A DNA stretch of 64,000 nt. Source: Rhodanobacter sp. DHG33 (GTDB lineage Bacteria; Pseudomonadota; Gammaproteobacteria; Xanthomonadales; Rhodanobacteraceae). This document shows, one piece after another, positions 1 through 64,000 of the stretch; position 1 is the stretch's first letter, and every line of letters starts with the position of its first letter. The position numbers were made by a program, and so were the translations under genes. The stretch covers positions 498,530 through 562,529 of the forward strand of contig NZ_JACYXM010000004.1 of assembly GCF_014843005.1 (NCBI RefSeq), given 5' to 3'. The notes beneath the pieces were generated by a model that saw nothing but the letters and a program-made list of their open reading frames with translations, searched no databases and was not told where the DNA came from.

Positions 1-1131
1 CATGGCCAGCGGCAGCGCGATCACCACGACCAGGGCGCTGCGCAGTTCGCCGAGGAACAGGAACAGGACCAAGGCCACCAGCAGCGCTCCCTCCACCAAC
101 GCACGCTCGGCAGTGCCCACCGCGGCGTTAACCAGATCGGTGCGCTCGTACACGGTCTTGAGCGACACACCTGCCGGCAGGCTCGCAGCCAGCTTGCCCA
201 ACCGCGTCTTCACCGCATCGACCACGCCCTTGGCGTTTTCGCCGATGCGCGCCAGCGCCATGCCCAGCACCACTTCCCTGCCGTCGCGGGTCACCGCGCC
301 GGTGCGCGGCGCGCCTGCCACCGTCACGCTGGCCACGTCGCGTACGTACACCGGCGTGCCGTCCTCGGTCTTCAACACGATGTTGCCGATGTCGCCGGCA
401 TTGCGCACCAGGCCCAGCCCGCGCACCAGATACTGCTCGTGTCCGCCGTCGACGAAACCGCCCCCGACCTGCGCATTGTTGGCCTGCAAGGCGTCGATCA
501 GGTCCTTGAAGCCGAGCCGGTGCGCGACCAGTTTCAGCGGATCCACCCGTACCTGGTATTGCTGCTCCTGGCCGCCCCACGACGTGATGTCGTCCACGCC
601 CGGCGCGGTGCGCAGGGCCAGGCGCAGGTTCCAGTCCTGCAGCGTGCGCAGATCCATGTCCGAGGGAGTGGCCGCTCCGTCGTCGCTACGCTCCACCGTG
701 TACCACAGCACCTGGCCGAGCCCGGAGGCGTTCGGCCCCATTTCCGGCTTGCCATAGCCGGCAGGCAGGCGTTCCGCCACCTGCTGCAGGCGTTCGTTGA
801 CGATCTGGCGTGCGAAATAGACGTCCGTTCGATCGGTGAAATTCACCGACACGTAGGACAAGCCGAACAGGCTGGTGGAACGCACCTCCTCCACGCCGGG
901 CAAGCCTCCCAGCGCCGATTCCACCGGTGTGGTGAGCAATTGCTCCACGTCTTCGGCGGCGAGACCCGGTGCTTCGGTGTAGACATTCACCTGCACCGGC
1001 GTGACATCGGGAAAGGCATCGATGGGCAGCTGGCGCACGGCTTTCACGCCGAGCAGGGCGATGACGACGAAAGCGACCAATACCAGCAGCTTGTTGCGCA
1101 GCGAGAGCGCGACGAGTCGTTCCAGCATCAT
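1..1131 (-). CDS. czcA: CzcA/CusA-type heavy-metal RND transporter, N-terminal part
   Basis: Inner-membrane proton-driven pump of a tripartite metal efflux system. The gene runs off the window, so only about 377 N-terminal residues are present. They include TM1 (residues about 13-30), the family signature QLPIDAFPDVTPVQV just after it, and most of the first periplasmic porter domain. The last visible residues (LFLFLGELRSALVVVIALP) enter TM2-TM3. The start at 1131 overlaps the czcB stop by four bases (ATGA), which indicates translational coupling. The next codon is also ATG, so the start could be one residue later. The TM4 residues that would separate monovalent from divalent metal pumps lie outside the window, so the metal is undetermined. 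Confidence 0.93.
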   Translation of the reverse strand, partial: MMLERLVALSLRNKLLVLVAFVVIALLGVKAVRQLPIDAFPDVTPVQVNVYTEAPGLAAEDVEQLLTTPVESALGGLPGVEEVRSTSLFGLSYVSVNFTDRTDVYFARQIVNERLQQVAERLPAGYGKPEMGPNASGLGQVLWYTVERSDDGAATPSDMDLRTLQDWNLRLALRTAPGVDDITSWGGQEQQYQVRVDPLKLVAHRLGFKDLIDALQANNAQVGGGFVDGGHEQYLVRGLGLVRNAGDIGNIVLKTEDGTPVYVRDVASVTVAGAPRTGAVTRDGREVVLGMALARIGENAKGVVDAVKTRLGKLAASLPAGVSLKTVYERTDLVNAAVGTAERALVEGALLVALVLFLFLGELRSALVVVIALPLAM

Positions 1132-2240
1132 TCCTCTCCCAATTGCGAACGCAGCAGGCGCGCCTTGAGCGCGAACGCGCCGGAGCGCACGTAGCGCGAT
1201 CCGGCGGGCAGGCCCTGCCGGACCACCGTCCAGCCATCGCGCGTGTCGCCCGCCAGAACCGCCATCGGGGCGAAGCGGCCCTGGCCACGATCCACGAACA
1301 CCGTTGTCTGGCCCTGCAGCAGCACGATGGCCTCCGCGGGCACGGCCAGTGCGTCGTCGCCGCTGCCCGTGACGATGCGCGCCTCCACCATCTCGCCCGG
1401 ATGCAGCAGATCCCGGCGGTTGTCCACCGCGATGCGCACCGGCACCGTGCGCGTGCGCTCGTCGGTGGCATGGGCGCGGCCGATCACCTTGCCGCTCGCC
1501 ACCTGGCCGTGCGCATCGATGCGCGCGACGGCGTCACCCGTCACGCGTTCGGCGTCGCGCGGCGACATGTGCGCCACCACCCACACCGTGCCCTCTTCCA
1601 CCAGCGTGAACAGGGTGCTGCCCGCTTCCACGCGCTGCCCCACCAGGAAATCGTCGCTGACCACGCGCGCCGCCACCGGCGCTAGCAGCGCGAAGCTGCC
1701 ATCCGCCGCGGCCGAACCCTTGCGCAACAATGCGGCGATCTGGTCGTCGGCAAGCCCATAGGCGCGCAGCTTCGCGCGCGCTTGATCGCGCGCCACTTTC
1801 GCTTCGGCATAGCGGCGACCCGACACCGCTTGCGGCCCCAAGGCGGCGATGCGCTGCCAGTCCTGCTCGGCCACGATCAGCGCGCCCTGCGCTTCGGCTA
1901 CCGGCACGCTGGACAGGCGAAGCAAGGGCTGGCCCGCTTTCACTTCGTCGCCCAGCTTCGCCATGCGCCCCACTACTTGCGCTTCCACGCGCGGTGCCAC
2001 CAGTACGGTGGAATACGCATCGGCGCGCACGTCGCCGGGTGCCTTGATTTCGTCGGCCAGCCTGCGCGCAGCGAGCGTATCCACCGCGATGCCGGCCTCG
2101 CGGATCGCAGCGGCGTCGAGCAGCAACGGGTCGGCTTCGCCTGCGCGTCCGGCCTCGGCGGCAAACGTCGGCATCGGCACGGGAATGGCAACGGTCGTCG
2201 CGAGCATCAACAGGCCGCGGACAAAAAAGCGGTTCTTCAT
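1128..2240 (-). CDS. czcB: CzcB-type periplasmic adaptor of metal RND efflux
   Basis: Membrane-fusion protein linking the RND pump to the outer-membrane factor, 370 residues, normal for the family. A signal peptide covers residues 1-28 (LLMLATTVAIPVPMPTFAA). The N-terminal motif DEIKAPGDVRADAYSTVLVAPR is followed by a lipoyl half (VGRMAKLGDEVKAGQPLL), a hairpin, the second lipoyl half and a beta-barrel (VWVVAHMSPRDAERV). No His-rich metal-binding extension is visible. It overlaps czcC upstream by four bases and czcA downstream by four bases, so the three genes form one operon. The name follows operon order (C-B-A); cusB or cnrB would be equally defensible. Confidence 0.9.
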   Translation of the reverse strand: MKNRFFVRGLLMLATTVAIPVPMPTFAAEAGRAGEADPLLLDAAAIREAGIAVDTLAARRLADEIKAPGDVRADAYSTVLVAPRVEAQVVGRMAKLGDEVKAGQPLLRLSSVPVAEAQGALIVAEQDWQRIAALGPQAVSGRRYAEAKVARDQARAKLRAYGLADDQIAALLRKGSAAADGSFALLAPVAARVVSDDFLVGQRVEAGSTLFTLVEEGTVWVVAHMSPRDAERVTGDAVARIDAHGQVASGKVIGRAHATDERTRTVPVRIAVDNRRDLLHPGEMVEARIVTGSGDDALAVPAEAIVLLQGQTTVFVDRGQGRFAPMAVLAGDTRDGWTVVRQGLPAGSRYVRSGAFALKARLLRSQLGEE

Positions 2241-3511
2241 GGGGCGTTCTCCGCAAGGCTGCCGGCCAGCCAGTCCTGAAGGCGACCTGCGGCAGCGAGG
2301 TAATCGAACCAGGCCTGCCAGACCTGGGCTTCCAGTTCCTGCCCGGACAGCGCGGTGTCCAGGCTTTGTTTGAGTTGCGTCAGGTAGTCGGCGGTGCCGA
2401 TCTCGCTGGCGCGCCAGAGTTTTTCCAGCAACATGGCGCGCTCGTTCAGCGCACCGGCACGGCCCGCGCGGAACGCGCTGGCGGCATCGCGCAGCGCGGC
2501 GTAGCGCGCCTTGCTCTCCAGCAGGCCCGCGCGCTGGGCGAACTCGCGGGCCCGAAGCCGCGCATCGGCGGCGTTTTCCTCGGCCAGCGCCGCAGCCACT
2601 TCCGCGCTACCGGAATTGAGCAGCGGCAACGGAATCGACACGCTGATGCCCGCCACGCGATCGCGGCGTGCACCGCTGCGCACGGTGCCGCCCGTGAGGC
2701 TCACCGTGGGATCGGGCACTCGCGCACGCCTGGCCACCCGTACTCCCGCTGCAGCGGCCCGCTGTTCCGCGCGCATTTGCGCCCATTCGGGCAATGCATC
2801 GGGATGACGTGGCGCCACGCCATCCGCGGTGGTCGGCAGCTCGGCCGGCATCGGCGGCAGTACCGCAGACTCGCGCGCTTGTGCAGCACCGGCGATGGCC
2901 GAAAGCGCGGCGCGTGCAGCAGCCTCCTGCCCCTGCAACACGGCCTGCTGCATCTGTGCTTCGCTCAGCGCCAGCGCGGCAAGATAGCGCTCCGGGCTAC
3001 CCAGGTCGCCCACGCGCAGGCGTTCGGCCGCCAGCGCATCGAAGCGGCGCATCAGCTCCACTCGCTCGCGACCCAATGCCACCTGGCGTGCGAGCTGCGC
3101 CTGCGCGGCCCACGCCTTGAGCCAGCGCGCAGCGACGTCCCGACGTGCCAGCGCATAGGCTGCCTCGCTCGCCTGTGCGACGGCTTCGCCCTGGGCGGCA
3201 CGGGCGCTGCGCTTGCCGGAGAGGTCGAGCGTCAGGCCAAGTCCGGCCACACGCCTGTCCACGTCGGCGTTTTCGGCCTCGAACTGCAATTCGGGGTTGT
3301 ACAGGGGGCGCCCCGCCGCTTGCGCCCGGGCTAGCGCCGCATCCCGCCCTGCCTGCGCCGCGGCTACCTCGGGGCTGGCCTGCCAAACCATCTGCACGGC
3401 CTCGCGCAACGCGACGGGCGCCGCGGGCGACTCAACGGACGGCGTGGCACCCAGCCACGTCGCCCACAACAAACACACGGCGCCGACAGGCACCGATCGC
3501 AACAAAGACAT
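2237..3511 (-). CDS. czcC: CzcC-type outer-membrane factor
   Basis: TolC-superfamily outer-membrane channel, 424 residues, first of the czcCBA genes. A signal peptide occupies about residues 1-22 (VCLLWATWLG). The domain starts with VALREAVQMVWQASPEVAAA, and the long alanine-, arginine- and glutamate-rich helices are typical of OEP repeats. A Shine-Dalgarno GGAG lies about 8-9 bases before the ATG at 3511. There is no lipobox, unlike many CzcC/NodT proteins. It overlaps czcB by four bases. Confidence 0.88.
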   Translation of the reverse strand: MSLLRSVPVGAVCLLWATWLGATPSVESPAAPVALREAVQMVWQASPEVAAAQAGRDAALARAQAAGRPLYNPELQFEAENADVDRRVAGLGLTLDLSGKRSARAAQGEAVAQASEAAYALARRDVAARWLKAWAAQAQLARQVALGRERVELMRRFDALAAERLRVGDLGSPERYLAALALSEAQMQQAVLQGQEAAARAALSAIAGAAQARESAVLPPMPAELPTTADGVAPRHPDALPEWAQMRAEQRAAAAGVRVARRARVPDPTVSLTGGTVRSGARRDRVAGISVSIPLPLLNSGSAEVAAALAEENAADARLRAREFAQRAGLLESKARYAALRDAASAFRAGRAGALNERAMLLEKLWRASEIGTADYLTQLKQSLDTALSGQELEAQVWQAWFDYLAAAGRLQDWLAGSLAENAP

Positions 3512-3582
3512 ATACGAATCTCCTGAAAACGGTCACGAAGCGACGCGCCGCATGGCGGCGACGTCGCCGGGGCTCGGCGTCT

Positions 3583-3957
3583 TCAGGCGATGGGTGGGCG
3601 CAACAAGGAGCCGACGAGAGTCGGCAAACGGTCTGCGGCAGCGCTGGCGGCTTCCAGTCGCGCAGGTTGCGGCGAGAGTACGAGCGCCAAGCCGCGGCTG
3701 ACCAGGGTCAGCGTGTGGGCACAAGCGCAATGGCAATCGCCGGCCTCGCCCAGCAGGCAACCGTCGTCGGTGTCGGCATCCGCCGTCAGGGCTGCCGCAA
3801 CCGTCGGAGCCTGCGTCACGGCAAAGCGCTTGCCGGACGCGTCGCCCAGGCAAATGGAACTGGTCGCCAGCTTGATGAGCAGCACCGCACACACCATCAG
3901 CCACAGGCCGCGATGGTGGCGCAGGCGGATCAACAGTGGTCTGGCGGAGCGAGGCAT
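3583..3957 (-). CDS. small exported/membrane protein with Cys/His cluster upstream of czcCBA
   Basis: Hypothetical protein of 124 residues, first gene on this strand before czcC with a 71-base gap. A basic N-terminus is followed by one hydrophobic segment (LWLMVCAVLLIKLATSSICL, about residues 19-38), either an uncleaved anchor or a signal peptide. The exported part carries GDCHCACAH at about residues 73-81, a dense group of three Cys and two His that could bind a soft metal. Small Cys/His periplasmic proteins beside metal pumps often act as sensors or chaperones, which is the basis for guessing a metal role. No family was recognised. Confidence 0.6.
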   Translation of the reverse strand: MPRSARPLLIRLRHHRGLWLMVCAVLLIKLATSSICLGDASGKRFAVTQAPTVAAALTADADTDDGCLLGEAGDCHCACAHTLTLVSRGLALVLSPQPARLEAASAAADRLPTLVGSLLRPPIA

Positions 3958-4014
3958 CCGCCCATGCTAGGCAATACGACGCGTGTTAGACAATTGCATT
4001 TGCACGATGCGCGT

Positions 4015-5400
4015 TCACCGCGCGCCGTATTGCGGCAGCCGCAGACTCACGCTCAACCCGCCGCCTTCGCGGTTGGCGAGCAGCACGCGCCCACCGTGCG
4101 CCTCGGCGATTTCGCGTGTCAACGCAAGGCCGAGACCGGTACCGGAACGCTTGGTGGAATAGAACGGCAGCAGCGCCTGGGCCAGCACGGTCTCGCTCAT
4201 GCCGGGACCGCGGTCGCCCACTTCGATGCGCAGCTCGTTGCCGACGTCGAGGATGCCGAGACTCACGTCGTCCTCCGCACTGCCCGATTCGTGCGCGTTC
4301 TTGATGAGGTTGATCAGCACCTGCTCGATCTGCACCGGATCGAAACGCGCCGGTTCCGCAGGGACGGACGTGGCGAGCTTGTAGTGGCAATGCAACGCCA
4401 GCGAGGCGAGGAAAGGTTCCCACTCCACCAGTTGCGGCTGCGGTGCAGGCAGCTTGGCGAAGCTGGCGTAGCCGGCAATGAAACCATGCAGGTGTTTGGC
4501 GCGCTCGCCGATGGTGGCGAACACGCCGGGCAGGCGTTCCAGATTGCCCCGACGCGCCAGCTCCGCGCCGGAATGCGCCAGCGAGGAGATCGGCGCCAGC
4601 GAATTGTTGAGCTCGTGGCTGATGACGCGGATCACCCGCTTCCATGTCGCCACTTCCTGGCGCGACAGTTCGCGCGTCATGCGCCGGAACAGGTGCAGCC
4701 GGTGCGGCCTGCCCTGCAGCCGGAACGCCCGCTGCGAAAGGTGGAAGGTCTCCTCGTTGCCGTCCAGCTCCACGCTCAGCAGCGCGTCCTCGCCGCTTTC
4801 CACGGCGCGCGACAAGGCTTCCGGCGCGGAGGTCAGCACCTCGGCGAAATCCAAGCCGTTGAGGCTCTTGCCGTCGTTGAACAGGTGGCGCGAAGCGATG
4901 TTGGAATACACCACGCGGCCGCTGACATCGGCGAGCACCAGCGCCACCGGCGTGTTCTGCACCACCGTCTCCAGCAGCAATTCACGCTGCACCAGGTGCT
5001 GGCGCTGATCGCGCAGCGTCTGGCCCAGGGCGTTGTGCATGCGGATCAGCTCGCCGAGCTCGTCGCTGCGTCGCGTGGCGATGGAGAAACTGAAGTCGCC
5101 GTCGCGATAGCTCGCCACCGCGCCTTCCAGCGCGCGCAGCATCCGGCTCAGCGGCGCCATCACCTGATAGGCCAGCCCCCACGCCAGCGGCAGCAGAACC
5201 AGCACGCTGACCACGAGGGCGCCATACACGCCCATCTGCGCCGGCGTGCGCAGCGACACCGACAGGTCTCTGTGCAGCAAGCCGATCAACTGCGGCAGCG
5301 GCCACTGGGTCAGGCCCACGTAGACCAGCGCGCCGGCCACCGCGGCCACCGCGAGCAGTATGGTCAGCCGGAATTGCAGCGAGCTCAGGTGGCGCCACAT
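4015..5400 (-). CDS. NtrY-like sensor histidine kinase
   Basis: Membrane sensor kinase, 461 residues, partner of the sigma-54 activator at 5869-7209. TM1 is at about residues 11-30 and TM2 at 57-80, so the periplasmic loop is short (about 25 residues). A HAMP-like linker and a PAS domain (about 140-240, TPVALVLADVSGRVVYSN) follow. The phosphoacceptor is His262 in ISHELNNSLAPISSL, the NtrY/NtrB type of H-box. The ATPase domain has an N-box (LINLIKNAHESG), DRGPGMS and GTGLGLALTREIAEAHGG. It is the last gene of the 32-kb export locus, separated from the activator by one small secreted protein. A tiny sensor loop suggests it reads the membrane or a partner protein and not a bulky ligand. Confidence 0.9.
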   Translation of the reverse strand: MWRHLSSLQFRLTILLAVAAVAGALVYVGLTQWPLPQLIGLLHRDLSVSLRTPAQMGVYGALVVSVLVLLPLAWGLAYQVMAPLSRMLRALEGAVASYRDGDFSFSIATRRSDELGELIRMHNALGQTLRDQRQHLVQRELLLETVVQNTPVALVLADVSGRVVYSNIASRHLFNDGKSLNGLDFAEVLTSAPEALSRAVESGEDALLSVELDGNEETFHLSQRAFRLQGRPHRLHLFRRMTRELSRQEVATWKRVIRVISHELNNSLAPISSLAHSGAELARRGNLERLPGVFATIGERAKHLHGFIAGYASFAKLPAPQPQLVEWEPFLASLALHCHYKLATSVPAEPARFDPVQIEQVLINLIKNAHESGSAEDDVSLGILDVGNELRIEVGDRGPGMSETVLAQALLPFYSTKRSGTGLGLALTREIAEAHGGRVLLANREGGGLSVSLRLPQYGAR

Positions 5401-5410
5401 AGAAGCCTAC

Positions 5411-5737
5411 TCAGTGACATGAGGGATCGCGCGGCGTCTGCGCGCAGACGACCGGCGGTTGGCCATCCATCCAGGCGTGCTGGGTGCCCATCACGGTCTG
5501 CTGGTCGTTGGCGCGCGGCGGCGGAGGTTCCGGCTCCCATGTCTTGCGCGGTTCCTTGAACTTGAACGGCGAGGGCGTGGCCGCGGCTTCGTTGCCGCGC
5601 GCGGCCTGGTTGTCTTGGGACGCATAGTGGGTTGCCGGCGCGACCGGAGCCCACTGGTCGGAAGCCGTCGTCGTCTGGGCCGATACCGCGAAGGCGAACA
5701 GGCAGAGCGGCAATGCAGCGAACAGTCGGATATGCAT
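5411..5737 (-). CDS. small secreted protein encoded between activator and kinase
   Basis: Predicted 108-residue exported protein of unknown function. The start at 5737 was chosen because it opens directly into a clean signal peptide (MHIRLFAALPLCLFAFAVSA, cleavage about residue 20). Longer versions in the same frame would run back into the activator gene. The mature part is short, low in hydrophobics and proline-rich (FKFKEPRKTWEPEPPPP). It ends with two Cys 9 residues apart (PVVCAQTPRDPSCH), which could form one disulfide. It lies 10 bases before the kinase gene and about 130 bases after the activator. Its position suggests a periplasmic accessory to the kinase; that is inference. Confidence 0.62.
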   Translation of the reverse strand: MHIRLFAALPLCLFAFAVSAQTTTASDQWAPVAPATHYASQDNQAARGNEAAATPSPFKFKEPRKTWEPEPPPPRANDQQTVMGTQHAWMDGQPPVVCAQTPRDPSCH

Positions 5738-5868
5738 GACGTGCTCCAAGTGGCCTATCGGAATACAACCCGCCCGGCATGCGTCGTCCATACGTCGACC
5801 GGAACGGACATTCGCATGCACGCGCATCCCCACGTGCAGTTTCGTCGCAACCCACGGCGGCCACAAGC

Positions 5869-7209
<1,341 letters not shown>

Positions 7210-7297
7210 CTTGTTCCTGCACATGTCCGCTTGGATGCGGCTCCGGACGAAAAGGTTGCCATGACTACCGACCTACGTACACGAAAAGTTGCACACG

Positions 7298-8530
7298 TCA
7301 CACACTCCGCGTCGCCACCACCGGCGGCACCCGTGCCGCGCGCAGCGCGGGCGACAATACGGCGAGCTGGCCGAGCAGCAGCATCAGCAGCGCCCCCAGG
7401 GGCAGCCAGGTCCACGGCAGGCGCGGCAGTTCGTAATAGCGCATCAGCCACGCATTGCCGAAGTAGGCCAGGGTCATGCCCAGCACCACGCCGATGCCCA
7501 CGATCAACGCATTCTCGGCGAGAAAGTAGCGCAGGATGTCGATGCGCCGCGCGCCCAGCGCCCGCCGGATGCCGATCTGCCGCGTGCGCTTCTGCACCCA
7601 GAAGCCCGTGAGGCCCATGATGCCGATCACGGTGACGATCACCACGGTCAGCGCCACGCCGGCGAACAGTTCCAGCGTGGCGCGGCGGCTTTTGAAGACC
7701 TTGTCGCGACGGGCGGCATAGGATTCCGCCTTGGGCTTCGAGCCCACCGGCAGCAGGGAGTCGAACTGGCTCTCGATGGCCTTGCGCACGCCACGGAGCG
7801 CCGCTTCGCGCATGGCGGGATCGACCCGCACCGCATAGGCCAGCCACGGCGACGTAGCCACGCGCTCCGGCGTGAGCACCGTATCGTCCGCGCGACCGTC
7901 CGTGGCCACGTTCATCCGGTTGCGCAGCAGGTGGCGCACCACACCCACCACGACGGACCCCGGCCCCTTCGTTTCCTCGGGGGAATGCAGCACCTGCCCC
8001 AGCGGCGAGGCATCGCCGAACAGCTGCCGCGCCAGCGACTGCGTGATGATGACCGGTTCCGGCACGCCCTTGCCCTGCTCGCTGTTGAGGTCGCGGTATT
8101 CGCCGGGCAGGAAGTTCCTGCCGCTCACCAGCTGCAGCCCCAAGGTATCGAGCAGGTCGTAACCCTCGTAGACATTCACGCCCACCGCGGCGCCGGTCGG
8201 CCCGCGGAACGCCCGCATGTTCACGAAGCTGACGACCATCGGCAGACCGAGCGCGGCGCTTGCCGCACGTACGCCCGGTACCGTCCGCAGGGCATCGGTG
8301 CCGGCCTGCACCTCCGCTGCCGTCCAGGCACGATCGGGCGCGTCCAGCCCGTCGACCAGGATCAGGTCATTCCCGTCCACGCCGCTGGGCGCCAGCATGG
8401 GCTCCATCTGCTGCCACGCGAGGAACAGCACGTTGCACAGGATGGCGCAGGCCAGGGCCACCTGCAGCAATACCAGCGAAGGCATCAGGCTGTTGCGGCG
8501 CAGGCTGGAAAAGAGAATCCGGATCGACAT
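7298..8530 (-). CDS. MacB/FtsX-type ABC permease, unit 9 B subunit
   Basis: B-type permease of the ninth and last pair, 410 residues. TM1 is near residues 16-38 (LVLLQVALACAILCNVLFLA), followed by a large periplasmic MacB-PCD domain and three C-terminal TMs. The cytoplasmic loop reads VQKRTRQIGIRRALGARRID and the tail VPPVVATRSV, as in the other B subunits. The periplasmic domain is the most divergent of the B set. Ten bases separate it from 9A, with GGAG 6 bases before the ATG. It has no ATPase domain, so it must use a separate ATPase; the only one in the locus is at 33619-34344. Confidence 0.9.
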   Translation of the reverse strand: MSIRILFSSLRRNSLMPSLVLLQVALACAILCNVLFLAWQQMEPMLAPSGVDGNDLILVDGLDAPDRAWTAAEVQAGTDALRTVPGVRAASAALGLPMVVSFVNMRAFRGPTGAAVGVNVYEGYDLLDTLGLQLVSGRNFLPGEYRDLNSEQGKGVPEPVIITQSLARQLFGDASPLGQVLHSPEETKGPGSVVVGVVRHLLRNRMNVATDGRADDTVLTPERVATSPWLAYAVRVDPAMREAALRGVRKAIESQFDSLLPVGSKPKAESYAARRDKVFKSRRATLELFAGVALTVVIVTVIGIMGLTGFWVQKRTRQIGIRRALGARRIDILRYFLAENALIVGIGVVLGMTLAYFGNAWLMRYYELPRLPWTWLPLGALLMLLLGQLAVLSPALRAARVPPVVATRSV

Positions 8531-8540
8531 GGCTGGCTCC

Positions 8541-9884
8541 CTATTCGCCCTTGACCTGCAGGCCCGGCTCGACCCGCGACATCCGCCACGCAGGCAGCAG
8601 CCCCACCAGCACGCCTACGGCCAGCGCCAATGCGAACAACGAGCCGAACATCGCCGGATCGAGATGCGCCAGCCCGGCGAAGTCGCTGCTCTGCTGGCGC
8701 AGTATCCACAGGCCCAGCCATGTCAGCGGCAAGGCCAGCACACCGCCCACCAGGCATGCCAGGCCCGACTCCAGCACGTGCTGCAGGAACACCGCGCGCC
8801 GCGGCGCACCCAGCGCGCGGCGTACGCCGACATCGCCGCTGCGGCGCAGGAAACGCGCCGCCAGCAGCCCGGCCACGTTGACCATGCACAACAGCAGGAA
8901 CGAGGCGGCCAGCCACACGTTCAGTCGCACGCTGTCGGGCACCACGTTGTTCTGCTTCATCCACTCGGCCACGCCGGTGAGCTCCGAGCGTGGCGGCTTG
9001 CCGAAGCTCCCCAGGTCTTTTTGCTGCTCCACGTAGTTCTGCAGGTAGGTGCGGTAGGCCGCCACCTGTTGCGGCGTATCGAGCTGCACCCACAGGCCCA
9101 GCACGGCGCAGTGCGCGGGATCGGGAGCATCGCCGAATTTGCCGTGACGGGCATCGTCACAGCCGTCCGTGGTGTAGGGTGCCAAGCCCGCGTCCAGCGC
9201 GGCGGCATAGGGCACATAGAGGTTTTCCCCGCCGTCGCTGCTGTAGTCGCCGCCGCTCAAGGCATAGAAATGCGGCTGCAGCACATAGGGCTGGATCACG
9301 CCCACCACGCGGAACAATGTCTTCTTCAGCCGCACGCTTTTCCCTACCGCGTTGGGCGTGCCGAACAGCTTCTGCGCCAGGTCGGTGTCGATCACCGCCA
9401 CCGGTGCGCGGGCGGCATCCTCGGCCGGCGTCCAGTCACGTCCGTAGCGCAACGCCACGCCGAACATCGGGATGAAGTCCGAGGTGGTGGCCAAGACCAT
9501 TTGCTGGTTCTGCGCATGCCGGCCGTCGTCCGACACCTCGTCCGCAACCACGTCGACCACCACCGACTGCTGCGCCGCGCGATGCGCCGCGAGCAAGGCC
9601 TGCGCATCCGCCAGCTTGATGGTGTGATAGTTGTTCGTCTTGAATCCGTTCATCGCCATGATGTCGGCGCCGGCATTCGACGGTTTCGCCAGCACGGTAT
9701 CCACCCACGCCAGGTAGAGATTCTGGCTGCGTCCGGGCAGCGGATCGGCCGACAGCACATGCAGCAAGGTCAGCGTGGTCATGCATGCCGCCAGGCCCAG
9801 CGCCGCCGTCAGCACCACCAGCACGGTGCTTTTCGGAAAGCGCCGCAGGCCCAGCGCGGCCAGTTCGAAACTGTAGCGAAGCAT
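8541..9884 (-). CDS. MacB/FtsX-type ABC permease, unit 9 A subunit
   Basis: A-type permease, 447 residues from the ATG at 9884, which has GGAGAGGG upstream. An earlier in-frame ATG at 9932 lacks this. It is the outlier of the A set: it starts MLRYSFELAALGLRR where the others start MFGYY or MFAYY, and ends VEPGLQVKGE instead of LQLK. The family hallmarks remain: DPLPGRS after TM1, TTSDFIPMFGVALRYG, and loop RFLRRSGDVGVRRALGA. The periplasmic Cys pair is present (DGC...AHC). A 110-base spacer with an AT-rich inverted repeat precedes it, so unit 9 may have its own promoter. Confidence 0.9.
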   Translation of the reverse strand: MLRYSFELAALGLRRFPKSTVLVVLTAALGLAACMTTLTLLHVLSADPLPGRSQNLYLAWVDTVLAKPSNAGADIMAMNGFKTNNYHTIKLADAQALLAAHRAAQQSVVVDVVADEVSDDGRHAQNQQMVLATTSDFIPMFGVALRYGRDWTPAEDAARAPVAVIDTDLAQKLFGTPNAVGKSVRLKKTLFRVVGVIQPYVLQPHFYALSGGDYSSDGGENLYVPYAAALDAGLAPYTTDGCDDARHGKFGDAPDPAHCAVLGLWVQLDTPQQVAAYRTYLQNYVEQQKDLGSFGKPPRSELTGVAEWMKQNNVVPDSVRLNVWLAASFLLLCMVNVAGLLAARFLRRSGDVGVRRALGAPRRAVFLQHVLESGLACLVGGVLALPLTWLGLWILRQQSSDFAGLAHLDPAMFGSLFALALAVGVLVGLLPAWRMSRVEPGLQVKGE

Positions 9885-9936
9885 GCCATCCCTCTCCGGT
9901 TTGCGACGCGCCGCCACCCAGGCGCCCGGCAAAGAT

Positions 9937-9950
9937 ATTACATGTGTAAT
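9937..9950. promoter_or_regulatory. inverted repeat ATTACA-TG-TGTAAT in an AT-rich patch before unit 9
   Basis: Six-base arms around a two-base centre in the 110-base gap between 8B and 9A. The surrounding 30 bases (aaagatattacatgtgtaat onward) are strikingly AT-rich for this genome. On the minus strand the same patch offers TAATAT as a possible -10. It could be an operator or promoter serving unit 9, or chance. Confidence 0.4.
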
Positions 9951-9994
9951 CTAAAGTCTTCCCCAGCCTCCCATCGGGGATTCCGCAACGGAAC

Positions 9995-11227
9995 TCACAC
10001 GCTGCGCGTCGCCACCACTGGCGGCACCGCCGCCGCCCGCAACGCAGGCGACAACACCGAAAGCTGGCCCAGTGCCCACAGCACCAGCGCGCCGATCGGC
10101 AGATACCACAGCGGCAGGCGCGGCAGCTCGTAGTGCGTCATCAGCAGAAGATTCAGGCCGATGGCCAGTAGCACGCCCACCACCACGCCGGCGCCGACGA
10201 TCAGGAAGTTCTCGGCCTGGAAATAGCGCAGGATGTCGCCACGCGTCGCGCCGATCGCGCGCCGGATGCCGATGGTGCGCGTACGCTGCTGCACCCAGAA
10301 ATTCGCCAGCCCGGCAATGCCCAGTGCGGTGACGAACAGCAGGCCCAGCGCGGAGGCGACCAGCAGGCCGATCATGGTGGTGTCGCGCTGGAAATAGGCG
10401 GCGCGGATCTGTGCGTAGGTCTGCGTCGACTTCGGGTTGATGACGCGATTGGGGTTGGCCTTCAGCAGCGCATCCCGCGCCGCGGCCAGCACGCGCTGGC
10501 GATCCTGCGGTGCGCTGCGCAGCACGTAGGTGACGTAGGAATCGCCAGGCAGCTTCGGCCAGATCAAGCTGTCGCCGTCCACACCGGGCTGGCGCAGGTT
10601 GGGACGCAGCAACGTGTCGACGATGCCGACGACGCGTATGTAGTTGTCGCCGTCGTACATGCTCTGTCCCAGCGCCTGTTTGCCTGGATATAGATGCTGT
10701 GCCAGCGCACGGGTAACGATGGCAACGGCTGGTTTGCCCGTGCTCACGTACTCGTCCGGCTGGAAATCGCGCCCCTCGACCAGGCGTAGCCCCAGCGTGC
10801 CGAGCAGACCGGGTGTGCCGTCGTAATCGCTCGGTTGCACGCAACCGCTGCCTTCTATCGAATTGAGCTGTATCGCCCGATCCAGCGCCTGTTTGCTGGG
10901 GCAGATGCCGCTGGAATCCTCGCTCTGGTTCAACGGCAGCGAATAGCTCGTCGCCGCCGCGGACTTCACGCCGGGAATCGCGCGCAGCGCCGCCAGGTCG
11001 GCGGCGTGCCGCGCCTGCGCGTTCTCGCCCTTTTCGATGCCGACGCTCACGATCGCGGACAGCTCGTTCTCGGCAATGCCGGTGGGTACGCTGATGCGGT
11101 TGATGCGGTTGGCCACCATGAACACCACGTTGCAGACGATGGCGCAGGTGAAGGCCACCTGCAGGGTCAGCAGGACGGCCGTGAGCTTGTGGTGGCTCAG
11201 GGTGGAAAGGATGGGTCGGATCTGCAT
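9995..11227 (-). CDS. MacB/FtsX-type ABC permease, unit 8 B subunit
   Basis: B-type permease, 410 residues from the ATG at 11227 (MQIRPILSTLSHHKL), with GGAGAAGG upstream; a longer reading from 11272 has no support by homology. TM1 reads VLLTLQVAFTCAIVCNVVFM. The periplasmic domain contains the shared motif GLRLVEGRDFQPDEYVSTG. The loop is VQQRTRTIGIRRAIGATRGD and the tail VPPVVATRSV. It is separated from 8A by 63 bases holding two hairpins, whereas every other pair is separated by 7-13 bases. Confidence 0.9.
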   Translation of the reverse strand: MQIRPILSTLSHHKLTAVLLTLQVAFTCAIVCNVVFMVANRINRISVPTGIAENELSAIVSVGIEKGENAQARHAADLAALRAIPGVKSAAATSYSLPLNQSEDSSGICPSKQALDRAIQLNSIEGSGCVQPSDYDGTPGLLGTLGLRLVEGRDFQPDEYVSTGKPAVAIVTRALAQHLYPGKQALGQSMYDGDNYIRVVGIVDTLLRPNLRQPGVDGDSLIWPKLPGDSYVTYVLRSAPQDRQRVLAAARDALLKANPNRVINPKSTQTYAQIRAAYFQRDTTMIGLLVASALGLLFVTALGIAGLANFWVQQRTRTIGIRRAIGATRGDILRYFQAENFLIVGAGVVVGVLLAIGLNLLLMTHYELPRLPLWYLPIGALVLWALGQLSVLSPALRAAAVPPVVATRSV

Positions 11228-11249
11228 GGCTTTGCCTTCTCCAGTGACA

Positions 11250-11288
11250 GGAGCCGTCAACACCGGCTCCATCGCGCGCAGGGCGCGC
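11250..11288. repeat. double hairpin (REP-like) between the two subunit genes of unit 8
   Basis: Two adjacent inverted repeats fill the 8A-8B spacer. GGAGCCG/CGGCTCC lies at 11250-11256 and 11264-11270, and GCGCGC/GCGCGC at 11274-11279 and 11283-11288. On the minus strand the second reads GTAGGAGCGCGCCC, resembling a dispersed element often seen in Xanthomonadales genomes. The TAG inside it is the stop codon of 8A, so the element abuts or supplies the gene end. Confidence 0.6.
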
Positions 11289-11290
11289 TC

Positions 11291-12598
11291 CTACATGGTT
11301 TTCAACTGCAGCGCGGGCGCCACGCGGCATGCACGCCACGCAGGCAACAAGCCCGCCAGCACACTTGCAACGACGGCCAGCGCCAGGGTGCCTAACAACA
11401 TCGCCCCGTCCATTTGCGCCAGATGCGCGTAGTCGTCCGGACGCTGGCGAATGCTCCACAGACCGAGTTGCGCAATCAGCACGCCCAGGGCGCCGCCGGC
11501 CATGCCGATCAAGGCGGACTCGATACCCAACTGCACGAAGATGTCGCGCTGCCGTGCACCCAACGCGCGGCGCACGCTGATCTCGCCGCCGCGCCGCAGG
11601 AACTTCGCCAGCAGCAGTGCCACGATGTTGAGCATGCACACGAACAGGAAACCGAGCGCCAGCCACAGCTGCAGGCGCACGTCGTTGGGCACCAGGTTCT
11701 GGTGTGCCAACCAACCCATCAAGGTATATAGCTTCGCGTTGGTGGGCGGGCGCTGGAAGCGGCCCAGCGCTTTCTGCTGCGCGGAGTAGTCCACGAGATA
11801 TTGCCGATATGCCGACACCTGCGCGGACGTGTCCAATTGCATCCAGAACTGCAGCCAGCTCATGCTGCCGCTGTGCTTGCCCAAGGCTTCCTTGCTCCAG
11901 CTCGATTGATTGCCGTTGAGCTGGAGGTCCTTGTCCACCGCCACCGACAGCGGCAGGAAAAACAGATCCGCATCGCTGTAGTGCTTGGCAGTGGCGTCGG
12001 CGTAGAACATCGGCTTGGGCGCCCAATCGTCCACCACGCCGAGCACGCGGTAGTCGTTGTCGCCCAGTTGCACCATCCTGCCCACGGCATCCGCGCTGCC
12101 GAACAGCTTGCGCGCCAGCGACGCGGCCAACACCACCACGTGCGCGCTGGCCGCATCGTCCGTAGCGCGCCAGCCGCCGCCGCGCTGGAACGGCACGCCG
12201 AACATCGTGAAGAAATCCGCCGTGGTGTAGCGGCCATCCACATAAAACGGCTGCTGTCCGGGCTGCGCCGGATGCACCAGCAGGGTACCGCCCGCCATCG
12301 CCGCTTGCCGCGTGGCGCGATGCGACTGCAGCAGGGCCATCGCATCCGGCCAGGTGAGGTTGGCGCTGGCGTCGGGACTGTCGCCGCCCTGCTTGTGGTT
12401 CAGCGGCAACGGATCGAGATGCGGCGTGTACAGCTGTGCACTGCGTCCCGGCATCGGGTCGTCCGTCATCACGTGCAGCACCGTCAGCATGGTCATCGAG
12501 GCACCGATGCCCAGGCCGATCGCCAGCACCATCAGGCCGGTGAGGACGGGGGTGCGCTTGAGGCTGCGCCATGCCATGTCGAGGTAATAGCCGAACAT
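11291..12598 (-). CDS. MacB/FtsX-type ABC permease, unit 8 A subunit
   Basis: A-type permease, 435 residues. The ATG at 12598 was chosen because it gives the shared MFGYYLDMAWRSLKRTP start and has GGAG six bases upstream; an upstream MEKK start is possible but overlaps that site. After TM1 the usual SGDPLP motif is DDPMPGRS. The shared motif TTADFFTMFGVPFQRGGGW follows. Both cysteines conserved in most A subunits are missing here (SS.. and SMS at those places). The loop is LLAKFLRRGGEISVRRALGA and the tail VAPALQLKTM. It is the first permease gene after the embedded hydrolase. Confidence 0.9.
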   Translation of the reverse strand: MFGYYLDMAWRSLKRTPVLTGLMVLAIGLGIGASMTMLTVLHVMTDDPMPGRSAQLYTPHLDPLPLNHKQGGDSPDASANLTWPDAMALLQSHRATRQAAMAGGTLLVHPAQPGQQPFYVDGRYTTADFFTMFGVPFQRGGGWRATDDAASAHVVVLAASLARKLFGSADAVGRMVQLGDNDYRVLGVVDDWAPKPMFYADATAKHYSDADLFFLPLSVAVDKDLQLNGNQSSWSKEALGKHSGSMSWLQFWMQLDTSAQVSAYRQYLVDYSAQQKALGRFQRPPTNAKLYTLMGWLAHQNLVPNDVRLQLWLALGFLFVCMLNIVALLLAKFLRRGGEISVRRALGARQRDIFVQLGIESALIGMAGGALGVLIAQLGLWSIRQRPDDYAHLAQMDGAMLLGTLALAVVASVLAGLLPAWRACRVAPALQLKTM

Positions 12599-12680
12599 CT
12601 TCTTCTCCATGTACGTGTGTACTGCGGCCTTCCGAGGCAGCTGTCCGCGATGCCTAGGCGTCGCGAGGCCTCTCCAAGGG

Positions 12681-13841
12681 TCAGTGGTCACGCTCCGTTT
12701 CGGCGGGCGCCGCATCGCCCGCCTTCTGCGCATACGGCAGCACGTCGTCCACCAGATGCACCAGGAAGCGGCCAGGCTGCTCCAGCATGATCATGTGCGC
12801 CGAATCGGCGAACACCACCAGCCGCTTGGACGGCGCCTGCAGTTTGTCGAACCACTGCTCGGCCAACGTGTGCGAGGTGGTGTTGTCGTGCGCGCCGACG
12901 AACATCACCACGGGGCAACCGAACTGGGTGGTGTGGTCGAGATCGACCGACAGCAGCGGCTTGAGCAGGTGCTTCAGCGAGAAGACGCTGCCTTTGCCGA
13001 TGGCGCTGACGTCGCTTGCGCTGTAGTCGGGCGACAGGTCCCAGGTATCCGCCGCGAACTGGTAATCCTGGCGTCCCCAGGCGAGGCCGCCGTAGTACAT
13101 CTCCCATTTGTCGCGCACGCTGATCTGGTCGAGCGTGATGTCCTTCGGACCCGGATAGGGTGCGATCGATTCCAGCTCGCGCACGGCAGCGGCATTGCCG
13201 TGCGCCTTGGCTTCGCGCATGGCGAAGGCGTAACCGTCCTCTTCGTTCCGGCGCATGTTCACGACCTGGCCCACGCTGATATAGGCGTAGAACCAGTCCG
13301 GGTGGCGCTGCGCCAGTTCCACGCCCAGCACGCTGCCCCAGGAGTGCCCCATCACGAAGATCTTCTGTTTGTGGAAGCGCTGGCGCAGGTAGTCCACGAC
13401 CTGGGCCGCATCGTCGGTCATGCCCTCGATGCTCATGCCCGGCGCCATCTGCGCTTCGGTATTGGCGGCATAGGTCTTGCCTGCGCCGCGCTGATCCCAC
13501 TCGACCACGGTGAAGTAGTCCTGCCACGGCGACTCGAACGTCCAGGCCTGCGGCATGTCCGGCGATGCCGGACCGCCGTGCAGCACCAGCAGGATGGGAT
13601 TGCGGAGATCGCGGCCGCGTATCGTCAGCCACTGGTCGACGCCGCCGATGCGTCCCTTGAGCTGTTCCTGGATGCCGTTCGGCGAAACGATCTTCTGGTT
13701 GGCGGCGATGACGCCGGTGACCTGGTCACGCGTCATCCAGTGCGCGGCATCCTGCTGCGCCGGGACCGCGCCTACGACGCCTGCCGTCGCGAACGTGGCC
13801 GCAGCCAACAGGGCGCCGATTGCCCGCCGAATCTTCTTCAT
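12681..13841 (-). CDS. exported alpha/beta hydrolase, proline iminopeptidase (S33)-like
   Basis: Predicted periplasmic serine hydrolase of 386 residues. A signal peptide covers about residues 1-26 (IGALLAAATFATAGVVGAVPA). The oxyanion-hole motif HGGPASPD is close to the HGGPG of proline iminopeptidases. WDQRGAG follows, then the nucleophile elbow GHSWGS. The likely acid is in GAHDNTT and the base is His in ADSAHMIM. S33 enzymes remove N-terminal residues, often proline, from peptides, though many relatives are esterases. It sits between permease units 7 and 8 on the same strand with 55- and 82-base spacers, so it is probably co-transcribed. GGAG lies six bases before the ATG. A role in trimming or detoxifying an exported peptide is inference from position. 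Confidence 0.85.
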   Translation of the reverse strand: MKKIRRAIGALLAAATFATAGVVGAVPAQQDAAHWMTRDQVTGVIAANQKIVSPNGIQEQLKGRIGGVDQWLTIRGRDLRNPILLVLHGGPASPDMPQAWTFESPWQDYFTVVEWDQRGAGKTYAANTEAQMAPGMSIEGMTDDAAQVVDYLRQRFHKQKIFVMGHSWGSVLGVELAQRHPDWFYAYISVGQVVNMRRNEEDGYAFAMREAKAHGNAAAVRELESIAPYPGPKDITLDQISVRDKWEMYYGGLAWGRQDYQFAADTWDLSPDYSASDVSAIGKGSVFSLKHLLKPLLSVDLDHTTQFGCPVVMFVGAHDNTTSHTLAEQWFDKLQAPSKRLVVFADSAHMIMLEQPGRFLVHLVDDVLPYAQKAGDAAPAETERDH

Positions 13842-13896
13842 GCATCACTCCATCAAGGTCAACGATTGGCGGCGGGTTCCCGCGCACCTCTGAAAA

Positions 13897-15111
13897 TCAC
13901 ACGGATCGCGTCGCCACCACCGGGGACACCGCCGCCGCGCGCAATGCCGGGCCGAGCACCGCCAGCTGGCCCAGCACCCATAGCGAGAGCGCGCCTATCG
14001 GCAGGTAGTACAGCGGCAGGTGCGGCAGCTCGTAGAACTTCATGAGCACGGCGTTGAGCAGGTAGGCCAGCAACATGCCGAAGGCGATGCCGAAGGTGAC
14101 GATCAGGAAGTTCTCGGCCTGGAAATAACGCAGGATGTCGCCGCGCGTCGCCCCGATCGCACGACGTATGCCGATCTGCTTGCGCCGCTGCGCCACCCAG
14201 AAGCTGGCCAGGCCCACGATGCCCAGCGCGGTGACGCCCAGCAGCGCGGCGATCACGCCCAGCAGCATGCCGGCCATCACGCGATCGTTGCGGAAATAGC
14301 GCTCGCGCAGGTCGCTGACCGTGCGGCTACCCTCGTGGTCGAGCACCACGTCCGGAGCGATCTGCGCGATCGCCGTCTCGGCATCGCGCAGCACGTGCGG
14401 CAGATCCGCCGGATCGGCGCGCAACAGATAGGTGCCGGCCAGGTTGTGCCCGGGCAGCGTCGGTACGAACACCGACCACTCGATCGTGCCTGTGCCGCCC
14501 TCGCCCGCGGCAGGCCGCGCCATGTGCGCCACCACGCCCATCACGCGGAAGTGGAAGCCGCCGCACCAGAACTCCTTGCCCAGCGGATCCTCACCAGGCC
14601 ACAGGTGCTCGGCCAGCGTGCGGCTCACCACCACCTGCGCGTCGCTGGGCACGAACGTGGCCATCGACTGGAAGTCGTCGGTCTGCGGTGCGCGTCCCGC
14701 CACCAGCTTCAGGCCCAGCGCCTCGAAACTGCCGGGGCCGCCGGTGTAGAAAGTCACCACGCCGCCGAAGCGCTTGCCCGCCTGGTCCAGCGTGACGCCG
14801 CCGTTGGTACCTTGCTCATTGAACGGAACGGCGTTTATCACGCTCACCGATTGCATGCCGGGAATCGCGCGCAGCCCGGCGGTCACGCGGGCATTGAGGT
14901 CGCCGGGCTGTGCCTGGTCGAAGCCGCCCAGCGTGAGCACGGCCAGCGCCTTCTCGTCCACGCCGCTGTTCACCCGGGTCAGCTGCAGGCGATTGGCGAT
15001 CATGAAGCAGGCATTGCACAGCACCGCGCAAGCCAACGCGATTTCCATCGCGATCAGCAGGGTGGCCAGGCGATGCTTGCGCAGTGCGGCGAGGATCAGT
15101 TTGGTCTGCAT
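13897..15111 (-). CDS. MacB/FtsX-type ABC permease, unit 7 B subunit
   Basis: B-type permease, 404 residues, starting MQTKLILAALRKHRLATLL. TM1 includes MEIALACAVLCNACFMIANR. The periplasmic region has ASDAQ-like sequence PSDAQVVVSRTLAEHLWPGE, matching the VxVTRALAxxLWPGQ motif of the other B subunits. The loop is VAQRRKQIGIRRAIGATRGD and the tail SPVVATRSV, where Ser replaces the usual first Pro. It is 10 bases after 7A. Confidence 0.91.
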   Translation of the reverse strand: MQTKLILAALRKHRLATLLIAMEIALACAVLCNACFMIANRLQLTRVNSGVDEKALAVLTLGGFDQAQPGDLNARVTAGLRAIPGMQSVSVINAVPFNEQGTNGGVTLDQAGKRFGGVVTFYTGGPGSFEALGLKLVAGRAPQTDDFQSMATFVPSDAQVVVSRTLAEHLWPGEDPLGKEFWCGGFHFRVMGVVAHMARPAAGEGGTGTIEWSVFVPTLPGHNLAGTYLLRADPADLPHVLRDAETAIAQIAPDVVLDHEGSRTVSDLRERYFRNDRVMAGMLLGVIAALLGVTALGIVGLASFWVAQRRKQIGIRRAIGATRGDILRYFQAENFLIVTFGIAFGMLLAYLLNAVLMKFYELPHLPLYYLPIGALSLWVLGQLAVLGPALRAAAVSPVVATRSV

Positions 15112-15121
15112 GTCGTCGCCC

Positions 15122-16438
15122 TCACAGCGTCTTCAATTGCAATGCCGGCGCGATGCGACTGGCCCGCAGCGCCGGCAATGCGCCCGCGAGCAGGCTCACC
15201 ACTACCGCCAGCGCGAAGGTGGACAGGAACATCGCGACGTCCAGGTGGGCAAGGTCGGCGTACTCCACCGGCTGCCGACGGATCAGCCACAGGCCCAGCA
15301 TGGTGAGCAGCCAGCCGCCGATGCCGCCGAGCACGCCGATCAGCCCGGCCTCGACCAGGCATTGCGCAAACACCGCGCTGCGCGTTGCGCCCAGCGCCCG
15401 CCGCACGCCGATTTCGCCGGCACGGCGAAGGAACTTCGCCAGCAACAGACCCACCGTGTTGAACAGGCAGATGGCGAGGAAGGCGAACGCCAGCCACATC
15501 TGCAGGCGCACGTCGCTGGGCACCACGCGGTTGAAATCCAGCCACTGCATCAGGCCCATCAGGCGCGAGTCGTCGGCATGCACGAAACGGCCGAGCGATT
15601 TCTGCTGCGCGACGTAACTGGCGAGAAAGCTGGTGTAGTCGCTGGCTTTGGTCGCGCTGTCCAGCTCCACCCAGAGCGCCACCCACACGCAGGGCGAGGT
15701 CTGCTGGTGCTTGCCGTCGTCATCCCCCCAGCAGGTGAACATCTCGAAGCTGTTGGGGTTGATGTCCTGCCCGGCGCCGAACGGCAGGTACACGTCTTCC
15801 GGCTTGCCATAGAAATTGGCGGTGTCGCCGTTCGAGAAGCGGCCGCCGGCCACGTCGTAGAACACCGGCGACGGTCGCCACGGCGCCAGCACGCCCACGA
15901 TGCGCACGTCGCTGTCCTTGAGCTGCAACGTGCGGCCCACGCTGTTGGCGCCGCCGAACAGCTTGCGGTTGAGATCGTCGGAAATCACCACCACGCGCGT
16001 ATTCCGCGCATCGTCGTCGGCGCTCCAGCCGCTGCCGTACTGGAACGGCACGTTGAACATCGGAAAGAAATCGCTGGTGGTCGCCAGCGTCTTCGCCATC
16101 AGCGGCGGCTGGTTCGTCTCCGGCGAACGCAGTTTCAGCGTGGCGTGCGCGACAAGCGCTTGGCGGTCGGCGCGATGTGCGCTCCACAGATCGACCGCCG
16201 AACGGTAGTCCATCACATCGAACGGCTGCTTCTGCGACGGGCTGGACGAAGGGTCCACCTGCGGATAGAACAGGTGCTGGCTGCGCCCCGGCAGCGGATC
16301 GCCCGAGAGCAGGTGCATCACCGTCAGCGTGGTCATGGACGCGCCGATACCCACGGCGATGGCCAGCACCATCAGCACGGTGAGCACCTTGTTGCGCTTG
16401 AGGCTGCGCAAGGCCAGGTCTAGGTAATAGCCGAACAT
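15122..16438 (-). CDS. MacB/FtsX-type ABC permease, unit 7 A subunit
   Basis: A-type permease, 438 residues, starting MFGYYLDLALRSLKRNKVL with GGAGAG upstream. TM1 is at about residues 20-40, followed by SGDPLPGRS. The periplasmic domain includes TTSDFFPMFNVPFQYGSGW and the conserved Cys pair (MFTCWG and SPCVW). The loop is LLAKFLRRAGEIGVRRALGA and the tail IAPALQLKTL. It is nearest by eye to 4A and 3A among its paralogues. Confidence 0.91.
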   Translation of the reverse strand: MFGYYLDLALRSLKRNKVLTVLMVLAIAVGIGASMTTLTVMHLLSGDPLPGRSQHLFYPQVDPSSSPSQKQPFDVMDYRSAVDLWSAHRADRQALVAHATLKLRSPETNQPPLMAKTLATTSDFFPMFNVPFQYGSGWSADDDARNTRVVVISDDLNRKLFGGANSVGRTLQLKDSDVRIVGVLAPWRPSPVFYDVAGGRFSNGDTANFYGKPEDVYLPFGAGQDINPNSFEMFTCWGDDDGKHQQTSPCVWVALWVELDSATKASDYTSFLASYVAQQKSLGRFVHADDSRLMGLMQWLDFNRVVPSDVRLQMWLAFAFLAICLFNTVGLLLAKFLRRAGEIGVRRALGATRSAVFAQCLVEAGLIGVLGGIGGWLLTMLGLWLIRRQPVEYADLAHLDVAMFLSTFALAVVVSLLAGALPALRASRIAPALQLKTL

Positions 16439-16490
16439 TTCCGTCTCTCCTCATTGCATTCCCTTCGCCCGCTGGCGGAAGAAGGGGAAC

Positions 16491-17720
16491 TCACGCGCTC
16501 CGCGTCGCCACCACCGGCGGCACGTTCGCGGCGCGCAGCGCGGGGCCGAGCACGGCCAGCTGGCCCAGCCCCCACAGCGCGACCGCGCTGACCGGCAGGT
16601 AGTACCAAGGCATCCGCGTGATTTCGTAGTGCTGCATCAGGTACAGGTTGATGCCGTAGGCCATCGCCACGCCGAGTACCACGCCGGCGCCGCTGAGCAG
16701 GAAGTTCTCGGTCTGAAAGTACTGCATGATGTGGCCGCGACTGGCGCCCACCGCGCGACGGATGCCGATCTGCTGGCGCCGCTGCCCCACCCAGAAGCTG
16801 GTGAGGCCGACGATGCCGAACGCGGTTACCGCGAGCATCACGACGCAGACCAGCACCAGCATCCACGCCATGCTGCGCATGTCGGCGAAGTACTGGTCGC
16901 GCATGTCCGAGTAGATCGCGCTCTTGGTCACGCCGTTGGGATTCAGCTCGATGAGCTTCTGTTCCGCCGCGCGCATCACGCGGTCGCGGTCGCCCGGGGC
17001 GCTGCGCAGCACATAGCGCCGAAGATTGCCCTTGGAACCCTCCGCACTCATCGGATAGAACGCGCTGAAGTAGTTGCTCGCTTCGCCCTGACCGTCGATG
17101 TTCGGCCGCAGCACGTCGGCGATCACGCCGACCACGGTGTAGTAATGCGACGTGGTGTAGTAGGTCTTGCCCAGCGCCGACTGCCCGGGCCACATGCGCT
17201 CCGCGATGCTGTGCGTCACCAGGGTCACGTGCGTCTCCGGCAGCGGCGCGCTGCCGAACGAGCTGTCCGCGTAGTCGTCGGCGTTGAAGAAGCGCCCTTC
17301 CAGCAGGCGCAGGCCCAACGCCTTGTCGGCACCTTCGCCGAGGAAGAACAGCGAGAAATTGACCGTCTTCTTGTTGAAGACCGACACATCCGGCGAGGTG
17401 CCGAAGCTCCATCCCCAGTTGTTGTGGCTGAGCGGCAAAGTGCTGACCGCCCCTGCCGCCTGCACGCCGGGAATGCCGCGCAGCGCCGCGAGGTTGCGCG
17501 GAATATCGCTGCCGGCGGTTTTCTCGTCGGTGCCGCTCAGCCCGACCGTACTCAGGCTGTGCTCGTCGATGGCATTGGGCAGGCGGATGGCGCTCACGCG
17601 CTGGCCGATCATGAACACGGCATTGCACAGCACGGCGCACGTCAGCGCGATCTCCAGCACGATGAGCACGGTCGGGATGCGGTGCTTGCGCAGGCTGGCG
17701 AGTATCGGACGGATTTCCAT
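16491..17720 (-). CDS. MacB/FtsX-type ABC permease, unit 6 B subunit
   Basis: B-type permease, 409 residues. Its first 40 residues match unit 5 B at 37 positions, and the first 47 bases of the two genes are identical, so units 5 and 6 are recent duplicates. Downstream the periplasmic domains differ clearly. The loop is VGQRRQQIGIRRAVGASRGH and the tail VPPVVATRSA. The Shine-Dalgarno GGAG overlaps the 6A stop codon (TGAGGAG), indicating coupled translation. Confidence 0.91.
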   Translation of the reverse strand: MEIRPILASLRKHRIPTVLIVLEIALTCAVLCNAVFMIGQRVSAIRLPNAIDEHSLSTVGLSGTDEKTAGSDIPRNLAALRGIPGVQAAGAVSTLPLSHNNWGWSFGTSPDVSVFNKKTVNFSLFFLGEGADKALGLRLLEGRFFNADDYADSSFGSAPLPETHVTLVTHSIAERMWPGQSALGKTYYTTSHYYTVVGVIADVLRPNIDGQGEASNYFSAFYPMSAEGSKGNLRRYVLRSAPGDRDRVMRAAEQKLIELNPNGVTKSAIYSDMRDQYFADMRSMAWMLVLVCVVMLAVTAFGIVGLTSFWVGQRRQQIGIRRAVGASRGHIMQYFQTENFLLSGAGVVLGVAMAYGINLYLMQHYEITRMPWYYLPVSAVALWGLGQLAVLGPALRAANVPPVVATRSA

Positions 17721-17730
17721 GGGTATCTCC

Positions 17731-19038
17731 TCAGCTGGCCTTGAGTTGCGGTGCCGGCGCCACCGCGCAGGCGCGCCATGCGGGCAGCAGCCCGGCGATC
17801 AGGCTGGCCACCAGCGCCACCACGAAGGTGAACACGAACATCGACAGATCCAGGTGCGCGAGACTGGCGTATTCGGCAGGCTGGTGGCGTATCCCAAACA
17901 GGCCCAGCTCGGCGAAACCGAGGCCGAGCAGGCCGCCGACCAGGCCGACGATGCCGGCCTCGACCATGAACTGGCCGAAGATCGCGCCGCGCGTAGCGCC
18001 CAGCGCGCGGCGCACGCCGATCTCGCGCGAGCGGCGCAGGCACTTGGCCAGCAGCAGGCCCACCGTGTTCAGTACGCAGATCAGCAGGAAGCCGTACGCC
18101 AGGCCGGCCTGCAGCCGCACGTCGTCGGGCACCACCTGCTGGTCGCGCAGCCAGCCCATCAGATCCAGCAGCGCGGTCTCGTCGCGGCTGAAGCGGCCCT
18201 GCGCCACCTGCTGCCGCGCATAGTTGGCGAGAAACGTGCGGTAGTCGGCTACGGCGGCCTGGTCCGGCAGCTCCACCCACACGCCCAGCCACATGCACGG
18301 CGCGGCCGCGAGGTTGTTCACATCGGTGACCGAGTCGTAGCACTCGATGTCCTGCGGCCCCATCTTCAGGTCCATCGCAGTCTTCAGCGGCAGGAACATC
18401 GCATCGCCGTCGCCGCCGTAGTCATGGCCGCCCAGGTCCAGCGCATAGAAGCGCGGCTGCGGCGACCACGGCTTGAGCACGCCGACGATGCGGAAGTCGT
18501 GGTCGTTCATGCGTATCGTCTTGCCCACGCTGTTGGCGCCGCCGAACAGCTTCTGGTTGAGGAAGCTCGCGATCACGATCACCTGGGAGCCGCCCTCGTC
18601 GTCCGCCGCCGTCCAGCCGCTGCCGTACTCGAACGGCGCACCGAACAGGCCGAAGAAATCCGCCGTCGTCTGCACTCCGTCGCTGTAGAAGGGCCGCTCG
18701 TTGGCCCGCTGCGGCGCGATCTTGCCCGAGGTCAGCGCCACCGCCGCCTGCCGCTTCGCGCGGTGCGCGTGCAGCAGGAACATCGCATCGACGTAGGTCA
18801 TCGTCGACGGCGGCTCGGTCTGGCCGGCGATATAGCCTTCCTTGGCGTTGGGGTCGACCTGCGCATAGAACAGCTGACTGCTCTTCTGCGGCAGCGGATC
18901 GCCCGAAAGCAGTCGCAGCACGGTGGTGGTGGTGATGCAGGCGCCGATGCCGAGCGCCAGCGACAGCACCATCAACGTGGTGAGTACCTTGTGGCGCTTC
19001 AGGCTGCGCAGGGCCAGGTCCATGTAATAGCCGAACAT
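17731..19038 (-). CDS. MacB/FtsX-type ABC permease, unit 6 A subunit
   Basis: A-type permease, 435 residues, starting MFGYYMDLALRSLKRHKVL with GAGGAG upstream. TM1 ends TTTTVLRLLSGDPLPQKSS. The periplasmic Cys pair is present (DIECYD and APCMW). The loop LLAKCLRRSREIGVRRALGA is identical to that of unit 5 A and differs from the FLRRxGEI form of the other units. The tail is VAPAPQLKAS. With 5A it forms the most similar A pair in the array. Confidence 0.91.
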   Translation of the reverse strand: MFGYYMDLALRSLKRHKVLTTLMVLSLALGIGACITTTTVLRLLSGDPLPQKSSQLFYAQVDPNAKEGYIAGQTEPPSTMTYVDAMFLLHAHRAKRQAAVALTSGKIAPQRANERPFYSDGVQTTADFFGLFGAPFEYGSGWTAADDEGGSQVIVIASFLNQKLFGGANSVGKTIRMNDHDFRIVGVLKPWSPQPRFYALDLGGHDYGGDGDAMFLPLKTAMDLKMGPQDIECYDSVTDVNNLAAAPCMWLGVWVELPDQAAVADYRTFLANYARQQVAQGRFSRDETALLDLMGWLRDQQVVPDDVRLQAGLAYGFLLICVLNTVGLLLAKCLRRSREIGVRRALGATRGAIFGQFMVEAGIVGLVGGLLGLGFAELGLFGIRHQPAEYASLAHLDLSMFVFTFVVALVASLIAGLLPAWRACAVAPAPQLKAS

Positions 19039-19063
19039 GTGCGTTTCTCCTCACTGCATCCCA

Positions 19064-19081
19064 GCCTCCGCATGCGGAGGC
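19064..19081. repeat. 18-base perfect palindrome between units 5 and 6
   Basis: GCCTCCGCATGCGGAGGC reads the same on both strands. It occupies the middle of the 51-base spacer after 5B. No T-run follows on the transcribed strand, so it is not a standard terminator. It matches the pattern of hairpins between successive permease units. Confidence 0.6.
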
Positions 19082-19089
19082 AAATCGAT

Positions 19090-20295
19090 TCACACGCTTC
19101 GCGTCGCCACCACGGGCGGCACGTTCGAGGCACGCAACGCCGGAGCCAGCACGGAGAGCTGGCCCAGCACCCACATGGCGACCGCACTGACCGGCAGGTA
19201 GTACCAGGGCATGCGCGCGATCTCGTAGCTCTGCATCAGGTACAGGTTGATGCCGAAGGCCAGCACCATGCCCAGCACCACACCGGCCGTGCCGAGCAGG
19301 AAGTTCTCGGTCTGGAAGTACTGCAGGATGTGACTGCGGGTAGCCCCCACCGCGCGGCGGATGCCGATCTGCCGACGCCGCTGGCCCACCCAGAAACTGG
19401 TGAGCCCGACGATGCCGAACGCGGTCACCGCCAGCATCACCACGCACACCAGCAGCAGCATCCACACCATGCTGCGGGCATCGGCGAAATAGTCGCCGCG
19501 CATGCCGGCATAGGTCGCGCCATCCACCACCGCACCGACTTCCAGCCGGCCCAGCGCTCGCCGCGCCTCGCGCAGGACGCGCGCGCGATCCTGCGGCGCG
19601 CTGCGCAGCACGTAGTCGCCCATCACCCCGTCCGGATGCAGCGGGAAGAACACGCTGGAATAGCGGCCGCCCGGCCCGCTGAAGTTCGGGTCCTGCGCCA
19701 GCACGTCGGCGATCACGCCGACCACCGTCCAACTATTGCCGTTGGTGTACAGCGTCTTGCCCAACGCGTCCTGCCCCGGCCACAACCGCTGCGCATCGCG
19801 CTGCGTGACCAGCATGACGTGGCCGGTGGAATTGAAATCCTTGAAGCCGCTGTCCGCATATTCGTCGGCGTTGAAGAAACGGCCTTCCAGCAGGCGCAGG
19901 CCCAACGCCTGTTCGCCGCCGCTGCCTAGGAAATAGATCGAAGTGTTCACCGTGGTCTTGCCGTCCGGCGTCGTCGTGAAACTCGACAACGCGGGATTCC
20001 GGTCCAGCGGCATGCTGGTCGCGGCGGCCGCCGCGGTTACCCCGGCGATGCCGCGCAAGGCGGCGAGGTCGCGCGGGATGTCGCTGGCGGCGAGCTTGGG
20101 GTCGGCGCCGTTCACGCTGACCACCGAGATGCCTTGCTCGTCGATCGCGTTCGGCCAGCCGATGTCGTCCAGGCGCTGGCCGATCATGAACACCGCATTG
20201 CACAGCACGGCGCAGGCCAGCGCGATTTCCAGCACGATCAGCATGGCCGGGATGCGGTGCTTGCGCAGGCTGGCGAGTATCGGACGGATTTCCAT
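19090..20295 (-). CDS. MacB/FtsX-type ABC permease, unit 5 B subunit
   Basis: B-type permease, 401 residues, starting MEIRPILASLRKHRIPAML. It is the close duplicate of 6B at the N-terminus, but its periplasmic domain differs (for example DRNPALSSFTTTPDGK where 6B has NNWGWSFGTSPDVS). It shares GLRLLEGRFFNADEYADSG with 6B. The loop is VGQRRRQIGIRRAVGATRSH and the tail VPPVVATRSV. It is 10 bases after 5A with GGAG overlapping that stop. Confidence 0.91.
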   Translation of the reverse strand: MEIRPILASLRKHRIPAMLIVLEIALACAVLCNAVFMIGQRLDDIGWPNAIDEQGISVVSVNGADPKLAASDIPRDLAALRGIAGVTAAAAATSMPLDRNPALSSFTTTPDGKTTVNTSIYFLGSGGEQALGLRLLEGRFFNADEYADSGFKDFNSTGHVMLVTQRDAQRLWPGQDALGKTLYTNGNSWTVVGVIADVLAQDPNFSGPGGRYSSVFFPLHPDGVMGDYVLRSAPQDRARVLREARRALGRLEVGAVVDGATYAGMRGDYFADARSMVWMLLLVCVVMLAVTAFGIVGLTSFWVGQRRRQIGIRRAVGATRSHILQYFQTENFLLGTAGVVLGMVLAFGINLYLMQSYEIARMPWYYLPVSAVAMWVLGQLSVLAPALRASNVPPVVATRSV

Positions 20296-20305
20296 ACGCG
20301 ACTCC

Positions 20306-21610
20306 TCAAGCCGCCTTGAGTTGCGGGGCCGGCGCCACCGCGCAGGCGCGCCACGCGGGCAGCAGGCCGGCGATCAGGCTGGCCGCCAACGCCACCACGA
20401 AGGTGAACAGGAACATCGACAGATCCAGGTGCGCGAGGCCGGCATACTGCGCCGGCTGGTGGCGGATGCCCCACAGCCCCAACTCGGCAAAGACCAGCCC
20501 CAGCACGCCACCGACCATGCCCACGATGGCGGCCTCGACCATGAACTGGACGAAGATGGCCGCGCGCGAAGCACCCAACGCACGGCGCACGCCGATCTCG
20601 CGCGAGCGGCGCAGACATTTCGCCAGCAGCAGGCCCACGGTGTTCACCACGCAGATCAACAGGAAGCCAAACGCCAGGCCGGCCTGCAGGCGGGCATCGT
20701 CCGGTACCACATGCTCGCCGCGCAGCCATTCCATCAGCGCGGGCATCGCCGTACGCGATTTCTGGAAGCGCCCCAGCGCCACTTGCTGCTGCGCATAGTT
20801 GGCGAGGAACCGCCGGTAGGTTGAAACCGCAGCGGCATCGGGCAGCTCCAACCACACGCCCAGCCAGATCGCAGGCGAAGTCTCCAGGTGGTCCATGCCG
20901 GAACCGGGGCCGTAGGACATCATCGCGCTGGGCGTGATGCCGTCGGCACGCGCGCTCTGCAGGGGCACGAACACTCCCTGGCCCTTGCCGTAACTGTGCC
21001 CTCCCAGATGCAGCGCGTAGAAGCGCGGCTGCGGCGCCCAAGGCCGGAGCACGCCGACGATGCGGAAATCGTGGCCCTCGATGCGGATCATGTGGCCCAC
21101 GCTGTCGGCACCGCCGAACAGCTGGTCGTTGAGGAAACCGGCGATCACCGCGACCTGCGCGCGAGCGTCGTCGTCGCCCGCGCTCCAACCCGCGCCGTAC
21201 TGGAACGGCGCATCGAACATCGGAAAGAAATCCGCCGTCGTCATCACGCCGTCCGCATAGAACGGGTTGCCATCCGCCGTCTGCGGCATCACCTTCACCT
21301 GCGACAGCGCCACCGCAGCCTGCCGCTGCGCCCTGCGCGCGCGCAGCAGGTTCATCGCGTCGACGTAGCTCAGCAGCCACGGCATCTTGCCGCTGCGCGA
21401 GAAAGGCTGATTTGCGGGATAGGGGTCCATCTGCGGGTAAAACAGTTGCGCGCTCTTCTGCGGCAGCGGATCGCCGGACAGCAGCCGCAGCACGGCCAGC
21501 GTGGTGATCGTCGCACCGATGCCCAGCGCAAGCGCCACCACCATCAAGGTGGTGAGCACCTTGTTGCGCGCAAGGCTGCGCAATGCCAGGTCAAGGTAGT
21601 AGCCGAACAT
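20306..21610 (-). CDS. MacB/FtsX-type ABC permease, unit 5 A subunit
   Basis: A-type permease, 434 residues from the ATG at 21610; the preceding GTG is too close to the GGAGG site. It starts MFGYYLDLALRSLARNKVL and has SGDPLPQKS after TM1. Unlike its sister 6A it has lost both conserved periplasmic cysteines: MMSYG replaces IECYD and SPAIW replaces APCMW. The loop is LLAKCLRRSREIGVRRALGA and the tail VAPAPQLKAA. Confidence 0.91.
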   Translation of the reverse strand: MFGYYLDLALRSLARNKVLTTLMVVALALGIGATITTLAVLRLLSGDPLPQKSAQLFYPQMDPYPANQPFSRSGKMPWLLSYVDAMNLLRARRAQRQAAVALSQVKVMPQTADGNPFYADGVMTTADFFPMFDAPFQYGAGWSAGDDDARAQVAVIAGFLNDQLFGGADSVGHMIRIEGHDFRIVGVLRPWAPQPRFYALHLGGHSYGKGQGVFVPLQSARADGITPSAMMSYGPGSGMDHLETSPAIWLGVWLELPDAAAVSTYRRFLANYAQQQVALGRFQKSRTAMPALMEWLRGEHVVPDDARLQAGLAFGFLLICVVNTVGLLLAKCLRRSREIGVRRALGASRAAIFVQFMVEAAIVGMVGGVLGLVFAELGLWGIRHQPAQYAGLAHLDLSMFLFTFVVALAASLIAGLLPAWRACAVAPAPQLKAA

Positions 21611-21661
21611 CACACGCCTCCATCACCGATTTCCTCTCTCCCGACGGGCAAAAGGGAAAGT

Positions 21662-22897
21662 TCAAGCCGACCGCGTCGCCACCACCGGCGGCACGTTCGC
21701 GGCCCGCATCGCCGGGCCGAGCACGGCAAGCTGGCCGATGACCCACAGCACCGCGGCACCTACCGGAAAATAGATGCCGGGCAGCCGCGGCAATTCGTAA
21801 TGCACCATCAGGAACAGGTTGATGCCGTAGGCCAGCACCATGCCGAACGCGATGCCGAAGCTGGCGAGCAGGAAGTTCTCGGCCTGGAAATAGCGCAGGA
21901 TGTCGCCCCGCGTCGCGCCCAGTGCACGGCGCACGCCGATGGTGCGCCGGCGCTGCCCCACCCAGAAGCTGGCCAGGCCCACGATGCCCAGCGCGGTCAC
22001 CGTGAGCAGCGCCGCGATCACGCCGACCAGGATGCCGGCCATCGCGCGGTCGTTGGCGAAGAACTCGTGGCGCGCGTCGTCGTAAGTGCGCTTCACCAGC
22101 ACAACGCGATTGGGATCGAGTTGCTTGAGCTTGGCCACGGCGGACTGAAGCACGGTTGCGCGATCCTGCGGCGCCGTGCGGATGACGTAACTGGAACCGT
22201 CGGCCACCGTCATGCGTATGGGCCACACGGTGCTGTACTCCGGCCCCTGGTTCAGGTCGTTCGGCCGCCCCAAGTCGGCCACTACGCCAATGACTCGGAA
22301 CGGCAGGCCCTTGCCGACGTAGATCGTCTGGCCTAGCGCTTCCTGACCGGGCCACAATCGCTGGGCCAGCGCCTGGGTGACGATGATGGTCGAAGGCAGG
22401 TTCTTCAGGTCGCCGTTGTGCAGGTCGGCGATGATGGTGCCGAAATCGGCATATTCGCCATGCTGGAAGTCGCGCCCTTCCAGCAGCCGAACTCCCAGCG
22501 TGGATAGCGCGCCTTCGCCGTAGTACGTGGTGGCTTCTAGCGTGTCCTGCTGCTGTTGCGGGCTTAGCCGGATGCCGCTGTTCGACGCCCCGCCGTCACT
22601 GAAGGGCAGCTGGTTGATCACCGCCACCTGCTTCACGCCGGGAATCAGCCGCAATGCGGCCAGATCGGTCTGCGACTGCGCCATGGCCTCCGTGCTCTTG
22701 CCGATGCGGCCCAATTGGATCTGCACCAACTCGTGCTCGGCGACGCCGCTGGGAAGATCCATGCGTTGCAGGCGTTGGCCGATCAGGAACACCGCGTTGC
22801 AGACGATGGCGCAGGTCAGGGCGATTTCCAGGACCAGCAGCCACGCCGTGGTCTTGTGCCGCCGCAGAGTGGAGAAGATGGGCCGCAATTCGATCAT
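21662..22897 (-). CDS. MacB/FtsX-type ABC permease, unit 4 B subunit
   Basis: B-type permease, 411 residues, starting MIELRPIFSTLRRHKTTAW. TM1 includes LVLEIALTCAIVCNAVFLIG. The periplasmic part contains a glutamine run (LSPQQQQDTLEA) not seen in the others, and GVRLLEGRDFQHGEYADFG. The loop is VGQRRRTIGVRRALGATRGD and the tail VPPVVATRSA. The 7-base spacer from 4A is the shortest in the array. Confidence 0.91.
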   Translation of the reverse strand: MIELRPIFSTLRRHKTTAWLLVLEIALTCAIVCNAVFLIGQRLQRMDLPSGVAEHELVQIQLGRIGKSTEAMAQSQTDLAALRLIPGVKQVAVINQLPFSDGGASNSGIRLSPQQQQDTLEATTYYGEGALSTLGVRLLEGRDFQHGEYADFGTIIADLHNGDLKNLPSTIIVTQALAQRLWPGQEALGQTIYVGKGLPFRVIGVVADLGRPNDLNQGPEYSTVWPIRMTVADGSSYVIRTAPQDRATVLQSAVAKLKQLDPNRVVLVKRTYDDARHEFFANDRAMAGILVGVIAALLTVTALGIVGLASFWVGQRRRTIGVRRALGATRGDILRYFQAENFLLASFGIAFGMVLAYGINLFLMVHYELPRLPGIYFPVGAAVLWVIGQLAVLGPAMRAANVPPVVATRSA

Positions 22898-22904
22898 GGC
22901 GTCC

Positions 22905-24212
22905 TCAGTTGCTCTTCAATTGCAGGGCCGGCGTCACCTGGCAGGCGCGCCATGCAGGCAACAGGCCGGCCAGGAGACTCGCGCCCAACGCCAGCAGGAA
23001 GGTGATTAGCAGCATCACGGGATCGAGATGCGCCAGCGGCGCGTATTCCGCCGGTTGCCGCCGCACCAGCCACAGGCCGATGAGCGCGAGCAGCAGCCCG
23101 CCCATGCCGCCGACCAATCCGACCACGCCGGACTCCACCAGCAGTTGCGCGAACAACGCACTACGCGAGGCGCCCAGCGCACGACGCACGCCAAGCTCGC
23201 CGGCGCGGCGCAGGAACTTCGCCAGCATCAGGCCCACGGTGTTCACCAGGCACACCAGCAGGAAGCCGAAGGCCAGCCCGGTCTGCAGACGCACGTCGTC
23301 GGGCACCACCATGTTGTAGTCCAGCCACTGCATCACGTTGCGCAGCTGCACGTTCGGCGGCCGGCCGAAACGACCCAGCGCCTTCTGCTGCGCGGAGTAG
23401 TTGACGAGGAATTCCTTGTAGGCAGCAGCCTTGGACGGGCTGTCCAGCTGCACCCAGAACTGCAGCCACACGCAGGGCGAGTTGTGATCGGGCGTATTTC
23501 CGCCGCCGCCGTTGCCCCAACAATTGACGCTGCCGTCATGGATCATGCCCAGATCCTGCGAAGTGGACAGCGGCACGAACACGCCTTCATTCTCGTTGTA
23601 GCTCTTGCGGTTGAGATCGTAGAAGTGCGGGTTGGGGTTCCAGTCGCCGATCACCCCGACGACGCGGAAGGCCTCGCCGTCCAGCCGCAGCGTCTTGCCG
23701 GTGCTGTCGCCGCCGCCGAAGACCTTGTCGTTGAACTGGCTGCTGATGACGGCGACCCGCGCATGCGCATCGTCCTCCGCGTCGCCCCAGCCGTGGCCGT
23801 ACTCGAACGGCACGCCGAACATCGGAAAGAAGCCGGACGTGGTGTAGCGCGCAGTCTGGTAGAACGGGTCGAGCGTGCTGTTGTCCGGTTGCACCGCCAC
23901 GCTGCCGCCGGTCATCAGCGCCTGTTGGTCCGCGCGCTTCGCCTGCAGCAGGTTCATGCCGTCGATCCAGGTCATCTGGTCCATCGGATCCGTCTTGCCC
24001 GGCAGGTAGCCCTGGCTCTCGCGCGGATCGATCTGCGGGTAGTACAGCGACCCGCTGCGACCCGGCAGCGGGTCGCCGGACAGCACGTGCAGCACGGTGA
24101 GCGTCGTCATCGACGCACCGATGCCCAGCGCGATCGCCAGCACCATCAGCGCGGTGAGCGCCTTGTTGCGCTTGAGGCTGCGCAGTGCCAGGTCGAAGTA
24201 GTAGCCGAACAC
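22905..24212 (-). CDS. MacB/FtsX-type ABC permease, unit 4 A subunit (GTG start)
   Basis: A-type permease, 435 residues. The frame stays open far upstream, but the GTG at 24212 gives the family start VFGYYFDLALRSLKRNK and has GGAGAT before it. SGDPLPGRS follows TM1. The periplasmic domain has TTSGFFPMFGVPFEYGHGW and the Cys pair (SVNCWG and SPCVW), with a glycine run between them. The loop is MLAKFLRRAGELGVRRALGA and the tail VTPALQLKSN. Confidence 0.9.
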   Translation of the reverse strand: MFGYYFDLALRSLKRNKALTALMVLAIALGIGASMTTLTVLHVLSGDPLPGRSGSLYYPQIDPRESQGYLPGKTDPMDQMTWIDGMNLLQAKRADQQALMTGGSVAVQPDNSTLDPFYQTARYTTSGFFPMFGVPFEYGHGWGDAEDDAHARVAVISSQFNDKVFGGGDSTGKTLRLDGEAFRVVGVIGDWNPNPHFYDLNRKSYNENEGVFVPLSTSQDLGMIHDGSVNCWGNGGGGNTPDHNSPCVWLQFWVQLDSPSKAAAYKEFLVNYSAQQKALGRFGRPPNVQLRNVMQWLDYNMVVPDDVRLQTGLAFGFLLVCLVNTVGLMLAKFLRRAGELGVRRALGASRSALFAQLLVESGVVGLVGGMGGLLLALIGLWLVRRQPAEYAPLAHLDPVMLLITFLLALGASLLAGLLPAWRACQVTPALQLKSN

Positions 24213-24230
24213 CGTACATCTCCTCCGTCG

Positions 24231-24253
24231 CCCTCTTCCGCCCGCGGAGAGGG
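24231..24253. repeat. CCCTCTTCC/GGAGAGGG hairpin between units 3 and 4
   Basis: Imperfect inverted repeat with one bulged T and a GCCCGC loop, in the 47-base spacer after 3B. It belongs to the same CCCTCTCC...GGAGAGGG family found at 26798-26823, 34384-34403 and 34472-34491. Confidence 0.55.
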
Positions 24254-24259
24254 AAAGAT

Positions 24260-25459
24260 TCACACGCTGCGTGTAGCCACTACCGGCGGCACATGCGATG
24301 CGCGCAGCGCAGGGCCAAGAACAGCCAGTTGCCCGAGCAACCACAACGCCAACGCGCCCACGGGAAAATAGGCAAGCGGCAGGCGCGGCAACTCGTAATG
24401 CGACATCAGCGCCAGGTTGATCGTGTACGCCAACACCATGCCGAGCCCGATGCCGCCGCTGACGATCAGGAAGTTCTCGGTCTGGAAGTAGCGCAGGATG
24501 TCGCCCCGCGTGGCACCGATGGCGCGGCGAATGCCGATCTGCCTGCGCCGCTGCGCCACCCAGAAACTGGCGAGGCCGCCGATGCCCAGCGCGGTGACGA
24601 TCAGCAGCGCGGTACATACCGTCGCCAGCAGCCAGGCCATCGCGCGATCGCTGGCGAAGTAGTTTCCGCGCAGGCCGGGATAGGTGCCCTTGTCGTTGAT
24701 CAGCATCTGCGGATTGAGCGCTGCCAGTTTCGCGGCCGCATCGCGCAGCACGCGATCGAGCGCCGACGGATCGGCACGCAACACATACAGCGACGACAGC
24801 TCGGCGCTCGGCCTGGCCGCGAAAAGCGCCGTGTACTCGGAAGCGTTGCCGCGCAATTCGCCGCGCACCATGTGGTCGACCACGCCGATCACCTGATAGC
24901 GCTTCGTACCGATCCAGAACGCTTGCCCCAACGCGGACTGGCCCGGCCACAGACGCTCGGCCACGGCCCGCGTGACGATCATCGAGGGCGAGTGCGGCAA
25001 CCACGTATCCACGCCGGCGTAGTCGTCGGCACTGAAATCGTGCCCCTCCACCAGCTTGATCCCCAGCGCGTGCAGGTAGCCCGGCGAGCCGACCATCAAT
25101 TCCATGTTCGGCCCCCGGTGCTTGCCGTCGGCATCCATGGACGGATTGAAATTCATGTCGTCGTTCGACAGCGGCAGCGAAGCCACCACCACCGCCGACT
25201 TCACGCCGGGAATGCCGCGCAGCGCGGCCAGGTTGCTTTCGGTCACCGGAGTCGCATCGGCGCCGGACACGCCATCGGTCTTCAGCCACACCAGCTCGCT
25301 TTCGGCGAGACCGGTGTGCACCTGCATCTCGCTCAACCGCTGGCGGATCATGAACACCGCGTTGCACAGGATCGCGCAGGCCACGGCGATCTCCAGCATC
25401 AACAGGCCGGCTGCCAGCTTGTGCCGGCGCAGCGAGGAAAGGATGGGCAGCAATTCCAT
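24260..25459 (-). CDS. MacB/FtsX-type ABC permease, unit 3 B subunit
   Basis: B-type permease, 399 residues, the shortest of the set. The ATG at 25459 gives MELLPILSSLRRHKLAAGL in line with the other B starts; the longer frame overlaps 3A and is rejected. GAGG overlapping the 3A stop codon is 11 bases away, a weak site. The periplasmic domain has YLHALGIKLVEGHDFSADDY. The loop is VAQRRRQIGIRRAIGATRGD and the tail VPPVVATRSV. Confidence 0.9.
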   Translation of the reverse strand: MELLPILSSLRRHKLAAGLLMLEIAVACAILCNAVFMIRQRLSEMQVHTGLAESELVWLKTDGVSGADATPVTESNLAALRGIPGVKSAVVVASLPLSNDDMNFNPSMDADGKHRGPNMELMVGSPGYLHALGIKLVEGHDFSADDYAGVDTWLPHSPSMIVTRAVAERLWPGQSALGQAFWIGTKRYQVIGVVDHMVRGELRGNASEYTALFAARPSAELSSLYVLRADPSALDRVLRDAAAKLAALNPQMLINDKGTYPGLRGNYFASDRAMAWLLATVCTALLIVTALGIGGLASFWVAQRRRQIGIRRAIGATRGDILRYFQTENFLIVSGGIGLGMVLAYTINLALMSHYELPRLPLAYFPVGALALWLLGQLAVLGPALRASHVPPVVATRSV

Positions 25460-25472
25460 GGTGACTGGCGCC

Positions 25473-26777
25473 TCAATGGCTCTTGAGTTGCAGGGCGGGC
25501 GGGATCTGGCAGGCGCGCCACGCGGGCAGCAGCCCGGCCACCAGGCTGGCGGCGATGGACAGCGCGAAGGTGACCAGGAACATGCGCAGGTCGAGATGCG
25601 CCAGCGCGGCATAATCCGTGGGGGAACGCCGCACGGCCCACAATCCCGTGAGAGCCAGCAGGAGGCCGAGCATGCCGCCGGCCACGCCGACCAGCGCCGC
25701 TTCGGTCAGCATCTGGGCGAACACTGCGCGGCGCGAGGCACCCAATGCGCGACGCACGCCGATCTCTCCCGAACGTCGCAGAAACTTCGCCAGCAACAAA
25801 CCCACCGTATTGATCAGGCATACCAGCAAAAAGCCGAACGCCACCCAGGTCTGCAGGCGTACGTCGCTGGGCACCACCTGGAGGTAACCCAGCCAATCCA
25901 TCAAGTCATGCAGTCCGGTGAGCGGCTTGCCATTGAACTGGAAACGGCCCAGCGCCTTCTGCTGCTCGGAATAGCTCACGAGATAGTCGCGATACGCCGA
26001 CACCTTGGCGGGCGTGTCCAGTTCCACCCAGTACTGCAGCCACAGGCAGGGTTGGTTTTCCAGATGCACCTGATCGGTGAGCTGCTCCCAGCAGTCCAGC
26101 GCATTGCCTTCGATGCCGAGGTCGGCGAGATCGCGCGAGGTCGAGAACGGGATGAACACGCTGTCGCCCGACGCGAAGGCGCCATGGCCGTAGAGGTCGT
26201 AGTAGCGCGGCTGCGGCTGCCAATGCTGTAGCACGCCGACGATGCGGAAATCCCACTTGTCCAGGCGGATGTTGCGGCCGATGCTGTTGCCGCCGCCGAA
26301 CAGCTTGTCGTTGAGCTCCTGCGAAATCACCGCCACGCGGGCGCGGTTGCCGTCCTCGGTCGGCGTCCATCCCGCGCCGTAACGGAACGGCACATCGAAC
26401 ATCGGGAAGAAATCGGTGGTGGTGGCAACGGTGGATAGCGACATCGGCCGCGCGCCGGCCTGCGGCCCGAACACCTTGATGTTGTTGCTCACCACGATGG
26501 CCTGCCGGTCGGCGCGATGCTCGCGCAGCAGGTTGGTGGCGTCGGTATAGGTAAAGCCGATTTCCGGTTCGGTCTTCGAGCGGGTGTCCGGCATGACCTG
26601 CGGATAGAACAGCTGCGCGCTCTTGCCCGGTATCGGATCACCCGACAGCAGGTGCAGCACCGTCAGCGTGGTGATGCACGCACCGATGCCCAGTCCGATG
26701 GCCAGCACCATCAACGACGTGAGGATCGGTGTGCGCTTCAGGCTGCGCCATGCCAGATCGAGGTAATAACCGAACAC
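25473..26777 (-). CDS. MacB/FtsX-type ABC permease, unit 3 A subunit (GTG start)
   Basis: A-type permease, 434 residues. The GTG at 26777 gives VFGYYLDLAWRSLKRTPIL and has GGAGATAT upstream; an ATG at 26828 would add 17 unrelated residues read through a hairpin. SGDPIPGKS follows TM1. It contains TTDFFPMFDVPFRYGAGW and the Cys pair (ALDCWE and QPCLW). The loop is LLAKFLRRSGEIGVRRALGA and the tail IPPALQLKSH. Confidence 0.9.
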   Translation of the reverse strand: MFGYYLDLAWRSLKRTPILTSLMVLAIGLGIGACITTLTVLHLLSGDPIPGKSAQLFYPQVMPDTRSKTEPEIGFTYTDATNLLREHRADRQAIVVSNNIKVFGPQAGARPMSLSTVATTTDFFPMFDVPFRYGAGWTPTEDGNRARVAVISQELNDKLFGGGNSIGRNIRLDKWDFRIVGVLQHWQPQPRYYDLYGHGAFASGDSVFIPFSTSRDLADLGIEGNALDCWEQLTDQVHLENQPCLWLQYWVELDTPAKVSAYRDYLVSYSEQQKALGRFQFNGKPLTGLHDLMDWLGYLQVVPSDVRLQTWVAFGFLLVCLINTVGLLLAKFLRRSGEIGVRRALGASRRAVFAQMLTEAALVGVAGGMLGLLLALTGLWAVRRSPTDYAALAHLDLRMFLVTFALSIAASLVAGLLPAWRACQIPPALQLKSH

Positions 26778-26797
26778 GCTGCATATCTCCCCAGTTG

Positions 26798-26823
26798 CCC
26801 CTCTCCCACCCGCGGGAGAGGGG
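26798..26823. repeat. CCCCTCTCCC/GGGAGAGGGG hairpin between units 2 and 3
   Basis: Perfect 10-base arms around the loop ACCCGC, in the 60-base spacer after 2B and 20 bases before the GTG of 3A. There is no T-run, so a factor-independent terminator is unlikely. It is the best-preserved copy of the inter-unit hairpin family. Confidence 0.7.
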
Positions 26824-26837
26824 AGCACAGCGAAAAC

Positions 26838-28091
26838 TCAGGCCGCCCGCGTCGCCACCACCGGCGGCACGTTGGAGGCGCGGCGCGCGGGGCTGAACAC
26901 CGCGCCCTGGCCCAGCAGCAGCACCACCACCACGCCGGCCAGTACGTAGAGCACGGGCATGCGGTCCATCTCGTAGTGCTGCATCAGCAGCAGGTTGAGG
27001 CCGATGGCCAATGCCACGCCGACCACTGCGCCGATACCGGCGATCAGCAGGTTCTCCATCTGGAAGTAGTGCAGGATGTCCACCTTGCGCGCGCCCAGTG
27101 CGCGGCGCACACCGATCTGGCGATGCCGCTGACCGACCCAGAAGCTGGTGAGGCCCACGATGCCCGCCGCGGTGACGCCGAGCAGGATCAGGCAGATCAC
27201 GCCCATCAGCGCGGCCATGCCGACATCGGCGCGATAGGCATCGCTGCGTATGTCGGCGAACGATTTGACGCTGTCATCATCGAGCACACGCAGAGGATTG
27301 ACCTTGTACAGCAAGGGCGTGGTGGTCTTCATCGCCGCCAGCAAGCGACCCGGTTTGGCACGCACGGCATAGCTCGAGAAATTGCCGTTGAGGCGCACCG
27401 GCTCGATCGTCGCGTTCCAGGCGAAGGTGCCGGCCCAGCTGCCCGTCGACGGCACCTGCAGGCGTTCGACCACGCCGATGATGGTGGTAGGCGTGCCGCT
27501 GCCGTCGAGGTAGACGATCTTGCCCACCGCATCGCCCTTCGGGAAGAGCTTGTCGGCCAGCGCCTTGGTCACGATCACCACCGCGGGCTCGCTGGTGTTG
27601 CGGAAACCCTTGTTGGTGACGTCGCCCGCATTGAAGTCGCGTCCGGCGACCAGGTGCAGGCCCAGCGTGCGCACGAAATTCTCATCGCCGAAGTAGTAGG
27701 TGGTCCGCGCATTCCCGTCGAGCAGCTTGGCGTCCGCCGCGAGCGACATCGCGCCATTTGAGCTCTGGTTTAGCAGCGGCAGCGAGTTCGTCGGCGTCAC
27801 CGAAGCCACGTCCGGCATCGCACGCAGCGCGGCGAGATCCTCGCGCTGCATGGCGTCCATTTTCTGGATGCTGTCCGCATCGTCGCCGGTGGGCGCACCC
27901 ACCCATTGCTGGGTAACGAGGTACAGGTTCTGCTCGTCGAGGCCGGTGGGGCGGTTCACGCGCTGGACGCGCTGCCCGATGATGAAGACCGCGTTGCAGA
28001 CGATCGCCAGCGTCAGCGCGATCTGCAGTGCGATCAATACCACGCCCGCCTTGTGCCTGCGCAGCGCCGCGATCATGGGATGCAGTTTCAT
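26838..28091 (-). CDS. MacB/FtsX-type ABC permease, unit 2 B subunit
   Basis: B-type permease, 417 residues, starting MKLHPMIAALRRHKAGVVL. TM1 (LIALQIALTLAIVCNAVFII) is nearly the same as in 1B, so units 1 and 2 form a sub-group. The periplasmic region has TLGLHLVAGRDFNAGDVTNKG. The loop is VGQRHRQIGVRRALGARKVD and the tail VPPVVATRAA, the only tail ending RAA. GGAGAG overlaps the 2A stop ten bases upstream. Confidence 0.91.
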   Translation of the reverse strand: MKLHPMIAALRRHKAGVVLIALQIALTLAIVCNAVFIIGQRVQRVNRPTGLDEQNLYLVTQQWVGAPTGDDADSIQKMDAMQREDLAALRAMPDVASVTPTNSLPLLNQSSNGAMSLAADAKLLDGNARTTYYFGDENFVRTLGLHLVAGRDFNAGDVTNKGFRNTSEPAVVIVTKALADKLFPKGDAVGKIVYLDGSGTPTTIIGVVERLQVPSTGSWAGTFAWNATIEPVRLNGNFSSYAVRAKPGRLLAAMKTTTPLLYKVNPLRVLDDDSVKSFADIRSDAYRADVGMAALMGVICLILLGVTAAGIVGLTSFWVGQRHRQIGVRRALGARKVDILHYFQMENLLIAGIGAVVGVALAIGLNLLLMQHYEMDRMPVLYVLAGVVVVLLLGQGAVFSPARRASNVPPVVATRAA

Positions 28092-28101
28092 GGCGCTCTC
28101 C

Positions 28102-29427
28102 TCAATTGCTCTTCAGCTGCCACGCGGGTTGCACGCGCGAGGCCCGCCAGGTGGGATACAGACCGGCCAGCACGGTGGCGATCACCGCCACCAGCAGGGT
28201 CATGGCCAACAGCGACACGTCCAACTTCGCCAGCGCGGCGATGTCCTTCGGCAGCACCCATCCCACGCAGGCCACGCCCGCGCCGGTCAGTAGCAGACCG
28301 AGCACGCCTCCCGCCGCGCCGACCATGCCCGCCTCGGTGAGGAACTGCGCGTACACCGCGCCGCGCGGCGCGCCCAATGCACGACGCACACCGATCTCGC
28401 CGCTTCGACGCAGGAACTTCGCCAGCAGCAGACCCGCCGTGTTGACCAGGCAGACGATCAGCAGCCCCAGCGCCACCAGCAGCGATACCTTGGTGTCGTC
28501 CGGCACCACGTGTTGGGAGTTCAGCCACGCGGGCAGGTCGCGCAACTCGTATTTGGGCGGCCAGTTGAAGCGGCCAGCCTGTTGCTGCTGGCGCATGTAG
28601 CCATCGAGGTAATTCTTGTAGCTGTCGACATCGGCGGAGCTGTCCAACTCCACCATGTAGGAGATCCACACGCATGACGACTGCTGCAGGCCGACGAAGC
28701 CGGAGCCCTTGGGGATCTCGTTGCAGTTGGTGTTGCCATCGTTGGGCATGCCCACGTCGATGGCGGTATTGAACGGCAGGAACACGTCCTCGGCGCCATC
28801 GCCGACGAAACCGCCGGTGTTCACCACGTCGTAGTAGCGCGGCTGCGGGTTCCAGCGGTCGAGCACGCCGGCCACCCGGTAATCCTTGCCCTCGATGTTG
28901 ACGCTCTTGCCCACGCTGTTTATGTCGCCGAACAGCTTCTGGTTGAGCTTGTCGCTGAGCACCACCACGTGGGAACGGTTGGTGTCGTCCTGCGCGCTCC
29001 AGCCGCTGCCGTACTTGAACGGCGCCTCCACCATCGGGAAGAACTCGCTGAACACGGCGTGGCCGGTGACGTTGATCGGATGCTTGGCGGCATCCGCCGG
29101 CACCACCGACGGCGATACCTGGTACATCGCCGACTGCAGCTTGCCGCGATGGTCGCGCATCAGCGCCACCGCGTCGGTGTAGTCGAACGCGTCGGAAATG
29201 TCGGTGTAGCCACCCTTCTTACGGCTGTCCGGCCCCCAGATGTCGAGCTGGGGCACGAACAGTCTGGACGACTTCCACGGGATCGGATCGCCCGACACGG
29301 CGCGGAACACCGACCATGTGGTCATCGAGGCAGCCACGCCGAAGCCAATGGCGAGCACCATCAGCAGGGTGAGGCCGGGACTGCGCTTTAGGCTGCGCAG
29401 GGCGAGGTCTAGGTAGTAGGCGAACAT
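28102..29427 (-). CDS. MacB/FtsX-type ABC permease, unit 2 A subunit
   Basis: A-type permease, 441 residues, starting MFAYYLDLALRSLKRSPGL with GGAGAGAC upstream. It shares SVFRAVSGDPIP after TM1 with unit 1 A, where others have LTVLxLLSGDP. The periplasmic Cys pair is present (NTNCNE and SSCVW). The loop is LLAKFLRRSGEIGVRRALGA and the tail VQPAWQLKSN. Confidence 0.91.
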   Translation of the reverse strand: MFAYYLDLALRSLKRSPGLTLLMVLAIGFGVAASMTTWSVFRAVSGDPIPWKSSRLFVPQLDIWGPDSRKKGGYTDISDAFDYTDAVALMRDHRGKLQSAMYQVSPSVVPADAAKHPINVTGHAVFSEFFPMVEAPFKYGSGWSAQDDTNRSHVVVLSDKLNQKLFGDINSVGKSVNIEGKDYRVAGVLDRWNPQPRYYDVVNTGGFVGDGAEDVFLPFNTAIDVGMPNDGNTNCNEIPKGSGFVGLQQSSCVWISYMVELDSSADVDSYKNYLDGYMRQQQQAGRFNWPPKYELRDLPAWLNSQHVVPDDTKVSLLVALGLLIVCLVNTAGLLLAKFLRRSGEIGVRRALGAPRGAVYAQFLTEAGMVGAAGGVLGLLLTGAGVACVGWVLPKDIAALAKLDVSLLAMTLLVAVIATVLAGLYPTWRASRVQPAWQLKSN

Positions 29428-29451
29428 CTTTCGTCTCTCCTTGGTTGTCTC

Positions 29452-29468
29452 CCTTTGTTGGACAAAGG
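29452..29468. repeat. CCTTTGT/ACAAAGG hairpin between units 1 and 2
   Basis: Seven-base arms with a TGG loop, in the 156-base spacer after 1B, the longest gap between units. The same spacer has a degenerate GCCGGC/GGGAGAGGG patch at about 29490-29517. No open reading frame with a plausible start was seen in the spacer. Confidence 0.5.
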
Positions 29469-29583
29469 AAGATGTTTGCTTTCCCCCGCCCTGCCGGCAG
29501 AGAGATCGGGAGAGGGTCCTCGCATCCGTAAAGCCAGACCCCCAACCCGATCCACGCCTCCATGCAGGACGGAGAACAAAACG

Positions 29584-30822
29584 TCACACGGAGCGCGTGG
29601 CCTCCACCGGCGACACGCGCGAAGCGCGCAGCGCCGGCGCCAGCACGGCGCCCTGCCCCAGCAACAACAGCACGATCACCCCGACGCCCACGTAGGTCAT
29701 CGACATCTGGCTCATCTCGAAGCGGGTTTTCGTCCAGAGGTTGAAGGCGATCGCAAGCACGGCGCCCAGCGCCACGCCTGCCGTGCTGATGAGGAAATTT
29801 TCGGTGAGGAAATAAGCGAGGATGTCGCGCTTCTTGGCGCCCAACGCACGCCGCACACCGATCTGCCTGCGGCGCTGGCCCACCCAGAAGCTGGTGAGGC
29901 CCACGATGCCCGCGGCGGTGATCGCCAGCAGCACCACGCAGATGATGCCCATCAGGATGGCCATGCCGCGGTCGCTGTCGTAGACCATGTGACGGATGGT
30001 GGCGTAATCCAGAACGCCGTCTTTCGGGTCGATGATGCGCATGTGGCTCTGCGCGATCAGCGCCTTGGGCGCTTCGCGCATGGCTTCGGCAAGCTGGCCG
30101 GGCTTGGCGCGCACGACGTAGAAGAGACCGCCCGAAAAAGCCGCCCGTATCGGCCAGATCAACGCCTGCCCGGCATAGGCGTTGGCCCATCGATCCACGC
30201 CCTGCCGCTGCAAGGGGTCGACAATTCCGATGATCGTGCTCGGCGTGGTGCCCATCGCGTAGAAGCTCTTGCCCAGTGCATTGCCACCGGGGAACAGCTT
30301 GTCGGCCAGCGCCTTGGTCACGATCACCACGGGCGGCGTGATCGCTTGCTGGGTACCCATCACCATCACTTCTTCAGGGCGGAAATTGCGACCCACGATC
30401 AACTTCGCGCCCAGTGTGTCGATAAAATGTTCGTCGCCGGTATACACCGCCGCATCCGTGGTCGGCTTGGTCTGGTCAGGCGTCATGCTGATGTAGTTGT
30501 CCCAGCCACCGCCTTTCAGCGGATAGCCGCTGGCCGGAGTCGCATCGCGCACGGCAGGCAGTTGCCGCAGTGCGAGCATGTCGGCTTTCACCTGTGTATC
30601 GACTTGCGCTGTCGGCCAGTCGGCTGCCCACTGGTTGCGGATCACGAAGACGCTGGATTCGTCCACGCCGCTGGGTTCGGACAGGTTGGCCAGGCGCTGG
30701 CGGATGATGAACAGCGCGTTGCACACGATGGCCAGCGTCAACGCGATCTGCAACGCGATCAGCAGCGTGCCCGCCTTGTGCCGGCGCAGCGCAACGAGGA
30801 TGGGCCTGATCTGTATGTTCAT
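29584..30822 (-). CDS. MacB/FtsX-type ABC permease, unit 1 B subunit
   Basis: B-type permease, 412 residues, starting MNIQIRPILVALRRHKAGT. TM1 is LIALQIALTLAIVCNALFII. The periplasmic domain has GAKLIVGRNFRPEEV and VVIVTKALADKLFPGGNA. The loop is VGQRRRQIGVRRALGAKKRD and the tail VSPVEATRSV, where Glu replaces the usual second Val. GGAGAG overlaps the 1A stop and lies four bases before the ATG. Confidence 0.91.
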   Translation of the reverse strand: MNIQIRPILVALRRHKAGTLLIALQIALTLAIVCNALFIIRQRLANLSEPSGVDESSVFVIRNQWAADWPTAQVDTQVKADMLALRQLPAVRDATPASGYPLKGGGWDNYISMTPDQTKPTTDAAVYTGDEHFIDTLGAKLIVGRNFRPEEVMVMGTQQAITPPVVIVTKALADKLFPGGNALGKSFYAMGTTPSTIIGIVDPLQRQGVDRWANAYAGQALIWPIRAAFSGGLFYVVRAKPGQLAEAMREAPKALIAQSHMRIIDPKDGVLDYATIRHMVYDSDRGMAILMGIICVVLLAITAAGIVGLTSFWVGQRRRQIGVRRALGAKKRDILAYFLTENFLISTAGVALGAVLAIAFNLWTKTRFEMSQMSMTYVGVGVIVLLLLGQGAVLAPALRASRVSPVEATRSV

Positions 30823-30832
30823 GGCGCTCTCC

Positions 30833-32146
30833 TCAGCCCGCCTTCAATTGCCAGGCCGGCTGCACGTGCGCCGCACGCCATGCCGGATAGAACGCCGCCA
30901 GCACGGTGGCGGCGATGGCGACGATGAGAGTCAGTCCCATCAGCGAGAAATCGACCTGCGCCAGCCTGGCGATCTCCGGCTGGAACAGGATGCCCACGCC
31001 GGACACGCCCAGGGCGGTGAGCAACAGACCCAGCACGCCGCCGGCAAGGCCTACTGTGCCGGCCTCGATCAGGTACTGGGCGTAGATTTCGCTGCGCGTG
31101 GCGCCCAGGGCCCGACGCACACCGATCTCCCCGGCGCGGCGCATGAACTTCGCCAGCAGCAGGCCGATGGTGTTAACCAGACAGATCAGGAAGAAACCCA
31201 GCGCCACCATCAGCGAGATGCTGCTTTCCGGCGGCACCACCTGGTAGTAGTCCAGCCACTGCACCACATCGCGCAGGCGCACATTGGGCGCCCAGTTGAA
31301 GCGGCCGGCTTGCTGCTGCTCGGCGGCATAGTTGGTGAGAAAGTTGCGGTAGCTCGCGACCTCGGCGGGGCTGTCCAGCTCGACCCAGGGGGAGATCCAC
31401 ACGCAATTGCTCTGCGTGAAGCCTTCCCAGGTGGTGTAGCTGAGCTTGCCGCGGCAACTGTTGCGGCCAACGGGATACATCTTCAGGTCCATCGCACGAG
31501 TGAACGGCATGTAGATATCCGGCTCACCGGCGAAGTAGTTGTTGTCGAACAAGTCGTAGAAGCGCGGTTGCGGATTCCAATGACTGGTGACGCCGATGAC
31601 GCGATAATCGTGGCCGCCAAGATTGATCGTGCGCCCCACGCTGTTCTCGCCGGCGAACACCTTGCGGTTGAGCTCGCCGCTGATGACCACGTCGGCGGCG
31701 CGCGCATCGTCGTCCTGCGCGCTCCAGCCGCCGCCATAGCGGAACGGCACTTCGAACATGGCGAAGAAGTCGCTGCCCACGGCATAGCCGTTCGCGTTCA
31801 ACGGCAGCTCGCGGTCGCCACCCGGCATGACCGACATCATGACCTGGTACAGCATGGTCTGGCGCTTCGCCGCGTGCGCCCGCAGCAGCGCCATCGCGTC
31901 CACGTAATCGAGTGCATCCGGCGGTTCGTTGTCTTTCAGATTCTGCTGCGGCCCCCAGTTGTCCACCTTCGGCACAAACAACTGTGCTGACTTGTCCGGA
32001 ATCGGATTGCCCGACACGGCGCGGAACACCGAGTAGGTGGTCATCGACGCGGCCACGCCGAAACCGATCGCCATCACCATCAACGCGGTAAGCGCGGGAT
32101 TGCGGCGCAGGCTGCGCAAGCCGAGTTGGAAGTAGTAGGCGAACAT
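30833..32146 (-). CDS. MacB/FtsX-type ABC permease, unit 1 A subunit
   Basis: A-type permease, 437 residues, first permease after the TolC gene. The start MFAYYFQLGLRSLRRNPAL was chosen by alignment to the other A subunits; no strong Shine-Dalgarno is present, and an ATG 33 bases upstream is possible. SVFRAVSGNPIPDKS follows TM1. The Cys pair is present (RNSCRG and SNCVW). The loop is LLAKFMRRAGEIGVRRALGA and the tail VQPAWQLKAG. Confidence 0.9.
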   Translation of the reverse strand: MFAYYFQLGLRSLRRNPALTALMVMAIGFGVAASMTTYSVFRAVSGNPIPDKSAQLFVPKVDNWGPQQNLKDNEPPDALDYVDAMALLRAHAAKRQTMLYQVMMSVMPGGDRELPLNANGYAVGSDFFAMFEVPFRYGGGWSAQDDDARAADVVISGELNRKVFAGENSVGRTINLGGHDYRVIGVTSHWNPQPRFYDLFDNNYFAGEPDIYMPFTRAMDLKMYPVGRNSCRGKLSYTTWEGFTQSNCVWISPWVELDSPAEVASYRNFLTNYAAEQQQAGRFNWAPNVRLRDVVQWLDYYQVVPPESSISLMVALGFFLICLVNTIGLLLAKFMRRAGEIGVRRALGATRSEIYAQYLIEAGTVGLAGGVLGLLLTALGVSGVGILFQPEIARLAQVDFSLMGLTLIVAIAATVLAAFYPAWRAAHVQPAWQLKAG

Positions 32147-32230
32147 GCCAGCACTCTGTGGTTGATCCGCCTCTCGCATGGGAGAGGACCGTTGTCTTGC
32201 CTGCTCTCGCCTGGAAGGAGAGGCTTGGCG

Positions 32231-33574
32231 TTACTGCAGCAACCCGTTCACCGCTTCCATGTCGTGCACATCGATGGTTCCTGCGGCCTGTTTGAGCAGC
32301 AGCTTGTCGAGGACGAACTGGTACTTGGCCGCGGCGTATTGGCTCTGCGTCTCGGCCAGGTTCTGGATCGCGAAAACCACGCTGGTCAGGGTCTGCGTGC
32401 CGATGGAATAGCCCGCGCGCATCGAGGTCAGCGACTTCTGCGCGGCGTCCACCGCATCGCGCGCACTGCCCACCTGATCGATGCCGTCGTTGACCAGGTT
32501 GAAATAGTTGGCGACATCGCGCGCGGCTTGGCGACGCTGGCTTTCCAGCGTGCCGAGGTCGGCGTCGCGCTGATAAAGCGCCTGTTTGACCTGCGCATGG
32601 ACCAGGCCGCCACTGAACAGCGGAATGTTGAGCGTGAGGCCTACCGTGGTGGTGGCCGGTCCGTAGGCGGACGTACCCGGCATCGCGTTCGACCACTGGC
32701 CGAACTTGTTGTAACCCACCCCCGCGGTGAGCGTGGGCAGGTGACCGGCGCGCGCCGCCGACACCTTGCGCTCATCGCTGGTCACGGCGTAGCGCGCGGC
32801 GAGCACGGTGGGGTTGGTCTTCATCGCCGCGTCCACCCAGGTCTGCTCGTTGTTCGGCTGCGGCGCCTGCATGGGCATGTCGTCGCGCAACTTCTTCAGC
32901 TCACCGGTCGGTTTGCCGGTGATCTGTTCCAATGCGCGGCGCGCGTCCTTGAGGTTGTCCTCCGCGCTGATCCGCATACCCTTGATGTACAGGTAGTACG
33001 ACTTCGACTGGTTGACGTCAGCCTCCATCGACAGGCCGCTCTTGAAGCGGGCGGAAGTCTGTTCGAATTCCGTCTTATAGCCGTCCTCGTAAGCACGGTC
33101 GATGTCCAGCATGTCCTGTGCCTGCAGCACGTTGAAATAAGCCGTAGCCACGCGCACGTAGAGGTTCTGCAACGCGGCCTGGTAGGTCTGCTCCTGCGAA
33201 TCGCTGGCCGCGCTGGCCGCACGCAGGTTGGCGATGGCGGACAGGTCGATGATCGACTGGCTGAGGTTGCCCGTGAGATCGCGATCGCGCGTGTGGCCAG
33301 AACCGCCCGTTTCCACGATGTTGCCGTTGCTGCTGGTGGTCTGGCTGCCGCCGCCGTGGATCTGGTCCATCTGCAGCCCGGCGGACAACTGCGGCAGCAG
33401 CGCCGCGCGCGCCACCGGCACGCCTTCCGCCACCAGAAGCCGTTGCGCATCGGCGGTGGCCAGCACCGGATCGTTGGCAACGGCTTGCCGGTAGGCATCC
33501 ATCAAGTCCTCGCAATGCCCCGCGAACGGGGCAGCGGCGAGCAGTAGCAGTGCGGGCAACAGCTTCAGGCGCAT
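32231..33574 (-). CDS. TolC-like outer-membrane efflux protein
   Basis: Outer-membrane channel of the export system, 447 residues, close to TolC length. A signal peptide spans about residues 1-21 (LLPALLLLAAAPFAGHC). The mature start EDLMDAYRQAVANDPVLATA and the motif SIIDLSAIANLRAA match the two OEP repeats. A later motif, LNIPLFSGGLVHAQVKQA, is typical of the second repeat. It lies between the ATPase (44-base gap) and the first permease (84-base gap), on the same strand. It is the only outer-membrane factor in the locus, so all nine permease pairs would depend on it or on a TolC encoded elsewhere. Confidence 0.92.
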   Translation of the reverse strand: MRLKLLPALLLLAAAPFAGHCEDLMDAYRQAVANDPVLATADAQRLLVAEGVPVARAALLPQLSAGLQMDQIHGGGSQTTSSNGNIVETGGSGHTRDRDLTGNLSQSIIDLSAIANLRAASAASDSQEQTYQAALQNLYVRVATAYFNVLQAQDMLDIDRAYEDGYKTEFEQTSARFKSGLSMEADVNQSKSYYLYIKGMRISAEDNLKDARRALEQITGKPTGELKKLRDDMPMQAPQPNNEQTWVDAAMKTNPTVLAARYAVTSDERKVSAARAGHLPTLTAGVGYNKFGQWSNAMPGTSAYGPATTTVGLTLNIPLFSGGLVHAQVKQALYQRDADLGTLESQRRQAARDVANYFNLVNDGIDQVGSARDAVDAAQKSLTSMRAGYSIGTQTLTSVVFAIQNLAETQSQYAAAKYQFVLDKLLLKQAAGTIDVHDMEAVNGLLQ

Positions 33575-33618
33575 GGACGGAACTCGCGGTTGATGGACGG
33601 GTGGGCAGCCATGCGCAC

Positions 33619-34344
33619 TCAGGCCTGGTTCGCGTTGGCGCGCGCAGCGGACACGCTGGCGTGGAAGCGCGGGTCTTCGGAAAGATCCACCACCTGGCCG
33701 TCGATGATGTGCACGTTGCGCTGCGCGCGTGCGGCCAGCTCGGGATCGTGGGTCACCATCACGATAGTGGCGCCGTCGCGGTGGATCTCCTCCAGCAGCT
33801 CCATCACGCCGCGGGCCATCTGCGTGTCGAGGTTGCCGGTGGGTTCGTCGGCGAGCAGCAGGCGCGGCGAGCCGGCGAGCGCACGCGCAATGGCCACGCG
33901 CTGCTGTTGGCCACCGGAGAGTTCAGCGGGATAGTGCTTGTAGCGCGAAGCCAGGCCCACGCGCTCGAGAGCGTCCATGATGCGCTGCTTGCGTTCCGGC
34001 GCCTTCATGCCGCGGTAGCGCAGCGGCACTTCCACGTTGTCGAACACGTTGAGGTCGGGGATCAGGTTGAACGCCTGGAAGATGAAGCCGATCTTCTCGT
34101 TGCGGATCTTCGAGCGCGCGTTGTCGTTGAGCTGGCTCACTTCGATGCCGTCGAGGTGGTACTCGCCGCCGGTGAAGGTTTCCAGCAGGCCGGCGATGGT
34201 GAGGAAGGTGGTCTTGCCCGAGCCGGACGGCCCGGTGACGGCGACGAATTCGCCTTCCTTCACGTCGATGTTGAAATCGCGCAGCGCGTAGGTCTCCACC
34301 ACTTCGGTGCGGTAGACCTTGGACAGGTGGGTCATCTTCAGCAT
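33619..34344 (-). CDS. MacB/LolD-type ABC transporter ATPase
   Basis: Cytoplasmic ATPase of the exporter, 241 residues, full length for the LolD/MacB-NBD family. Walker A GPSGSGKT is at residues 38-45, the Q-loop at FIFQAFNL (88-95), signature LSGGQQQR at 142-149, Walker B LLLADEP with catalytic Glu167, and the H-loop His199 in VTHD. The C-terminal tail is short. It is a stand-alone protein, whereas classical MacB fuses ATPase and permease. It is the only ATPase gene among 18 permease genes, so it is the likely energiser for all of them. GAGGAA precedes the ATG at 34344. Confidence 0.95.
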   Translation of the reverse strand: MLKMTHLSKVYRTEVVETYALRDFNIDVKEGEFVAVTGPSGSGKTTFLTIAGLLETFTGGEYHLDGIEVSQLNDNARSKIRNEKIGFIFQAFNLIPDLNVFDNVEVPLRYRGMKAPERKQRIMDALERVGLASRYKHYPAELSGGQQQRVAIARALAGSPRLLLADEPTGNLDTQMARGVMELLEEIHRDGATIVMVTHDPELAARAQRNVHIIDGQVVDLSEDPRFHASVSAARANANQA

Positions 34345-34383
34345 GGTTCACGTTCCTCGGTGGTGGTGATGGTTCTTTGAAGC

Positions 34384-34491
34384 CCCTCTCCATCGGGAGA
34401 GGGTGGAGGTTGAGGGTTCGATCAAGGCGAAACGTTTCGCTCTGCCCGGACCCTCACCCGCCCTGCGGGTACCCTCTCCCGAAGGAGAGGG
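34384..34491. repeat. paired CCCTCTCC/GGAGAGGG hairpins flanking a palindrome (REPIN-like)
   Basis: The 155-base gap between adaptor and ATPase genes contains two hairpins with the same arms: 34384-34403 (loop ATCG) and 34472-34491 (loop CGAA). Between them lies a perfect 14-base palindrome, GCGAAACGTTTCGC (34427-34440). Two like hairpins around a short unique core is the architecture of REPIN elements. It may also act as a processing or attenuation site between the two genes. Confidence 0.6.
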
Positions 34492-34499
34492 AAAAACCT

Positions 34500-35771
34500 T
34501 TACCTGCTAATCGCGACGCGCTGTGCGCCCTTGAAGCTGTCGGTGCCGGAGATCACGATGCGGTCGCCTTCCTTCAGGCCCTGCAGGATCTCCACCTTGT
34601 CGATGCTGCTTTCGCCGACGCGGATCGGGGTCTTGGTGGCGATGCCGTCCGTGACCACATAGGCGTAGCTGCCGCCGGATTCGTCGATGAAGGAGCCACG
34701 CTGCACGGTGAGCACGCTGTCGCGCTTGTCGAGCAGGATGCGCACGGACAGGCGCTGGTTCTGGCGCAGCTCCTTCGGCGTGCTGCCTTCGAAGCGCACG
34801 CGTGCGGCCACTTCGCCGTTGACCACTTCGGGCGAGATCGCGCTGACCAGGCCCTTCCAGGTGGTGCCGTTGCCGCTGATCTCGCCGCCCATGCCGATGG
34901 CAAGGTCGCGGGCGAAGCTCTCGGGCACCTGCACTTCCACTTCCAGGGCGGTGAGGTCGATCACGCTCAGCAGCTGCGCGTCCTTCGCCACCGTGGCCAC
35001 CGGTGCGACGAACAGCTGGCCGACCTGACCGTCCACCGGCGACTTCACGTTGAGGTCGTCCACTTGGCGCTGCAGGTCCTGCACCACCAGCATCTGGTTG
35101 TCGTGCGCCAGCTTCTTCGACTGGATGTTGAAGTTGAGGCTGTCGTTGTTCATGCCGAGATCGGACTTGGCATGCGACAACGCGATGTTGGCCTTCTCCA
35201 GCGCATCCTTCGACTGATCCACCTCGACGCCGGTAGCGGCGCCGGCGGCGAACGCCTTCTGCTCGCGGTCGAGATTAGTCGCCGCGCTCTTGGCGTCGAT
35301 CTGTGCGTTGTCGTAGGCCTTCTGCAGGTCGCCGCGTTTGGTGCGCGCATCCACCTGCGCCTGCAGGTAGTCCGCCTGCATGCCATCGGCCTTGGACTGC
35401 TCCTGCGCCAGCTTGTTGCGCAGCTCGGGGCTGTCCACGATGGCCAGCACCTGGCCCTTCTTCACCACATCGCCGGCGTGCACGAGCAGCTTCACGGCGC
35501 CGTTGTAGGTGGCGTAGAGCGTCGGGCTGTTCGCCGCCACGACCTTGCCTTCAGCGGCGATGTCGCGCACGAACGGCCCGCGCTCGACGGTGGCGAAGGC
35601 CAGCCGCGATGCGCTCACCGAGGCATCGGCGGAGAACAGGCGAAGGATGCCCGGCATGGCGAGCGCCAGCACCACCAGCAAGGCCACGCCACCCCCGATG
35701 AACAGCAGGCGGCGCTTGCGGTTGGGCTTGACCTCGACGATGCGGTCTTGAGCGGAAGTATCGCGGATCAT
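34500..35771 (-). CDS. MacA-like periplasmic adaptor (HlyD family)
   Basis: Membrane-fusion protein of the exporter, 423 residues. A single N-terminal TM anchor lies at about residues 22-43 (LLFIGGGVALLVVLALAMPGIL). The lipoyl half VKLLVHAGDVVKKGQVLAIV is followed by a long coiled-coil hairpin (about 115-240), the second lipoyl half (VKSPVDGQVGQLFVAPVATV), beta-barrel and membrane-proximal domains. Such proteins bridge MacB-type permeases to TolC. It is the first gene of the 32-kb locus, 45 bases from a sigma-54 promoter; AAGGGA precedes the ATG. It is the only adaptor for nine permease pairs. Confidence 0.93.
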   Translation of the reverse strand: MIRDTSAQDRIVEVKPNRKRRLLFIGGGVALLVVLALAMPGILRLFSADASVSASRLAFATVERGPFVRDIAAEGKVVAANSPTLYATYNGAVKLLVHAGDVVKKGQVLAIVDSPELRNKLAQEQSKADGMQADYLQAQVDARTKRGDLQKAYDNAQIDAKSAATNLDREQKAFAAGAATGVEVDQSKDALEKANIALSHAKSDLGMNNDSLNFNIQSKKLAHDNQMLVVQDLQRQVDDLNVKSPVDGQVGQLFVAPVATVAKDAQLLSVIDLTALEVEVQVPESFARDLAIGMGGEISGNGTTWKGLVSAISPEVVNGEVAARVRFEGSTPKELRQNQRLSVRILLDKRDSVLTVQRGSFIDESGGSYAYVVTDGIATKTPIRVGESSIDKVEILQGLKEGDRIVISGTDSFKGAQRVAISR

Positions 35772-35815
35772 CGTGTGTTCCCTTGCCGCGGACAGTGCGG
35801 CCCCGATCCGTATTC

Positions 35816-35831
35816 AGCAATCCGCGTGCCA
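35816..35831 (-). promoter_or_regulatory. sigma-54 (-24/-12) promoter of the export locus
   Basis: On the minus strand the sequence is TGGCACGCGGATTGCT: the -24 element TGGCACG, four bases, then TTGCT, with exactly ten bases between GG and GC. This matches the RpoN consensus TGGCACG-N4-TTGCW. The predicted transcript start is near 35805, leaving about 34 bases before the adaptor ATG. An NtrC-family activator is encoded at the other end of the same locus. Confidence 0.88.
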
Positions 35832-35895
35832 AGCGCAATAATTGAAAAAACACACTGTTTTTCAGTTATTTGCCACGACGCCTTGCCGCGACTTT

Positions 35896-35927
35896 GGTGT
35901 CCGCGGACACCGGGCGGACAGCGGACA
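35896..35927. promoter_or_regulatory. candidate upstream activator site for the NtrC-family regulator
   Basis: A perfect 16-base palindrome GGTGTCCGCGGACACC (35896-35911) is followed by two more direct copies of its half-site, GCGGACA, at 35914-35920 and 35921-35927. The centre lies about 100 bases upstream of the predicted start, the usual distance for activators of sigma-54 promoters. Assignment to the activator at 5869-7209 is inference. Confidence 0.7.
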
Positions 35928-35941
35928 AGGCACCGCGCCGG

Positions 35942-36502
35942 TCAAGCCAGCATCAGGCCCTCGGCCCGAGCGATGTTTTGCGCGATCTCGCCGCCCAGGG
36001 CGGAAACGCGCAACGCCGGCACGGCATCCAGCACGCCGAGCCCGGCCATGGCGCTACAGCGGAAATCCAGCAAATGCGCTGCTTCGATATTTGCATCGTC
36101 CATCGAGTGACGGCCCACGATGGATACCGGCGCCCCCGCCGCCAACATGGCATCCCAGCCGAGGTAATCGCTGTCGGGCAACAGATGCAGACGTGCACGG
36201 AGGCTTCCGTCGCTGGCGCGGCATTCCAGCCATTCGTGCGGACCATCGCTGCCTATCGCACTGGCCGCGACCAGCCAGCACACTTGGAGCAATGGCGCGA
36301 GTTCGCGGCGCATGACGAGCAAGCCAGGCTCAATGCCGCTCCTCGATGCCTGTGTCGCACACGGCAAATACAGCACGCATCCAACTGCGGGGAGACAGCG
36401 GGCAAGCCGTCTCGGCGTTATACGCAACCAACGGCGCTCCACCGCGATGCCAGCGGCGCGCGGACATACATGGGCAAGATGGGTAGCCAGCCAGCCGAAC
36501 AT
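35942..36502 (-). CDS. hypothetical protein downstream of hemP
   Basis: Unrecognised protein of 186 residues, 85 bases after hemP on the same strand and so probably under the same Fur control. No clear signal peptide is present. The N-terminal half is basic with several Cys (VCPRAAG, LARCLPAVGCVLYLPC). The middle segment RASDGSLRARLHLLPDSDYL faintly recalls the haem-handling HutX/HemS fold, which would suit its neighbour, but this is a guess. Base composition matches the surroundings. The activator-site palindrome lies just past its stop codon. Confidence 0.6.
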   Translation of the reverse strand: MFGWLATHLAHVCPRAAGIAVERRWLRITPRRLARCLPAVGCVLYLPCATQASRSGIEPGLLVMRRELAPLLQVCWLVAASAIGSDGPHEWLECRASDGSLRARLHLLPDSDYLGWDAMLAAGAPVSIVGRHSMDDANIEAAHLLDFRCSAMAGLGVLDAVPALRVSALGGEIAQNIARAEGLMLA

Positions 36503-36587
36503 CGCGCTCTCCGTCAGGGGCTGGCTGGCGTTGGCGCGATGACGCGCCGTGCTGGCGAGGTTTGTCCCGGGCAGCGCCCGGATGGAA

Positions 36588-36812
36588 TCACTTCGTGAGG
36601 ATCAGCTTGTCGTTGCGCGTGAGGCGCAAGTGGTACTCGTTGCCTTGATGCTCTATCACCAATTCGCGTTCGCCATCCAGCAGCGACTGGCTGCTGACGC
36701 GACGCACGGCGGGCTTGGGCTCGGTCGCGCCGAGGCGCAGCGAAAGGCGCGGCAACGGATGGGCCAGGCGGCTGGTGACCATTGGCAGGCCCAGGGTGGT
36801 GGCAATCGACAT
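36588..36812 (-). CDS. hemP: hemin uptake protein HemP
   Basis: Small protein of 74 residues. The C-terminal half (VSSQSLLDGERELVIEHQG, then YHLRLTRNDKLILTK) is the conserved HemP core. HemP is a small regulator needed for expression of haem receptors in several proteobacteria. A Fur box lies 36 bases upstream of the start. No TonB-dependent haem receptor is adjacent, although hemP usually precedes one. Confidence 0.9.
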   Translation of the reverse strand: MSIATTLGLPMVTSRLAHPLPRLSLRLGATEPKPAVRRVSSQSLLDGERELVIEHQGNEYHLRLTRNDKLILTK

Positions 36813-36847
36813 GGACGACTCCGCAATGAAGTTTAGGCAGAGTTGAT

Positions 36848-36866
36848 GATAATGATTCTCATTAAG
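36848..36866. promoter_or_regulatory. Fur box upstream of hemP
   Basis: GATAATGATTCTCATTAAG matches 15 of 19 positions of the classic Fur consensus (GATAATGATAATCATTATC). It lies in an AT-rich gap directly before hemP, predicting iron repression of hemP and the gene after it. Confidence 0.85.
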
Positions 36867-36956
36867 ACGTCAACCATCACGACAGCCGTTGCTTGCCCCC
36901 TCCCTATCCAGCCACCCACTCGATGCGCTGACGCATTGCTTCGCCCAGCCGATGTC

Positions 36957-37859
36957 TCATGGCGTTGCGTGAGCTCCGCCACCCGTCTCCATGCCCTTTT
37001 CCTTGGCCAGGCGCGTCTCCAGTTTCACTCGCCCCTCCTCGGCATAGGTGCGACAGGCATGGCCGTCGATGACGGGATCGGGCTTGGCGCCCGCATCACG
37101 CTGCGCTACGCGTTCGAGGAAGTGAGCCGCCTGGTCCGGATGCGGCGACAGCAGGATGTCGCAAGGCAACGATGCTATCGTGGCTATGCTGCGCCGATAG
37201 TTTTCCAGACGCTGCGGATGCTCCGGATCGCTAAAGCGATAGCCGTCCGCGGCGAAGGCGCCGAGACTGTCGGCGTACACGATATTCATGCAGAGTCCCG
37301 CTTGGCAGGATCGCCAGGTCCACGTCGTCGCGCCCGGCGTATGGCCCGGCGTGTAGTGCGCCGTGACCGTCACGTCGCCCAGCCGCACCACGCCGTGATC
37401 GGGCACCGGCGTGACCTTGGCGATGGGCGCGAATGCAGGCGCCTCGCCATATTGCGGATCATCTGGATCCTTGCCGCCAAGCATCAACGCCTTGGCGCCA
37501 GCGCTGCTCGCCGCCACGCGTGCGCCGCTGTCTCGGGCGAGCTGGGCGATGGCGCCGGCATGGTCGAAGTGCGCATGCGAGTTGATAATCCACTTCACGT
37601 CAGCGATGTCGAAACCCAACGCCATGATGTTCGCCTCGACCTGCGCCGCGTTCTGCGGCAGCGTACCGTCGATCAGCACGAGCCCCTGCGACGACGCGAT
37701 CATGATCGAACTGAGCCCGCGCGTGCCCACGTAGTACGTATTGCCATAGATGCGAAAGGGTTGCTGCGGCTGCGTCCATGCAGGCGTCTCGGCGAGCGCG
37801 CCGTAAAGGGGCAGCATCGCGAAGATGGTGAGCAGCGTCGTGCGTAGCGGCGACTTCAT
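36957..37859 (-). CDS. subclass B3 metallo-beta-lactamase
   Basis: Periplasmic zinc hydrolase of 300 residues with a signal peptide (residues about 1-23, ending YGALA). B3 zinc ligands are all visible: HAHFDH (His116, His118, Asp120, His121 in BBL numbering), His196 in HYTPGHTPG and His263 in SPHPD. B3-specific sequence includes GGKDPDDPQYGEAPAF and ADSLGAFAADGYRFSDP, with the serine that fixes a water in L1-type enzymes. Overall it resembles L1/LRA-type enzymes, so carbapenem hydrolysis is plausible. Substrate range cannot be read from sequence. It sits alone with no mobile element nearby, so it looks like a resident chromosomal gene. Confidence 0.92.
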   Translation of the reverse strand: MKSPLRTTLLTIFAMLPLYGALAETPAWTQPQQPFRIYGNTYYVGTRGLSSIMIASSQGLVLIDGTLPQNAAQVEANIMALGFDIADVKWIINSHAHFDHAGAIAQLARDSGARVAASSAGAKALMLGGKDPDDPQYGEAPAFAPIAKVTPVPDHGVVRLGDVTVTAHYTPGHTPGATTWTWRSCQAGLCMNIVYADSLGAFAADGYRFSDPEHPQRLENYRRSIATIASLPCDILLSPHPDQAAHFLERVAQRDAGAKPDPVIDGHACRTYAEEGRVKLETRLAKEKGMETGGGAHATP

Positions 37860-37977
37860 GCAAAGGGTTCCTTATGGGGTCTAGCCAAGCTACCCGGGCA
37901 TGCGGGCATCCGTGGGGCGTGATGTGGCGATGCGCGGACACAACGCGGGCCATGCGGAAACACGCCCATCGGCGGAC

Positions 37978-38946
37978 TCACGCCACCGCCTGCAAGACAC
38001 GCTGACGCATCGCTTCGTCTAGCTTCGGCAACACATCCAGTGCGGCAAGGTTGTGCTCCAGCTGATCCAGCCGGCTCGCGCCCAGCATCACGGTGGAGAC
38101 ATGCGGGTTGGCCGCACACCACGCGATGGCGAGTTGCGCGGTGCTGCAACCGAGTTCGTCCGCTAGCGGGCGTAGGCGGCGCACCTTTGCCACGCGCTCG
38201 CCGTCTTCGCCTAGCACCTGGTCGCGCAACCACGCATAGTCCGGCTGCGCCAGGCGCGAATCCGCCGGCACACCGTGGTCGTACTTCCCGCTCAGCAGGC
38301 CCGAGGCCAGCGGCGACCAGATCGTAGTGCCCATGCCGTAGTCGCGATACAGCGGCGCGTACTCCACCTCGACGCGCTCGCGGTGCAGCAGGTTGTATTC
38401 GGGCTGTTCCATCACGGGTGCAGTGAGATGGTTTTCCTTTGCCGCGCGATGCGCCTCGGCGATGGCCTGCGCCGGCCACTCGCTGGTGCCCCAGTACAGC
38501 ACCTTGCCCTGGCGCACCAGCATGTCCATCGCCGCCACGGTCTCCTCGACCGGCGTGTCGGGGTCGGGGCGATGGCAGAAGTAGAGATCGAGGTAGTCCA
38601 CACGCAGGCGCTGCAGCGCCTGGTGGCAGGCCTCGATTACGTGCTTGCGCGACAGGCCGCGCTGCGTGGGCCTGGGATGGTCCTGGGCGCCGAAGAACAC
38701 CTTGCTCGACACGCACCAGCTGTCGCGTGGGAAACGCAGGTCGGCCAGCACGTCGCCCATCAGCGACTCCGCCGCGCCGTTGCCGTAGGTTTCCGCGTTG
38801 TCGAAGAAGTTGACTCCGCGATCCCATGCCATCGCCAGCATCTCGCGCGCCAGCGAGCGCCCCACGCTCTTGCCGAACGTGGTCCAGGCGCCGAACGAAA
38901 GGACGGAAAGCGGCAGACCGGAACGGCCGAGGCGGCGGTATTGCAT
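37978..38946 (-). CDS. aldo/keto reductase, Kv-beta/YghZ type
   Basis: NADPH-dependent oxidoreductase of 322 residues from the ATG at 38946, which has GGAG seven bases upstream; an in-frame ATG 12 bases earlier does not. Catalytic tetrad regions are visible: Asp and Tyr in FFDNAETYGNG, Lys in VSSKVFF and His in LYFCHRPDPDTP. The C-terminal cofactor motif VMLGASRLDQLEHNL is typical of the Kv-channel beta-like AKR6/AKR14 group, which reduces small aldehydes. It lies 118 bases upstream of the beta-lactamase on the same strand, probably separately transcribed. Confidence 0.9.
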   Translation of the reverse strand: MQYRRLGRSGLPLSVLSFGAWTTFGKSVGRSLAREMLAMAWDRGVNFFDNAETYGNGAAESLMGDVLADLRFPRDSWCVSSKVFFGAQDHPRPTQRGLSRKHVIEACHQALQRLRVDYLDLYFCHRPDPDTPVEETVAAMDMLVRQGKVLYWGTSEWPAQAIAEAHRAAKENHLTAPVMEQPEYNLLHRERVEVEYAPLYRDYGMGTTIWSPLASGLLSGKYDHGVPADSRLAQPDYAWLRDQVLGEDGERVAKVRRLRPLADELGCSTAQLAIAWCAANPHVSTVMLGASRLDQLEHNLAALDVLPKLDEAMRQRVLQAVA

Positions 38947-39091
38947 GGGGAACTCCATCAGCAGGCGCTGGCGATCGGCGCGTGACTATCCTGCGAATGC
39001 TGCGGCGGCATGCCGGGCCGATGCAAGCCTTGCGCCTTCCACGATGCACGGATGAGGCCCTTGCAGGCGCGTCATGCACTCATGCCTACGA

Positions 39092-39122
39092 ATCATATTT
39101 GAACACTTGCATCATATTTGAA
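39092..39122. promoter_or_regulatory. direct repeat ATCATATTTGAA (two copies) upstream of the fucosidase gene
   Basis: Two exact 12-base copies at 39092-39103 and 39111-39122, one every 19 bases, in an AT-rich patch 50 bases before the fucosidase start. TTGAAC inside the first copy and ATATAG just after the second are 17 bases apart, a possible -35/-10 pair. The repeats are therefore well placed to be operator sites for a regulator of the fucosidase. Confidence 0.55.
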
Positions 39123-39172
39123 TATAGTGATCCTCCTGACATCTCGGGCGCCCGCCTGCGGAGGCTAGTTCC

Positions 39173-40663
39173 ATGGATCGTCGCCGTTTCCTGCTCGCCG
39201 GCTCGGCCGTTGCTTCCCTGAGTGCGCTCGGCATGTCGCGCACCAGTCGTGCCGACACCGCCCTCGCACCCGCCGGCAACGCGGCGCGCCCGCGTCCCAC
39301 GCCGCAGCAATTGCATTGGCAGCGCGACGAACTGGCCATGTTCGTGCACCTCACGGTGAATACCTTCACCGGCAAGGAATGGGGCGACGGCACCGAGTCG
39401 CCCGACATCTTCAATCCGCGCAAGCTGGATGCGCGGCAATGGGCGCGCACGGCGAAGCAGGCCGGCTTCCGCAGCATGATCCTCACCGCCAAGCACCACG
39501 ACGGCTTCTGCCTATGGCCCACCGCCACCACGCAGCACTCGGTGAAAAGCAGTCCGTGGAAAAACGGCCACGGCGACGTGGTGCGCGAATTCACCGACGC
39601 CTGCCGCGCCGAAGGTCTGGGCGCCGGCCTGTACCTGTCGCCATGGGACCGCAACGCCAAGGTCTATGGCAGCGGCGAGGCCTACAACGACTACTACATC
39701 GCCCAGCTCACCGAGCTGCTCACGCATTACGGCAAGATCGTGGAAGTGTGGTTCGACGGCGCCAACGGCGAAGGCCCGAACGGCCGCAAGCAGGCCTACG
39801 ACTGGCCGCGCATCCACGCCACCGTGCGCAAGCTGCAACCCGATGCCGTGATGTTCTCCGACGCCGGCCCGGACGTGCGCTGGATCGGCGACGAGAAGGG
39901 CGTAGCCGGCGAAACCTGCTGGTCAAGCATCAACCCCGCCAGCGCGCCCTACCCCGGCTACGACCGCCCGTGGATCGGCGACCTGCTGGGCCATGGCGAC
40001 CCGCACGGCAGCGCATGGCGCCCTGGCGAATCGGACGTATCGATCCGCCCCGGCTGGTTCTGGCATCCCGAGGAAAACGACAAGGTGCGCTCGCCCGACG
40101 AGCTGATGGAGCTGTACTTCAGCTCGGTGGGGCGCAACAGCAAACTGCTGCTCAACGTGCCGCCGAACCGCGACGGCCTGTTCGAGGACAGCGACATCGC
40201 CGCGCTGCAAGGCTTCACCGCCAAGCGCACCGGACTGTTCGCCACCAACCTGCTGCAGGGCGCCAGCGTGCAGGCCAGCAGCAGCGACATCGCGCACCCG
40301 GCCTCCAGCGTGCTCGACGCCAACCCGGACGCGTATTGGAGCGCCGCGCGCAGTGCGCGCAATGCGTGGCTGGAAATCGAGCTGCCGCAGGCCATCGAGT
40401 TCGACACGCTGGAGCTCGGCGAAGCCATCGCCTTCGGCCAGAACATCGCCAACTACCGCGTCGAAACGTGGAACGACGGCGCGTGGCAACCGCTCACCTG
40501 GGGCACCACCATCGGCCACAAGAAGCTCGTCCGCATGGACCCGGTGCGCACCAGCAGGCTGCGGCTCACGCTGGAATTCGGCTACGACACTCCGAGGCTC
40601 GCCAGCATCGCCGCTTATCGCGGACCCGATCGCCGCTATGGGCCGGGGCACAACGAGAAGTGA
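39173..40663 (+). CDS. Tat-exported GH29 alpha-L-fucosidase
   Basis: Glycoside hydrolase of 496 residues removing alpha-L-fucose. A twin-arginine signal (DRRRFLLAG, residues 2-10) indicates folded export through Tat. The GH29 barrel covers about residues 45-355: FVHLTVNTFTGKEWGDG, then AKHHDGFCLW, and the probable nucleophile Asp195 in VEVWFDGANGEG. LLLNVPPNRDGLF closes the barrel. The last 130 residues form a discoidin-like (F5/8 type C, CBM32-like) domain (VQASSSDIAHPASSVLDAN). It is a single plus-strand gene between minus-strand neighbours. No sugar transporter is nearby. Confidence 0.92.
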   Translation: MDRRRFLLAGSAVASLSALGMSRTSRADTALAPAGNAARPRPTPQQLHWQRDELAMFVHLTVNTFTGKEWGDGTESPDIFNPRKLDARQWARTAKQAGFRSMILTAKHHDGFCLWPTATTQHSVKSSPWKNGHGDVVREFTDACRAEGLGAGLYLSPWDRNAKVYGSGEAYNDYYIAQLTELLTHYGKIVEVWFDGANGEGPNGRKQAYDWPRIHATVRKLQPDAVMFSDAGPDVRWIGDEKGVAGETCWSSINPASAPYPGYDRPWIGDLLGHGDPHGSAWRPGESDVSIRPGWFWHPEENDKVRSPDELMELYFSSVGRNSKLLLNVPPNRDGLFEDSDIAALQGFTAKRTGLFATNLLQGASVQASSSDIAHPASSVLDANPDAYWSAARSARNAWLEIELPQAIEFDTLELGEAIAFGQNIANYRVETWNDGAWQPLTWGTTIGHKKLVRMDPVRTSRLRLTLEFGYDTPRLASIAAYRGPDRRYGPGHNEK

Positions 40664-40670
40664 TCCCGCC

Positions 40671-41576
40671 TCAGGCGCCCTCGGCGGCATAGGCCGCCAG
40701 CGCCTCGAACAGATAGTCGTAGACCAGCCGCACGCGGCGGTTCGCGCGCAGGTCTTCGTGCATCACCAGCCAGGTGTCCAGATCCAGCGCGAACGCAGGG
40801 AGCACGCGCACCAGTGACCGCTCGCGCCGCGCCAGCGCATGCTGGCACGCGCCAATGCCGTAGCCGGCACGCAGCGCGGCCAGCTGTGCCAGGGCGCTGT
40901 CGGTGCGCAGCGTGAAGTGGTTGCGTGCGAACACCTCCGCACCCAGCACGCGGCTGCGCATAGCACGCAAGGCAGGCGTCTCGCGATCGAAACCGATCAG
41001 CGCATGCCCATGCAGATCGGCCAGCGCGCGCGGCGTGCCGTGCGCCTTGAGGTAGCGTCGGTGCGCGTACATCCCGATGCCGATGGCGCCCACGCGGCGA
41101 GCCACCAGCGCTGCCTGGCTCGGTCGCAGCATGCGTACGGCGATGTCGGCATCCTTACGCAGCAGGTCCTCGGCCGCATCGGACAGCGAAAGTTCGACCG
41201 CGATGCCCGGCTGCTGCCGGCGCAAGTCGGCCAGCATCGCCGGCAACACCTCGCCGCCGATCACCTCGCTGCAAGTGATGCGCACCACGCCGCGCACTTC
41301 CTGCTTGCTCCCTGAAGCCGCGCGCCGCAGCGCGGCGGATGCGGCGGCCATGCCTCGCGCATGCTCGACCAGCTCGGCACCCACATCGGTCAGCGCCAAC
41401 CCCTGCGGCGAACGCGTGAACAAGGCCACGCCCAGCGACGCCTCCAGTTGCCGTACATGCCGCCCAAGGCTGGGCTGGGTCATGTCCAGCGTGCGCGCCG
41501 CGGCGGACAGGCTGCCTTCGCTCGCCACGGCGAGGAAGGATCGATAAAGGTCCCAGGCCGGCTCGTCGTTATCCAT
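40671..41576 (-). CDS. LysR-family transcriptional regulator
   Basis: Regulator of 301 residues. The winged helix-turn-helix is at about residues 10-68 (FLAVASEGSLSAAARTLDMT then QPSLGRHVRQLEASLG), followed by the effector-binding domain (about 95-295, VRITCSEVIGGEVLPAML). It is divergently transcribed from the dehydrogenase-like gene at 41667, the usual arrangement for a LysR regulator and its target. The inducer is unknown. Confidence 0.93.
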   Translation of the reverse strand: MDNDEPAWDLYRSFLAVASEGSLSAAARTLDMTQPSLGRHVRQLEASLGVALFTRSPQGLALTDVGAELVEHARGMAAASAALRRAASGSKQEVRGVVRITCSEVIGGEVLPAMLADLRRQQPGIAVELSLSDAAEDLLRKDADIAVRMLRPSQAALVARRVGAIGIGMYAHRRYLKAHGTPRALADLHGHALIGFDRETPALRAMRSRVLGAEVFARNHFTLRTDSALAQLAALRAGYGIGACQHALARRERSLVRVLPAFALDLDTWLVMHEDLRANRRVRLVYDYLFEALAAYAAEGA

Positions 41577-41666
41577 GCATTTATTTATATCAGATGTTCA
41601 ATGCTAGGCAATTTTCAAACACCTTATCTCGCGCCAAGCTGGCTCCACCCATTCTGGAGAACGGCC
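41577..41666. promoter_or_regulatory. divergent intergenic region between LysR regulator and SDR gene
   Basis: This 90-base gap is AT-rich on its left half (atttatttatatcagatg) and must hold both promoters and the LysR operator. TTCAA occurs at both ends of a TTCAATGCTAGGC...TTTTCAAA stretch. No convincing T-N11-A site could be fixed by eye. Confidence 0.4.
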
Positions 41667-42611
41667 ATGAACACATCGAAGACAGCCCTGATCCTCGGCG
41701 CCACCGGCGGTGCAGGCGGCGAGATCGCCGCGGCCCTGCTGCGACGCGGCTGGACGGTGCGTGCGCTGGTGCGCGATGCCGCACGCCCCGGCCTGCTCCC
41801 GTCTATCGACTGGCGCGATGGCGATGCCATGAACGCCGACGACGTGGCGCGGGCCGCCGCCGGCGTGAGTGTGATCGTCCACGCGGTGAATCCGCCGGGC
41901 TACCGCGACTGGGACCGGCTGGTACTGCCGATGCTGGACAACAGCGTTGCCGCGGCCCGCGCCAACGGCGCGCGCCTCGTGCTGCCGGGCACGGTCTACA
42001 ACTACGGCCCCGATGCCTTTCCCACCCTGGCCGAGGACGATCCCCAGCAACCGCTGACCCGCAAGGGCGCGATCCGCGTAGCGATGGAATGGCGCCTGGC
42101 CGAGGCTGCCGACGTGCGCAGTCTGGTCCTGCGCTGCGGCGACTTCTTCGGACCGCACGCGGGCAACAACTGGTTTGCGGCCATGGTCAAACCCGGTCGT
42201 CGCGTACGCAGCTTGCTGTATCCGGGACGCCGCGGCTTGCCCCATGCCTGGGCCTACCTGCCCGATGTGGGCGAGACGGTCGCGCGGCTGCTGGAGCGCG
42301 AGGGCGAGCTCGAACGCTTCGCACGCTTCCACTTCGCCGGCCACCTCGTCGATGAGGCCGACCTGCTCGCCGCCATGCGCGGCGCCACCGGCAACAGCGC
42401 GCTGCCGCTGCGCGCCTTTCCTTGGTGGCTGACGCGGCTCGCCGCGCCCTTCGTGGTGATGCTGCGCGAACTGCGCGAGATGCGCTACCTGTGGCGCGTG
42501 CCGCTGCAGCTGGACAATCGTCGCCTGCGGGCATGGCTGGGCGACGAACCGCACACCCCGCTGCAGCAAGCCGTCGAAACCACTCTGCATGGCCTTGGTT
42601 GCGTGGAGTAG
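41667..42611 (+). CDS. NAD(P)-dependent epimerase/atypical SDR
   Basis: Rossmann-fold protein of 314 residues. The nucleotide-binding motif GATGGAGGEIA is at about residues 11-21, and the SDR active-site Tyr appears as VYNYGPD with Lys in RKGAIR. This is the extended/atypical SDR type that acts on sugars, flavonoids or NAD(P)-sensing targets. The ATG at 41667 has GGAGA seven bases upstream; longer readings overlap the LysR gene. It is divergent from that regulator, which probably controls it. The substrate cannot be inferred. Confidence 0.87.
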   Translation: MNTSKTALILGATGGAGGEIAAALLRRGWTVRALVRDAARPGLLPSIDWRDGDAMNADDVARAAAGVSVIVHAVNPPGYRDWDRLVLPMLDNSVAAARANGARLVLPGTVYNYGPDAFPTLAEDDPQQPLTRKGAIRVAMEWRLAEAADVRSLVLRCGDFFGPHAGNNWFAAMVKPGRRVRSLLYPGRRGLPHAWAYLPDVGETVARLLEREGELERFARFHFAGHLVDEADLLAAMRGATGNSALPLRAFPWWLTRLAAPFVVMLRELREMRYLWRVPLQLDNRRLRAWLGDEPHTPLQQAVETTLHGLGCVE

Positions 42612-42617
42612 GACGCT

Positions 42618-43127
42618 TCAGCGCAGGATGCGCAGCACGATCGCCAGCACCACTGCAGCGAACACTCCCGCGATCACGTCGTCCACCATCACGCCCAAGC
42701 CGCCCTTGAGGCGCCGGTCGAACACGCGGATCGGCCATGGCTTCCACACATCGAACAGGCGAAACAACGCGAAGCCCGCGACCACGGCCCACCACGGCGC
42801 CGCGAGCGCGGGCAGCAGCGCGATCCATTGACCGACGAACTCGTCCCATACCAGGGCGCGGTGATCGTCCACCTGCAGTGCGCGGCCGGCCACGTCGCAG
42901 GCCCACACACCCAGTGCAAAGCCCAGCACGATGACCAGCAGGTTGAGCGGCAACGACAGTTCGCGCAGCAGCAGCCACGGCAGGATCGCGGCCAGCGAGC
43001 CGAAGGTGCCTTGCGCCACCGGCGCGAGGCCCGAACCCAGGCCGCAGGCGATCCAACCCGCGGGCGTGGCCAGCAACGCGCGGCGCTGCGAGGGTGTCAG
43101 TGTCTTGCGTTCGGCGGATGCGCTCAT
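42618..43127 (-). CDS. pgpA: phosphatidylglycerophosphatase A
   Basis: Membrane phosphatase making phosphatidylglycerol from its phosphate, 169 residues. Family motifs are seen: GLGSGLAPVAQGTFGSLAAI near residues 20-40, DEFVGQWIAL and FDVWKPWPIRVFDRRLKGG, then VMVDDVIAG. It has about four TM segments. The start at 43127 overlaps the thiL stop by four bases (ATGA), the thiL-pgpA order common in gammaproteobacteria. Confidence 0.93.
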   Translation of the reverse strand: MSASAERKTLTPSQRRALLATPAGWIACGLGSGLAPVAQGTFGSLAAILPWLLLRELSLPLNLLVIVLGFALGVWACDVAGRALQVDDHRALVWDEFVGQWIALLPALAAPWWAVVAGFALFRLFDVWKPWPIRVFDRRLKGGLGVMVDDVIAGVFAAVVLAIVLRILR

Positions 43128-44086
43128 GGCGCGAAATGATCCCAGCCTTGTCGCGCCGGTTCCAGCCATGCGCCATCCGTGCCGCGCACGCGCACACCTG
43201 CGCCCGCCACGACGCGGCCGATGCATGTGGCGGCGCAGCCAAGCCGCGCGAGTTCGTCCCGTACTTCATCCAACCGTGCGGAGGGCACGGTGAAGCACAG
43301 TTCGTAATCGTCGCCGCCGGTCAACGCGAAACCACGCGCTGCGGTTTCATCGAACGCAGCACGCAACGCGGGCGAATACGGCAGCAAAGCCGCATCGATC
43401 TCCACCCCCACACCACTGGCCGAACAAATGTGGCCGAGGTCGGCGAGCAGGCCATCGGAAACGTCGAGGCAGGCGCTGGCGCGGCCACGCAGCGCCAACC
43501 CGGCCGCCACGCGCGGCATCGGCCGGTTCAGCCGGCCCACGAGCGCATCGCGCGTGGCCGCCTGGATGTCCGTCTGCGACTGCAGGCAATGCAGGCCGGC
43601 CGCCGCATCGCCCAGCGATCCGGTAACCAGCACCGCATCGCCCGCCTGCGCACCGGCACGGGTCAAGGCCTGCCCCGGCGGCACGAAACCATGCACGGCC
43701 ACGCTGAGCGAGAGCACACCGCGCGTGGTGTCGCCGCCCACCAGAGCCACCCGGTACTGCCCCGCCAATTGCGCGAAACCCTCGGCGAGACCGTCGATGA
43801 AATCCACGTCGGGTCGCGGCAAGCTCAGCGCCAGCAACGCCCACGCAGGCGCGGCTCCCATCGCGGCGAGGTCGGACAGGTTCACCGCCAGCGCCTTCCA
43901 GCCGATGTCGGCAGGCGCAGTGCCCACGGGGAAATGCACGCCTTCGACCATGGTGTCGATGGCCGCCACCAATTCCTGCCCCGCCGGCACGGCCAGCACG
44001 GCGGCATCGTCGCCGATGCCGAGGCGCACGTCGTCGCGCGGTTGCGCGGTGCGCTCTCGGATACGGTCGATCAGGCGGAATTCCAT
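43124..44086 (-). CDS. thiL: thiamine-monophosphate kinase
   Basis: Makes thiamine diphosphate from thiamine monophosphate and ATP, 320 residues. Signature motifs are GIGDDAAVL (residues 24-32), DTMVEGVHFP, NLSDLAAMGA and ALVGGDTTRG, then CLDVSDGLLADLGH. The start at 44086 (MEFRLIDRIRERT) is the family start; the frame remains open further upstream but without similarity. It overlaps pgpA. Confidence 0.94.
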   Translation of the reverse strand: MEFRLIDRIRERTAQPRDDVRLGIGDDAAVLAVPAGQELVAAIDTMVEGVHFPVGTAPADIGWKALAVNLSDLAAMGAAPAWALLALSLPRPDVDFIDGLAEGFAQLAGQYRVALVGGDTTRGVLSLSVAVHGFVPPGQALTRAGAQAGDAVLVTGSLGDAAAGLHCLQSQTDIQAATRDALVGRLNRPMPRVAAGLALRGRASACLDVSDGLLADLGHICSASGVGVEIDAALLPYSPALRAAFDETAARGFALTGGDDYELCFTVPSARLDEVRDELARLGCAATCIGRVVAGAGVRVRGTDGAWLEPARQGWDHFAP

Positions 44087-44221
44087 GGCGGATCTGCGGC
44101 AGGGACGGGCCCAGAGCAGAGCATCCGCACGCGTGCGACGCAAGCCCGTGACCTGCGGCGCATGCGCCGAAACCATGGGCGTGCGAGGCTGGGCGACGTT
44201 TTCCTGCCGGAGCTTGCCGCC

Positions 44222-44683
44222 ATGCACAGCGTTCGTTTCCGTCCCGTCATGCTTTCGCTCGCCCTCCTCGCCGCTGCACCGGTGCTGGCTGCAGCATCGC
44301 CGTCCGTGGAGGGCGATGGGGCCGTGCTGGCGCCGATCCAGGCCTTTTTCACCGCGATGTCGCACTACGACCAGGCGGGCATGCGCGCCCAGGTGCTGCC
44401 CGCGGGCATGGCCACGCTGATGCGCGACGGCAAACCGGACCAACTCGCGCTGGGCGACTTCATCGGCCACGTGAAACCGGGCAAGGCGCAGATCGAGGAG
44501 CGCATCCACGATCCGCTCGTGCACGTGGATGACAACATCGCCGTGGTATGGGCGCCCTATGTCTTCCTGCTCGACGGCAAACCGCACCATTGCGGCACGG
44601 ACGTATTCAATCTCGCCCGCGTGGACGGCCGTTGGCTGATCTCGGGCGTGGCCGACAACAGCCGGGACTGCGCGGCGAAATAA
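44222..44683 (+). CDS. exported NTF2/SnoaL-like protein
   Basis: Protein of 153 residues with a signal peptide (about residues 1-24, PVMLSLALLAAAPVLAAA). The mature part looks like the NTF2-like DUF4440/SnoaL_3 fold: IQAFFTAMSHYDQAGMRAQV at the start and DVFNLARVDGRWLISGVADN at the end. Such proteins bind small hydrophobic ligands, sometimes as enzymes. It is on the opposite strand to its neighbours and has no clear partner. Confidence 0.82.
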   Translation: MHSVRFRPVMLSLALLAAAPVLAAASPSVEGDGAVLAPIQAFFTAMSHYDQAGMRAQVLPAGMATLMRDGKPDQLALGDFIGHVKPGKAQIEERIHDPLVHVDDNIAVVWAPYVFLLDGKPHHCGTDVFNLARVDGRWLISGVADNSRDCAAK

Positions 44684-44692
44684 GCGACCCGC

Positions 44693-45238
44693 TCAGCGTT
44701 TGAACACGAGGATGGGATCTTCGTGATACGCCGTGCGCTGCCATTCGCGAAAACCGGCCTTGACCGCAACGCGAATCGAAGCCGCGTTTTCCGGCTCGAT
44801 GATGCATGCCATGGTGCGATCGGGGAAATGCGTCTCGCCCCAGGCGAGCACCGCGGCAAGCGCCTCACTGGCGTAGCCCTTGCCGTGCGCGTCCGCGGAC
44901 AGCACCCAGCCCGTTTCGAGCATGCCTTCCAGCGACGGCTGGATGTCCCGCTTGAAATCGGCGAAGCCTACATCGCCGATGCAGCGGCCGCTGGCTTTCT
45001 CCTCGATGGCCCAGAAGCCGTAGCCGAGCAGCGCCCACATGCCGGGATAACGCAGCATGCGCATCCACGAGTCCTGCCGCGATGACGAGGCCGCACGGCC
45101 AAGGTAGCGGGTGACCACGGGGTCGGACCAGATCGCCGCGAACGCGTCCAGATCGTCGGCGCGGTGCGCACGCAGGCGCAGACGCGGGGTCTCCAGCACC
45201 GGCACCCGCTCTTCCGCGCGAACGCCGGCGTCCATCAT
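44693..45238 (-). CDS. GNAT-family N-acetyltransferase (RimJ-like)
   Basis: Acetyltransferase of 181 residues. LETPRLRLRAHRADDLDAFA is the typical RimJ/RimL opening. The acetyl-CoA loop is HGKGYASEAL, and the end AFREW-like sequence KAGFREWQRTAYHEDPILVF is characteristic. The start at 45238 overlaps the nusB stop by four bases, so it is co-translated with nusB. The substrate is unknown; relatives acetylate ribosomal proteins or antibiotics. Confidence 0.9.
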   Translation of the reverse strand: MMDAGVRAEERVPVLETPRLRLRAHRADDLDAFAAIWSDPVVTRYLGRAASSSRQDSWMRMLRYPGMWALLGYGFWAIEEKASGRCIGDVGFADFKRDIQPSLEGMLETGWVLSADAHGKGYASEALAAVLAWGETHFPDRTMACIIEPENAASIRVAVKAGFREWQRTAYHEDPILVFKR

Positions 45239-45681
45239 CCCCGCTTCTCGGGCGCGCGCAGCTCGCCGGCCAGCTTGTCCAGCACGCCGTTGACGTAGCT
45301 GTGGCCATGGTCGGCGCCGAAGCGCTTGGTGACTTCGATCGCCTCGTTGATGACCACGCGGTACGGCACGTCGAGACGGTGCTTCAGCTCGTAGGCGGCC
45401 AGGCGCAGTGCGGCACGCTCGATGGGATCCACCTCCGCCACTTCGCGGTCGAGGTACGGGCGCAGCATGGCGTCGAGTTCGGCGACGTGCTGCTCCACGC
45501 CGTGCAGCAGATCCTCGAAGTAGTCGAGATCGGCCACTTCCATGTCCTGCTCGTGGCGGAACTGCTCGATCACCGCGTTCATGTGGCTGCCGGAAAGCTG
45601 CCACGCGTACAGCGCCTGCAGCGCGCGGCGACGAGCGCGCGAACGCGCAGCGAGGTCGATGCCTTCGGGGCGCGTGTGCAT
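45235..45681 (-). CDS. nusB: transcription antitermination factor NusB
   Basis: Ribosomal RNA antitermination factor, 148 residues. It starts with an RNA-binding arginine cluster (AARSRARRRALQALYAWQLS). The C-terminal motif PYRVVINEAIEVTKRFGAD and SYVNGVLDKLA is diagnostic. Its ATG overlaps the ribH stop by one base (TGATG). The ribH-nusB order is standard. Confidence 0.95.
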   Translation of the reverse strand: MHTRPEGIDLAARSRARRRALQALYAWQLSGSHMNAVIEQFRHEQDMEVADLDYFEDLLHGVEQHVAELDAMLRPYLDREVAEVDPIERAALRLAAYELKHRLDVPYRVVINEAIEVTKRFGADHGHSYVNGVLDKLAGELRAPEKRG

Positions 45682-46142
45682 CACAGCTTGCCGTACAGGT
45701 TGACCATCTCCAGCGCGGCAATGGCCGCGTCGGCGCCCTTGTTGCCGGCCTTGGTGCCGGAGCGCTCGATGGCCTGCTCGATGCTGTCGGTGGTGAGCAC
45801 GCCGAACGCCACCGGCACGCCCGAGTCCAGCGCCGCCTTGGCCAGGCCCTTGGCGCATTCGCCGGCCACGTAGTCGAAATGCGGCGTGGAGCCGCGGATC
45901 ACCGCGCCCAGCGCGATCACCGCAGCGTATTTGCCCGAGGTCGCCAACTTGTGCGCAGCCAGCGCGATCTCCCAGGCGCCCGGCACGCGCACCAGTTCGA
46001 TGCTGTCGTCCTTGACGCCATGGCGCACCAGCGCGTCGCGTGCGCCGGCCACCAGCGGCTCCACGACGAAGCCGTTGAAACGGCCCGCGACGATGGCAAA
46101 GCGGCCCTTGGGCGTGGCGAAATCGCCTTCGATGGTTTTCAT
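45681..46142 (-). CDS. ribH: 6,7-dimethyl-8-ribityllumazine synthase
   Basis: Penultimate enzyme of riboflavin synthesis, 153 residues. Conserved stretches are [45 protein letters not shown] and [15 protein letters not shown]. The catalytic His is in HFDYV. A possible -10 element TAAAAT lies on the minus strand at 46188-46193, and AGGA precedes the start. No FMN riboswitch was recognised in the 269-base upstream gap, which is shared with the divergent gene at 46412. Confidence 0.96.
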
Positions 46143-46411
46143 GTGGCAAACATTCCTGGACGGGCGGGGAGCCCATGCGAAGCGGGTATTTTACGGGTTT
46201 GGGGGCGGCGGTGCTCGAAGCCCCGCACCGGTACCGGCATCTTTGCGGGAATACAGAGGCCATGCCCGACCTGGGACGGGGCGAACACCGGGCGCATGAG
46301 CAAATGCAAACGCGCCATAGCGTGCAGCCGGCAAACCGTGTCAATCTCGCCACTGGCCGCCGATCGCCCCGGCGGCACGTCTCCTGTCAGCCACTGCATA
46401 CGGTGCCGCCC

Positions 46412-46885
46412 ATGAAACGATTCCTCGCCATCGCCGCCCTTGGCCTGCTGGTCGCCGCGGGCGCCCTCGCCAAGGAAACGCCGCCGTACAACCCGCAGGC
46501 CGACGCCAAGGCCCAGGTTGCCCACGTGCTGGCTGAAGCGCAGACCAACCACAAGCCGGTGCTCCTCTTCTTCGGCGCCAACTGGTGCGAGGACTGCCGC
46601 GCCCTGGCCCACGACCTGGCCACGGGTCGCAATGCGCAGCTGATGGATGCGCACTTCAACATCGCCAAGATCGATGTGGGCAATTTCGACCGCAACCTCG
46701 ACGTGGTGAACCGCTTCGGCAACCCAATCGCCAAGGGCATTCCCGCCGCCGTGATCGTCTCGCCCGACGGCAAGCTGTTGTACTCGACCCGCGCCGGCGA
46801 ACTCTCCGAAGCCCGCAGCATGAGCGCGGATGGCGTCTACGATTTCTTTCAGAAGGCCATCCAAAGCGTGCAGTCGGCGCGCTGA
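46412..46885 (+). CDS. exported thioredoxin-fold protein
   Basis: Periplasmic thioredoxin-like protein of 157 residues. The start at 46412 opens a signal peptide (MKRFLAIAALGLLVAAGALA). The redox motif is WCEDC (about residues 57-61), in LLFFGANWCEDCRALAHDL, with a later cis-Pro region IPAAVIV. Asp beside Glu in the CxxC centre is unusual compared with CGPC or CGHC. It resembles the DUF255/thioredoxin_7 group that reduces exported thiols. It is transcribed divergently from ribH. Confidence 0.87.
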   Translation: MKRFLAIAALGLLVAAGALAKETPPYNPQADAKAQVAHVLAEAQTNHKPVLLFFGANWCEDCRALAHDLATGRNAQLMDAHFNIAKIDVGNFDRNLDVVNRFGNPIAKGIPAAVIVSPDGKLLYSTRAGELSEARSMSADGVYDFFQKAIQSVQSAR

Positions 46886-46966
46886 GCCATGCCGGAGGCC
46901 TTGCGCCGGACGATCCCGCACCCATGAAGTGACCCTGGAAAGCGCATCAAGCCAAGGGTTCTCGAC

Positions 46967-47653
46967 ATGCCCAAGCGCATTCTTCACGTCGTCACCAACG
47001 TCGCCCACTATGCCGACCTGTCCGAGCCGACCGGCCTGTGGCTGTCGGAGCTGACCCACGCGTACCAGGTCTTCGCCGATAAAGGCTGGGAGCAGCGGAT
47101 CGTGAGCCCGAAGGGCGGCGTCTCGCCGCTGGAACCGCGCTCCCTCAAATGGCCGAACATCGACGCCACCGCGAAGGCATGGCTGGCCGACGACGCCCGC
47201 ATGGTCCTCCTGTCGGAAACGGACCGGCCCGACCAGATCGATCCCGCGGCGTTCGATGCGGTCTATTTCACCGGCGGACATGCCGTCATGTGGGACTTCC
47301 CGGACAGCGCAGGGCTGCAGCGGATCACGCGCGACATCTACGAACGCGGCGGCATCGTATCGTCTGTCTGCCACGGCTATTGCGGCCTGCTGAATACGCA
47401 GCTGTCGGACGGCACGCTGCTGGTCGCCGGGCGCAAGATCACCGGCTTTGCATGGGCCGAGGAAGTGCTAGCTGGCGTTGCCCGGAAGGTGCCCTACAAC
47501 GCCGAGCAGGCCGTGAAGCAGCGCGGCGCGCTCTACGAGAAGGCGTTGCTGCCGTTCGCCTCGAAGGTTGTCGTCGATGGACGACTGGTGACCGGACAGA
47601 ATCCGCAATCGGCCAAGGCGACGGCGGAGAGAGTTGCCGCAGCGTTGCTCTGA
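46967..47653 (+). CDS. DJ-1/PfpI (Hsp31-like) family protein
   Basis: Class I glutamine amidotransferase-like protein of 228 residues. The nucleophile elbow is SVCHGYCGLL, with the preceding FTGGHAVMWDFPDS carrying the family's zinc/acid region. Members are glyoxalases, chaperones or deglycases. It is closest in layout to the bacterial type 1 GATase/Hsp31-like group. It follows the thioredoxin-like gene by 81 bases and has its own weak ribosome site. Confidence 0.88.
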   Translation: MPKRILHVVTNVAHYADLSEPTGLWLSELTHAYQVFADKGWEQRIVSPKGGVSPLEPRSLKWPNIDATAKAWLADDARMVLLSETDRPDQIDPAAFDAVYFTGGHAVMWDFPDSAGLQRITRDIYERGGIVSSVCHGYCGLLNTQLSDGTLLVAGRKITGFAWAEEVLAGVARKVPYNAEQAVKQRGALYEKALLPFASKVVVDGRLVTGQNPQSAKATAERVAAALL

Positions 47654-47690
47654 GCTTGGTACAGGCTGGCGTTTCAGCCAGCCTGCACGA

Positions 47691-49130
47691 CTATGCCGCG
47701 GTGCCGCCCACCGTCATCGCATCGATCTTCAGCGTGGGCTGCCCCACGCCCACCGGCACGCTCTGGCCGTCCTTGCCGCACACGCCCACGCCTTCGTCCA
47801 GCTTCATGTCGTTGCCGATCATGGAGACGCGGGTGAGCACGTCGGGACCGCTGCCGATCAGGGTGGCGCCCTTCACGGGGGCGGTGATCCTGCCGTCTTC
47901 GATCAAGTAGGCCTCGCTGGCGGAGAACACGAACTTGCCGTTGGTGATGTCGACCTGGCCGCCGCCGAAGTTCGGCGCGTACAGGCCCTTCTTCACCGAG
48001 CGGATGATCTCCTCCGGATCGTGGCTGCCGCCGCGCATGTAGGTGTTGGTCATGCGCGGCATCGGCAGTGCGCTGAAGGATTCGCGGCGGCCGTTGCCGG
48101 TGGGCGCCATGCCCATCAGGCGCGCATTGAGCTTGTCCTGCATGTAGCCCTTGAGGATGCCGTCCTCGATCAGCACGGTGCAGTTGGTCGACGTGCCTTC
48201 GTCGTCCACGCTGAGCGAACCGCGACGGCCGGGCAGCGTGCCGTCGTCCACCACGGTGACGCCTGGCGCGGCCACGCGCTGACCGAGGCGACCGGCGAAG
48301 GCGGAGCTGCCCTTGCGGTTGAAGTCGCCTTCCAGCCCGTGGCCGATCGCCTCGTGCAGCAGCACGCCGGGCCAGCCCGGGCCGAGCACCACAGTCATCT
48401 GGCCGGCGGGCGCGTCGACGGAATCGAGGTTCACCAGCGCCTGCCGCACGGCCTCGTCGGCAAAGGCCAGCGCGCGGCCGTTCTCGATCAGCTCGCGGTA
48501 ACCGTAACGGCCGCCGCCGCCGGCATAGCCCTGCTCGCGGCGTCCGTTGGCCTCGGCGATCACCTGCACGTTGAGGCGCACCAGCGGGCGCACGTCGGCG
48601 GCCAGCGTGCCGTCGGAGGCGGCGATCAGCACGGTATCCAGCGTGGCGGCCATGCTCACGATGACCTGGGTAATGCGCGGATCGCGCGAACGCGCGTAGG
48701 CATCCACCTCGCGCAGCAGGGCGATCTTGTCCGGATTGGGCAGGCTTTCCACCGGGTCGATGGCGGGATACAGGGCCCGCGTGTTGCCCAGCGCCAGCGG
48801 CCGGCCGGCACCGCGGCCGTCCTGCGCGATCGCGCGCGCGGCCTTGGAGGCTTCCAGCAGTTGCGGCAGCACGATTTCGTCGGAATAGGCGAAGCCGGTC
48901 TTCTCGCCGGAGATCGCGCGCACGCCCACGCCCTGCTCGATGGAGTGGCTGCCGTCCTTGACGATGCCTTCTTCCAGCGTCCACGACTCGCTGCGCGAGT
49001 GCTGGAAATACAGGTCGGCGGCATCGATGGACGGCCCCATCAGCTGCGTGAACACGCGCTCGAGGTCGCCGGTGGCGAGTCCGCCGGGGGTGAGCAGCCG
49101 GCTCTGGGCCTGCGCGATCAGGGAATCCAT
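47691..49130 (-). CDS. tldD: metalloprotease TldD
   Basis: Subunit of the TldD/TldE (PmbA) peptidase, which cuts unfolded peptides and matures small peptides such as microcins. It has 479 residues, normal length. The zinc motif HEAIGH (His259, Glu260, His264) is in [15 protein letters not shown], and the third ligand is expected in the C-terminal domain ([12 protein letters not shown] to GTAA). The partner tldE/pmbA is not in the window, as usual. Confidence 0.95.
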
Positions 49131-49196
49131 GGGTCTTCGTCGATTGGCGGTGAGAGTGCAGAGAATGGGGGCACCGCGCGCGAAATCAAAGCCGCA

Positions 49197-52100
49197 TCAA
49201 TGCCCCGTCGAAGAGGACGGCGCCGGCAACGCCTGCAGCTCGTCGCGCAACGGTATCGTGACGGCCGGGCTGGACGACGGTGCGGCCGGCAGCAACGGCG
49301 GCGTGGTGACCGCGGCGGAAGCGGCCGGCACTTCGTTCTTCTCCACCAGAGTCATCACCGGCTTGTCCCAGCTTCCGGTGACATGGTACCGGTAGCGCGT
49401 GCTGACCAGCTTGTTGAGACCCTTGCCCAGCAGGCCCTGCACGGCCAGGCCGGCGGCGGCGCCCACCGGGCCGCCCACCACGGCGCCGATTACCGGCAGG
49501 CTGTTGCCGATGTGCGGGACCGCCTGCACGTACTGGTCAAAATCCTTGGCGCGCAGCCCGGTGCGACCGCTGATGCTGATCTGTACGGCCGGCCCCTTGA
49601 TGGCCAGGTTGGTGGTGGTGGCATTGCCGTCCGCGAGCCGGAAATCGCCCTTGATCGAGTCGAAGCCCAGGCCCTTGCCGAACACGTCGCCGAAATCCAG
49701 CGTCAGGCGGCGCGGCAGCTCGCCCAGCGCGACCAAACCGAACAGGCGACCCATGCCGGGCGCCACCTCGGGAATGCGGCCGTCGCTGACGTCGATGGCC
49801 AGCGTGCCGGTGGCGTTGGCGAGGCTGAAGGCCGATGGCGGCCCGGGCCAGCTGGCGTCCAACTGGTCGCTGGTCTTGCCGCCGTTGACCAGGCCGTTGT
49901 AGCCGAACGCGGTGAGCATCTTGCCGAGGTCGTCGGCGGCAAAACCGATGCGCATATGCGTGTGGCTATTGGTGGGCGTGCCGTTCCAGTCGCCGCTGCC
50001 GGTGATCTGCACGCTGGGCGACAACGCACGCAACTGGTCGATGCGCATGCCTTGCGCGGTGGGCCAGGTTTCCAGCCGCGCTTCGCCCAGCTTGGCGTCG
50101 CCGAAACGCAGGTCGCCCACCCACAGATGGAACGGCGGCAATGAGGCGGGGTTGATGCCGGTGTTGGCGGGATCTTCCACGGGCTGGTTGGCGGCCGCCT
50201 TGCCGACGGGTGCGGGCGGATTGGGCCAGTACAGGTGCGTGAGACGTGCAGTGACGCCGCGCTTGTCCAGCTCGGCGGTAGGCACGCTGAAGCGGCCGGC
50301 CATCGCCGCACCGTTCACGTCCACCTGCAGGTTGTCGCTCTCCGGTGTGGCCTGCAGGGTCATCGCACCCAATGGATGGCCGAACCATTCCGCGTGGTCG
50401 GTACCCACATCCACGCTTTCCAGCACGGGGCCGCTGCTGCCCGTATTGCCCGTGGCGCCGTTGCTGCCCGCGGTGAATGCGATGGCCTGCTGCACCCAGC
50501 CGGTGACGTCGAGCCTGCCCGCGTGGCCGCGTATGCGCAGGCCCTGCGTGGGCATCTCGCTGGGCATCTGCATGCCGAACGCCAGGGTGCCGGCCAGCGG
50601 CTTCGCCCCGTCGGCCAGGCGCAGGTGGCCGCGCGCGCGTTCGCCCAGTGCCACCTTGAGGTCGCCGCCGCTCAAGGGCAGCGCCAGCTCCAGGTGCATC
50701 GGCAAGGGAGTCGCGGCGTCCTTCTTCAGCGGTACCGGCACGTCCAGCGCCATGCCGACCAGCGTGGAATCGAGGGTGAGGGTCTGCGCCAGCGCGCCGC
50801 CGCCCGCTGGCGTGGCGAGGTTGAAGCCGATGGCGAAGGCGCTGCGCCCGTTGCCCAGCGGGTCGAGCCAGTCCAGCGAGGGATAGCCCGTCGTCAGGTC
50901 GGCGATGCTGTACGTACCGCTCAACTTCACCGCCACGGCGGTGTTCGGATCGCCGGTGGCGCCGGCGATCGCCAGGTCCATCGTGGTCGGCTGGCCATGG
51001 AAGGCACCGGCCAGCGGCCCGGCGTGGAAGCCTTTGCCGTCGAAGGTGGCCGGCCCATTGAGTTTGTCGAGCTTGAGGTTCCAGTCCTCGTTGCTCGCAT
51101 CGACGTCGCTCAGCTGCGCGTTGCCCGCGAGCAGGAAATCCTGCGGCGCGCCCAGCGGCAGCGAAAGATGGAAGCTGAAATTGCCGTGGCCGCCCAGCTT
51201 CAGTTTGGCGAGCTGGTCCGCCTGCCGGCTGGCGATGGGACTCTTCACCACGAAGCCGAGCAGGTCGGCGCCGGCGCCGTTGCCGTCCACGTTGAGATCC
51301 AGCGTGCCGTTCGCGAAGTCGGGGATCAGCGCCACCACCTTGTCGGTCTTCACGCCCAGCGACGACCCCGCGTCGGCCTGCACCAGCATGCCGTTGTTGA
51401 TGAAGCTGGCGATGGCGTGGACGCCGGTGGCATCCGGCCAGTTCGGCGCATAGCGGAAGTCGAGGTTGCTCACCTCGGCGCGCGCCTCGAAACGGCCTTC
51501 GTTGTGGCGGAACGGCCAGTCCTTGAGGTCGCCGCGTACCAGCGCTTCGGCGTGGTCGAGGCTGCCGCCGACCAGTGCGCGATCCAGCCACGCCACCGCG
51601 GGCGGCGGCATCACGTTGACCGGCCAGAACAGCTTGGCCGCGACGACGTCGGCGTGCGTCACGCTGGTGTAGATGTCGAGGAACGGCGGCCCGCCGGCGT
51701 CGTGCAGGCGGATCTCGCCGCGCGCCTGTCCGCCGTAGCCCTGGCCCTCGAAATCCAGCGCATCGACGCCGACATGCCAGTCGTCGTCCGCATGCCAGAA
51801 CGCCAGCGTGCCGGCCAGCTTCGACATCACGAAGGGTTCGCGGAACACGTGCGTGGCCCGCACCGTCGTCGCCTGCGCGGGCAGCTCCAGCGACACCGCC
51901 TCGCCGTCGCCGCGCAGCGTGCCGTCGATGCCGTCCACACCGGGCAGCGCACCGACCGGGTCGATGCCCAGCCCATCGAACGTGGCCTGCAACCGGTCCA
52001 GCCCCGCCGCCTGCGACCAGGCCATCGACACGTCGTCGAATTTGCCGCGCGGACGGCCTTCGCCCAGCCAGTTCGCCAGCGCGGGCGGCAGCTTGGGCGC

Positions 52101-53135
52101 GAGGCCCAGCCAGGGCAGCAGCGGCGCGATCTGCAAGTCGCGCGCGGCCGCCTGCACGGTGAACTGGGGCGTGCCGGGGCGGTGCAGCCACACCGCCAGC
52201 GCGCTCTGGTCGTCGCCCGCCCAGCGCACTTCGTAGCCGTCGGCGCTGCGCCTGAGTCCGGCTTCGCCATGCAGCGCGGGTACCGCGACGGCACCGTTGG
52301 CGCCGACGATGCGCACACCGTCGAGGTCGAAACGGCTGACGTTGCGCACCACCTTGCCCTGCTTCCAGTCCAGCCACGCGGCCACGCTGCCCTTGCCGCC
52401 CCGCACCGCGTAGCCGCCAAGGTCCATGCCGTCGAACATCGCGGCGAGATCGAGCTGCTGGCCGGACAGCCACAGCCGCCCGCTGCTGCCGTCGTCGCGG
52501 AAACTGCCCGCGCCGTGCAGGATGCCCGGCGCGCCCTCGCGCCGCAGCAGCGCGCCCACGCGGATGCGGCTGCCCTGGTGGCTCAGTCGCAGGTGATCGG
52601 CGATCAGGCTGTAGTGTTTGTTGCTGGCTTCATCGGCGATGTCGAGCCGCAGGTCGTCCAGCCACAGCTCCACCGAAAGCCGGCCGAAGCTGGGCGGCTG
52701 CGAACTGCCGCCGGCGCCCAGGCCGTTGACGTGCCAGCTGCCGTCCTTGTCGCGGCTCAGATCCAGCTGCAGGCCGCGCGTGCGCAGATTCACCAGGTGC
52801 CGCGTGGGCAGCCAGCCGCCGAAGTCGATCTGCAGCTCGGATTCGGGAATGTGGATCGGTGTGCCCGTGCCGCCTGGCGGCACGCCCACGGTGACGTCGC
52901 GCAGCACGAACAGCGGGCCGGAGCCGCTCCATTTGCTTTGCAGCGAAGCGAAGCTGATCGGCCGCTCCAGCTTCGCGGACAGCTCGCGCGCCACCCACTC
53001 GGGATGCCGCGCCACCAGCGGCACCAGCAGCTGCGCCAGCGCCATCAGCACGGCCAGCGCGATCACCGCGACACCCGCGATCCAGCCCAGCGCGCGCGCG
53101 CCGATGTGCAGCCGACGCCGCCAGGCCATGTTCAC
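49197..53135 (-). CDS. yhdP: YhdP family AsmA-like envelope protein
   Basis: Large bridge-type lipid transport protein of 1312 residues. One N-terminal TM anchor (about residues 14-40, GWIAGVAVIALAVLMALAQL) is followed by a long beta-rich periplasmic body. The DUF3971 and AsmA_2 C-terminal regions include DFGDVFGKGLGFDSIKGDF and IGNSLPVIGAVVGGPVGAAA. YhdP homologues carry phospholipid to the outer membrane. It lies 24 bases after rng and before tldD, an order common in gammaproteobacteria. Confidence 0.92.
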   Translation of the reverse strand: MNMAWRRRLHIGARALGWIAGVAVIALAVLMALAQLLVPLVARHPEWVARELSAKLERPISFASLQSKWSGSGPLFVLRDVTVGVPPGGTGTPIHIPESELQIDFGGWLPTRHLVNLRTRGLQLDLSRDKDGSWHVNGLGAGGSSQPPSFGRLSVELWLDDLRLDIADEASNKHYSLIADHLRLSHQGSRIRVGALLRREGAPGILHGAGSFRDDGSSGRLWLSGQQLDLAAMFDGMDLGGYAVRGGKGSVAAWLDWKQGKVVRNVSRFDLDGVRIVGANGAVAVPALHGEAGLRRSADGYEVRWAGDDQSALAVWLHRPGTPQFTVQAAARDLQIAPLLPWLGLAPKLPPALANWLGEGRPRGKFDDVSMAWSQAAGLDRLQATFDGLGIDPVGALPGVDGIDGTLRGDGEAVSLELPAQATTVRATHVFREPFVMSKLAGTLAFWHADDDWHVGVDALDFEGQGYGGQARGEIRLHDAGGPPFLDIYTSVTHADVVAAKLFWPVNVMPPPAVAWLDRALVGGSLDHAEALVRGDLKDWPFRHNEGRFEARAEVSNLDFRYAPNWPDATGVHAIASFINNGMLVQADAGSSLGVKTDKVVALIPDFANGTLDLNVDGNGAGADLLGFVVKSPIASRQADQLAKLKLGGHGNFSFHLSLPLGAPQDFLLAGNAQLSDVDASNEDWNLKLDKLNGPATFDGKGFHAGPLAGAFHGQPTTMDLAIAGATGDPNTAVAVKLSGTYSIADLTTGYPSLDWLDPLGNGRSAFAIGFNLATPAGGGALAQTLTLDSTLVGMALDVPVPLKKDAATPLPMHLELALPLSGGDLKVALGERARGHLRLADGAKPLAGTLAFGMQMPSEMPTQGLRIRGHAGRLDVTGWVQQAIAFTAGSNGATGNTGSSGPVLESVDVGTDHAEWFGHPLGAMTLQATPESDNLQVDVNGAAMAGRFSVPTAELDKRGVTARLTHLYWPNPPAPVGKAAANQPVEDPANTGINPASLPPFHLWVGDLRFGDAKLGEARLETWPTAQGMRIDQLRALSPSVQITGSGDWNGTPTNSHTHMRIGFAADDLGKMLTAFGYNGLVNGGKTSDQLDASWPGPPSAFSLANATGTLAIDVSDGRIPEVAPGMGRLFGLVALGELPRRLTLDFGDVFGKGLGFDSIKGDFRLADGNATTTNLAIKGPAVQISISGRTGLRAKDFDQYVQAVPHIGNSLPVIGAVVGGPVGAAAGLAVQGLLGKGLNKLVSTRYRYHVTGSWDKPVMTLVEKNEVPAASAAVTTPPLLPAAPSSSPAVTIPLRDELQALPAPSSSTGH

Positions 53136-53159
53136 CGGGAAGCCGCCGCAGCGGCTGGG

Positions 53160-54638
53160 TTACAGCAACACCACATCAAACTGTTCCTGCGAGTAATGCT
53201 CCTCCGCCTGGAAGCGTATGCTCTTGGAGATGAACTCTTCCAGTTCGGCCACCGCGGCGGACTCTTCTTCGAGGATGCGGCCGACCACGGTGGGGCTGGC
53301 CATCACCAGCAGTTTCTCGGCGTTGAACTGGCGCACCGCGCGGGTGATCTCGCGGAAAATCTCGTAGGTCACCGTTTCGGCGGTCTTCAGCGTGCCGCGG
53401 CCGCTGCAGGCCGGACAGGGCTCGCAGAGCTGGCGCTCGAGGCTTTCGGTGGTGCGCTTGCGGGTCATCTCGACCAGGCCCAGCGACGACATCGGATACA
53501 CCGTGGTCTTGGCGTGATCGCGCGCCAGGCCCTTGGCCAGCATGCGCAGCACCTGGCGCTTGTGCTCCTCGTCGACCATGTCGATGAAGTCGATGATGAT
53601 GATGCCGCCGAGGTTGCGCAGTCTCAGCTGGCGCGCCGCCGCCTGCGCCGCCTCCAGGTTGGTGCGGTAGACGGTTTCTTCCAGGTTGCGCGTGCCGAGG
53701 TAGGCGCCGGTGTTCACGTCGATGGTGGTCATCGCCTCGGTCTGGTCCACCACCAGGTAACCGCCCGACTTCAGCGGCACTTCCTTCTTCAGCGCGTGCT
53801 GGATCTCGTCCTCCACGCTGTACAGGTCGAAGATCGGCCGCTCGCCGTCGTAGTGCTCCACCCGGTCGTCCAGGCTGGGCATGAACTTGTGCACGAACTT
53901 CACCACCTTCTCGAAGGTTTCGCGCGAATCCACGCGCACCTTCTCGATGTCGTCGGTGAGCATGTCGCGCAGGCCGCGCAACGGCAGCGAAAGTTCTTCG
54001 TACACGCGCTCGCCCACGCGGGACTTGGCGATGTTCTCCTGCACCACGCGCCACACCTTGCCGAGGTAGGTCACGTCGAAGGCCAGCGATTCGGCGCTCT
54101 GCCCCTCCGCGTTGGTGCGCACGATGTAGCCCAGCGGGTTCTCGCCAATGAGGCTGCCCATCACCTCGCGCAGGCGCGTGCGTTCGTCCTCGTCCTCGAT
54201 GCGCGCGGAAATGCCCATGGTGTGCGCATACGGCAGCAGCACCAGGTAGCGCGAAGGGATCGACAGGTGCGCCGACAGGCGAGCGCCCTTGCTGCCGATG
54301 GGGTCCTTCACCACCTGCACCACGACTTCCTGGCCCTCGTGCACCAGCTCGCTGATGGGCGGCGTATGGCCGTTGCCGTGGCCATTGCCTTCGGCACCCT
54401 CCGGCAGCGCGGGGCGCACGATGTCCGAAGCGTGCAGGAAGGCCGCGCGATCCAGCCCGATCTCCACGAACGCCGCCTGCATGCCCGGCATCACCCGCTG
54501 TACCCGGCCCTTGTAGATGTTGCCCACGTAGCCGCGCTTGGAGGCGCGCTCGACGTGCACCTCCTGCAACATGCCGTTCTCGACCACGCCCACCCGCGTC
54601 TCGCGCGGGGTCACGTTGATCAGGATCTCTTCGCTCAC
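53160..54638 (-). CDS. rng: ribonuclease G
   Basis: Endoribonuclease for 16S rRNA 5' processing and mRNA turnover, 492 residues. An S1 RNA-binding domain lies near residues 35-130 (RGYVGNIYKGRVQRVMPGMQ). The catalytic Asp residues are in IDVNTGAYLG and IIIIDFIDMVDEEH. The zinc-link is CEPCPACSGRGT, and the small domain follows. The length is that of RNase G and not the longer RNase E. It heads the rng-yhdP-tldD run. Confidence 0.95.
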   Translation of the reverse strand: MSEEILINVTPRETRVGVVENGMLQEVHVERASKRGYVGNIYKGRVQRVMPGMQAAFVEIGLDRAAFLHASDIVRPALPEGAEGNGHGNGHTPPISELVHEGQEVVVQVVKDPIGSKGARLSAHLSIPSRYLVLLPYAHTMGISARIEDEDERTRLREVMGSLIGENPLGYIVRTNAEGQSAESLAFDVTYLGKVWRVVQENIAKSRVGERVYEELSLPLRGLRDMLTDDIEKVRVDSRETFEKVVKFVHKFMPSLDDRVEHYDGERPIFDLYSVEDEIQHALKKEVPLKSGGYLVVDQTEAMTTIDVNTGAYLGTRNLEETVYRTNLEAAQAAARQLRLRNLGGIIIIDFIDMVDEEHKRQVLRMLAKGLARDHAKTTVYPMSSLGLVEMTRKRTTESLERQLCEPCPACSGRGTLKTAETVTYEIFREITRAVRQFNAEKLLVMASPTVVGRILEEESAAVAELEEFISKSIRFQAEEHYSQEQFDVVLL

Positions 54639-54785
54639 TGCGTAACTCCCCGAATAGAAAGCCTTTATAGCGGTTGCCCGCTACCACTGTCGATGCGCGG
54701 CGCACGGTGCAAAAAACCGAATGTTTTGCTAAGCCCGAACGGCGACAATGGGGCGACCCGACTCGGCTTGGACAATGGACCCGGG

Positions 54786-55451
54786 ATGAAATTGCTGCTG
54801 GTGGAAGACTCCGAACGCCTGCGCCAGACCCTGCACCATGGCCTGCAGGGCGCCGGTTTCACCGTGGACGCCGCCAGCGACGGCGTGGAAGCCTGCGGCT
54901 TCCTGGCCGGCTACGACTACGACCTGGTGGTGCTGGACCTGATGCTGCCGCGGCTGGACGGCATCGGCGTGCTGCGCAGCCTGCCGGCCGGCGGGCGGCG
55001 GCCGCGCGTGCTGGTGCTGTCCGCCCGCGACCAGGTGCCCGACCGCATCGAGGCCCTGAACGCCGGCGCCGACGATTACCTGATCAAGCCCTTCGCCTTC
55101 GACGAACTGGTGGCCCGACTGCACGCGCTGGCGCGGCGCCCGCAGCAGGCGCAGCCCGACGTGCTCAGCCACGGCGCGCTGAACTGGGACCCGCGTTCGC
55201 ACAGCACCACGGTCAAGGGGCGCCCGCTGGCGCTGACGCCGCGCGAGTTCGCCGTGCTCGGCCTGCTGCTGCGCCATCGCGGCCGCGCCTTCAGCCGCCA
55301 GGAGATCCTGGACCGTACCGCCGGCAGCGACAGCGAGGTCTCGGACCGCAGCGTGGAAGTGCTGGTCTTCGGCCTGCGCCGCAAGCTGGACGCCGCCGGG
55401 CTGCCCGGTCTGATCGAAACGCGGCGCGGCGCGGGCTACCTGATCCCGTGA
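54786..55451 (+). CDS. OmpR/PhoB-family response regulator
   Basis: DNA-binding response regulator of 221 residues. The receiver has acidic residues Glu7-Asp8 (LLLVEDSE), phosphoacceptor Asp about residue 51 (VVLDLMLPRLDG) and Lys in LIKPFAF. The C-terminal winged helix includes LTPREFAVLGLLLRHRG and the final ETRRGAGYLIP. It overlaps the kinase gene (GTGA), so the pair is translationally coupled. It resembles QseB/PmrA-type regulators. Confidence 0.92.
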   Translation: MKLLLVEDSERLRQTLHHGLQGAGFTVDAASDGVEACGFLAGYDYDLVVLDLMLPRLDGIGVLRSLPAGGRRPRVLVLSARDQVPDRIEALNAGADDYLIKPFAFDELVARLHALARRPQQAQPDVLSHGALNWDPRSHSTTVKGRPLALTPREFAVLGLLLRHRGRAFSRQEILDRTAGSDSEVSDRSVEVLVFGLRRKLDAAGLPGLIETRRGAGYLIP

Positions 55452-56818
55452 AACCCGCCTCGCTCTCGGCCCGCGTCACCCTGCTGCTGGCCATCGTCTG
55501 CCTGCTGGTGCTGGGCGGCGGCGCCAAGCTGATGGACTGGCGCATCGACCACGAGCTCGCCACCCGCTTCCACAGCAACCTGCTCGACCAGGCCCGCGCA
55601 CTCGGCACCGTGCTCGCGCAGGAACAGGCCACGCCCGCCGGCCACATCGTCACCGGCCCGGTGGGCGACGACACCTGGTACGAACTGCGCTGCGACGGTG
55701 CCGCCCCACAGCGCAGCAATCCGCCGCCACCGGCCGTGCCGGACGGCTGGCCCGCCGACGTGGACGCGAAGCCGCGCTACGCCCGGCTCGGCCATCATCA
55801 ACACCATCTGGACACGGTACGGCTGAGCTTCGCCCGCCCCGGCAGCCCGGCACCGGCCACCTGCCGCCTGCTGTTCGTGCAGGACCGCCACTCGCTCGAC
55901 GAACTGATGCTGGCGTTCGACTGGATCCTCGCGCTGGGCCCGCTGCTCGCCGCCGCCATCGCGCTGATCGCCGTGCCGCTGGTGGTGCGCCGCGGCCTGC
56001 GCCCGATGAGCGCGCTGGTGAATCACATGGGCGGCATCGGCCCGAATGCCCCCGGCCAGCGCCTGGCGCCCATCGGCCTGAAGGAGCTCGACCCGCTGGT
56101 GGCGCGCTTCAACGACGTGCTGGCCCGCATGGACGACGGCCTGGCGCGCGAACGCCAGTTCGCCAGCGGTCTGGCCCACGAGACGCGCACGCGCCTCGCC
56201 GAGCTGCGCGCACTGGCCGAGGTGGAGGTGCGCTACCCCAGCGGCCGCAGCCTGCCCGACCTGCTGACCGAGATCGGCAGCATCGGCGCGGAGCTGGAAG
56301 CCACCGTCACCGCCCTGCTCCTGCTCACCCGCCTGCAATCGGGTTTGGAACAGCCGCAATGGCAGCTCCTGCCGCTGGGGCCCTGGCTGGAACGCCAGTT
56401 GCAACGCCAGCAGGCCACCGTCGCCGCGCGCGGCATCGCGCTGGCGAGCGAAGGGAGGCCGCCCGCCGAGCTGCACACCGACCCGGCCCTGCTGGAAGTG
56501 ATCGTCGGCAACCTGCTGGGCAATGCCTGCGCCTATGCTCCCGCAGGCGACACCGTACGGCTGAGGCTCGATGAGCGCGGCCTCGCCGTCGACAACGCCG
56601 CGCCCGGCCTTGCCGAGGCCGACCTCGCCAGCTTCGGCCAGCGCTTCTGGCGCAAGCAGCTGCCTCACGCCGGACACGCCGGGCTGGGCCTCGCGCTCAC
56701 CGCCGCCGCCGCACAGGTGCTGGGCATGGCGCTGGACTTCCGGCTCGATCCGCAGCAGCGTCTGCATGTCACGCTGGACTGGCACGCCGCCGTCACCCGG
56801 GAAACCACGACGCCATGA
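55448..56818 (+). CDS. QseC/PmrB-like sensor histidine kinase
   Basis: Membrane kinase of 456 residues starting at a GTG that overlaps the regulator's stop. TM1 is at about residues 8-27 and TM2 at about 160-182, enclosing a 130-residue periplasmic sensor. The H-box reads LAHETRTRLAELRALAEVEV, where most kinases have HELRTPL; the usual Pro is Arg. The ATPase domain has NLLGNACAYAP, AVDNAAPGL and GLGLALTAAAAQVLG. The last four bases overlap the next gene. Confidence 0.9.
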   Translation: MKPASLSARVTLLLAIVCLLVLGGGAKLMDWRIDHELATRFHSNLLDQARALGTVLAQEQATPAGHIVTGPVGDDTWYELRCDGAAPQRSNPPPPAVPDGWPADVDAKPRYARLGHHQHHLDTVRLSFARPGSPAPATCRLLFVQDRHSLDELMLAFDWILALGPLLAAAIALIAVPLVVRRGLRPMSALVNHMGGIGPNAPGQRLAPIGLKELDPLVARFNDVLARMDDGLARERQFASGLAHETRTRLAELRALAEVEVRYPSGRSLPDLLTEIGSIGAELEATVTALLLLTRLQSGLEQPQWQLLPLGPWLERQLQRQQATVAARGIALASEGRPPAELHTDPALLEVIVGNLLGNACAYAPAGDTVRLRLDERGLAVDNAAPGLAEADLASFGQRFWRKQLPHAGHAGLGLALTAAAAQVLGMALDFRLDPQQRLHVTLDWHAAVTRETTTP

Positions 56819-57513
56819 GCGACACGCCTATCCCCATCCTGCTCGCCTGGAGCGGCGGCAAGGATTGCCTGATGGCGCTGCAGCGCCTGCGCGCCGACCC
56901 GCGTTGGCAGGTGGTCGGCCTGCTCACCACGATCAACCGCAACTACCAGCGCATCGCCATGCACGGCGTGCGGCACGACGTGCTGCAGGCGCAGGTGGCC
57001 GCGCTGGGCCTGCCCCTGGTGGAAGTGCTGCTGGACTGGCCCGGCAGCAACGAAGCCTACGAAGCCGCACATGCGCAGGCGCTGGTCGAGGCGCGCATGC
57101 GCTGGCCCGGCATCCGCCACTGCGCGTTCGGCGACCTATTCCTCGAAGACGTGCGCGACTACCGCGTGCGCCAGCTCGGCCGCGACAACTGGCGCGCGGT
57201 GTTCCCGCTGTGGGGCGAGGACACCGCCGCGCTGTCGCGCCGCTTCGTGGCCGAAGGCCATCGCGCCATGCTGTGCTGCGTGGACACGCAGCAACTCGAC
57301 GCCGCGTTCAGCGGCCGCGCCTACGACGCCAGCCTGCTCGACGCGCTGCCCACCGGCGTCGATCCCTGCGGCGAGCGCGGCGAGTTCCACACGCTGAGCT
57401 GGGGCGGCCCGCTGTTCCGCCAGCCGGTCAGGCTCAGGCGCGGCGAGTCCGTGCTGCGCGACGGCCGCTTCCAGTTCACCGATTTCCTGCTCGACGATGC
57501 CGCGCAAAGCTGA
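56815..57513 (+). CDS. Dph6-like ATP-binding protein (adenine nucleotide alpha hydrolase fold)
   Basis: Protein of 232 residues with a PP-loop SGGKDCLMAL at about residues 14-23, as in diphthine-ammonia ligase and related ATP pyrophosphatases. AFGDLFLEDVRDYRVRQLG and SGRAYDASLLDALPTGVDPC match the MJ0570-type domain. Bacteria lack diphthamide, so the substrate differs from the eukaryotic one; ligation or amidation of a small molecule is likely. It overlaps the kinase gene by four bases, so the two are translationally coupled. Confidence 0.83.
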   Translation: MSDTPIPILLAWSGGKDCLMALQRLRADPRWQVVGLLTTINRNYQRIAMHGVRHDVLQAQVAALGLPLVEVLLDWPGSNEAYEAAHAQALVEARMRWPGIRHCAFGDLFLEDVRDYRVRQLGRDNWRAVFPLWGEDTAALSRRFVAEGHRAMLCCVDTQQLDAAFSGRAYDASLLDALPTGVDPCGERGEFHTLSWGGPLFRQPVRLRRGESVLRDGRFQFTDFLLDDAAQS

Positions 57514-58021
57514 CCGCCCCATCCTGCCCGATGTGCTGCAACCCGGGCTGGCGCTGGTGTTCTGCGGTACCGCGGCCGGCAAACGCTCCGCCGCGGAGCG
57601 CGCCTACTACGCGCACCCGGGCAACCTGTTCTGGCGCGCCCTGCACGAGGCCGGCATCACCCCGCGCCTGCTGGTCCCCGCGGAGTTTCCCCTGCTGCCG
57701 CAGCTCGGCATCGGCCTCACCGACCTCGCCAAGCGCCACAGCGGCAACGACGACGAACTTCCGCCCGGCGCCTTCGACGTGCCCGCGTTGCGCGCGAAGA
57801 TGCAGCGCTATGCGCCGAAAGTGATCGCCTTCACCAGCAAGAACGCGGCGCGTGCCGCATTGGGGCGCGCCGCTTCCTACGGATTGCAGGAAGAATCCAT
57901 CGGCGACACGCGCGTGTTCGTGCTGCCTTCGCCTTCGGGTCAGGCACGGGGGCATTGGGATATCGGGCCTTGGCGTGCGCTTGGCGATCTGGTTTCCCTC
58001 TTTCTGCCCAACGTGGAGTGA
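57497..58021 (+). CDS. mug: G/U mismatch-specific DNA glycosylase Mug
   Basis: Base-excision repair enzyme removing uracil or thymine mispaired with guanine, 174 residues, normal length. The opening LVFCGTAAGKRSAAERAYYA replaces the classical GINPG loop but keeps the fold. HPGNLFWRALHEAG and the intercalation motif VLPSPSGQARG are diagnostic. It overlaps the upstream gene by 17 bases. Confidence 0.88.
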   Translation: MPRKADRPILPDVLQPGLALVFCGTAAGKRSAAERAYYAHPGNLFWRALHEAGITPRLLVPAEFPLLPQLGIGLTDLAKRHSGNDDELPPGAFDVPALRAKMQRYAPKVIAFTSKNAARAALGRAASYGLQEESIGDTRVFVLPSPSGQARGHWDIGPWRALGDLVSLFLPNVE

Positions 58022-58158
58022 TGCCCTCGCAAGGCGCCGCTGGTGCAGGCGGCAAGCCGCCTCCGCACGCCGGCAGGCACACGAAACCGCTCGAGACTTG
58101 CGAAAGCCCGCAAGGGTATAAAACCCCGCGAATAAGAAAGCCCTAAGCGCCTCCCGGC

Positions 58159-59556
58159 ATGCTTTCCCCCATGATCTCCGCCGCACGCCCGCGCCCCATC
58201 TTCCGCATCGCCCTGATCGCCACGGCGGCGCTGCTGTGCGGCTGCGCCACGTATCACCCGTTGCCGCTGGGCAACGGCGCAGGTGCCGCCAGCGTCGCGC
58301 AGCTGAGCGTACCGGCCGGCACGATGCCGGTACCGGCATGGACCTCGCACCGCTTCGACCCCGCCAACGGCCTCGACGTCACCGACGTGGCCATGCTCGC
58401 GGTGGCGAACAATCCCGACCTCAAGGTGCAACGCGATGGACTGGGCATCAGCCGTGCGCAGGCCTTCGCCGCGGGCCTGCTGCCCGATCCGCAGCTGAGC
58501 TTCGGCGAGGACCTCCCGCACGGCAACAGCGGCGAAAGTGGCGTCACCAGGGCCTACAGCCTCGGCATTGCCGAGGACGTGAGCTCCATCCTGCTGCGTT
58601 CCTCGCGCAAGCACGCGGCGAATGCACAGGCCAAACAGGTAAACCTCGACCTGCTGTGGGCAGAGTGGCAGACCATCGCGCAGGCACGGCTGCTGTTTGA
58701 GCAGGTGCAGAACCTGCGCACGCAGCAGACCGAATTCGACGCCGAGCAACGGGCGCTGGCGCCGGTGGACCAGGCGGTGCAGGCGGCCGTGCGCAACGGC
58801 AATCTCAGCTACGACGGCGCCAGCGCGGGACTCAATGCGATGGCCGACGCACGCAAGCAGGCGTCCGACAACGCGGTGGCGTTGCACCAGGCGGAAAGCG
58901 ATCTGCGCCAGCTGCTGGGCCTCGCGCCCACCGCGCCGCTGGACCTGGTGGGCGAACCGTATCGCGCCGACCCGGACGACGCGCAACTGCAGGCGGCACT
59001 GGCCGACCTGCCCAGGCGCCGCCCCGACCTGCTTGCGCTGCAGGCCGGCTATCGCGCGCAGGAAGCCACTTTGCGCGGCGCCATCCTTGCGCAGTTCCCC
59101 GCGATCAGCGTGGGCCTCAATAACGCGCGCGACAACACCGGCATCAAGTCCAGCGGCTACACCATCAACCTCAGCCTGCCGCTGTTCGACCGCAACCGCG
59201 GCAACATCGCCATCGAAACGGCCACGCGCCAGCAGCTGAAGGACGACTACGAAGCGCGCCTGCTCGCCACGCGCGGCGACATGCTGCGCCTTGCCGCCGA
59301 CCTGCGCACGCTGGATGCGCGGCAACAGACACAGGCCGCGCATGCGAAGCAGCTCGATGCCGCGCGCGACGCCGCGCAGCTGGCATGGCAGCAAGGCCTG
59401 ATCGACTGGCCGACCTATCTCTCGATACGCAGCAACGCACTGGCGGCCGACACCGACCTGATCGCGCTGCGGCAATCCCGTTCCACCACGGCCATCGCGC
59501 TGGAAGCTCTGCTTGGCCGTACGGATTTCGTCATGCAACGGACGTCCAAACCATGA
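58159..59556 (+). CDS. lipoprotein outer-membrane factor of an RND pump
   Basis: TolC-superfamily protein of 465 residues. A lipobox (LLCGC, about residues 28-32) predicts a lipid-anchored outer-membrane channel of the NodT/OprM type. The OEP repeats start with DVTDVAMLAVANNPDLKVQ and later LSLPLFDRNRGNIAIETATR. An alternative start lies 12 bases downstream, and neither has a strong ribosome site. The stop overlaps the next gene's ATG. The 137-base upstream gap contains TATAAA near 58117 but no well-spaced -35. Confidence 0.88.
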   Translation: MLSPMISAARPRPIFRIALIATAALLCGCATYHPLPLGNGAGAASVAQLSVPAGTMPVPAWTSHRFDPANGLDVTDVAMLAVANNPDLKVQRDGLGISRAQAFAAGLLPDPQLSFGEDLPHGNSGESGVTRAYSLGIAEDVSSILLRSSRKHAANAQAKQVNLDLLWAEWQTIAQARLLFEQVQNLRTQQTEFDAEQRALAPVDQAVQAAVRNGNLSYDGASAGLNAMADARKQASDNAVALHQAESDLRQLLGLAPTAPLDLVGEPYRADPDDAQLQAALADLPRRRPDLLALQAGYRAQEATLRGAILAQFPAISVGLNNARDNTGIKSSGYTINLSLPLFDRNRGNIAIETATRQQLKDDYEARLLATRGDMLRLAADLRTLDARQQTQAAHAKQLDAARDAAQLAWQQGLIDWPTYLSIRSNALAADTDLIALRQSRSTTAIALEALLGRTDFVMQRTSKP

Positions 59557-60656
59557 ACCGAACCCTGTTCGCGCGCTGTGCCGCGCTGGCCGCCACGGCC
59601 CTGCTGCTGGTTGCCTGCAGCGGCAAGGGGGGCGACGACGACTCGTCCGATGACGCCAAGGGCGTCGCGCTGGTCACCACGGCGACGCCGGTGCAGCAGC
59701 GCTTCCACGACAGCGTGGAAGCCTGGGGCGTCGCGGCGGCCGATCCGCACCATGCGCGCACAGTCAGCCTCGCGCATGGCGGGCAGGTAGTCGCGCTGGA
59801 GGTGAGTGCGGGGCAGACGGTGAAGCGCGGCGATGCGCTGCTGGCGATCGCACCCGATCCGGCCGCGCGCAGCGCCTACCAGCAAGCACAGGGCGCGCTG
59901 ACGTTGGCCAGCGGAGAACTGCAGCGCACCGAACAAATGGCGGCGCAGCACCTTGCCACGCAGTCGCAGGTCGCCGCCGCACGCAAGGCACTGTCCGATG
60001 CGCAATCGGCACTCGAAGCACAGCAGGCGCTGGGCGGCGGTGCGGCGCAGGAAACCGTCACCGCACCGGACGACGGCGTGGTCGCCGCCGTATCGGTGGC
60101 GCTGGGCGACCGTTTCGCCGCCAACGCACCATTGCTGAGTTTCGCACCCGCCCATGCGCTGGTCGCCGAACTGGGCGTGCAGCCCGACACCGGCACGCAG
60201 CTCCACACCGGTATGCCCGTGCAATTGCACGGCGTGTACGGCGACGCCAAGCCTTTCGCAGGCAAGCTCACGATGGTGGGCAGCGCGATCGATCCGCAGA
60301 CCCACCTGCTGCCCGTGCAGGCGGAGATCGCCGTTGGCAGCCAAGCGGCGCTGCTGGTCGGCACCGCGCTCGATGCCACGATCCAGAGCGACGACTACAC
60401 CGCATGGGCCGTGCCGCGCGCCGCCGTGCTGAACGACGAGCAGGGCGATTACCTGTTCCAGCTCGACCACGGCAAGGCGCACCGCGTGAACGTGCAGTTG
60501 CGCCAGCCGCAGGGCGACACCGTGGGCGTGCTCGGTGAGCTCGACGGCAAACTGCCGGTGATCGTGCAAGGGGCCTACGAAGTGGACGACGGCTCGGCGG
60601 TACGCACGGACGACAGCAAGGCGGACGACAAGGCCGACAGCGAGAGCAAGCCGTGA
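59553..60656 (+). CDS. lipoprotein periplasmic adaptor of an RND pump
   Basis: Membrane-fusion protein of 367 residues starting at the ATG overlapping the upstream stop. It has a lipobox (LLLVACSG). Next to it is an acidic linker (GGDDDSSDDAKG), and the C-terminus is also acidic (DDSKADDKADSESKP). The core has paired lipoyl halves (VVALEVSAGQTVKRGDALL and VTAPDDGVVAAVSVALGDRF) around a short hairpin. It sits between the outer-membrane factor and the pump, each with four-base overlaps. Confidence 0.88.
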   Translation: MNRTLFARCAALAATALLLVACSGKGGDDDSSDDAKGVALVTTATPVQQRFHDSVEAWGVAAADPHHARTVSLAHGGQVVALEVSAGQTVKRGDALLAIAPDPAARSAYQQAQGALTLASGELQRTEQMAAQHLATQSQVAAARKALSDAQSALEAQQALGGGAAQETVTAPDDGVVAAVSVALGDRFAANAPLLSFAPAHALVAELGVQPDTGTQLHTGMPVQLHGVYGDAKPFAGKLTMVGSAIDPQTHLLPVQAEIAVGSQAALLVGTALDATIQSDDYTAWAVPRAAVLNDEQGDYLFQLDHGKAHRVNVQLRQPQGDTVGVLGELDGKLPVIVQGAYEVDDGSAVRTDDSKADDKADSESKP

Positions 60657-63600
60657 TAGCCACGCCGTCGACGACCACCGACTGGATGCACCGGCATCGC
60701 CGCTCGCTGCTGTTCCTCGCCTTCATCCTCGCCATCGGCGGCATCCTCGGGGCATTCAACCTGCCGGTGTCGCTCTTCCCCGATGTGTCCTTCCCGCGCG
60801 TGCGCGTGACCCTGGACGCCGGCGACCAGCCCGCCGACCAGATGGTGGCGACGGTCACGCGGCCGGTCGAGGAAGCGATCCGCCAGGTGCGCGGCGTGCG
60901 CGAGCTGCGCTCCACCACCAGCCGCGGCAGCGCCGAGATCAACATCGGTTTCGACTGGGGCGCCGACATGGGCCGCGCCCTGCTCGACGTCGATGCCGCG
61001 ATGGGCGAAGTGATGCCGCACCTGCCGACCGGCGTCGACGTGCAGGCGATCCGGCTCGATCCCACCGTGTTCCCCATCCTGGCCTACAGCCTGCGCTCCG
61101 ACACGCTCACGCCCGCGCAGCTGCACGACATCGCCGAGTTCCAGTTGCGCCCACTGCTCTCCGGCGTGGCCGGCGTGGCGCAGGTGGACGTGCAGGGCGG
61201 AGACGTGGCCGAGTTCCACGTCGACGTGGATGCAGCCAAGCTGCGCGCGCAGGGCCTCGCGCTCACCGACGTGGAGCATGCGGTGACCAACGCCGCCACC
61301 ATCCAGTCGATGGGGCGCCTGCAGGATCACTACAAGCTCTACCTGCTCCTTGCCGACAACCAGCCGTCCACCCTCAAGGCCCTGGGCGACATCGTGCTGC
61401 GTGCCGATGCGCATGGCGTGCTGCGCCTTTCCGATGTGGCCGCCGTGGTGATGGACCACGAGCCGCAATGGGTGCGCACCACCGCCGACGGCCACGACGC
61501 GGTGCTGATGCAGGTGTTCCAGCAGCCCGACGGCAACAGCGTGCAGATCGCCAACGACGTGAAGCAACGCCTGGCCGACTACCAGCGGCAGGCACCGAAG
61601 GGCCTGCACATCGCCAACTGGTACGACCAGACCCAACTGGTGCTGGGCGCGGCCGGCAGCGTGCGCGACGCGATCCTGATCGGCATCGTGCTGGCGGGGC
61701 TGGTGCTGTTCGTGTTCCTGCGCAACGCGCGGGTGATCCTGGTCGCGCTGATCGTGGTGCCGGCCACGCTGGCGATCACCGTGCTGCTGCTGACCGTGCT
61801 GCACATGAGCTTCAACATGATGACGCTGGGCGGCATGGCGGCCGCGGTGGGCCTGCTGATCGACGACGTGATCGTGATGCTGGAACACATCATGCGCCGG
61901 CTGCGCGACGGCGGCGGGGCGGTGCGCGAACGCATCGCGGGCGCAGCATGGGAGTTCACGCGACCGCTCACCGGCTCCAGCGCGGCCACGGTGGTGATCT
62001 TCCTGCCGCTGGCCTTCCTCGGCGGTGTCACCGGCGCGTTCTTCAAGGCGCTGTCGCTGACCATGGCGAGCGCGCTGGTGATCTCCTACCTGCTCACCTG
62101 GGTGGCGGTGCCCTTGCTCGCCGAATGGCTGATCGACGAGCGCCACGCCGCGGAACATCCGCCGGGCCGCTTCTCGCAGCGGCTGCTGGCGGGTTACGAA
62201 CGCACGCTGGGACGCTTGCTGCAGCGTCCCGTGCTGGTGCTGATCGGCGTGGTCCCGCTGCTGCTGGCGGGTGCGCTGGCCTACCGGCAGGTGGGCAGCG
62301 GTTTCATGCCGCAGATGGACGAGGGCGGCTTCACGCTGGACTACCTCTCGCCGCCCGGCACCTCGCTGGACGAGACGGACCGCCTGCTGCAGCAGGTCGA
62401 AAAGATCATCCGCGCCAACCCCTACGTGGACACCTACTCGCGGCGCACCGGCCTGCAACTCGGCGGCGGCCTTACCGAAGCGAACACCGGCGACTTCTTC
62501 GTCCGTCTGAAGACCGGCTCGCGCCCCGCCACCGCCGACGTGATGGAGCAGATCCGCGAAGAGATCGCGGCCAAGGTGCCCGGCCTCGACGTCGACGTCG
62601 CGCAGCTGATGGAAGACCTGATCGGCGACCTTACCGAAGTGCCGCAGCCCATCGAGATCATGCTCTACGGCGACGACGAGACCCAGCTCGACGACACCGC
62701 GAGGAAAGTGGCCGCCGCGATCGGCAAGGTCGACGGCATCGCCGAGGTGCACAACGGCATCAATCCCGCTGGCGACGCACTGGACGTGCGCGTCGATCCG
62801 GTGAAGGCCGGCCTGCTCGGCCTGGACCCAGTGACGGTGACGCAGCAGGTGTCGGATGCGATGGCCGGCAACGTGGCCGCGCAATTGCCGCAGGGCCCGA
62901 AGATGATGGGCGTGCGCGTGTGGCTGCCGCCTGCATCGCGTGCGCAGGTGGAGCAACTTGCCGCTCTGCCGATACGCGCCGCCGACGGCCACGTGGTGCC
63001 GCTGTCCGAACTTGCGACCCTTCGCGCCGTGCAGGGCCAGCCGGAGATCAACCGCGACAACCTCAAGCGCATGATCGCCGTGACCGCACGCATCGTGGGC
63101 CGCGACCTCGGCTCCACCGCCGCGGACGTGAAACAGGTGCTGGCCAAGCCCGGCCTGCTGCCGCCGGGCATGTACCACGAGCTGGGCGGCCTCTATGCGC
63201 AGCAGCAGACCGCCTTCCACGACCTGCGCCTGGTGATGCTCGCGGCGATCGCGCTGGTGTTCGCGCTGCTGCTGTTTCTGTACGAGAGTTTCCGCGTGGC
63301 GCTGGCCATCATGGTGGCGCCGCTGCTGGCGCTGTCCGCGGTATTCGTTGGGCTGTGGGTCACCGGCATCGAGCTCAACATCTCGGCGATGATGGGCATG
63401 ACGATGATCGTGGGCATCGTCACCGAGCTGGCGATCTTCTACTTCACCGAGTTCCGCGAGGCGGAGCAGGTCATGCCGCTGCACGAGGCGTTGCGCCACG
63501 CCGGCCATCACCGCATGCGACCCATCCTGATGTCCACCCTCGCCGCCATCCTCACCTTGCTGCCGTTGGCGCTGGCACTCGGCGAGGGTTCGCAGATGCA

Positions 63601-63721
63601 GCAGCCGCTGGCGGTGGCGATCATCGCCGGCATGCTGGTGCAGGTGCCGCTGGTATTGTTGGTGCTGCCGGTGATCTACGCCGTGCTGCGCAAGCCGTCG
63701 AAGAACGCGGGGCGCTCGTAG
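60653..63721 (+). CDS. RND-family efflux permease
   Basis: Proton-driven inner-membrane pump of 1022 residues with 12 expected TM segments. The N-terminal motif FNLPVSLFPDVSFPRVRVTL, TM4 GLLIDDVIVMLEHIMRRLRD, and the later EGGFTLDYLSPPGTSLDETD fit the HME/CzcA-like branch more than AcrB. TM4 carries adjacent aspartates for proton relay. The metal or drug substrate is undetermined. It is the last gene of a three-gene operon with four-base overlaps. Confidence 0.92.
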   Translation: MIATPSTTTDWMHRHRRSLLFLAFILAIGGILGAFNLPVSLFPDVSFPRVRVTLDAGDQPADQMVATVTRPVEEAIRQVRGVRELRSTTSRGSAEINIGFDWGADMGRALLDVDAAMGEVMPHLPTGVDVQAIRLDPTVFPILAYSLRSDTLTPAQLHDIAEFQLRPLLSGVAGVAQVDVQGGDVAEFHVDVDAAKLRAQGLALTDVEHAVTNAATIQSMGRLQDHYKLYLLLADNQPSTLKALGDIVLRADAHGVLRLSDVAAVVMDHEPQWVRTTADGHDAVLMQVFQQPDGNSVQIANDVKQRLADYQRQAPKGLHIANWYDQTQLVLGAAGSVRDAILIGIVLAGLVLFVFLRNARVILVALIVVPATLAITVLLLTVLHMSFNMMTLGGMAAAVGLLIDDVIVMLEHIMRRLRDGGGAVRERIAGAAWEFTRPLTGSSAATVVIFLPLAFLGGVTGAFFKALSLTMASALVISYLLTWVAVPLLAEWLIDERHAAEHPPGRFSQRLLAGYERTLGRLLQRPVLVLIGVVPLLLAGALAYRQVGSGFMPQMDEGGFTLDYLSPPGTSLDETDRLLQQVEKIIRANPYVDTYSRRTGLQLGGGLTEANTGDFFVRLKTGSRPATADVMEQIREEIAAKVPGLDVDVAQLMEDLIGDLTEVPQPIEIMLYGDDETQLDDTARKVAAAIGKVDGIAEVHNGINPAGDALDVRVDPVKAGLLGLDPVTVTQQVSDAMAGNVAAQLPQGPKMMGVRVWLPPASRAQVEQLAALPIRAADGHVVPLSELATLRAVQGQPEINRDNLKRMIAVTARIVGRDLGSTAADVKQVLAKPGLLPPGMYHELGGLYAQQQTAFHDLRLVMLAAIALVFALLLFLYESFRVALAIMVAPLLALSAVFVGLWVTGIELNISAMMGMTMIVGIVTELAIFYFTEFREAEQVMPLHEALRHAGHHRMRPILMSTLAAILTLLPLALALGEGSQMQQPLAVAIIAGMLVQVPLVLLVLPVIYAVLRKPSKNAGRS

Positions 63722-63883
63722 GCGCGGATGGTTTCATCCATGAAGCCGCCTGTCCTTGATACGCACATCGCGAGGTTCATGGAAGGTGACCAAACCAGGA
63801 CCAGGAGCACTTGCCGCTCGTCTGAGGAAAGCATCCGTCACCGGGCAAAAAATCTTTCCGATCGAACCTGATGAGGCCATTGC
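63722..63883. other. intergenic gap after the RND operon
   Basis: A 162-base gap. It begins with GTAGGCGCGGATGGTTTCATCCATG, in which GGATG/CATCC form a short hairpin resembling the GTAGG-type dispersed repeats. AAAAAATCTTTCC near 63847 is a low-GC patch that may be part of the promoter of the next gene. Nothing else was recognised. Confidence 0.4.
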
Positions 63884-64000
63884 ATGATGTCCCGACCGTC
63901 ACCTCCGGTTGCATCGTCGATCGACGCGAAACGGCGCAGGCTCTTCATCGGCATCATCCTGACGACTCTGGTCATCCTGGCCGCCGTCGTTGCCGACCTG
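63884..64000 (+). CDS. membrane protein, N-terminal fragment at window edge
   Basis: Open frame of 39 codons running off the window. It has a cytoplasmic basic head (SSIDAKRRR) followed by one hydrophobic segment (LFIGIILTTLVILAAVVADL). A second ATG follows at once. The family cannot be told from this fragment. Confidence 0.55.
   Translation, partial: MMSRPSPPVASSIDAKRRRLFIGIILTTLVILAAVVADL

Follow-up and report, generated by a model that had tools for sequence, protein, structure and literature searches.

A predicted sigma-54 switch before a multi-permease exporter locus in Rhodanobacter recurs before permease pairs and small membrane peptides in the Rhodanobacteraceae

How might a ~31.8 kb exporter locus (positions 4015-35771) of Rhodanobacter sp. 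DHG33 be controlled, and does the same control reach genes elsewhere? We analyzed a 64-kb stretch of DNA carrying this locus, hereafter the window, in which an earlier note had placed a consensus sigma-54 promoter with exact GG-N10-GC spacing before the adaptor gene. The -24/-12 box, TGGCACGCGGATTGCT (35816-35831, minus strand), showed 0 mismatches to the consensus TGGCACGNNNNTTGCW, with the GG-N10-GC spacing intact, and conformed to the TGGCACG-N4-TTGCW pattern of sigma-54 promoters. It was the sole exact match in the 64 kb, for which 0.013 exact matches are expected from the base composition. Since matches with up to two mismatches were fewer than expected (11 compared to 18.5), only the exactness of the box is notable. 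A search for rpoN gave one match above the cut-off in the genome (E 1.7e-136). The observation of a predicted promoter at this position was thus confirmed as real and beyond chance.

The note had also described a perfect 16-base palindrome with two extra GCGGACA half-sites, all of which were present. The predicted activator site, GGTGTCCGCGGACACC, is an exact palindrome at 35896-35911. Both extra half-sites (35914-35920 and 35921-35927; TGTCCGC on the minus strand) share one orientation and lie further upstream, the nearer one 11 bp, or one helical turn, before the first half of the palindrome. The 12-base palindrome core, 66 bp from the -24 box, has no second exact copy in the window (0.007 expected from the base composition). 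When the 3.76-Mb genome was scanned for further sites, the core was found exactly at 4 places, with 0 for the reversed control and ~0.44 expected. Cores with one mismatch were hardly enriched (17 compared to 12 for the control). As this barely exceeds the control, counts were restricted to exact sites or to sites followed by a box.

Adaptor matches, counting remote relatives, were detected at E ≤ 0.001 in 60 of the 61 genomes searched, the nearest named adaptors being those of Rhodanobacter sp. DHB23 (95%) and 7MK24 (94%), and the 30 best orthologues were fetched for upstream comparison. At all 30 loci both elements are kept: the box is exact in 26 and has one mismatch in 4, and the palindrome core is exact in 28 and has one mismatch in 2, with gaps of 56-69 bp. 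Together with the single rpoN, this bears out the proposal of a sigma-54 promoter and activator site for the exporter. Among 50 adaptor loci of named genomes, several from the same genomes as the 30 fetched loci, the box (up to two mismatches) was found at all 50 and the palindrome (up to one mismatch) at 48; two of an original 52 had been left out, L167 for having no upstream sequence and L170 for its 26% identity. The palindrome test was failed by L162, where the upstream DNA ends short of the expected palindrome position, and by L156, where the scored box, 29 bp from the start, may be due to chance. A combined pattern (palindrome, 50-80 bp, TGGCAN6TTGCW) was present in 29 of the 61 relatives, all 29 of which belong to the family. 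Among 233 family genomes it occurred in 174, covering 22 of 26 genera, and the reversed control never matched. We also noted that, in G050 (L183), a weak promoter-like box is separated from the adaptor gene by a membrane-like reading frame of 42 residues and that, in G036 (L086), a site and box stand before a transposase-like gene (judged by eye) with no close regulator or adaptor match in the genome, perhaps a relic.

The gap between palindrome and box, compared over 129 distinct spacers, fell into two classes about one helical turn apart, 53-56 or 63-69 bp. Within the spacer of the window, 25 bp after the palindrome core, lies an IHF-like element, CAAATAACTGA (35862-35872, minus strand); CAA-N4-TTG is the core of the IHF consensus. 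Motif counts were compared to shuffles of single bases, which, with sites from related genomes, overstate the significance of the half-site and spacer contrasts. Of 123 distinct sites, 72 had TGTCCG 9-13 bp ahead of the palindrome (0.35 on average in shuffles), and of the 129 spacers, 42 contained CAA-N4-TTG (shuffled mean 1.6) and 76 the looser YAA-N4-YTGA on either strand (shuffled mean 3.2). At least one TGTCCG occurred within 40 bp upstream in 114 of the 123 sites. Of the 58 forward-strand YAA-N4-YTGA motifs, 48 begin 24-25 bp past the palindrome core, which is also where the element of the window lies. Sigma-54 promoters that act with NtrC-type enhancer-binding proteins and IHF are known from the glnA and nifH type. 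The arrangement here is like these in its -24/-12 box, upstream activator sites, IHF-like motif in between, and NtrC-type regulator and kinase, but differs in its target, an export regulon with peptides. By comparison, then, the predicted element is a sigma-54 switch of the textbook type, and its value lies in the regulon that it would reveal, above all a peptide family and a modular permease bank.

The locus behind the switch encodes, on the minus strand throughout, an exporter of the MacB/FtsX type in which nine split permease pairs accompany a single adaptor, ATPase and TolC. First come an HlyD/MacA-like periplasmic adaptor (34500-35771; Pfam HlyD_D23 and HlyD_3; among NCBIfam models, above the cut-off for the broad TIGR01730 alone), an ABC ATPase (33619-34344; Pfam ABC_tran) and a TolC-like outer-membrane channel (32231-33574; Pfam OEP in two stretches). 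The permease pairs, each with an A and a B gene, are pair 1 at 29584-32146 (A 30833-32146, B 29584-30822), pair 2 at 26838-29427 (A 28102-29427, B 26838-28091), pair 3 at 24260-26777 (A 25473-26777, B 24260-25459), pair 4 at 21662-24212 (A 22905-24212, B 21662-22897), pair 5 at 19090-21610 (A 20306-21610, B 19090-20295), pair 6 at 16491-19038 (A 17731-19038, B 16491-17720), pair 7 at 13897-16438 (A 15122-16438, B 13897-15111), pair 8 at 9995-12598 (A 11291-12598, B 9995-11227) and pair 9 at 7298-9884 (A 8541-9884, B 7298-8530). Pfam searches run on 8 of the 18 permeases (A and B of pairs 1 and 9, A of pairs 4 and 7, B of pairs 3 and 6) found MacB_PCD and FtsX in all 8. An alpha/beta hydrolase of S33-like type (12681-13841; Pfam Hydrolase_4 and Abhydrolase_1) lies within the permease array, between pairs 7 and 8. 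As the note had it, the ~32-kb locus ends with an NtrC-family response regulator (5869-7224) and a membrane histidine kinase (4015-5400; Pfam HATPase_c, HAMP just under the cut-off), and a 108-codon reading frame stands between the two (5411-5737). This frame, which has no Pfam match and a signal-like start by eye, may encode a secreted protein and is a possible sensory partner. Beyond the kinase, positions 1128-3511 of the window (minus strand) carry a gene that by eye resembles an adaptor gene, and one for an efflux protein of the outer membrane (Pfam OEP); the two look like a separate efflux system.

We compared the exporter with known systems. It is like MacAB-TolC in its HlyD-type adaptor, MacB_PCD and FtsX permease and TolC-like channel, but its ATPase is a separate gene and its permeases are A/B pairs in nine copies; the score for MacB (NF007826, ATPase fused to permease) was under the cut-off. 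For the darobactin exporter DarBCD (NF038007, NF038008, NF038010), DarD was the best NCBIfam model for the ATPase and the adaptor also matched DarC, with scores below the DarB, DarC and DarD equivalog cut-offs (254.6 compared to 375; 75.9 compared to 450); in contrast to DarBCD, the permease here is split and occurs in serial duplicates. In the one pair tested, the A and B permeases match the first and second half of ADOP (TIGR03434), respectively, with scores of 168 and 179 compared to a cut-off of 622. ADOP is a fused duplicate, whereas two separate genes occur here, together with adaptor, ATPase and TolC.

The further sites indicate that the predicted switch would control a regulon and not only an operon. 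In the DHG33 genome itself, the switch was found at three other places. On C33, with the same 16-base box, it precedes a permease pair that stands alone; on C40, a 28-residue peptide with a serine hydrolase of the beta-lactamase fold next in line; and on C11, where the palindrome has one mismatch, two adjacent peptides of 67 and 55 residues. The fourth exact palindrome (C11:35994; L001 1501-1512) precedes pcm-like and TolC genes, beside a TetR-like gene (by eye), with no matching sigma-54 box, an arrangement that would suit an operator of a repressor or sigma-70 system, the -24/-12 match elsewhere being fortuitous. We regard such a reading as extremely improbable, given that 174 of the 233 family genomes, and never the control, combine palindrome and box at a fixed spacing in phase with the helix. 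In G064 and G068 (L272, L274), such Pcm-TolC units carry both box and site. The same gene classes recur in relatives within the Rhodanobacteraceae, a family associated with soil and plants. In addition, the switch precedes a relative of the array's hydrolase at L085 (71% identity) and, at L075, a peptide whose neighboring downstream gene we take to encode an M3-like peptidase. Another 20 sites were hand-picked, mostly without adaptor sites, from G062, G064, G068, G126, G132 and G134, the last three of one genus; all 20 precede permease pairs (8), peptides (8), the adaptor (2) or TolC units (2), with L260 and L265 being permease pairs. Within the family, site and promoter at a fixed distance thus offer a sequence-level handle that predicts the regulon. 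Our searches of open-access literature found no paper that describes the regulon or assigns this role to the site TGTCCGCGGACA, and no mention of an ABC transporter, efflux or permease in PMC3162934.

The peptides behind the switch form an unnamed family of 28-73 residues with the consensus MK[FY]E..ML..LF..C...C....G.M, then a tail with C.LP.DG..CP. By eye they have one long hydrophobic stretch, and the longer forms carry a conserved C-terminal cysteine pair. They evolve as coding sequence (dN/dS ~0.46, 30 peptides), and four MK(F/Y)E peptides searched against Pfam and NCBIfam gave no family match, the only hit being a sub-threshold DUF6083 (E 0.051). A profile search detected the peptides in 143 of 233 family genomes and 19 of 26 genera. 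All 30 peptide loci fetched from these 143 genomes, 9 found through the switch and 21 independently of it, have box and palindrome with at most one mismatch each. Peptides and regulator were both present in 138 of the 233 genomes, peptides only in 5, regulator only in 72 and neither in 18 (Fisher p 6e-5, for related and so not independent genomes). We also observed a 28-residue membrane peptide directly before a hydrolase gene, behind the same switch, at L069, L071, L256, L266 and L269, where the hydrolase genes start alike (the PF00144 beta-lactamase fold was tested for L069), and two 28-residue peptides in a row at L264.

The note had matched the regulator at the end of the locus to the promoter, an inference that gained support. 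By Pfam, the regulator has the receiver, sigma-54 AAA+ and Fis-type HTH domains of the NtrC family, and its sigma-54 contact loop reads GAYTGA at residue 234; the F-to-Y change in the GAFTGA loop is tolerated. Among 19 rows compared, the window's own included, GAYTGA or GAFTGA was found in 17 and GAYTSA in two distant ones (L179, L181), and the recognition helix [LM]G[LM]SRQALYRR[ML] is conserved in all 19. At 15 distant adaptor loci whose genomes encode the regulator, 4 of them within the family and 11 elsewhere in the order, a box with up to two mismatches was present in 14 and an exact palindrome in 5, and none of the 4 distant loci examined in genomes without the regulator had a box or site. 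These observations support, by inference, the locus regulator as the probable activator binding TGTCCGCGGACA.

Alternatively, the promoter could be sigma-54 dependent and respond to another NtrC-family protein, with the locus regulator controlling something else. A search of the genome gave at least 26 NtrC-like matches, and the regulator gene has its own leader. Across three genera, g5 (10 genomes), g43 (16) and g17 (2), the exact pattern was absent from all 28 genomes, yet 26 have the regulator; a weaker box and half-sites were present in G018 (g5) and G030 (g17). Another activator is conceivable given the GAYTSA loops of L179 and L181 and the similar recognition helix of a paralogous regulator. 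This paralogue, however, has GAYTDA instead of GAYTGA and is therefore perhaps not a sigma-54 activator, and on C11 neither it nor its adaptor gene has a close site upstream, the adaptor gene lacking a close box as well. With regulator and switch also co-occurring at the distant loci, we judge activation by a different protein distinctly unlikely and favor the locus regulator. The paralogous exporter locus (L088; G000:C11:270500-290000) has ~805-residue permease frames along with this NtrC-like regulator.

A self-reinforcing loop, in which one 32-kb transcript from the promoter reaches the regulator gene, had also been proposed. The genes lie collinearly, most gaps between them measuring 7-63 bp except for two of 110 and 156 bp and the hydrolase stretch, and terminator-like sites were rarer than in shuffles (3 compared to 5.8 and 5 compared to 9.8, on both strands and excluding 14001-17999). 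Closing the loop would require ~28 kb of read-through. However, the region before the regulator in 28 genomes held no box and no palindrome with fewer than two mismatches, the best being boxes with two mismatches in L067 and L209 and a palindrome with two in L206. What precedes the regulator instead is a leader block of ~40 bp, ATGGCAACCTTTTCG..GCATCC.., present in all 24 family genomes looked at (23 by pattern, L222 by eye), 10 of which lack a preceding B-permease end. In the window, this conserved leader (ATGGCAACCTTTT...GCATCC...; 7225-7262, minus strand) may serve as promoter or leader of the regulator itself, or else encode a short overlapping frame (MATF..GAAS..). Moreover, among 45 genomes, regulator and adaptor lie >1 Mb apart in two (G022 and G039) and on different contigs in 5, which are draft assemblies. 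Given the lack of a switch before the regulator, its conserved leader and the >1 Mb separation, a positive loop is unlikely as a conserved design, and the claim was not supported; that the 32-kb transcript closes such a loop in the window seems to us improbable. In 38 of the 45 genomes, with both genes within 60 kb on one contig, adaptor and regulator are 3.4 to 35.6 kb apart; the permease bank thus expands and shrinks while the promoter stays.

We consider it very probable that the element combines a sigma-54 promoter with activator sites arrayed upstream, which the regulator and IHF would operate and which would have the exporter and regulon as output. The kinase (4015-5400) would phosphorylate the NtrC-type regulator (5869-7224), whose dimers would bind the palindrome and the half-site one turn upstream, and a bend at the IHF-like motif would bring the regulator to the sigma-54 polymerase waiting at 35816-35831. 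The resulting output would be the tripartite MacB/FtsX-type exporter core with its serially duplicated permease pairs, to which the same switch elsewhere would add small membrane peptides, hydrolases, Pcm-TolC units and permease pairs standing alone. The core of the pump, its alternative permeases and the peptides would then be expressed together.

Such a regulon would link dispersed permease pairs, and peptides that lack annotation, to a single pump, making the question of the exporter's cargo directly testable. According to the accessible part of PMC11928319, dssA of Rhodanobacter R179 is an ABC transporter permease gene in a 17-gene operon, is required for suppression of plant immune responses, and has orthologues in 74.7% of Xanthomonadales genomes at a threshold of 30% identity; promoter control of dssA is not mentioned in that part. 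Genus, gene type and operon size fit a locus of the present kind, a likeness by description only, and dssA may belong to this kind of locus, which we take as a lead only. If it does, the regulator that probably governs a trait of the plant microbiota, and candidates for the cargo, would be named. We tentatively suggest, as a possibility short of a probable one, that the regulon, extending across the family, couples the pump core to expandable, interchangeable permease pairs and to cysteine-pair peptides, acting as exported signals or in feedback to the kinase, and that it is the regulated secretion system behind the dssA-dependent immune suppression.

Finally, we considered the leader of the adaptor gene. 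From the adaptor start codon at 35771, consensus geometry predicts transcription from near 35805 and a leader of ~34 nt, which would fold into a 5´-terminal hairpin, GCCGC-ACUGUCC-GCGGC (35785-35801, minus strand), close to the predicted start and just before the ribosome-binding site. For a computed consensus fold of 30 leaders, hand-chosen from 66 distinct ones with those lacking a clear stem omitted (for example L026, L030, L032, L145, L156 and L165), 91.6% of cells pair and 5 of the 6 pairs have changes on both sides, consistent with compensatory change. Single leader stems are weak, with 13% of shuffles reaching the observed score. Some stem of at least 4 pairs occurs in 61 of the 66 distinct leaders, and the hairpin perhaps protects the long mRNA.
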